This document shows positions 1-23,818 of a stretch of 23,818 nucleotides of DNA, in pieces; position 1 is the first letter of the stretch, and each line of letters opens with the position of its first letter. Location: the IMG/VR virus record IMGVR_UViG_3300030519_000313, positions 1 through 23,818 of that record; one strand, given 5' to 3'. Both the position numbers and the translations under genes were made by a program. The notes beneath the pieces were generated by a model. It was given only the letters and a program-made list of their open reading frames with translations, was not told the origin of the DNA and did not search any database. The DNA comes from a virus.

Positions 1-1104
1 CTATCCCTGTTTCCGATGCCACAAACCTTCGAGCGCCTGGCGCCGATCCTTGCGCCCCACCTCGATGTAACCCCGGGTCGTCTCAAGGTCCTTGTGCCGA
101 AGAATGTCCTGGATCACGAAGGCGTCGACACCCTGCCGGGCTAGGAGGGTGGCACAGGAGCCCCGGAGCCGGTGCGGGGACAGCTTGGGCAGTCCAACCA
201 GCCGCCCGGCCCTCTTGATGGCATAGGTGGCGAAGTGGGCCCAGTGGGGGCGCCATTGCCCCTCGTCGTCCTGGAAAGCCAGCACCCAGGGGCAGAGAGG
301 CATCGCCTTTCGGCTCTCGGCCAAGTCCTGGATGAGGCCCCACAGTTCCGGCGGCACGTCGATGGCAACCGCCTCTCCGCCCTTCGATTTGAGGTCGTCC
401 TGGTCCTCGTCCCATTTGCCCGGAGTGTAGGTCGATCCGTCTGGGGCGAACAGGTCCCACCGCATCTGAAGGGCCTCGCTCTCCCGGAGCCCCATGTAGA
501 GCATCGCCATGACACAGATGATCACCTCGGGGTTGCGGGACTCCCGGACGTGGGCAAGGAAGGGCTCGATCAACTCCTCGGGCAGGACCACCTTGGGTTT
601 CTTCTGGATCCTCTGCTTCTCCACCGCCCAGGTGACCTCGGAGATCAGCCCCTCGGCCAGGGCATAATTCCAGAGGGCCCGGAGGTGGCGGAGCAGGAGG
701 TTGGCGGTCGCCTTGGAGTGGCGCCGGCCAGAGGGCCCGGAGCTGGCCAGGAGCTGCCGGCGAATCTCGGTGATATGGGCGGAGGTCACCTGGTCGGCCG
801 GGACCTTGGCGAATTTCGGGAGGAGATATTTCTCGAAGTCGAACATGGCCCGCTGAATGTGCAGCTCGGAGAAGGTCTCGGCGTTGTCCTCTTTCCAGAA
901 CGCCACCAGCTCCCCGACGGTTGGGGCCGGCGCATCACCCTCCCGCTTCCCATCCATGGCATTGAGGAGGGCCCGAAGCCACTTCCTGGCGCCCTCGGGG
1001 GTCCGCTTGCCGGTGGACCGATGGATTTCCTGGCCCTTGTGCCGGATGCGGCAATGGTAGACATCCCCGACCTTCTTCAGGTTGTTCGCCCATCCATCTG
1101 CCAT
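1..1104 (-). CDS. int: Tyrosine recombinase (phage integrase)
   Basis: Site-specific recombinase of the tyrosine family, expected to integrate and excise the phage DNA at an att site. The 367-residue protein has an N-terminal arm-binding region (about 1-55), a SAM-like core-binding domain (about 62-160) and a C-terminal catalytic domain. The catalytic set is visible: R207 in GLRESEAL, probable K241, H311 and R314 in SPHRLRG, H337 in LRHKDL and the nucleophile Y346 in TTRGYI. The reading frame stays open upstream for 49 codons, but that extension is low-complexity (many W, S and F) and runs through the divergent promoter region. I chose the ATG at 1104, preceded by a GGGGTGAT ribosome site. 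The gene points out of the window and its stop is the first base, so the attachment site probably lies just outside. Confident of family; the start is likely. Confidence 0.95.
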   Translation of the reverse strand: MADGWANNLKKVGDVYHCRIRHKGQEIHRSTGKRTPEGARKWLRALLNAMDGKREGDAPAPTVGELVAFWKEDNAETFSELHIQRAMFDFEKYLLPKFAKVPADQVTSAHITEIRRQLLASSGPSGRRHSKATANLLLRHLRALWNYALAEGLISEVTWAVEKQRIQKKPKVVLPEELIEPFLAHVRESRNPEVIICVMAMLYMGLRESEALQMRWDLFAPDGSTYTPGKWDEDQDDLKSKGGEAVAIDVPPELWGLIQDLAESRKAMPLCPWVLAFQDDEGQWRPHWAHFATYAIKRAGRLVGLPKLSPHRLRGSCATLLARQGVDAFVIQDILRHKDLETTRGYIEVGRKDRRQALEGLWHRKQG

Positions 1105-1159
1105 GGCATCACCCCAAACGCCACATTTTACGACAGAAGAAGAAATATTTCGTCGCATC

Positions 1160-1189
1160 TTGATTTTCAGCCCAAATGGGCCGATACTT
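1160..1189 (+). promoter_or_regulatory. Predicted promoter with operator-like inverted repeat, upstream of the plus-strand cassette
   Basis: A sigma70-like promoter can be read as TTGATT (1160-1165), a 17-bp spacer, and GATACT (1183-1188). It lies 24 bases before the ribosome site and start of the first plus-strand gene. Inside the spacer sits GCCCAAATGGGC (1170-1181), a 5-bp inverted repeat with a 2-base centre, a typical place for a repressor site. The same string followed by GATACTT recurs at 4924-4942. Promoter calling by eye is uncertain; the repeated string is a direct observation. Confidence 0.5.
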
Positions 1190-1211
1190 CTTGCATCGAA
1201 GGAGAACGACC

Positions 1212-1436
1212 ATGACCAATACCACAACCAAAGCCAAGGGCGCCTGGGCACTCACGAACCCCTCCCTGGCCCAGCAGGAAGCCATCCTGGCGATCAGCGC
1301 AGGGCGGACCCCCAAGTCAGGCATCGCCACGATCAAGGGGCTCCTGAAGCGGGGGCTCATTGCCGCCACCGGCACCGGCTACAAGCTGACCCCCGACGGT
1401 ACGACCAGCGCGGTCCTGATCAAAAAGTGGTGCTAG
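1212..1436 (+). CDS. Small phage protein, possible winged-helix fold
   Basis: A 74-residue protein that opens the plus-strand cassette, divergent from the integrase. The start at 1212 follows a good AAGGAG site at 1199-1204. Its body reads like a small winged helix-turn-helix: a helix with QQEAILAIS, a second helix TIKGLLKRGLI, then a strand-turn-strand stretch TGTGYKLTPDG resembling a wing. That fold would suggest DNA binding or transcription control, but no precise family is recognised. An in-frame ATG at 1176 would add 12 residues but has no ribosome site and would overlap the predicted promoter. Function is inference only. Confidence 0.7.
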   Translation: MTNTTTKAKGAWALTNPSLAQQEAILAISAGRTPKSGIATIKGLLKRGLIAATGTGYKLTPDGTTSAVLIKKWC

Positions 1437-1447
1437 ACCGAACCACC

Positions 1448-1475
1448 CCCAGGCGCCCCGGAAGGGGCCTTTGGG
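1448..1475 (+). terminator. GNRA-capped hairpin between two small genes
   Basis: GCCCC (1455-1459), a GGAA loop and GGGGC (1464-1468) form a strong stem, with outer CCCA (1448-1451) pairing with TGGG (1472-1475). It lies in the 55-base gap between two plus-strand genes. No clear U-run follows, so it may be an attenuator or RNA-stability element rather than a full terminator. A near copy of the core occurs at 6200-6213. Confidence 0.45.
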
Positions 1476-1491
1476 CGTGAAGGGACACATC

Positions 1492-1647
1492 ATGAGCCAC
1501 GGTTACGACCTCACCGCCTCCCGCTTCTACGACCGCCGGCAGTCCCGGATCCTGCCTCGCATCCTCTATATCCCCGTGGGGATGCTGGTCGAGATGCTGG
1601 CCACCAAGGCGATGGCCCGCGTGTCGTCCTGGCTCAAGGCGGCCTAA
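1492..1647 (+). CDS. Hypothetical 51-residue protein
   Basis: Short reading frame starting at ATG 1492 after a GAAGGGA ribosome site and ending in TAA at 1645-1647. The N-terminal third is polar and aromatic (several R and Y). Residues about 20-42 form a moderately hydrophobic, possibly amphipathic helix (ILPRILYIPVGMLVEML), followed by a basic tail. No family is recognised. It could be a peripheral membrane peptide or a small regulatory protein. Support is the ribosome site, the position in a run of same-strand phage genes and a clean stop just before the next ribosome site. Confidence 0.5.
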   Translation: MSHGYDLTASRFYDRRQSRILPRILYIPVGMLVEMLATKAMARVSSWLKAA

Positions 1648-1679
1648 GCCAATCCCTCACCACCATCAAGGAGAACGAT

Positions 1680-1910
1680 TTGAGATTGATCTGTTGGGTT
1701 TCCGGCGGCTGCAAGTGGAGGGTGATCAAGGAGGAATGGGTCGAGCCCACCAAGGACCGGCCGTTCAGCCAGCTCGTCCGCCATCACGAATGCGTCATGT
1801 GTCTGGACACCAAGGCCACCCTGACCAGCCCCCGGTCCAGCGAGTCCCTGTTCTGCGTCCCGGACGAATTCAATTCGGACATCCATGAAGTTGCGACGGC
1901 GAAGCCATGA
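1680..1910 (+). CDS. Small cysteine-containing protein, possible zinc ribbon
   Basis: A 76-residue protein starting at TTG 1680, chosen because AAGGAG lies 8 bases upstream and no ATG is placed as well. Cysteines C5 and C11 near the start and C38/C41 in HHECVMC could form a zinc-binding pair of knuckles, with neighbouring histidines. The stop overlaps the methyltransferase start by four bases (ATGA), implying translational coupling with that enzyme. Zinc-ribbon proteins of this size are common in phage accessory cassettes, but I do not recognise the family and zinc binding is inference. Confidence 0.65.
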   Translation: MRLICWVSGGCKWRVIKEEWVEPTKDRPFSQLVRHHECVMCLDTKATLTSPRSSESLFCVPDEFNSDIHEVATAKP

Positions 1911-2827
1911 GGTGCATCGACCTTTTCGCCGGGGCAGGGGGATTCAGCGAGGCCGCTAGGATGGCCGGGCATGAGGTGGTCTGGGCTGGAAACCACTGGC
2001 CGTCTGCCGTGGCCGTCCATCGAGAGAACCACCCGGACACCATCCATCTGTGCCAAGACCTCCACCAAGCCGACTGGACCTCTCTCCCGGATTACGACCT
2101 TCTCCTGGCCTCTCCATGCTGCCAGGGGCATTCCCGGGCCCGGGGCAAGGACCGGCCCCATCACGACGCTGCCCGGTCAACAGCCTGGGCCGTTGTCTCC
2201 GCTGCCGAGTGTCACCGCCCTCGGTCCGTGGTCATCGAAAACGTCCCGGAATTCGCAAAGTGGGCCCTGTTCCCAGCTTGGGCCGCTGCCATGGAAGCCC
2301 TGGGCTACACCCTTCGGACCGAAGTTCTGGACGCCCAAGAATTCGGGGTGCCCCAGCAACGGAAGCGTCTGTTCATCGTCGGCCAGCTCCAAGGAAAGGC
2401 ATTCGACTTCCGGGGGCTGGGTGGCCAAGAGTCCATGCCGATCAGTGGCGCCCTTGACCTGGACAGCGGGTCGTGGTCATCCTGGCGCCCCGAGAACCGC
2501 AAGAAGGTTCTGGTCCCGGCGACCATGGCGCGGATCCAGGCGGCCCTGAAGCGTCACGGCGATGCCCCGTTCTGGATTCCCTACTTCGGGAGCAACGTGA
2601 ACGGCTGGCCCTTGACGGCCCCCATCTGGACGATCACCACCAGGGACCGCTACGCCATCATCCATGGAGACCGGTTCCGGTTCCTGACCGTGGACGAGTG
2701 CCGGGCGGCCATGGGGTTCCCCGCCGGCTACCGCCTGACCGGAAAGGTCCACGTCGACAAGATGCTGCTCGGGAACGCCGTGTGCCCGCCAGTCGCCGCC
2801 CAGCTCCTTCGCCGCCTCGCGGTCTGA
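1907..2827 (+). CDS. C5-cytosine-specific DNA methyltransferase
   Basis: Transfers a methyl group from S-adenosylmethionine to carbon 5 of cytosine in DNA. The 306-residue protein shows the ordered family motifs: motif I DLFAGAGGFSEA (5-16), motif IV ASPCCQGHS (68-76), motif VI ENV (111-113), motif VIII QQRKRLF (150-156) and C-terminal motif X GNAVCPPVA. In motif IV the usual PCQ is written CCQ, so C72 aligns with the catalytic cysteine and the normally preceding proline is a cysteine. The target-recognition region between motifs VIII and X is short (about 160-270). No restriction endonuclease is adjacent, so this looks like an orphan phage enzyme, probably protecting phage DNA from host restriction. 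The start overlaps the upstream small gene. Family is certain; target sequence unknown. Confidence 0.95.
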   Translation: MRCIDLFAGAGGFSEAARMAGHEVVWAGNHWPSAVAVHRENHPDTIHLCQDLHQADWTSLPDYDLLLASPCCQGHSRARGKDRPHHDAARSTAWAVVSAAECHRPRSVVIENVPEFAKWALFPAWAAAMEALGYTLRTEVLDAQEFGVPQQRKRLFIVGQLQGKAFDFRGLGGQESMPISGALDLDSGSWSSWRPENRKKVLVPATMARIQAALKRHGDAPFWIPYFGSNVNGWPLTAPIWTITTRDRYAIIHGDRFRFLTVDECRAAMGFPAGYRLTGKVHVDKMLLGNAVCPPVAAQLLRRLAV

Positions 2828-2845
2828 CCTTTTCGAGGAGATACT

Positions 2846-3574
2846 ATGCCGATCAATTCCAAAGGCGGTTATTCCGGTCGCGGACCGACCCCGACCGGTG
2901 CGAAGCCTCCAAAAACCAGGGGAACCATGGCCCATCGCGTCATCGACACCTTGACCCCGCTGGAGCGGATCAGTTGCGGGATGCCGCTCCCTGGTGACCT
3001 GGAATGGATCCAGGGGCTCCAGGCCAAGGTCGCCGAACTGGACGCCCTCATGGATTCCGTCACCCCCTCCAAGGACGCCGAGGGGATCATCCTCAACGCC
3101 AAGACCAGGCTGGGCGGGAAGCCGACCGACAGCCTGATCCAGCTCTGCTATGAGCGCAACGGGGAGCAGGACAGGCTCCGGGCCCGGGTTGCAGAATTGG
3201 AGGACTCCCTGAGTAAAAGCCAGGAGGAAGCTGCATGTCACGAGATAGGTGCGACCGAGAGACGCAAGGAACGGGACATCCTCCGGGCCCGGGTCGCCGA
3301 GCTGGAGACCATCGCAAGAGCCGACCTGGAGACTTTCAGTCGGCTCCATGTCCGGGTAGCGGAGATGGATGCGGAGAGCAGACGCAATAGGCAGGGGTTT
3401 GAATTCCATGCCGGCCGGGCGGACCGCCTTCGGGTCGTCCTGGTGCGGATCGCCAAGCCCCTGGGCGACGGTTGCGGGTGCGGCGGCCCCGTGTGCCAAT
3501 GCGAAAGCCCCGAAGCTGTACGAGCCGAGCTGGATGCCCGCATCGACCTCGCAACCGAAGCCATCAAGGGCTGA
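2846..3574 (+). CDS. Coiled-coil protein of unknown function
   Basis: A 242-residue protein starting at 2846 behind AGGAGATACT. Heptad-like segments with recurrent RARVAELE runs (about 55-70, 110-130 and 145-175) predict a long parallel coiled coil. The C-terminal part carries a cysteine cluster CGCGGPVCQC (about 210-220), which might bind metal or form disulphides. Similar coiled-coil genes with repeated RVAELE motifs occur in phage early regions without a defined role. An alternative ATG at 2927 also has a purine-rich site. Function unknown; the gene itself is well supported by length and ribosome site. Confidence 0.75.
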   Translation: MPINSKGGYSGRGPTPTGAKPPKTRGTMAHRVIDTLTPLERISCGMPLPGDLEWIQGLQAKVAELDALMDSVTPSKDAEGIILNAKTRLGGKPTDSLIQLCYERNGEQDRLRARVAELEDSLSKSQEEAACHEIGATERRKERDILRARVAELETIARADLETFSRLHVRVAEMDAESRRNRQGFEFHAGRADRLRVVLVRIAKPLGDGCGCGGPVCQCESPEAVRAELDARIDLATEAIKG

Positions 3575-3592
3575 TGCCCAGAAGGAGGTCCC

Positions 3593-3862
3593 TTGCGGAT
3601 CTGGAAATATCCCCTCGAAGTTGCCGACCAGCAAAACCTCAAGCTCCCCACCGGGGCGAAGATCCTAACCGTCCAGGCTCAGGATGGGAATCCCTGCCTC
3701 TGGGCACTGGTGGACGAAACCCTTCCCAAGTTCAGGTTTGAAATCCATGCCATCGCCATCTATGGCACCGGCACCCCCATCCCAGACGAGCCGGGAGACT
3801 ATATCGCCACCTTTCAGATAATGGGCGGCGAGCTGGTTTTCCATGCCTTTGAATACAAGTAG
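3593..3862 (+). CDS. Small phage protein of the DUF7352 type
   Basis: An 89-residue protein starting at TTG 3593 after a near-perfect AAGGAGG. The pattern is that of a widespread small phage family, as I recall DUF7352: an opening IWKYPLEV, then LPTGAKILTVQ, then PCLWALVD, then IYGTGTPI and a closing YIATFQ with LVFHAFE. The family has no established biochemical role; the predicted fold is all-beta. It is followed by a 79-base gap holding two identical palindromes. Family assignment is from memory of the sequence pattern. Confidence 0.8.
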   Translation: MRIWKYPLEVADQQNLKLPTGAKILTVQAQDGNPCLWALVDETLPKFRFEIHAIAIYGTGTPIPDEPGDYIATFQIMGGELVFHAFEYK

Positions 3863-3872
3863 CACTCGTATC

Positions 3873-3923
3873 CATGACCTCCCAGGTCATGTCGAACCCC
3901 ATTTCATGACCTCCCAGGTCATG
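3873..3923. promoter_or_regulatory. Two identical 19-bp palindromes, 32 bp apart
   Basis: CATGACCTCCCAGGTCATG occurs at 3873-3891 and again at 3905-3923. Each is a perfect 8-bp inverted repeat around CCC. Spacing of 32 bp is about three helical turns, which suits a dimeric regulator binding two sites on one face. The RNA could also form two tight hairpins before the ribosome site of the next gene. They fill most of the gap between the stop at 3862 and the start at 3942. I saw no further copy in the window. Confidence 0.6.
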
Positions 3924-3941
3924 CCACCTGACAGGAACCCC

Positions 3942-4172
3942 ATGAACCAACCCAAGCCTGACCCCTGCGAATACGTCCGCCACACCTACTCCGTCCCGGC
4001 CAGGGTCGGGATGCACGTCACTTTCAATCGAGCCCCGGGCGTCATCAAGGGCGGGTCGAACTATGTGTCGGTCCTCCTGGCCGGCAGGAAGACCCCCGTC
4101 AACATCCACCCGACCGACCCGGACCTCATCTACCTCAATGACGACGGCTCCCGGGCCTTTCCCAAGGAATAG
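3942..4172 (+). CDS. Small phage protein, unknown function
   Basis: A 76-residue protein with the pattern CEYVRHTYSVPARVGMHVTF followed by a GVIKGG turn and a NIHPTD-LIYL ending. I recall similar short proteins in many phages, where the VPARVG/PGVI/HPT layout suggests a small SH3-like beta barrel, with no proven function. The ATG at 3942 was chosen because the family homology begins a few residues later; ribosome pairing is weak (CAGGAA). An earlier in-frame ATG at 3906 lies inside the second palindrome. The palindromes suggest this gene and those downstream are regulated at this point. Confidence 0.7.
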   Translation: MNQPKPDPCEYVRHTYSVPARVGMHVTFNRAPGVIKGGSNYVSVLLAGRKTPVNIHPTDPDLIYLNDDGSRAFPKE

Positions 4173-4176
4173 AATC

Positions 4177-4905
4177 ATGAACCTTCTGAAACATACCTTT
4201 TTCGTCACCGACACCGAAACCACCGGCCTGGATCCGGTCGAGCACCGCGCCGTGGAAGTGGCCGGCGTCCTCGTGGTCAACGGCCAGATCACCATGGCCA
4301 TGACCACCTATCTCAACCCCGGGCGCCCCATCCCTGCCGTTGCGTCGGGCGTCCACGGGCTGGTCGATGCCGACGTGCAGGACGCCCCCACCCTGGATGA
4401 GACGATACCCTTCCTGCGGGGCTTCGCGTTCGATGCCGACGCCATCGTGGCGCATAACGCCCCGTTCGACCGGTCCATCTTGCCGGGCATGATCGAAAAG
4501 CCCTGGCTGGACACCCTGCGGCTGGCGCGTCGGCTCTACCCCGGCTTCGCCAGCCACCAGAACCAGGCCCTCCGTTACGAGCTGGGCCTCCGCTGCCCCG
4601 AGGCCGACGGGATGCCGGCCCACCGCGCCCTGGCCGACGCCTACGTCACGGCCAGGCTCCTGGTCCACATGCTGGTCGAGGCCGAGGAGGCGGGGATGCC
4701 CGGCACCGTGCCGGAGCTGATCGACGCCATCGAGGCGCCGATGCTTCTGACCACCTGTGGCTTCGGGAAGCACCGGGGCACCCCCTGGGCGGAGGTGCCC
4801 AAGGACTACCTCCAATGGATGACCAAGGGGATGCCCGACATGGACGATGACCTGAGATTCACCGTCCGCCACGTCCTGGCCAACCACTACAAAAGCGGGC
4901 AGTAA
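4177..4905 (+). CDS. DEDDh 3'-5' exonuclease, exonuclease X-like
   Basis: A 242-residue nuclease of the DnaQ superfamily, expected to degrade single-stranded DNA from the 3' end with two metal ions. The five catalytic residues are visible: D12 and E14 in VTDTETTGLDP, D98 in HNAPFDRS, and H149 plus D154 in PAHRALADAYV, the DEDDh form. After the catalytic domain (about 1-180), residues 185-240 hold the sequence CGFGKHRGTPWAEVPKDYLQW. This resembles the C-terminal domain of exonuclease X proteins rather than a polymerase epsilon subunit. The start at 4177 is five bases after the previous stop. It lies near the methyltransferase and away from the helicase, so a role in recombination, repair or host DNA degradation is more likely than replicative proofreading. 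Confidence 0.9.
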   Translation: MNLLKHTFFVTDTETTGLDPVEHRAVEVAGVLVVNGQITMAMTTYLNPGRPIPAVASGVHGLVDADVQDAPTLDETIPFLRGFAFDADAIVAHNAPFDRSILPGMIEKPWLDTLRLARRLYPGFASHQNQALRYELGLRCPEADGMPAHRALADAYVTARLLVHMLVEAEEAGMPGTVPELIDAIEAPMLLTTCGFGKHRGTPWAEVPKDYLQWMTKGMPDMDDDLRFTVRHVLANHYKSGQ

Positions 4906-4923
4906 TATGAACGGGAAGATTCG

Positions 4924-4942
4924 GCCCAAATGGGCGATACTT
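4924..4942 (+). promoter_or_regulatory. Second copy of the GCCCAAATGGGC/GATACTT motif
   Basis: GCCCAAATGGGC (4924-4935) followed directly by GATACTT (4936-4942) repeats the element in the integrase-cassette promoter (1170-1189), with one base less between the two parts. It sits 15 bases before the chosen start of a helix-turn-helix gene. No convincing -35 box is seen here, so it may be an operator with a weak promoter or a chance resemblance. Confidence 0.4.
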
Positions 4943-4957
4943 GGGCTGGAGAAGCTC

Positions 4958-5329
4958 ATGGCGAGGACAGGACGGCCCATCACGATCCCCGGCCTATGGG
5001 GGCCCCTGGCGGCCCGCGTCGGTGGCGTCCAGGCATTGGCGCGGGTCCTGGGCGTCCCGGAGCGGTCCTTGCGGAACTGGGCGACCAACAACCGGTCCAT
5101 GGATGCCATCGTGGCCTCCAAGGTTGCTGACTTGCTGGAGGGCGAGAGCCTTCCGGTCTACAGTCACCCGGGCCTGGTGACCTACCACCTGGCGTCGGCC
5201 CCGGAGGGCTGGATCCAATGGCCGAAGCTGGTCGGTGGATGGTCGGCGCGGTCGGCATGGAAGGGAGACCCGACCGAGTTGGTTTCGGGCGACTCCAGGG
5301 CGGCCAGGGACCACGGGTGGCCGTGGTGA
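4958..5329 (+). CDS. Helix-turn-helix DNA-binding protein, putative regulator
   Basis: A 123-residue protein with an N-terminal helix-turn-helix of XRE-like character: GGVQALARVLGVPERSLRNWATNNRSM (about 23-49), where ALARVLG forms the first helix and ERSLRNWAT the recognition helix. The C-terminal half is tryptophan-rich and of unknown function. The ATG at 4958 has a good GGAG site 7-10 bases upstream. An ATG at 4907 in the same frame would add 17 residues but has poor ribosome pairing and would make the motif at 4924-4942 coding. The shared motif before this gene and before the first cassette gene makes it a candidate for binding that motif. Fold is likely; role is inference. Confidence 0.75.
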   Translation: MARTGRPITIPGLWGPLAARVGGVQALARVLGVPERSLRNWATNNRSMDAIVASKVADLLEGESLPVYSHPGLVTYHLASAPEGWIQWPKLVGGWSARSAWKGDPTELVSGDSRAARDHGWPW

Positions 5330-5340
5330 AGGGAGATCAC

Positions 5341-5562
5341 ATGAGCGAATGGCAACCCATCGCCACCGCGCCGAAGGATGGGGGCATGATCCTGATTGCC
5401 TCCGATGGGCAAGCGGCGGTTATGCGTTGGAATCTGGCTTGTCAATGGTGGTCGCTGGTGGTGACCGGCGATGGAGCCAGCAGTTCCCGATGGGAAGACA
5501 TGGAATGGGACGAACGGGCATGTTGGATGCCCATTCCTACTGGGTTCGAGGTGAAACCATGA
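5341..5562 (+). CDS. DUF551-like small phage protein
   Basis: A 73-residue protein starting at 5341 after AAGGGAG. It begins EWQPIATAPKDGG and ends WMPIPTGFE, the pattern of the DUF551-like phage proteins (WQPI-TAPKDG near the start and a W-MP-P motif near the end). The family is widespread in temperate phages and its function is unknown. The stop overlaps the next start by four bases (ATGA), so the two are probably translated together. Confidence 0.8.
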   Translation: MSEWQPIATAPKDGGMILIASDGQAAVMRWNLACQWWSLVVTGDGASSSRWEDMEWDERACWMPIPTGFEVKP

Positions 5563-5687
5563 AGGTATCGGACCTCATCAAGGCCCTTTCGCATTGCCGC
5601 CAGGACGCGGAGGTCTACCACGGCGAGGAAAGGGACGCTGCCCGAGCCCATCTCCGCAACTGCCGCGTTCAAGGCGCTGAAAACTAA
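5559..5687 (+). CDS. Short protein of the MKVSDLI type
   Basis: A 42-residue frame coupled to the upstream gene by an ATGA overlap. The N terminus, VSDLIKALSHCRQDAEV, matches the opening of a small phage family whose members start with a helix of the form V-DL-ALL-C-PDAEV. The usual members are longer, so this one may be shortened. A minus-strand gene at 15960-16190 opens in the same way (TVADLQAILAKCQPEDQV), giving two probable relatives in the window. Function unknown. Confidence 0.6.
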   Translation: MKVSDLIKALSHCRQDAEVYHGEERDAARAHLRNCRVQGAEN

Positions 5688-5702
5688 CCGAGGAGTTCCT
5701 CC

Positions 5703-5822
5703 ATGTCAACTGCCCGGGTGCTGTTCCAGAAGAACCTTCAACGGTTTTTCCGCGAAACCTACCCTGACAAGGGATTCAGAGTCACCCAATGGTCCTATTT
5801 TTGGGAACACATGGGTTTATAG
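5703..5822 (+). CDS. Hypothetical 39-residue protein
   Basis: A very short frame beginning at ATG 5703 behind GAGGAG, ending in TAG at 5820-5822. It is basic and aromatic (F, Y, W and R rich), with no recognised motif. The clear ribosome site and fit within a same-strand gene run support it; length alone does not. The overlapping frame from 5789 is an alternative extension of the next gene, which I consider less likely because it lacks a ribosome site. Confidence 0.45.
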   Translation: MSTARVLFQKNLQRFFRETYPDKGFRVTQWSYFWEHMGL

Positions 5823-5869
5823 TCACCAATTGTCCGTTCTGTGCAGCGGACCCTTCCCAAGGAGTGAAA

Positions 5870-6160
5870 ATGAAAGTTGCTAAAATCCCGACAGTGAAAG
5901 TAGGTTGGGTATTCGCTCACGACACCCACGGTGTGGTTCGGTTCACGAAAGAAGCCGAGAAGCTCCAGATGAGCAATCCCGATCCCCGCCGGATCTTTTT
6001 GGAAACGGAAACAGGCATTCTTCCCCTCCGCGCAAGGGATATTTGCCCCATCAACAATCTGTCTGCTTTCTGCATTCAAATCCAAGAGGAACAGTCCCGC
6101 CGTGAAGATCTGGAGGAAACCGGTGTCATGACCGGTGTCAAGGACGATCCCAAGGAGTAG
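5870..6160 (+). CDS. Hypothetical protein, last gene of the plus-strand cassette
   Basis: A 96-residue protein with ATG at 5870 after AAGGAG. The first 65 residues look like a small beta-rich domain (VGWVFAHDTHGVVRFT, then IFLETETGILPLRARDI). The final 25 are charged and likely disordered. No family is recognised. An upstream in-frame start at 5789 would add 27 residues including NCPFC but overlaps the 39-residue frame and has no ribosome site. The gene is slightly less GC-rich than its neighbours and is followed directly by hairpins, so it closes the transcription unit. Confidence 0.6.
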   Translation: MKVAKIPTVKVGWVFAHDTHGVVRFTKEAEKLQMSNPDPRRIFLETETGILPLRARDICPINNLSAFCIQIQEEQSRREDLEETGVMTGVKDDPKE

Positions 6161-6191
6161 CGCCAAACCATCAGCATCAAGCGACAATAGT

Positions 6192-6245
6192 CTACCGCCG
6201 CCCCGAAAGGGGCTTTGGCGGTGTAGAACCACCCCCGAGAGGGGG
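6192..6245 (+). terminator. Tandem GNRA-loop hairpins after the plus-strand cassette
   Basis: The first hairpin runs 6192-6226: ACCGCC (6194-6199) pairs with GGCGGT (6217-6222), and GCCCC (6200-6204) pairs with GGGGC (6209-6213) around a GAAA loop, with a TTT bulge. A second, CCCCC-GAGA-GGGGG, lies at 6232-6245. They begin 31 bases after the last stop codon. Neither has a long U-run, but the second is followed by a short T-rich stretch (CTGATCTTTTCG). Likely transcript ends or a processing barrier. Confidence 0.6.
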
Positions 6246-6325
6246 AACGGTCACTGATCTTTTCGACCTACCTCAAACTGAAATCTAGCAACAAGACGTT
6301 GCGAATGTCCGTTCTCGTCGGACCC

Positions 6326-6343
6326 AGGCCCCACCGGGGGCCT
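6326..6343. terminator. Hairpin between convergent genes
   Basis: AGGCCCC (6326-6332) and GGGGCCT (6337-6343) form a perfect 7-bp stem around ACCG. It lies five bases before the stop of the minus-strand gene at 6348 and after the plus-strand hairpins, so it could end transcription from both sides. T-runs are weak. Confidence 0.5.
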
Positions 6344-6347
6344 TTCG

Positions 6348-6656
6348 CTATGCCTGTTTCTGGGCAGCGTCGGTGGCGCGATTTTGATGGGCCCTGGCCC
6401 GGAGCCATTTGGTATTGGGAGGCAGGGCAGGGACGGACCTTCGCCGATCTACGAAGGTTGGAGTGGTCGGGACCGCATCAATCCCCATCGCCTCCTCCAT
6501 CCGCTCCATGGACTGGCTGGCGTCAAGGTAGAGGGCCCGAGCTACCCTGGAGAGGATCGGCGTCCCGCATTCCTCCAGGCGCTCGGCCAGAGAGAGAGAG
6601 AGGAGCGTGATCCGCTCGACCGACTTAAATATTTCATCATCCATGCGCGTATCCAC
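6348..6656 (-). CDS. Hypothetical 102-residue protein
   Basis: Begins at GTG 6656 after AAAGGTGGG; an internal ATG at 6644 is possible. The first 60 residues form alpha-helices with an amphipathic pattern (FKSVERITLLSLSLAERLEECG and a second helix with ARALYLDASQSMERMEEAM). The last 40 are basic and proline-rich. No family recognised. It is divergent from the ribbon-helix-helix gene across an AT-rich spacer containing an inverted repeat, the layout of a regulatory pair or of a small toxin-antitoxin-like module, but nothing in the protein proves either. Opposite-strand frames in this stretch look less protein-like. Confidence 0.5.
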   Translation of the reverse strand: MDTRMDDEIFKSVERITLLSLSLAERLEECGTPILSRVARALYLDASQSMERMEEAMGIDAVPTTPTFVDRRRSVPALPPNTKWLRARAHQNRATDAAQKQA

Positions 6657-6697
6657 TTAGCCCACCTTTAACTTTTCAAGAGTCTACACGTTCCAGA

Positions 6698-6721
6698 AAT
6701 AAATAAGGTGCCATATTTATT
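6698..6721. promoter_or_regulatory. Operator-like inverted repeat in a divergent spacer
   Basis: AATAAATA (6698-6705) and TATTTATT (6714-6721) form a perfect 8-bp inverted repeat around an 8-base centre. It lies in the 104-base AT-rich gap between the divergent genes starting at 6656 and 6761. The ribbon-helix-helix protein encoded beside it is an obvious candidate binder (autoregulation is inference). The AT-rich halves could also contain promoter boxes for either direction. Confidence 0.5.
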
Positions 6722-6760
6722 GTGATAGCAAGATCGCCGACGGAATGAGATTCATTATGA

Positions 6761-6961
6761 ATGCCTATTCGCCGACACCCAGGACGCCCCCGCAGAGACG
6801 AGCCGCCGGCCCCCTCCCGAAGGAGGGTTATTCGGATCCCGGTCGACCTAGACGAAGAACTGGCCCAGGAAGCCGAGGCCCGGGGATACAGTTATCAAGC
6901 TGCGATCAGGACGGCAATCGTGATTCTACTTGAGTCATGGCGAAAAGAAAGCGAATCTTAA
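6761..6961 (+). CDS. Ribbon-helix-helix (Arc/CopG-like) DNA-binding protein
   Basis: A 66-residue protein. After a basic N-terminal tail with an AT-hook-like GRPRR (8-12), a short strand RVIRIPVDLD (22-31) is followed by two helices, EELAQEAEARG and YQAAIRTAIVILLESWRKE. This is the strand-helix-helix layout of Arc/CopG/MetJ repressors, which bind operators as dimers of dimers. The ATG at 6761 was chosen so that the strand is complete; the ribosome site is weak (GGAATGAG). The gene ends one base before the stop of the minus-strand late block, so it is convergent with it. Likely a local repressor or an antitoxin-like protein. Confidence 0.7.
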   Translation: MPIRRHPGRPRRDEPPAPSRRRVIRIPVDLDEELAQEAEARGYSYQAAIRTAIVILLESWRKESES

Positions 6962-6962
6962 T

Positions 6963-7148
6963 TCAGGGCCGGGGCATGTTGATTTGCTCCCGTGGGTCGC
7001 GGGTGGCAAAATACGCTGCATAGGCCCGGTCGGACTCGCGCAGGACGACAGAGAGCCGGGCCCGTTTCCGCTCGTCGCTGGTGGGCTCGATCACCTGTCC
7101 TTGCGGCTCTTTCCGGGGTTCCCGGCGGGGCTTGTCCTTGGACTTCAT
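6963..7148 (-). CDS. Hypothetical 61-residue basic protein, last gene of the minus-strand block
   Basis: Starts at ATG 7148, four bases after the upstream stop (7153-7155), suggesting coupled translation. The sequence is highly charged and probably disordered for the first 30 residues (many K, R, E and P), followed by a short helix RARLSVVLRESDRAYAAYF. No recognised family. It is the final gene of the long leftward transcription unit, ending one base from the convergent ribbon-helix-helix gene. Confidence 0.5.
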   Translation of the reverse strand: MKSKDKPRREPRKEPQGQVIEPTSDERKRARLSVVLRESDRAYAAYFATRDPREQINMPRP

Positions 7149-7152
7149 AGAG

Positions 7153-7578
7153 CTATGCCCCAATGTAGGCGGCAAAGTTGATCTGACTGGTGGCGCCCAG
7201 GGCGTTGGTGGCGTCGTTGTTTTGGAACTTGACGGTCACGAACCGGCCATTGGGGCGCACGAAGAAGCTCTGGGCCCCGGTCGCCGGGGCAATGTTGGTG
7301 AAGACGGCCTGGCTCAACCCGGAGGCGCCGGCCTGGCCGAGGACCCGGGCCGGCATGGTGATGTCGTTGGCGATGTCGGTGCCGTAGGCCGTGACGGTGT
7401 TCAGGGCGGTTTCAGGGGCGGCGGGGTCCACCGTGACCTGGACCAGGGTGTAGGCGTCCCAGGTCTCGCCCAGATCGAAGGAGACGGAAGTGGTGGCGCT
7501 GGCAGCGAGGCTGGCGATGGATCCACTCACGCGGCCGTCCTGCCCTCCCTGAAGTCCTCTGCGGCAATTTACGGGCAT
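7153..7578 (-). CDS. Hypothetical protein, candidate virion component
   Basis: A 141-residue protein starting at ATG 7578, two bases after the MuF-like stop. It is rich in A, T, S, V and N, with alternating hydrophobic residues (TTSVSFDLGETWDAYTLVQV, FFVRPNGRFVTVKFQNND) that predict beta strands and a jelly-roll-like sandwich. That composition, and its place after portal and MuF-like genes, suggest a head decoration, fibre or other virion protein. It is far too small for a usual HK97-fold major capsid protein and no known family is recognised. Confidence 0.65.
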   Translation of the reverse strand: MPVNCRRGLQGGQDGRVSGSIASLAASATTSVSFDLGETWDAYTLVQVTVDPAAPETALNTVTAYGTDIANDITMPARVLGQAGASGLSQAVFTNIAPATGAQSFFVRPNGRFVTVKFQNNDATNALGATSQINFAAYIGA

Positions 7579-7580
7579 GG

Positions 7581-8684
7581 TCAACTCGCTTTCTTGACTT
7601 TGTCGGCATAGGCCGAGAGGTGCTTGGCAAACTGGGCGGGGCGGAGAGAGAGGTGGCAGGCACAGTTGGGATGCGCCGGACAGCATGGCCAATACATCTC
7701 GGCCTTGTCCCGCTTGTGCCCGGCCCTCTTGTCCCAGGGATGGGCAGACCTCCCGATGTTGTTCTTGCCCACCCAGACATCGGTGTCGCCATTGCGCTTG
7801 GGATCATCGGCGGCCACGACCTTGAGCTGTTTCTTGGCCTGGGCGAGGCAGTAGGGGCAAGCATTGGGGGCGGCGATCCAGGTTGCAATCCAGCCGTCGT
7901 CGGGGTTCACGCTCGCCAGGGCGCCATTCTGGACGGCCATGGCGGATTCGGTCAGGGCGATCCGGCGCCAGTCCCGGTTGAGCTGGCCGAAGCGTTCCAG
8001 GAGCCGACGCTCCAGCTTCCCCGGGCCCTCCTCGGCCTGTTTGGACGTGACCAGCTCGGTCACCAAGGCATGGCGGGTCGAGGACTGGAGATGGGTGGCG
8101 TATTCCATGCCCCGGGCCTTGGTCCACTCCATGGAAGCGACCTGGGAAGGCTCCACGATGTCCATGGCCTTCATCCAGTCGGGCAGCACTGGAGGCGCCT
8201 TGATGGCTTGGCCGACCTTGAACATCAGGTGCGACCGCATGGCGAGGCCCTGGGCGGCAGCCTCGGCGGATCCGGCGGGGGTCAGGGCGTCAGTGAGCTT
8301 GGTGATGACCTTGGTCCAGCCGTCCATCAGGTGGACCGGATCCTGGCCCGTCTTGAATAGGTCCATCACGCGGCCCCAGCCGGAGACGTTGGCGTTGAGC
8401 GGCATGAACCCGGCCTTGACCAGGAGGCGGGGCTGGACGTTCCGGCCCAGGACACCAGAAAGCATTCCCACCAGGAACTTCTGGCCCCAGCCATAGAAGG
8501 CCATTTCGATGGCGTTGATGGCCGGGTCGGGGTGCGGGCCCCAGAACGGACGCTCGGCTTCGGTCTGCTTTCCGGTGGGCGGGCCTGGCTCCCGGCGGCG
8601 GGTGATCGCCTTCAGGATGGGGCGGCCGATGCGCGGGTCCGGGCTATGGCCGAAACGGGGGTCCAGATCGGGGGCGGGGATCAT
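7581..8684 (-). CDS. MuF-like minor head / head morphogenesis protein
   Basis: A 367-residue protein of the phage Mu gpF-like (SPP1 gp7-like) family, which acts with the portal during procapsid assembly. The signature lies in the C-terminal half: RRIALTESAMAVQNGA (240-255), then WIAAPNACPYC (269-279), HPWDKR and HPNCACHLSL (338-347). C276, C279, C341 and C343 could form a zinc site. The N-terminal 200 residues are divergent and mainly helical. Its start overlaps the portal stop by four bases. The portal-MuF adjacency is the standard order in many siphoviruses and supports the call. Confidence 0.85.
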   Translation of the reverse strand: MIPAPDLDPRFGHSPDPRIGRPILKAITRRREPGPPTGKQTEAERPFWGPHPDPAINAIEMAFYGWGQKFLVGMLSGVLGRNVQPRLLVKAGFMPLNANVSGWGRVMDLFKTGQDPVHLMDGWTKVITKLTDALTPAGSAEAAAQGLAMRSHLMFKVGQAIKAPPVLPDWMKAMDIVEPSQVASMEWTKARGMEYATHLQSSTRHALVTELVTSKQAEEGPGKLERRLLERFGQLNRDWRRIALTESAMAVQNGALASVNPDDGWIATWIAAPNACPYCLAQAKKQLKVVAADDPKRNGDTDVWVGKNNIGRSAHPWDKRAGHKRDKAEMYWPCCPAHPNCACHLSLRPAQFAKHLSAYADKVKKAS

Positions 8685-10543
8685 TCATCCTCCGATGTCC
8701 CGCTCAAGGCGTGAAGCCGATCCGAAACCTCTCCGCCGAAGCCTCCAGGAGGGCCCGCAGGAGCGTCCGGGTCGCCTTCGCCGCCATTCTCTCCACCATC
8801 GCCGCCGTCTTCACCTTCGGGGCCACCTTCGGGCTGCTGGGCGGCCTGGGGGTTGAGTGCATTCTGGACGGCCGCCTGCATGGACGGATTGAGCGGGGTG
8901 ATGCCCACCTGGGGGTTCGGGAATTCGGGCAGCCCACCCCAGCACTTCCGGGCCTCGTCATAGGTCAGGATGGCCTGATACCGAGAGAATTCGGCAGCGA
9001 GGACGCCAGGGTCGGCCGGCAGGGCGCCGATGGACGGAACCGGATGAGGACTCATGCCCAGGGATGCCCGATGCTCGTCAATCGTGGACATCCGGGCCCG
9101 CTCCGCCGCCTTCCACTTCTCATCCTCGGCCACCAGGCCGGTGAAGTTGAAGCGGACCCACGGCGCGAACCGGGACACGATGTCGGTGCCCACATACCCA
9201 GCAATGTCACCCAGGAAGGGACGGAGGCCCTTGTCTTTGGCGGCGGCCAGGCGCTCGGAGGTGTCGTCCCCGGACATGCTGGACTTCTCGTCGGAGTAGC
9301 CCGACAGGCCAATTTCCACGGGGTCGATGCCGTAGATGGCACAGGCGATGGCCGTCTGGAGGGAGATCCATTTGGCGAAGGCCATTTCGGAGAACGGGGT
9401 TCCGGTCTGGACGAAGTTGGCGGCCCCTTGCTGGCCCCGGCTCATCATGACCGGCATCCCGAAGTTGTTCCCAGCGCCCCGGATCTTGGCTTGCCACATG
9501 GCGTTGAAGGCTTGCATCTGGGTCTGGTCGTAGTTCCCGCTCATCACCAGGATGCCTCTAGGGATGGCGTTGTTGTCGATGCCTTCGCGGGTGTAGGCCA
9601 CGGCCTGAAGGAAGTTGGAAATGGTCTCGATGCAGCTCTCCATTTCAGAGAGCCCGTAGCCGCACCACTCCAGGTCCGTCTGGGGGTTGCGCTGGAAGAT
9701 GCTGGCCTGTTCCGGGGTGAATTCGATGATCTGACCCGGCTGGGTTTCCTGGATCAGGAAGGAATCGGGGATGTTGCCGGCCGAGTCCGCGTCCTGGTTG
9801 CGAAAGTAGAAGGTCGAGCTGTCCCGCATGAAGAACGAGTCCAGCCCCCGCGACCCGCGAAGGGGGACCAGCTCGGTCGCGCAATGATCGAAGGTCAGGC
9901 CGTCGTTGGTCAGCTTGCGGAGGTAGATCGGGAGGCCCTCCCGCTTGAGCTTCCGGCGTTCCAGGGCGTCGAATTCGCGGCCACCGCAGACCAGGAACTG
10001 GGTCAACCAGCTCATGTAGGCCCGGTGATCATCGCCCAGCTCGGCGTTGGGATCGGCGGCCGATAGGCGCCAGCCCACCGCGTCGTCCTTCATGCTTGGG
10101 TTGGAGAAGGCCATCACCTGGCGGGTTCGGGTCCGATGGATGGCCTGGATGACCTCGATCCGCTTGGCAAGCTGTTTGAGGGCGACGAAGGGGAGGCCCG
10201 GCTTGGGGATGTAGACGCCACCGGAGCCGCCGCCGTAGGAATTCAGGAACGGGGTGACCCGGGCCTTGGGGTCATCGCTGCCCGGGGTCGTGGTCTGGAG
10301 AGCCTTGGCCACCATGCGGCTGGCCACCTTCTCGGCTTGCTGGAGCTGGACCCACTGGGAAACCATCCCGATCAAGTCGGGGTGCGGGTTCTCGTTTCCA
10401 TATGCTTTCTGGACCTCGCGGCCGGCGTCCTGTTGTTCGTCCAGGGGAGCCATGGGGTCATTCGCCACGGATGCGGCTTGGCCCAGGTGCGAGAAGGCGC
10501 CACCGTTGATTGCTGAGAAGGAGAATCCAGAGGTGTCGCTCAC
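8681..10543 (-). CDS. Phage portal protein
   Basis: A 620-residue protein in the portal position, directly after the large terminase and before the MuF-like gene. The portal is the dodecameric ring at one capsid vertex through which DNA is packaged. Recognisable portal-like features are a helical N-terminal region, a central segment with GLSEMESCIETISNFLQ and NNAIPRGILVMSG, then FAKWISLQTAIACAIYGIDPVEIGL, where phage portals typically carry a conserved helix. Residues after about 565 form a low-complexity G/E/D/P tail, unusual in composition and probably disordered. The length is at the upper end for siphovirus portals. It overlaps the terminase stop by four bases. Assignment rests on both context and pattern. 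Confidence 0.85.
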   Translation of the reverse strand: MSDTSGFSFSAINGGAFSHLGQAASVANDPMAPLDEQQDAGREVQKAYGNENPHPDLIGMVSQWVQLQQAEKVASRMVAKALQTTTPGSDDPKARVTPFLNSYGGGSGGVYIPKPGLPFVALKQLAKRIEVIQAIHRTRTRQVMAFSNPSMKDDAVGWRLSAADPNAELGDDHRAYMSWLTQFLVCGGREFDALERRKLKREGLPIYLRKLTNDGLTFDHCATELVPLRGSRGLDSFFMRDSSTFYFRNQDADSAGNIPDSFLIQETQPGQIIEFTPEQASIFQRNPQTDLEWCGYGLSEMESCIETISNFLQAVAYTREGIDNNAIPRGILVMSGNYDQTQMQAFNAMWQAKIRGAGNNFGMPVMMSRGQQGAANFVQTGTPFSEMAFAKWISLQTAIACAIYGIDPVEIGLSGYSDEKSSMSGDDTSERLAAAKDKGLRPFLGDIAGYVGTDIVSRFAPWVRFNFTGLVAEDEKWKAAERARMSTIDEHRASLGMSPHPVPSIGALPADPGVLAAEFSRYQAILTYDEARKCWGGLPEFPNPQVGITPLNPSMQAAVQNALNPQAAQQPEGGPEGEDGGDGGENGGEGDPDAPAGPPGGFGGEVSDRLHALSGTSEDE

Positions 10544-12504
10544 CAGACAACCTCACCAGAGATGGGCGGAATCTCGGTGACGCCCTCGGCTATTTCGCGG
10601 GGGTAATACATGGCGCAAGCTGGGTCGGCGCCCCGACAGGTGAAGTTGTTGGAGGCGCATTTACCTTCCGCAGGGCTGGCTAGCGGGTAGGAGGTGCAGG
10701 ACTCGCAACGGTTGGCGCGGAGGGCGGCCCGCTGGGAGGTGATTTCATCCCAGATACCGGAGGGTTGGATTGGAGTGGTCGGGTCCACGGCCGACGGCGG
10801 CGTGACAGCGGCGGGGGCAGCCCCGACGGGCCCGACCGGGAACCCAGCAGCATCGGCGCCAGCCATGGGCGGACAGCCCCAGGCGTTGCGTCCCATGGTG
10901 CAGAGGTAGGCGCCGATGGCCATGCTGATCACCCGGTCGTCGTGGCAGTTCGGCAGGGCTTCCGGCTTGCCCGTGGGCCCGCGCTGGAAGGTGCTGCACT
11001 CCCGCCAGAAGTTGGGATCCAGGCAGATGAGAGCCTTGGAGCGAATGGCCGTGTCCAGGGCGTCCACGATCATGGGGCGCGTCTTGGCGTCGGTCGGGAA
11101 GCCAGCCCGAAGGAACGAGATGGTGCCCCCCTGGTCATATTCCAGGTGCCGGTAGACCTGGGGATACTGGCTGGTCTCCAGGGTGTTGATGGTGGAGTGG
11201 CCGTGGTTGTTGCGTTCCACCGCGATGCAGGCCCAGTTGAAAAGGCGCCCAGCACCCATGAGAAGGCGCCCGAATTCGATGGGGGTGATGCGGCCGTGGA
11301 TCACACCTACGGCCCGGAGGTCCCGGACCCGGATGATCCAGCCGCAACAGAAGTCGGCCCCGCCCCGCTCGGGATCAGTGACATCGGTCACTCCGGCGTC
11401 CTTGCCTTCGGCGACATCGCAGGAGATCAGGTACTGCTCCCCGGGAATCGGGTTCTCCCAAAGGAACACATGGGCCCGGGGCGACTGGGGCGCCGGCAGC
11501 TTGCGGGCGGACTCCATCATGGCGTTGACGATCTTGGCGTCGAACATCGGGCGGCCGGTGGACAGGAAGGCGCCCAGGAGGGATTCCGGGTATTCCTGGG
11601 CGAACAGGTCGCCCAGATCCTGGCGTTTCTTGCGCCTCCATGCGATTTGTTCCAGGGTCAGACGCTCACGGACCATCAGCTCCACTTCCTCGGCGTCTGG
11701 GGTCTCCCCGACGGGCCAGGGGGCCTTGTATTCGGGGTGGCGGAACCAGGGGTAGTAGACGACGTCGAAGGGAGAATTCCCGGCCAGGGCCTTCATGACG
11801 AGGTGGTAGTAGTCATTCTGGCCGTTGGCCGTGGTCTCCAGCAGGATGTTCCCATCGGCGCCGACGCCCTGGACGTAGCTGGCCATGAAGCTGGGGAAGT
11901 TGCGGTAGAAGGCCGCTTCCGACGCATGTAGGTTGTGGATCACGCCGCCGCGCCAGGGGTGCCCGGCCTCGGTGTCGATGATGAATTTGCTGGGCGGGAA
12001 GACGGCCTGGTCCCCGGGGAAGACAATTTCAAACTCGTATTTCGTGTCGGACTTGAGCTTGAGGGCAGCCTTCAGGGTGGGCGGCAGATGCTCAAAGAAT
12101 AGGCGATAGGTCTCCAGTAGGATTTCGGAGATGCCCTTGTCGTGGGACAGGACGACCGTCACGCGGCCCGGGTTCTTGATCCCGTCCATGAAGTAGAGGG
12201 CCGCGATGAACGTCGAAAAGCCGAGCTGCCGGGGTTTGACGATGGCGTCCCGGATGCCCCGGAACCGGTCTAGGCCCTTCACGGGGGCATGGCGGCGGCG
12301 GAGCGTCCGAAGGTAGTCATGCTGGATCGGGTTGACCGCGAAGGGGAGCAGGGGGCCACCTTCCTTGGTCCTGATCTTGAGGGCAGCCGCCGAGAACAGG
12401 TCCAGCCGCCCGCCCAGATGGTTCAGCTTGGCCTCCCGTGGCATGTCGGCGATGGGCGCCAGGATGGCGCGGGCGCGGGCTTCCTGTTCTTCGAGTAGGC
12501 TCAT
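10540..12504 (-). CDS. terL: Terminase large subunit with cysteine-rich C-terminal extension
   Basis: The ATP-driven packaging motor and headful or site-specific nuclease. In the N-terminal ATPase, a Walker A variant VKPRQLGFST is at 89-98, the Walker B/catalytic stretch HASEAAF at 193-199 and the coupling motif TTANG at 224-228. The RNase H-like nuclease shows D363 in ISCDVAEGKD, E430 in AVERNNHG and D522/D523 in HDDRVISMAIG. The protein (654 residues) is longer than usual. After about 540 comes a proline/alanine linker, then a cysteine cluster at C600, C603, C616, C623 and C630 that looks like a small metal-binding module. The start touches the upstream stop (TAATG). Function is secure; the role of the tail is unknown. 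Confidence 0.93.
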   Translation of the reverse strand: MSLLEEQEARARAILAPIADMPREAKLNHLGGRLDLFSAAALKIRTKEGGPLLPFAVNPIQHDYLRTLRRRHAPVKGLDRFRGIRDAIVKPRQLGFSTFIAALYFMDGIKNPGRVTVVLSHDKGISEILLETYRLFFEHLPPTLKAALKLKSDTKYEFEIVFPGDQAVFPPSKFIIDTEAGHPWRGGVIHNLHASEAAFYRNFPSFMASYVQGVGADGNILLETTANGQNDYYHLVMKALAGNSPFDVVYYPWFRHPEYKAPWPVGETPDAEEVELMVRERLTLEQIAWRRKKRQDLGDLFAQEYPESLLGAFLSTGRPMFDAKIVNAMMESARKLPAPQSPRAHVFLWENPIPGEQYLISCDVAEGKDAGVTDVTDPERGGADFCCGWIIRVRDLRAVGVIHGRITPIEFGRLLMGAGRLFNWACIAVERNNHGHSTINTLETSQYPQVYRHLEYDQGGTISFLRAGFPTDAKTRPMIVDALDTAIRSKALICLDPNFWRECSTFQRGPTGKPEALPNCHDDRVISMAIGAYLCTMGRNAWGCPPMAGADAAGFPVGPVGAAPAAVTPPSAVDPTTPIQPSGIWDEITSQRAALRANRCESCTSYPLASPAEGKCASNNFTCRGADPACAMYYPREIAEGVTEIPPISGEVVW

Positions 12505-12755
12505 TAGGCTTCCTTGGTCCAGAATTCGATGGACCCGTCGGCGCTCGGGATCCCGTATTGAGTGCGGCCCTGGTTATCGAGCCGTTCATAGACCACCAGG
12601 GGCTCGGCCTCGATCTTGTCCCTGAACAGGTGGATGTTGGAGCGGAGGGCCTTGAACCAACTATCGAAGTTGGCGAGTGTCTCCCGCATGGCGACCTTTC
12701 GATGGGCTTTGGCGCGGGCCAGCCGCTGGACCTGAGCTTTCGGGAGGTGGTTCAT
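12504..12755 (-). CDS. Hypothetical protein upstream of the large terminase
   Basis: An 83-residue protein with a basic helical first half (KAQVQRLARAKAHRKVAMRETLANFDSWF) and a more polar beta-like second half (EPLVVYERLDNQGRTQYGIP). Start and stop each overlap neighbouring genes (ATGA upstream, TAATG downstream), so it belongs to the same polycistron as the terminase. Its size and position could suit a small terminase, but the pattern is not convincing and a better candidate lies at 16787-17494. Function unknown. Confidence 0.65.
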   Translation of the reverse strand: MNHLPKAQVQRLARAKAHRKVAMRETLANFDSWFKALRSNIHLFRDKIEAEPLVVYERLDNQGRTQYGIPSADGSIEFWTKEA

Positions 12756-12949
12756 GACTTCACTTCTCTTTTCTCGTTGAATTTTTCAAGGAGGGATTGC
12801 TGGAGAGTGTGAAGGCGCTCCAGGTGGCAATACCTCAAGTCCCTGGGCTGGACGGCGCCCACGATGGTCTCCAGAGCCGTCATGGCGAGGTTCCAGTCCA
12901 GGGTGACCTCGGCCTGGATGGGCAGGATGGCGCGGTGTTCGGACATCAT
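12752..12949 (-). CDS. Hypothetical 65-residue protein
   Basis: Starts at the first of two tandem ATG codons (12949), overlapping the upstream stop in an ATGA. The protein is helical, with a probable helix EVTLDWNLAMTALETIVGAV, the motif LRYCHLERLHTLQQSLLEKF and a charged end. No family recognised. The longer open frame to 13294 is a shadow of the upstream gene and is not used. Its stop overlaps the next start by four bases. Confidence 0.6.
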   Translation of the reverse strand: MMSEHRAILPIQAEVTLDWNLAMTALETIVGAVQPRDLRYCHLERLHTLQQSLLEKFNEKREVKS

Positions 12950-13431
12950 TCCGATGCCCTCCGAAGCTCCAGCTCCAGGCTGGCCAGGAGGTTCCAGGTC
13001 GCTTGGGCCAGGTGGAGACAGCCCGTGTCCTTGTCCCGGGTCTCCCCGCTCCCCAGGGCCAGGAGGTGACGCATTGCGGCATTCATATATCGGGTCTCTC
13101 CGTCGGCGACCGCCTTCCATCCGTTGGGGGAATATTTCCGGGCCCCGATAGTGGAGACGTTGGCGACCTCGGCCAGGGCCATGGCGAAGCCGGAGACACA
13201 GAGCCAGGGCAGCGGTTTCCCGGCGTCCAACTTGGCGCCCGGCTCGTGCTGGCCGATGCCGTTGGGGTCCACGTCCAGGAGGCCGGTGAAGCACGGGGCT
13301 GGGTCCGTCTTGCCACCGATGTCGGCGGGGGCATCGGTGAAGCCGTCCAGGAAGGCCCTCATCTCAACGGGAGGAACCCCAACGAGCAGGGACTTCCATG
13401 AACCGGGCAGAGTGGGCGGAAGAATGGTCAT
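12946..13431 (-). CDS. dATP/dGTP diphosphohydrolase-like protein (DUF5664 type)
   Basis: A 161-residue protein. The conserved stretch begins PGAKLDAGKP and continues with VANVSTIGARKYSPNGWKAV, RYMNAAMRHLLAL and a helix with LHLAQATWNLLASLELELR. This is the pattern I recall for a phage family annotated as dATP/dGTP diphosphohydrolase N-terminal domain, related to MazG-type all-alpha pyrophosphatases, which hydrolyse (d)NTPs to (d)NMPs and pyrophosphate. Residues such as E in LAEVANV and the D/H pairs in MRHLLA and DTGCLHLAQ may bind metal. In some phages such enzymes help make modified or base-substituted DNA, but no adenylosuccinate synthetase-like partner is visible here. The first 70 residues are family-atypical and perhaps linker. 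Substrate is inference. Confidence 0.75.
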   Translation of the reverse strand: MTILPPTLPGSWKSLLVGVPPVEMRAFLDGFTDAPADIGGKTDPAPCFTGLLDVDPNGIGQHEPGAKLDAGKPLPWLCVSGFAMALAEVANVSTIGARKYSPNGWKAVADGETRYMNAAMRHLLALGSGETRDKDTGCLHLAQATWNLLASLELELRRASE

Positions 13432-13787
13432 GGCTTGGGCTCCTGGAATACCAGACGGCGCATGTCGTTGAGGTGGGCCTGGACGGCAGTCATCTGGCCG
13501 GCGCTACCGGAGCCCTCGGAGGGGCGGAGGCCGCACTCCCAGAGCTGGTCCATGAGTTGCTGGCCTATGTCGGAGCCCATGGTCATCAGGGGCGGAAAAT
13601 CGGCGCCTTCGTCCTGAGTGGTCAGAATGAGGTTGGTGGCCACCGTGACCTTGGCCCCATCCACCACGGCCAGCCGGAGGTCGATGTCGTTATGGAATCG
13701 CCATGGGGTTCGGGTGGCTCGGACCAAAAGCTTACCCGGGATCATCTGGTCCCCGATGCGGGCGAAGTTGAATGTGGGCTCACTCAT
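13428..13787 (-). CDS. Phage protein of unknown function
   Basis: A 119-residue protein starting at ATG 13787 in an ATGA overlap with the upstream stop. The C-terminal half, LMDQLWECGLRPSEGSGSAGQMTAVQAHLNDMRRLVF, closely resembles a conserved segment I recall from many phage early genes (LMD-LW-CG-RPSEG-GSAG and a final QAHL-DMR helix). Those proteins have no known activity. The N-terminal half is beta-rich. The longer open frame to 13868 is not used because it reads as arginine/glycine shadow sequence. Confidence 0.7.
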   Translation of the reverse strand: MSEPTFNFARIGDQMIPGKLLVRATRTPWRFHNDIDLRLAVVDGAKVTVATNLILTTQDEGADFPPLMTMGSDIGQQLMDQLWECGLRPSEGSGSAGQMTAVQAHLNDMRRLVFQEPKP

Positions 13788-14020
13788 CGGTGGGCCTCCA
13801 GGATGGCGTCCGCCGCGAGGACGGCCCGCATCATGCGGCCGAAGGTGATGCTTTCCGCGTCCTTCCACTTGCTCAGGTCCAGGGCCAGGGCCCGAACCTC
13901 GCCCAGAAGCTTTGGACGGGCGAGCTCGGGGGCGCCGGGTTCATCCTTTAGGGCGATCCGGTAGAGAGTCTGGAGGACATGGGCCGGGGATGTGCTGGTG
14001 GGCTCCCCGATGCAATCCAT
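13784..14020 (-). CDS. Hypothetical 78-residue helical protein
   Basis: ATG at 14020; no strong ribosome site is visible, with only a CCCTC-rich leader. The protein is mostly helical (AHVLQTLYRIALKD, KLLGEVRALALDLSKWKDAESITFGRMMRAVLAADAILEA). No family recognised. It overlaps the next gene by four bases. A 67-base gap separates it from the upstream gene and may contain a weak internal promoter, since it is AT-richer than its surroundings, but I could not define boxes. Confidence 0.55.
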   Translation of the reverse strand: MDCIGEPTSTSPAHVLQTLYRIALKDEPGAPELARPKLLGEVRALALDLSKWKDAESITFGRMMRAVLAADAILEAHR

Positions 14021-14087
14021 GAGGGGGATGGTGAACAGAACCCGAACGTCATTATTTGACTGTTGGGGGAGGAATTCGACGCGTATC

Positions 14088-14561
14088 TTACACCCCCTTC
14101 CAGGTGGGATCAGGGACCTCCTCGTCCTTCCCCCAGGATGTCCGGTCGAAAGTCACCCTCCAGGTCCCGGCCCTTGCTCCCCAATCCAGAGAGAATATGG
14201 AGCGGTCACAGGCAGGGTTCATGCCCTTGATAAACGAACCCATGAGGTGAAGGTGGGACTGGGATTGCTGGTCCCGTTCGTCATCGAGCATCTTTTGGCC
14301 AATGGCGAGGGTATAGCCGCCCTCGAAAGCCTCGGCCGGGCTCCAGCTCTGGTAGCCGTCCTCGTAGATCACATAGTAGCCACCGGGTTGCGGATCGTGC
14401 TTCAGGACGTAGCCGGCGGGGACGGGGACGGAATAACCATCTTCCCCGACCAACCTGGTTTCGCTGGGGGTGGCTTTGTCGAAGACGACACTATGGATTT
14501 TGAAGGCGTGGACCTTCTTGTGGCAGACATAGAGGGGAATCAGGAGGGGATCGGTGGTCAT
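14088..14561 (-). CDS. Phage protein of unknown function
   Basis: A 157-residue protein starting at ATG 14561 behind AAAGGA. The sequence LYVCHKKVHAFKI near the start and GYVLKHDPQPGGYYVIYEDGYQSWSPAEAFEGGY in the middle match a pattern I recall from many phage hypothetical proteins (a CHK-V-A-KI opening and a YEDGY-S-SPA-AFE-GY core). Function is not established. The C-terminal third is less typical. The long open frame to 14873 is shadow sequence over the membrane gene. Confidence 0.7.
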   Translation of the reverse strand: MTTDPLLIPLYVCHKKVHAFKIHSVVFDKATPSETRLVGEDGYSVPVPAGYVLKHDPQPGGYYVIYEDGYQSWSPAEAFEGGYTLAIGQKMLDDERDQQSQSHLHLMGSFIKGMNPACDRSIFSLDWGARAGTWRVTFDRTSWGKDEEVPDPTWKGV

Positions 14562-14596
14562 GGCATTCCTTTGAGCGAGAGAGGGATGGATCCGGG

Positions 14597-14806
14597 TTAT
14601 CCGATGTAGCCCATGACGCAGCCCAGGGGCACGATGAAGATGCCGGCGATGCGGACGATCACGACGGGGTGGAACGGGGCAGCGGAGTGGCAGAGCTTGA
14701 CGATGTTGGCGATCCAGCCACCAACGGATGCGATCCCGACGGTGGCGATGAGCAGGGCGAGAACGGCCCCGGTGGCGGTGGATCCTGCTTGCTTGATGCG
14801 GTTCAT
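14597..14806 (-). CDS. Small two-helix membrane protein
   Basis: A 69-residue protein with two predicted membrane segments (about 12-33 and 48-68) separated by a short loop, and a basic N terminus. The start at 14806 has a strong AAGGAG site. The pattern ending IVRIAGIFIVPLGCVMGYIG, with GWIANIVKL in the first helix, is familiar from small membrane proteins in many phages. A holin role is possible by size and topology, but no endolysin is nearby and the family is not a known holin, so it remains an unassigned membrane protein. Confidence 0.75.
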   Translation of the reverse strand: MNRIKQAGSTATGAVLALLIATVGIASVGGWIANIVKLCHSAAPFHPVVIVRIAGIFIVPLGCVMGYIG

Positions 14807-14845
14807 AGGGGCTCCTTGTGGCGGTTGGGTTGGGGCAGTTCAGAG

Positions 14846-14866
14846 AAGGGGGGATAGGCCCCCCTT
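14846..14866. terminator. Strong hairpin in an intergenic gap
   Basis: AAGGGGGG (14846-14853) pairs perfectly with CCCCCCTT (14859-14866) around ATAGG. It lies in the 100-base gap between minus-strand genes ending at 14907 and starting at 14806. No U-run follows on the minus strand, so partial termination or transcript processing within the operon is more likely than a full stop. Apart from this hairpin and the ribosome site of the next gene, the gap shows nothing. Confidence 0.45.
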
Positions 14867-14906
14867 CATTCAAATGCCAGGGGTCCGGGCTAGGCCGGGG
14901 CGGAGG

Positions 14907-15083
14907 TCAGGACGCAGCCCTCTCGCTCCAATCGACCTTGAAGCGGGGGTCACGGAACGGCCTACCGTCCCGACGGCCAAGAGGACAGACCACCATCCGG
15001 CGGTAGGCTGGGATGATGGGCGCCAAACACCAGCGCAGAGGCAGGGCGGGCATGGCGCAGAAGGGGAAGGCGAAGCTGATCAT
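14907..15083 (-). CDS. Hypothetical 58-residue protein
   Basis: ATG at 15083 overlaps the upstream stop (ATGA). The N-terminal half is hydrophobic with prolines and three cysteines (ISFAFPFCAMPALPLRWCLAPIIPAYRRMVVC) and could be a short membrane or zinc-associated segment. The C-terminal half is basic and polar. No family recognised. Kept because of the coupling overlap and absence of a better frame; moderate to low confidence. Confidence 0.45.
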   Translation of the reverse strand: MISFAFPFCAMPALPLRWCLAPIIPAYRRMVVCPLGRRDGRPFRDPRFKVDWSERAAS

Positions 15084-15316
15084 AGGCCCAGGATCTCCAG
15101 GCATTTTTCGGCGATCTCGCGGGGGTTTTCCTCCCCGATATGGTCCGGGTGGTCAATGTAATCGCCCGGCCAGCTTGCGATCCGTTGAAGAATGGACGCC
15201 AGGAGGTCTTCCGCGCTGACTTCCTCCTCATCGTCCTCGTCGGGCTCAACCCGATGGACCGTTGGGCGGCCGGGATCCCGCCGGTCGAAGGCGACAAGAT
15301 TTGTCGTTTCGTTCAT
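15080..15316 (-). CDS. Hypothetical acidic protein
   Basis: A 78-residue protein. The ATG at 15316 overlaps the upstream stop in ATGA, better than a GTG at 15325. An acidic patch (PDEDDEEEVSAED) precedes a helix LLASILQRIASW and a C-terminal stretch ending PREIAEKCLEILGL. No recognised family. The strongly acidic centre is like that of small phage inhibitors or DNA mimics, but the evidence is only composition. Confidence 0.6.
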   Translation of the reverse strand: MNETTNLVAFDRRDPGRPTVHRVEPDEDDEEEVSAEDLLASILQRIASWPGDYIDHPDHIGEENPREIAEKCLEILGL

Positions 15317-15963
15317 GCCATACACCCCGCAAAGGCGAACTCAGCCAAGTTTCCAACCCGAGCATCGGCGCCCAGGGAGGTCAACCTGACAAGATGGGAT
15401 CCATCCTCCAGGACAGCAGCGCAGTCTCGGCCGTCGGCAGAGATGATCACCTGGACAATGTGGTGCTGGACGGGCGCCTTGGCCGGGCGGGGCTTGTGGT
15501 CCTTGTGCCGGATGAATGGCGGGAAGGGAGGAATGGGTGGGAGGTCGGGCATGGCCAGGCCGCCCTCCCGGGCAATGACCTTGATCTGGCCGAGGGTGGA
15601 CCTAGCCTGGCTCCGGTACCGTTTGCTGGCCGGGTCAGTCTTCAGGCGCTCGATGACCACCAGATAGGCGGCGGAGCGGGTGGCAATCTTGTCGGCGCTG
15701 GTTTTGGACCGGAAGGGGGCCGTTGGACTCAATGGCTTGGCTTTGGCCTTGGGTGCCAGGAGGGCCACGACGGGACAAACCGCAGGGACAGGGGCGGGCT
15801 CAGGGGTCGCGTCAGCCGTGATGAATGCCTCCAGGCGGGCAACCTGGGCCCCGTTGTCCATCTTCCATCGATGCATGGCCGGGAGGTCGTCATCCCAGGG
15901 CTTGGTGTCCAGGATCATTTCGAGCTGATGGACGGCTTCGGCGGTGGTGAGGTGGTCGGTCAT
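15313..15963 (-). CDS. Hypothetical 216-residue protein
   Basis: Start and stop overlap neighbours by four bases each. Residues 1-50 form a helical N terminus (TTAEAVHQLEMILDT). Residues about 52-85 are an alanine/proline/lysine-rich linker. Residues 85-130 carry a basic helical segment (SADKIATRSAAYLVVIERLKTDPASKRYRSQARSTLGQI). The C-terminal 60 residues look beta-rich (HHIVQVIISADGRDCAAVLEDGSHLVRL). No family recognised. The linker and basic centre suggest a two-part protein that might bind nucleic acid, which is inference. Confidence 0.6.
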   Translation of the reverse strand: MTDHLTTAEAVHQLEMILDTKPWDDDLPAMHRWKMDNGAQVARLEAFITADATPEPAPVPAVCPVVALLAPKAKAKPLSPTAPFRSKTSADKIATRSAAYLVVIERLKTDPASKRYRSQARSTLGQIKVIAREGGLAMPDLPPIPPFPPFIRHKDHKPRPAKAPVQHHIVQVIISADGRDCAAVLEDGSHLVRLTSLGADARVGNLAEFAFAGCMA

Positions 15964-16190
15964 GGGGTTACCTCAATCTCAGAAAGGTCCATTTCAGTTC
16001 GCTTGGTCCCACGGGCGTAGATGGTGACAAAGGGGCCCGCCTTGGCCGCACCATCCGGCATTCGGGTGACCCATTCCGCCCCATACCATCCGCCACGGTT
16101 ATTGCCTGGGAAAGCAGGCCCAGCCTGCATGGATACCTGATCCTCGGGTTGGCACTTGGCGAGGATGGCCTGGAGGTCCGCGACGGTCAT
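15960..16190 (-). CDS. Small phage protein of the V-DL-ALL-C type
   Basis: A 76-residue protein opening TVADLQAILAKCQPEDQV, which matches the helix-turn start of a common small phage family and also the 42-residue protein at 5559-5687 on the other strand. The rest (GGWYGAEWVTRMPDG, FVTIYARGTKRTEMDLSEIEV) predicts a small beta domain. The function of the family is unknown. Overlaps of ATGA type link it to both neighbours. Confidence 0.65.
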   Translation of the reverse strand: MTVADLQAILAKCQPEDQVSMQAGPAFPGNNRGGWYGAEWVTRMPDGAAKAGPFVTIYARGTKRTEMDLSEIEVTP

Positions 16191-16786
16191 GGCTTCACTT
16201 CCAGGGCAACATGGACTTGGGCGACGAGTTTCAGGAGGTCCCCGGCGCCGTCCCCGGTGGCTTGGTCCAGGAGGCGCCCGGCCGCCCCGTCACCAAACAT
16301 GCAGATCAGGCCGGCGCGGATCGAGCGGTGCAGCTTGGCAGCGGCGGCAGCGTCCTCGTCGGACCCAGCTAGGAGGCCATACCAGGCCGACAGGGCGAAG
16401 GATGCCTGGGCAGCCACGGCCCACCAGCCAGCCTCAGCCATGGCGATCATGGGCCCGCGTTCCTCGAAGGCGGCGGTTGCGGCAGCGGTTGCCCGGGACA
16501 GGAAGGCGGGGGCAGTGTAGCTCCCTCTCGACCCCAGGACGGAGGCCATCTCCCGGGCCATCTCCAGCAGCCGCTCGGTCACCCGGGAGTGCCCGGCGTT
16601 TAGGTAGAGGGTATGCAGAGCCCAGACGTGGGCCATACAGGTGCCCCAGCAGACCGTCACGGCGTCCAGGTCGGCGTCGATAGGGGAGAGGTCAATCGGG
16701 AGCAGGTAGGGGGCACCAGGGAGGCCCTTGATGGGTTCCGGGGAGATTCCCCAGGGGATGCGGGGCACGATGATTCCACGGAGCAT
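16187..16786 (-). CDS. Hypothetical 199-residue alanine-rich helical protein
   Basis: Starts two bases before the stop-to-start junction with the putative small terminase (TGA then ATG). The first 45 residues contain several prolines and beta-like stretches. The remainder is strongly helical and alanine-rich (LEMAREMASVLGS, ATAAATAAFEERGPMIAMAEAGWWAVAAQASFALSAWYGLL), without a clear membrane signature. No family recognised. Its location directly after the terminase-like gene could point to a packaging or morphogenesis role, but nothing in the sequence proves it. Confidence 0.6.
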   Translation of the reverse strand: MLRGIIVPRIPWGISPEPIKGLPGAPYLLPIDLSPIDADLDAVTVCWGTCMAHVWALHTLYLNAGHSRVTERLLEMAREMASVLGSRGSYTAPAFLSRATAAATAAFEERGPMIAMAEAGWWAVAAQASFALSAWYGLLAGSDEDAAAAAKLHRSIRAGLICMFGDGAAGRLLDQATGDGAGDLLKLVAQVHVALEVKP

Positions 16787-17494
16787 TCAGCTACCTCTCT
16801 GGGGGGTGACGACCCCGCCGATTTCGGGCCCTTCCAGGTCATCCTGGGCGAGGATGATCCGGGCCGGCGCGGGGGCGAGGGTGATGAACTGGGTCCAGTC
16901 GACGGTGACGCCAGAGCCTTCCCCGTCCGCCGGCTTGCCCATGGCGACCTCAACGACTTGCTGGGCACCCCGGAGGGAACCGGCCAGCCGCTGGAGACCC
17001 TTCTCGTCCAGGTCTCCCTGGCGGAGTTTGCGGGCGACCTGGGCCTGGATCTGTTGTCCCGTGGCAGCGAAGGCCACCTGGGAGCGGACGCGACGGTCGG
17101 CCAGCTCCTGGATGAGGCGGGCATCTTCCTGGGTCCTCAGTTCACGCTGGAACGCATCCCGCTTCTCGCTCCATTCGCCTTCACGCGCCCTCATGTAAAT
17201 CATGGTTTCGCTGATGTTGAACGCTCTCGCAACCTCGGCAAGGGTCGGCCAACGGCGCACATCGTCCACATTTGGGTTTTCGGGCAGAATCCCGTTGATG
17301 AACTGTCTCGCAACCTCCATCCATGCAATCTTTCGGGTGCGGGTGCGACGTTCCTTTTTGACGACAGGGGCAGGGGCTGGAGCTGGCTTCACCTTGGCTA
17401 TTTGTTTGATTTTCTTCGGCTTAACAACTTCGGCCTTTTGCCCCTTCGGGACGAGCCGCTTGACAGCCTTCTTCCTCGGCTTGGTCCCGGTCAT
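16787..17494 (-). CDS. Putative terminase small subunit / helix-turn-helix DNA-binding protein
   Basis: A 235-residue protein starting at ATG 17494 in an ATGA overlap. Residues 1-55 are lysine/proline-rich and probably disordered. A helix-turn-helix follows at about 84-105 (TLAEVARAFNISETMIYMRAREGEW), a typical recognition fold of small terminases that bind the packaging site. Residues 110-190 are a helical, charged region (FQRELRTQEDARLIQELADRRVRSQ and QIQAQVARKLRQGDLDEKGLQRLAGSLRGAQQ), like their oligomerisation domains. This size and order fit many small terminases. It is separated from the large terminase by twelve genes, which is unusual, so another DNA-binding role is possible. The longer frame to 17548 is not used. 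Confidence 0.65.
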   Translation of the reverse strand: MTGTKPRKKAVKRLVPKGQKAEVVKPKKIKQIAKVKPAPAPAPVVKKERRTRTRKIAWMEVARQFINGILPENPNVDDVRRWPTLAEVARAFNISETMIYMRAREGEWSEKRDAFQRELRTQEDARLIQELADRRVRSQVAFAATGQQIQAQVARKLRQGDLDEKGLQRLAGSLRGAQQVVEVAMGKPADGEGSGVTVDWTQFITLAPAPARIILAQDDLEGPEIGGVVTPQRGS

Positions 17495-17724
17495 TTCGCC
17501 CGCCTTTGGGGTGATTTCGTGAGGTGCCAGAGGCGGCAATGGGGGCACCGGTAGGCATAGAGCAGGATCCCGTCAGCCTTGAACGCCTTGGCCGCGTTGC
17601 ACTTGGCGATCCGCTCCGTCTTACGGGCGATCTTCGCCTGGGGGCACGACCTCATAATCAAGGGGTCGGTCACCTTGTCGGTGTATTTCTTCCGGCGGTT
17701 GAAATGGGCCTTGAGCGGGATCAT
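17491..17724 (-). CDS. Small zinc-ribbon-like phage protein
   Basis: A 77-residue basic protein with the ending YAYRCPHCRLWHLTKSP. This C-x2-C-x3-H arrangement, together with an upstream C28 and C43, resembles a small phage family whose members end in Y-CP-C--WHLT. A zinc knuckle and nucleic-acid binding are likely. The start at 17724 follows a GAGG site overlapping the upstream stop. Function unknown. Confidence 0.7.
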   Translation of the reverse strand: MIPLKAHFNRRKKYTDKVTDPLIMRSCPQAKIARKTERIAKCNAAKAFKADGILLYAYRCPHCRLWHLTKSPQRRAK

Positions 17725-17733
17725 GCGGATGCC

Positions 17734-18006
17734 TCAGTTGGTCTTCGCCCGACGCATGGAGAGGGGAGTCGACTCCTTGACCCACCACCTGGTGCCACCC
17801 TGGATGGGGGAGGCATGGAGGGCGCAGATGGACATAGCCAGCTCCATGTCGGCCTGGCTCACGTCGACGGCGCCGCCGGCCTTCCAGACGAGGGTGGAGA
17901 CCAGGATGCGGAGGGCCAGTAGCTCGGCCTTGAGGGCTTCCTTGGTTTCCGGGACCATCAGGGGAATGTCGGGGGTGGGGGGCAGGTTCTTCAGGTTCTG
18001 GCTCAT
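17734..18006 (-). CDS. Hypothetical 90-residue protein
   Basis: Start ATG 18006 overlaps the upstream stop. After a proline-rich N terminus (NLPPTPDIPLMVP), a helix KEALKAELLALRILVSTLVWKAGGAV is followed by a second, DVSQADMELAMSICALHA, and a polar tail. No family recognised. The layout, with a leucine-rich helix, could support dimerisation. Confidence 0.6.
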   Translation of the reverse strand: MSQNLKNLPPTPDIPLMVPETKEALKAELLALRILVSTLVWKAGGAVDVSQADMELAMSICALHASPIQGGTRWWVKESTPLSMRRAKTN

Positions 18007-18236
18007 GCGGACTCCGGGAATTCGACAATCAGAAACAGGGCATCGGGGAAGGGGCTCGGAGTCACGGGAAGGTCGAGGAGCTTCACGAAACGGGTATCAG
18101 GCACCTTGTCATCGAGTCCCATTTCATAGACCAGGGCCTTGGCCGCGTTCTCCCCGACAGCCAGCCCGACGACCATCAGCCCCCGGCCCCGGGCGTTGGC
18201 CACGTTGAGCTTGATGGAGTAGAGGCTATGCCTCAT
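18003..18236 (-). CDS. Hypothetical 77-residue protein
   Basis: I chose the ATG at 18236, with CGAGGA about eight bases upstream; another ATG at 18242 would add two residues. The sequence predicts a compact alpha/beta protein (SLYSIKLNVANARGRGLMVVGLAVGENAAKALVYEMGL, then DALFLIVEFPES). No family is recognised. It overlaps the genes on both sides. Confidence 0.6.
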   Translation of the reverse strand: MRHSLYSIKLNVANARGRGLMVVGLAVGENAAKALVYEMGLDDKVPDTRFVKLLDLPVTPSPFPDALFLIVEFPESA

Positions 18237-18537
18237 GGCCATCCTCGGTGTGGCAATGGAGGGTGGCGGGCTGGATCACTTCGGCGTCCATCACGTCTGC
18301 CTCCATGTCGTCGGCGCTGGGTCGGGCATTGGGCCCGCGAAGGCGGAGCACCCAGCCGTGGCCGATGGGGTCCTGGTCGATGGTGATGCCGCTCCCGTCC
18401 CATTGGGCCCGCACGGCGGCGGCATAGGAGACCCGGAGGGATCCGCCCAGGGCAGCGATGGCGAGTACCAGGAGGGTGGGGATGGCGGGCTCGTCAAGGG
18501 GCGCCATGTGCCCGGGGAATTCTTTCTCGAAGGTCAC
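18226..18537 (-). CDS. Hypothetical 103-residue protein
   Basis: Starts at GTG 18537 in a GTGA overlap, with GAGGTGAAG upstream. A hydrophobic stretch AIPTLLVLAIAALGGSLRVSYAAAV (about 18-42) could be one membrane helix or a buried helix. Next comes GITIDQDPIGHGWVLRLRGP, predicted as beta strands, and an acidic tail. No family recognised. Neighbouring overlaps support it as a real gene. Confidence 0.6.
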   Translation of the reverse strand: MTFEKEFPGHMAPLDEPAIPTLLVLAIAALGGSLRVSYAAAVRAQWDGSGITIDQDPIGHGWVLRLRGPNARPSADDMEADVMDAEVIQPATLHCHTEDGHEA

Positions 18538-18767
18538 GGCTTCACCTCCCTGGATGGAGCGAAGCACTTCAGACGCCCAACCTCACGGCCATCGCTGGTA
18601 ATGATGGCTCCGACAAGGGGAACGACGCCCAGTTCGGCATTGATCGCGTCGACCAGCACGGCAGCCAGGGACTTGACCTGTTCCGACCGGACCCCAAGCA
18701 CTCGCCCCGGGCGGGCCTCGCGGTAACGGGCCTCCACTTTGGCCATGATGTCTTCCAGGATCAGCAT
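18534..18767 (-). CDS. Hypothetical 77-residue protein
   Basis: Start ATG 18767 with a near-perfect AAGGAGGT, overlapping the methyltransferase stop by seven bases. The protein has a helical first half (EDIMAKVEARYREARPG, SEQVKSLAAVLVDAINAELG) and a short beta ending (GAIITSDGREVGRLKCF). No family recognised. Its strong ribosome site implies high expression relative to neighbours. Confidence 0.65.
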   Translation of the reverse strand: MLILEDIMAKVEARYREARPGRVLGVRSEQVKSLAAVLVDAINAELGVVPLVGAIITSDGREVGRLKCFAPSREVKP

Positions 18768-20140
18768 GTGACCTCCTTGCCGCCGCGCATGACCCGGGCG
18801 GTTCGGCCGGTGGCGTCCTGCCAGCGTTCCAAGATGCACTGGGCGAATTTGGGATCGAGTTCCAGGGAATTGCAGCGCCGGCCCATGGATTCACAGGTGA
18901 TCAGGGTTGAGCCGGAGCCGCCGAAGGGATCCAGCACCAGCATCCCGGAGCGGCTGGAGTTCGTGATGGGCTTGCGGAGCAGCTCGACCGGCTTCTGGGT
19001 CGGGTGGCAGCGGTTCGCCAGTTCCCGGCCGCAGTTCCAGACCGTGGTCTGGGCTTTGTCGCCGCGCCAGAATTCCTTCTCTCCATTCCGGGCGGCGTAG
19101 ATGACGGTCTCGTGGGCCGGGACATAGATCAGCGGCACCGCGCCATCCTTGGCGGCCAGGGCGACGGGCTCGTGCATCCAGCGATAGTGCTGGAAGCCAT
19201 ACCCGGCCTGATTCTTGGTCCAGATGATTTGGGTTTTGATGGTCAGGCCAGCGGAGGCCAGGCAGGACTCGAAGGTCGCATGGAGGCGGATGGGATAGAA
19301 CACATAGAAGGCCGCGTCCTTCTTGGTTGCGGCCGACATCCCCAGGAACGCCTTGACCAGGAACTGCCCGAATTCCTCGGGGGTCTGGTTGTCGTTCTTG
19401 ATTTTCTTGGGGTTCTTGCCGGCCTTCCCTTGGGACTTGGCGACCCATTGGGGGGCCTCGTAATCGACGTTGTAGGGCGGGTCCGTCAGCACCATGTCGG
19501 CTTCCTCGCCATCCATGAGGAGAGCCAGGTTCGCCGGGTCGGTGCAGTCCGCCACCAGGAGGCGATGCTGACCTAGCAGCACCAGGTCTCCGAGCTGGAT
19601 CCAGGGTTGCGCCGGGGGATCGGGAACAGCGTCGGGGTCGGCGCCATCTTTCAGGCCGGAGGCGTCCTGAGGGAACAGTTCCGCCAGGGCATCCGCATCA
19701 AATCCGGTCAGGTCCATATCGAAGGCGCCGGTATCCAGCTCCGCCAGGATCGACTTCAGCTCCGGCAGCTTCCAGGTGGAAAGGTCGGTCAGGCGATTGT
19801 CCACCAGGGAGTAGGCGGCAGCTTCCTCGTCGGTCATCCGGGCCCAGATCGCGGGCACTTCCGGGTCATCCTTTCCGGCGATGATCTTCAGGGCGGCCAG
19901 CCGACCGTGGCCGGCAACGCACATGTTGGTTCCCTCCTGGAGCAGGAAGGGGGCAATGAACCCGTGGCCCTTGATGCTTTTAACCAGGAGGGCGATCTGT
20001 TCGGCGTCGTGGGCCCGAGCGTTCATGTGGAACGGCACGATCTTGGACAGCTTGATCCGCCCCGCCCGGCCCCGGGAAAGGATGTCCTGGAGGTCCACGG
20101 AGGATTCCGATTCAGGCTCGGGCGAGGTTTTCTTGGGCAT
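18761..20140 (-). CDS. ParB-domain / DNA methyltransferase fusion
   Basis: A 459-residue bifunctional-looking protein. Residues about 28-160 form a ParB/sulfiredoxin-like domain (KIVPFHMNARAHDAEQIALL, CVAGHGRLAALK, then ADSLVDNRLTDLS-type sequence). Residues about 175-455 form a beta-class DNA amino-methyltransferase with the catalytic motif TDPPYNVDY (219-227), HPTQKPVEL (379-387) and the SAM-binding LDPFGGSGST (403-412). The DPPY form is usual for N6-adenine methylation, though N4-cytosine is possible. Such ParB-methyltransferase fusions are frequent in phages and mobile elements, where the ParB part may guide or load the enzyme on DNA. No restriction enzyme is adjacent. The start touches the upstream stop (TAATG). 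Confidence 0.93.
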   Translation of the reverse strand: MPKKTSPEPESESSVDLQDILSRGRAGRIKLSKIVPFHMNARAHDAEQIALLVKSIKGHGFIAPFLLQEGTNMCVAGHGRLAALKIIAGKDDPEVPAIWARMTDEEAAAYSLVDNRLTDLSTWKLPELKSILAELDTGAFDMDLTGFDADALAELFPQDASGLKDGADPDAVPDPPAQPWIQLGDLVLLGQHRLLVADCTDPANLALLMDGEEADMVLTDPPYNVDYEAPQWVAKSQGKAGKNPKKIKNDNQTPEEFGQFLVKAFLGMSAATKKDAAFYVFYPIRLHATFESCLASAGLTIKTQIIWTKNQAGYGFQHYRWMHEPVALAAKDGAVPLIYVPAHETVIYAARNGEKEFWRGDKAQTTVWNCGRELANRCHPTQKPVELLRKPITNSSRSGMLVLDPFGGSGSTLITCESMGRRCNSLELDPKFAQCILERWQDATGRTARVMRGGKEVTC

Positions 20141-20613
20141 TAGGCAACCTCATGAACGGTGTATTGGGTTTCGAGTCTCAGGGCCGGGATCGGCGCCACC
20201 AAGGGCGGCGGCATGATGAATCCACGGGTGACACAGGTGTTCGCCCAGGCCACGGCATCCAGTTCGGAGCCGTAAATCTTGATCCAGGTCGTGCGGCCGG
20301 CGTGAAGGGCGACCCCGAGTTTCCCGTAATTGGCATGATGCCGCTCGCAGAGCCCGAAGGTCTCGAAGTGGCTGGCCCGCACGGTTCCGTATCCGGTCCC
20401 ATCGGGGCGGGTCTTGGAGTGGTGGACCTGGCAGTCCACCCGCTGGCCCAGTTCGCGCCAGCATCCGTAGCATCCCAGCGCATGGACGGCATCCAGGTGG
20501 GCTTGTTCGGCAACATTGTGTGACTTCCTCCGGGTCCGCTTGGCCAGGCCCTTGGACTTCATGGGTTTGGAACGAAGGAAAGGCTTCTTGCGCCGGAGGG
20601 GACTGGTTTTCAT
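20140..20613 (-). CDS. Ref-like RecA-dependent nuclease / HNH-type zinc protein
   Basis: A 157-residue protein with a very basic N terminus (first 32 residues) followed by a zinc-binding nuclease-like domain: C48-x2-C51, C61, H64-H65, then C89, H92-H93 and H104. The layout CYGCW, VHHSKT, GLCERHHANYG matches my memory of the P1 Ref (RecA-enhanced) nuclease family and related HNH proteins. Ref cuts DNA at RecA-coated strand-invasion sites. A role in recombination or stimulated cleavage during replication is therefore possible. It is overlapped on both sides by neighbours, including the ParB-methyltransferase gene. Nuclease fold likely; the specific function is inference. Confidence 0.8.
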   Translation of the reverse strand: MKTSPLRRKKPFLRSKPMKSKGLAKRTRRKSHNVAEQAHLDAVHALGCYGCWRELGQRVDCQVHHSKTRPDGTGYGTVRASHFETFGLCERHHANYGKLGVALHAGRTTWIKIYGSELDAVAWANTCVTRGFIMPPPLVAPIPALRLETQYTVHEVA

Positions 20614-20708
20614 TTGGCCCCCCGTTTATTTAGGCGATGAATGACGTAGAAGGCCAATGGCCACCACAAAACGCTGAAAATGACGACGAATTCTAGTCGG
20701 TTGTTCAT
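20610..20708 (-). CDS. Tiny single-span membrane protein
   Basis: A 32-residue frame, with ATG 20708 overlapping the upstream stop (ATGA) and its own stop overlapping the nuclease start. Residues 7-23 are hydrophobic (FVVIFSVLWWPLAFYVI), followed by a basic tail, so a single membrane helix with the C terminus inside is likely. The longer open frame upstream is shadow sequence. No family recognised. Confidence 0.5.
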   Translation of the reverse strand: MNNRLEFVVIFSVLWWPLAFYVIHRLNKRGAK

Positions 20709-21103
20709 GAGGTCGCCTTGAGGACCTGGGTCGTCTTCAGCGTCTTGACCGATCCGCCATAGGCATGGGTCTGATACCAGACGAATCCCCATGGTTCGAC
20801 GGCTCGGGCCTCAGCGAGGCGGACGTAGAGGGGATACGACTCCCGCAGGGGTGCGTCGGGGCCCAAGGCATGAAGGGCCCAGCGGGAAACACCCTGGGCA
20901 ATGGCCACGTTCATGGCTCTGGCGTAGCTCTTTTTCAGGCGCCGATAACCAACAGCGATGGCAAGGTGTTCATTTTCGACACCGGCCGCCTCACAGCGAT
21001 GGATCAAGGCTCCAAGGAATTTTGCCGCATCAGGCCGGACACCGCTTGCATCTTCACAGGCCCCAAGGAGCAACTCGATGCTTCGATTGATCGGTTGACC
21101 CAT
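20705..21103 (-). CDS. Hypothetical 132-residue protein
   Basis: The first gene after the AT-rich leader, starting at ATG 21103 behind CGGGGTG. The N-terminal two thirds are helical (RSIELLLGACEDAS, AAKFLGALIHRCEAAG, HLAIAVGYRRLKKSYARAMNVAIAQGVS) and the C-terminal third is aromatic and mixed. No family recognised. It heads a polycistron that includes the nuclease and the ParB-methyltransferase, so it may be a regulatory or DNA-interacting protein, but there is no motif to support that. Confidence 0.6.
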   Translation of the reverse strand: MGQPINRSIELLLGACEDASGVRPDAAKFLGALIHRCEAAGVENEHLAIAVGYRRLKKSYARAMNVAIAQGVSRWALHALGPDAPLRESYPLYVRLAEARAVEPWGFVWYQTHAYGGSVKTLKTTQVLKATS

Positions 21104-21347
21104 TGCGACACCCCGGCGATACCAAAGAGTGCTCTCGGTTAAGATCGTTGTCCAGTATGAGTTTTCGCCGTTTTGTGTTGTGTTTTGTAGTGCCGAAACG
21201 GGGGATTCTTGATTGTTTGTTTTTGTTTAAATTTTAAAATCACTTTTTTACACAATGCCAAGGCAGTTGGTGGGGGAGACAAAGAGAATCGCCCCGCCCT
21301 CAGATTTTCGAGAGGACGGGGCGACGGGGACGGGGATGGGAGGAGGA
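21104..21347 (-). promoter_or_regulatory. AT-rich leader between the DnaB gene and the downstream operon
   Basis: A 244-base gap without a supported gene, much richer in A+T than the rest of the window, especially 21170-21255 (minus strand rich in AAAAC and ACAAA runs). A weak promoter could be TTGTGT (21250-21255) and TTTAAA (21226-21231) with an 18-bp spacer, reading leftward. ATTTTAAAAT (21231-21240) is a 10-bp palindrome. Next to the helicase gene, the stretch may hold the promoter of the following genes, or an AT-rich unwinding or regulatory site. No iterons are seen here. Confidence 0.4.
21290..21323 (-). terminator. Hairpin after the DnaB gene
   Basis: CGCCCCG (21290-21296) pairs with CGGGGCG (21317-21323). 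After one mismatch, CCTC (21298-21301) pairs with GAGG (21312-21315) around a 10-base loop. It lies 25 bases past the DnaB stop on the minus strand and is followed by a moderately T-rich ATTCTCTTTGTCTC. Likely a terminator that separates the replication genes from the next operon. Confidence 0.55.
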
Positions 21348-22730
21348 CTAAAGCTGGAGACCCCTCTGTGACCCTCGGGAGTGGGCCTGGCCATCGCTTT
21401 CGGTTTCCCGTTCGATCTGCCGGAGGCGATTGAAGGCCCCTCGGAATTCCAGTTCCTGTTTCCAGCCGCTGGGGCCCGAGCGGTTTTTGGCCGACTTGAC
21501 GTAGACCACCTTGGATTCAGCCTGTTCCTCCTGGGCGGCCTGTTCCTTGTCCCAGAGCATCCAGACCGCGTTGGCGTCTTCTTCCCAGGCCCCGGACTCC
21601 TTCAGGTCGGACAGCTTGGGCTCTCCTTCGGCGCCCTGCCGGTTGAGCTGGATCAGCGGGATGATGCAGATTCGCAGCTCCTGGGCGAGTTTCTTGATGC
21701 TCCGGGACAGGTGGGTCCAGCAAGCCGCGTCGTTGACGCCCTTCCCGAGGATCGGCTTGGCGATCAGCAGGACGTGGTCGATCCAGACGGAGGTCGCGCC
21801 GTGAACCCGCACCGCATCCCGGATGGCCGCCTCGACCATGGACCAGGACACCCCCGAGGGATGGCACCACGTCGTGATCCGGTCCAGAGTGTCGGCCTGG
21901 GCACAGATCGAGGTCACGCTGGAATCCTTCCAGGCGCCGGCCCGGAAGACCTTGTAGCCCTCCAGGGTCTGCCATGCCGCCATGCGGGCGTCGATTTCAT
22001 CCTCGTCCATTTCGAGCGAGATCAGGAACGGATGGCCTCCCATCTGGGCCGTCCTCCACACCCCCTGGACGGCGAGGGCCGACTTGCCGACGCCAGGCCG
22101 GGCCCCGACCGTGATGACGTGGCCGGCGGCAGCCTCCACCGCGTCGTCCATCCGGGGCACCCCGAAGTGGGCCAGCTTTCCGCCCGCCGTCGCACAGCGG
22201 AAGGCTTCACCGGAGACGATCCGATCCATCAGGACGGTCCCTCGCCGGATCTTGATGGCCGACGCACCGCTGGAGAGATTCGAGAGCTGGGTGGCCAGGG
22301 ACGAGATAGCATCCCCGACCGGATCGGCGAAGTCCTGGGCCCGGCGGATTGCCTCGGCGCCCAGCTTGATCAGTTCCCGGCCCCGCCAGAGGTTCGCCAG
22401 CCGCTCCACCAGCACCATCGGCCGGGCGACATCCTCGCCGCCCAGGATTTCGATCACACCAGAGAACCCGCCGACCCGCCCAAGGGTTCCCTGGGCCTCC
22501 AGCGTTGCCTTGATCGAGAGTGAGTTGATGTCTGCGGCATCGGCATAGAGGGCCTTGATGGCATTGCAGACGGCCTTGTTGACGGGGTGACTGAAATACT
22601 CCGGCTGCATCGCCAGGACGGCATGGTGGGCGTCGGCGTTGTCCGAGCCGGGGTCTAGGATTCCGGCCGCCCCCAGGGTTGCGAGGAGGGTCTTTTCGGC
22701 TTCGATGTCTTCAGGAACGATGATCGGCAT
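21348..22730 (-). CDS. DnaB-like replicative helicase
   Basis: A 460-residue hexameric 5'-3' DNA helicase that would drive the phage replication fork. An N-terminal DnaB domain (about 5-110) with SLSIKATLEAQG is followed by a linker and a RecA-like ATPase. Walker A is GARPGVGKS (209-217); the Walker B aspartate is D318 in ATSVWIDHV (usually VIDYLQL in DnaB); IIPLIQLNR is the helicase H3-type segment with the sensor. Length matches bacterial and phage DnaB. The start has a strong AAGGA site. The gene follows directly after the replication protein (11-base gap), forming the usual loader-helicase pair. Confidence 0.93.
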   Translation of the reverse strand: MPIIVPEDIEAEKTLLATLGAAGILDPGSDNADAHHAVLAMQPEYFSHPVNKAVCNAIKALYADAADINSLSIKATLEAQGTLGRVGGFSGVIEILGGEDVARPMVLVERLANLWRGRELIKLGAEAIRRAQDFADPVGDAISSLATQLSNLSSGASAIKIRRGTVLMDRIVSGEAFRCATAGGKLAHFGVPRMDDAVEAAAGHVITVGARPGVGKSALAVQGVWRTAQMGGHPFLISLEMDEDEIDARMAAWQTLEGYKVFRAGAWKDSSVTSICAQADTLDRITTWCHPSGVSWSMVEAAIRDAVRVHGATSVWIDHVLLIAKPILGKGVNDAACWTHLSRSIKKLAQELRICIIPLIQLNRQGAEGEPKLSDLKESGAWEEDANAVWMLWDKEQAAQEEQAESKVVYVKSAKNRSGPSGWKQELEFRGAFNRLRQIERETESDGQAHSRGSQRGLQL

Positions 22731-22741
22731 TGATTTTCCTT

Positions 22742-23677
22742 TCAGGCTGATTCGATGGTGGGCTCAGGGCCCGGAGGTGGAGTGGTGGCTTGCTTCTGGC
22801 GGACATGCCAGAGCAAGATCGCGTCTGGCAACCAGTTCGCGCCCTCGCCATTGGATTGGTTCTCCTGCTTGCCGAAGTAGTACTGCGGAGCCTTGGTCTG
22901 CTTGGGTTTCCGGGCGAGATACATTTTCCAAGCTTCAACCAGGATGGTTCCGTCGAGTTTGGGGTGATCCTTCAGAATTTGGGTGATGCGCTGGGCCACC
23001 TTGCCGGGATCGACCGTGATCAGGCGCCCGTCACGATCCTCCGCCGGGGTGCATTTGGCGACTTCGTTGGTGGCCGTGGAGACCTCCAGGGAGTAGGCAA
23101 CGAAGGGATCGACGTTGGTTGCCTCGGGCTTGGGCGTCCTCGGCTTCCTGGATCCCTTGCCCTTCCCCTTCGACTCCCCACCCGAACCCGAAGGGGTAGG
23201 GGTAGTTATCTCTTTTAGAGTTTGAGTTTGAGTTTGAGAGACGGGCGTGATGTCCCCCATTTCGGGGTAGTTTTCCGCCCCCATTTCGGGGTCGTGTCCA
23301 CTGTCCGTATCATGGTCATGACCATCCCCCATTTCGGGGTCTGATTCATTTCCGTTTATCCTTGCAACAACTACCTTTCGTTGATATTTGGCGGCCTGTC
23401 TTTCGAGCCGTTCTGACCTCCAGCATTTGGCCGAATCATCCCAGGTGAAGAAGGTAGGAAACCACAGAACGTCATGCCTTACTTTGCGAACATCTGTCCT
23501 GGATCTCCGGCCGATCTCCACCGGATCTCCGGGCAATCTCCCGCCCATCTCCGAGCAAACTATCCAGTATCTAACTAGCCGACCAAACTGGTCGTCATTC
23601 AGAGCGGCGATGTCAACGTCACCCAGAACCTCCCGGCAGTAGAGGGCGAGGAACGGGCCAAGGGCGCGGGTGGACAT
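22742..23677 (-). CDS. Phage replication protein with iteron-like repeats, probable initiator or helicase loader
   Basis: A 311-residue protein. The N-terminal domain (1-100; FLALYCREVLGDVDIAALNDDQFGRLVRYWIVCSEMGG, then a WFPTFFTWDD stretch) resembles the YdaU/DUF1376-like replication domain of phages. Residues 113-144 are four repeats of eight residues (DPEMGDGH, DHDTDSGH, DPEMGAEN, YPEMGDIT), encoded by 24-bp DNA repeats. A low-complexity linker (QTQTQT, GKGKGSRKPRTPK) leads to a C-terminal helical domain (about 190-300). Directly upstream of the DnaB gene, it probably recognises the origin and loads the helicase, as O and P do in lambda. The start at 23677 has a GAGG site. Exact family is moderately certain. 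Confidence 0.75.
   Translation of the reverse strand: MSTRALGPFLALYCREVLGDVDIAALNDDQFGRLVRYWIVCSEMGGRLPGDPVEIGRRSRTDVRKVRHDVLWFPTFFTWDDSAKCWRSERLERQAAKYQRKVVVARINGNESDPEMGDGHDHDTDSGHDPEMGAENYPEMGDITPVSQTQTQTLKEITTPTPSGSGGESKGKGKGSRKPRTPKPEATNVDPFVAYSLEVSTATNEVAKCTPAEDRDGRLITVDPGKVAQRITQILKDHPKLDGTILVEAWKMYLARKPKQTKAPQYYFGKQENQSNGEGANWLPDAILLWHVRQKQATTPPPGPEPTIESA
23213..23240. repeat. TTTGAG tandem repeats, possible unwinding element
   Basis: TTTGAG occurs three times in a row (23221-23226, 23227-23232, 23233-23238), preceded by TTTTAGAG (23213-23220). It encodes the QTQTQTLKE part of the replication protein. It lies close to the 24-bp repeats and is far more AT-rich than its surroundings, as the AT-rich tract beside lambda iterons is. 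Confidence 0.5.
23246..23341. repeat. Four 24-bp tandem units, candidate origin iterons
   Basis: CCCCCATTTCGGGGT is found exactly at 23254-23268, 23278-23292 and 23326-23340. Spacing is 24 and 48 bp, so the whole array is four 24-bp units (96 bp) with the unit at about 23294-23317 degenerate. Each exact unit contains CCCC/GGGG arms around ATTTC. It is inside the replication gene and beside an AT-rich tract, a layout like the lambda origin. Confidence 0.6.
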
Positions 23678-23680
23678 AAA

Positions 23681-23818
23681 TTAGCCTCGGAAGTATTCAT
23701 CAGCCGCAGCCATGGCGGCCTCAGCGGAATGGAAATTTTCAGCGTCGAAATATGTGTTTCCATCCGCATCGGGGCCCAGGAACCGCCAGCCGGAGCAATC
23801 CTTGGCGAGGTAGACGTT
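23681..23818 (-). CDS. Partial gene cut by the window edge
   Basis: The C-terminal 45 residues and TAA stop of a minus-strand gene running off the right edge. The visible part (VYLAKDCSGWRFLGPDADGNTYFDAENFHSAEAAMAAADEYF) looks like a small domain with strands followed by a helix rich in alanine. It ends three bases before the replication protein start, whose ribosome site lies inside its last codons, so it belongs to the same transcript. No family recognised. Confidence 0.6.
   Translation of the reverse strand, partial: NVYLAKDCSGWRFLGPDADGNTYFDAENFHSAEAAMAAADEYFRG

Follow-up and report, generated by a model that had tools for sequence, protein, structure and literature searches.

Twin 19-bp palindromes in an intergenic gap of a viral genome fragment: a probable operator pair for an XRE-family regulator

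The stretch of DNA analysed here (the window, 23,818 bp) is a 23.8-kb virus fragment with an integrase at its left edge. Its + strand encodes, in this order, a cytosine methyltransferase, a DUF7352 protein (PF24043; phrog_3848; 3593..3862) and, beyond an intergenic gap, a 76-aa protein with no assigned function (3942..4172), a DnaQ-like exonuclease (RNase_T; phrog_192; 4177..4905), which is probably in the same operon as the 76-aa gene, and a helix-turn-helix (HTH) protein with a weak YdaS/Cro-like match (4907..5329). The - strand carries packaging genes, a ParB-methyltransferase fusion and DnaB. By direct reading, a probable ribosome binding site and the start codon of the 76-aa gene lie at 3930..3942 on the + strand (AGGA in GACAGGAACCCC-ATG), and similarity of the encoded protein to phrog_16342/phrog_2730 is found from residue 8 onwards. 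Comparison of the window with annotated phages by blastn gave no match. Searches of viral contigs with the 76-aa and DUF7352 genes returned only one contig (IMGVR 3300028745_000055; L004), which is 100% identical to window positions 1-14251 (14,251 bp); the same searches in 77 genomes of the related bacterial order described below returned nothing, an empty answer that proves little there.

The gap between the DUF7352 stop codon (3862) and the ATG at 3942 comprises 79 bases, of which 51 are occupied, as originally predicted, by two identical perfect 19-bp palindromes and the bases between them. Both copies are exact. Each consists of 8-bp arms around a CCC centre (CATGACCT-CCC-AGGTCATG; 19-mer CATGACCTCCCAGGTCATG), and the two unstranded features, putative operator sites 1 and 2, are located at 3873..3891 and 3905..3923. 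The start-to-start distance was measured as 32 bp, again in agreement with the original prediction, so that the pair can be described by a 47-bp twin core (3875..3921, likewise unstranded; TGACCTNNNAGGTCA-17-TGACCTNNNAGGTCA, 32 bp start-to-start). Allowing up to three mismatches, the 19-mer was found in the entire 23,818 bp only at these two sites, 100 dinucleotide shuffles of the window yielded no match (0), and no other pair in the window was recovered when any perfect palindrome repeated at a distance of 18-50 bp was searched for. The copies are identical no further than the palindrome itself: the bases flanking the two sites are C..T and T..C, respectively, a pattern more in keeping with selection on the dyad than with the recent duplication of a longer segment. 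The peptide reading offered earlier is also literally correct: the ATG at 3874 opens a frame for MTSQVMSNPIS whose stop codon (TGA, 3907-3909) overlaps a second ATG (3906), and the latter is in frame with the gene starting at 3942. Since the pair is present in identical form in L004, it is not peculiar to a single contig.

The packaging genes point to the likely host. The terminase of the window is about 50% identical, over nearly its full length, to genes in two Acidobacteriota genomes (G471 and G397), both belonging to one order of which 77 genomes were examined, and the prophages in these two genomes also hold homologues of the portal, head and ParB-methyltransferase genes of the window. 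As judged from gene similarity, these relatives suggest this order of soil-type bacteria as the likely host of the virus. No twin palindromes were detected in four related prophage pieces.

The 19-mer itself is found well beyond this virus. It occurs exactly in 38 bacterial genome contigs, compared with about two expected from an estimate based on composition, and in 20 of these 38 loci the start of an MmyB-like XRE regulator gene lies within approximately 100 bp of the palindrome (21 MmyB-like genes were found across all 38 loci, 20 of them at the palindrome). The MmyB-like ligand-binding domain (PF17765) was confirmed in all five representatives scanned from the 20-locus set. The 19-mer is present as a single copy in each of the 38 loci and likewise in all seven whole genomes that were checked. 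Within the phage-related order, PF17765 scored above cut-off in 5 of the 77 genomes; only one of the 77 (G660) contains a perfect ATGACCTNNNAGGTCAT, which is its single palindrome of this kind and precedes its MmyB-like open frame by 344 bp. Two others (G576 and G690) show 15 of 16 and 13 of 16 matching positions near their MmyB-like genes. An order-wide scan around a Variovorax genome recovered the perfect palindrome in the centre genome only, so that perfect copies are scarce even in groups in which this type of regulator is frequent. Given its reuse at MmyB-like genes, including its occurrence near them in the phage-related order, the 19-mer very probably serves bacteria as the binding site of a regulator.

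Compared with the putative operators of these MmyB-like (MltR, PF17765) XRE regulators (CCATGACCTnnnAGGTCATGG), the 19-bp core of the window sites, including the CCC centre, is identical (20 loci), and the operator core CATGACCTnnnAGGTCATG is present in both window sites. These putative operators, which accompany MmyB-like genes in the phage-related order of Acidobacteriota as well, are however usually single sites with an outer C..G pair (present in 17 of the 20) and an adjoining regulator gene. None of these features applies to the window, where one side of site 1 is the only position to carry an outer C..G base, and no match to an MmyB-like gene was found in the window, in the unrelated viral contig L003 described below or in the related prophage pieces. 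In several genomes (L007, L025, L026, L031, L039 and L040), the same 19-mer lies just upstream of a gene resembling ATP-synthase subunit c.

The closest counterparts of the pair as a whole were found with a twin search pattern (TGACCT-N4-GGTCA twice, with 8-30 bp in between, i.e. 23 allowed spacings). Among 396 Acidobacteriota genomes only three matched (G522, G410 and G576), all of them from the phage-related order, which by a reading of the list accounts for roughly one in ten of the genomes sampled. In G522 and G410 the spacing is exactly 32 bp and the twins are located upstream of homologous XRE genes, whereas the twin in G576 has a 23-bp spacing and lies at an MmyB-like promoter. The G522 pair is situated between a serine recombinase gene and a divergent XRE gene (115 aa); the G410 locus is apparently decayed, with a frameshift in its XRE gene and no recombinase called next to the pair. 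The same search in 195 Myxococcota genomes matched only G001, again with a 32-bp spacing; here the pair is flanked by a homologue of the G522 XRE gene and, divergent from it, a serine recombinase gene of the G522 type. A second myxococcal locus (G002), which by reading has a 32-bp spacing and one degenerate arm, likewise lies between genes for an XRE protein and a divergent serine recombinase. A large serine recombinase in divergent orientation thus accompanies three of the four XRE loci with 32-bp spacing (G522, G410, G001 and G002).

The 47-bp twin core of the window is common to the XRE promoters of G522, G410 and G001, where it is exact, and of G002, with one degenerate arm. Loop sequences vary from one of these loci to the next, so that what they have in common is the half-sites and the spacing. 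The window has two TGACCT-N3-AGGTCA dyads 32 bp apart (start-to-start), as have the putative operator pairs of the XRE/serine-recombinase elements, and the half-sites TGACCT/AGGTCA, the 32-bp spacing and a CCA before the first site all agree between these loci and the window. The 17-bp spacer of the window shows a weak resemblance to the spacers of the XRE loci (P about 0.04). In contrast to these loci, in which the pair precedes the XRE gene, the window lacks this placement: its pair lies in a gap between the co-directional DUF7352 and 76-aa genes, no XRE homologue of the G522/G001 type was found in the window, and a relic of an XRE element was sought in the flanks of the pair without success.

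Paired dyads are also found in other viruses. Single perfect palindromes of this type occurred in 6 viral contigs compared with 11 for a reversed control, so that single palindromes are not enriched in viral contigs. Several copies in one viral contig were seen only in this virus and in L003, an unrelated contig that contains ten related palindromes in five tandem units of approximately 98 bp (6388-6862), spaced 32-33 bp apart and lying as an array between two copies of TAAATAGAGAGTAG; the last unit has 25 nt exactly in common with site 1 of the window. The guess, raised by L003, of a planctomycete repeat family found no support in a genome scan. In a relaxed twin search, paired TGACC-N5-GGTCA dyads proved to be common in phages. 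Twins of this type with a 31-bp spacing were present in 11 viral contigs (L127, L129, L139, L146, L148, L157, L169, L170, L179, L181 and L182), mostly with a -35-like TTGAC(A/G) hexamer in the spacer, and look like a separate family of promoter operators. In the operator pairs of phage repressors of the lambdoid type, two or more dyads are bound by a dimeric repressor, and both in these and in the 31-bp viral group the dyads are placed about three turns apart, as in the window. The window differs from these systems in that its spacer lacks a -35-like hexamer, the outer bases are different and a repressor gene was not seen. Since paired dyads are common in phages, including the 31-bp group, their placement three turns apart is a recurring design. 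Two further, mutually related viral contigs carry tandem TGACCTAAATGGTCA arrays with a period of 29 bp (L043, 3800-4075; L046, 3432-3734); the array in L046 follows an ORF (2631-3041) resembling DnaA domain IV and is possibly a replication-initiator array.

From these sequence comparisons, the palindromes probably serve as paired DNA operators of a dimeric XRE-family regulator (lambda-repressor-like HTH). Reuse of both the exact site and the exact spacing at promoters of XRE regulators elsewhere lends good support to the original suggestion that the sites are two targets of a dimeric regulator. Proteins of the XRE family typically recognise palindromic sites as dimers and control their own expression (PMC12565409). 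One XRE dimer would occupy each 19-bp dyad, and as 32 bp correspond to about three turns of B-DNA, both dimers would lie on the same face of the helix and be able to touch each other; in the bound state they would control transcription entering the 76-aa, exonuclease and HTH genes. We infer protein binding at this locus, an XRE dimer as the binder, repression, and a promoter or a roadblock within the gap. No sigma-70-like promoter was found in the gap by a scan that serves GC-rich hosts poorly, and the pair is located between two co-directional genes and not in a divergent promoter region. With respect to the binder, the HTH protein encoded at 4907-5329 is a possible but unsupported candidate, and no link of the sites to this protein or to a ribbon-helix-helix protein (6761-6961) was found in the window. 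A reasonable candidate is the repressor of the phage itself, because in the G397 prophage a CI-like HTH gene sits beside the integrase, in a region that is absent from the window. A TGACCT-type motif for XRE regulators was not present in the literature searched, which gives palindromic XRE sites generally.

Among the alternatives, RNA hairpins that act at the 3' end of the upstream transcript or in the downstream leader, as processing, stability or attenuation elements, are unlikely, although part of the evidence suits them. A folding energy of -9.4 kcal/mol was obtained for each palindrome, the 96-nt region is more stably folded than shuffled sequences (z -2.3), the two copies can also pair with each other, and the position, 11 nt past the stop codon and 18 nt before the start codon, is suitable for hairpins. 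The original proposal of two hairpins controlling the next gene is physically feasible, but there is neither a U-tract nor a terminator-like match at the palindromes, and an Rfam search gave no match. In 15 distinct related sites the inner TGACC/GGTCA letters are fixed and covariation does not exceed that of shuffles, a comparison biased by the choice of the sites by their letters. Moreover, a hairpin needs neither identical arms nor identical spacing, and at the related loci the pair is located upstream of a regulator gene, in three of them within a divergent promoter region.

It is quite improbable that the palindromes are a mobile or amplified repeat of the REP type, or the decayed copy of a promoter of an integrative element, with no present regulatory role. 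The ten related palindromes in 98-bp tandem units of L003, with 25 nt exactly matching site 1, are consistent with amplification, and G410 demonstrates that XRE/twin loci can decay. REP-like repeats, however, have many dispersed copies, whereas the 23.8-kb record contains just two, both with exact arms; the 19-mer occurs once per genome locus (38) and once per whole genome (7 checked), unlike REP families, and the flanks of the pair show no further similarity to XRE genes.

A duplication of a small upstream ORF, whose ATG-containing units would specify a leader peptide (MTSQVM...) with translational coupling to the following gene, is highly improbable: the 11-codon frame (3874-3909) does overlap the next ATG and the second unit does share the frame of the gene at 3942, but no Shine-Dalgarno sequence precedes 3874 or 3906 whereas a good one precedes 3942, similarity to the 76-aa protein family begins only at residue 8 counted from 3942, the equivalent frames in G522 and G410 mostly run into stop codons (ATG ACC TAA, ATG ACC TAG), the identity of the copies ends at the palindrome edges, and MTSQVM is simply the spelling of the palindrome, so that this earlier idea is not supported.

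An operator pair for an XRE-family regulator would give an otherwise anonymous intergenic repeat a testable role as an operator. It also suggests a sequence rule for a set of little-studied XRE regulators of mobile elements, namely TGACCT-N3-AGGTCA, with a twin at 32 bp, and the 19-mer provides a likely operator core for MmyB-like regulators, which we did not find stated in the literature searched. A more specific idea, which we consider rather unlikely, is that the phage carries the operator pair of the repressor of a resident integrative element (of the XRE/serine recombinase type) in the host order, with immunity or titration as the consequence. If so, the repressor of the element would switch off early genes of the phage, resulting in immunity between elements, or alternatively the phage sites would titrate the repressor and thereby induce the element. 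A shared operator pair would then represent a concrete case of cross-talk between a phage and an integrative element in Acidobacteriota, in which little is known about phage regulation.

Several other features of the window and of related sequences were observed. The ParB-like domain encoded at 18761-20140 is fused to an N6/N4 DNA methyltransferase, an arrangement kept in the G471 and G397 prophages, and within a putative replication protein (23254-23349) three 24-bp repeats (CCCCCATTTCGGGGT...) spell PEMG repeats. In G397 the terminase gene (G397:C24:202116-205244; L092, 7117-10245) contains an intein-like insertion, with two homologous parts approximately 1.1 kb apart and both within one open frame of 1077 aa; similarly, the terminase gene of L046 (6209-8326) includes an internal stretch resembling an intein.
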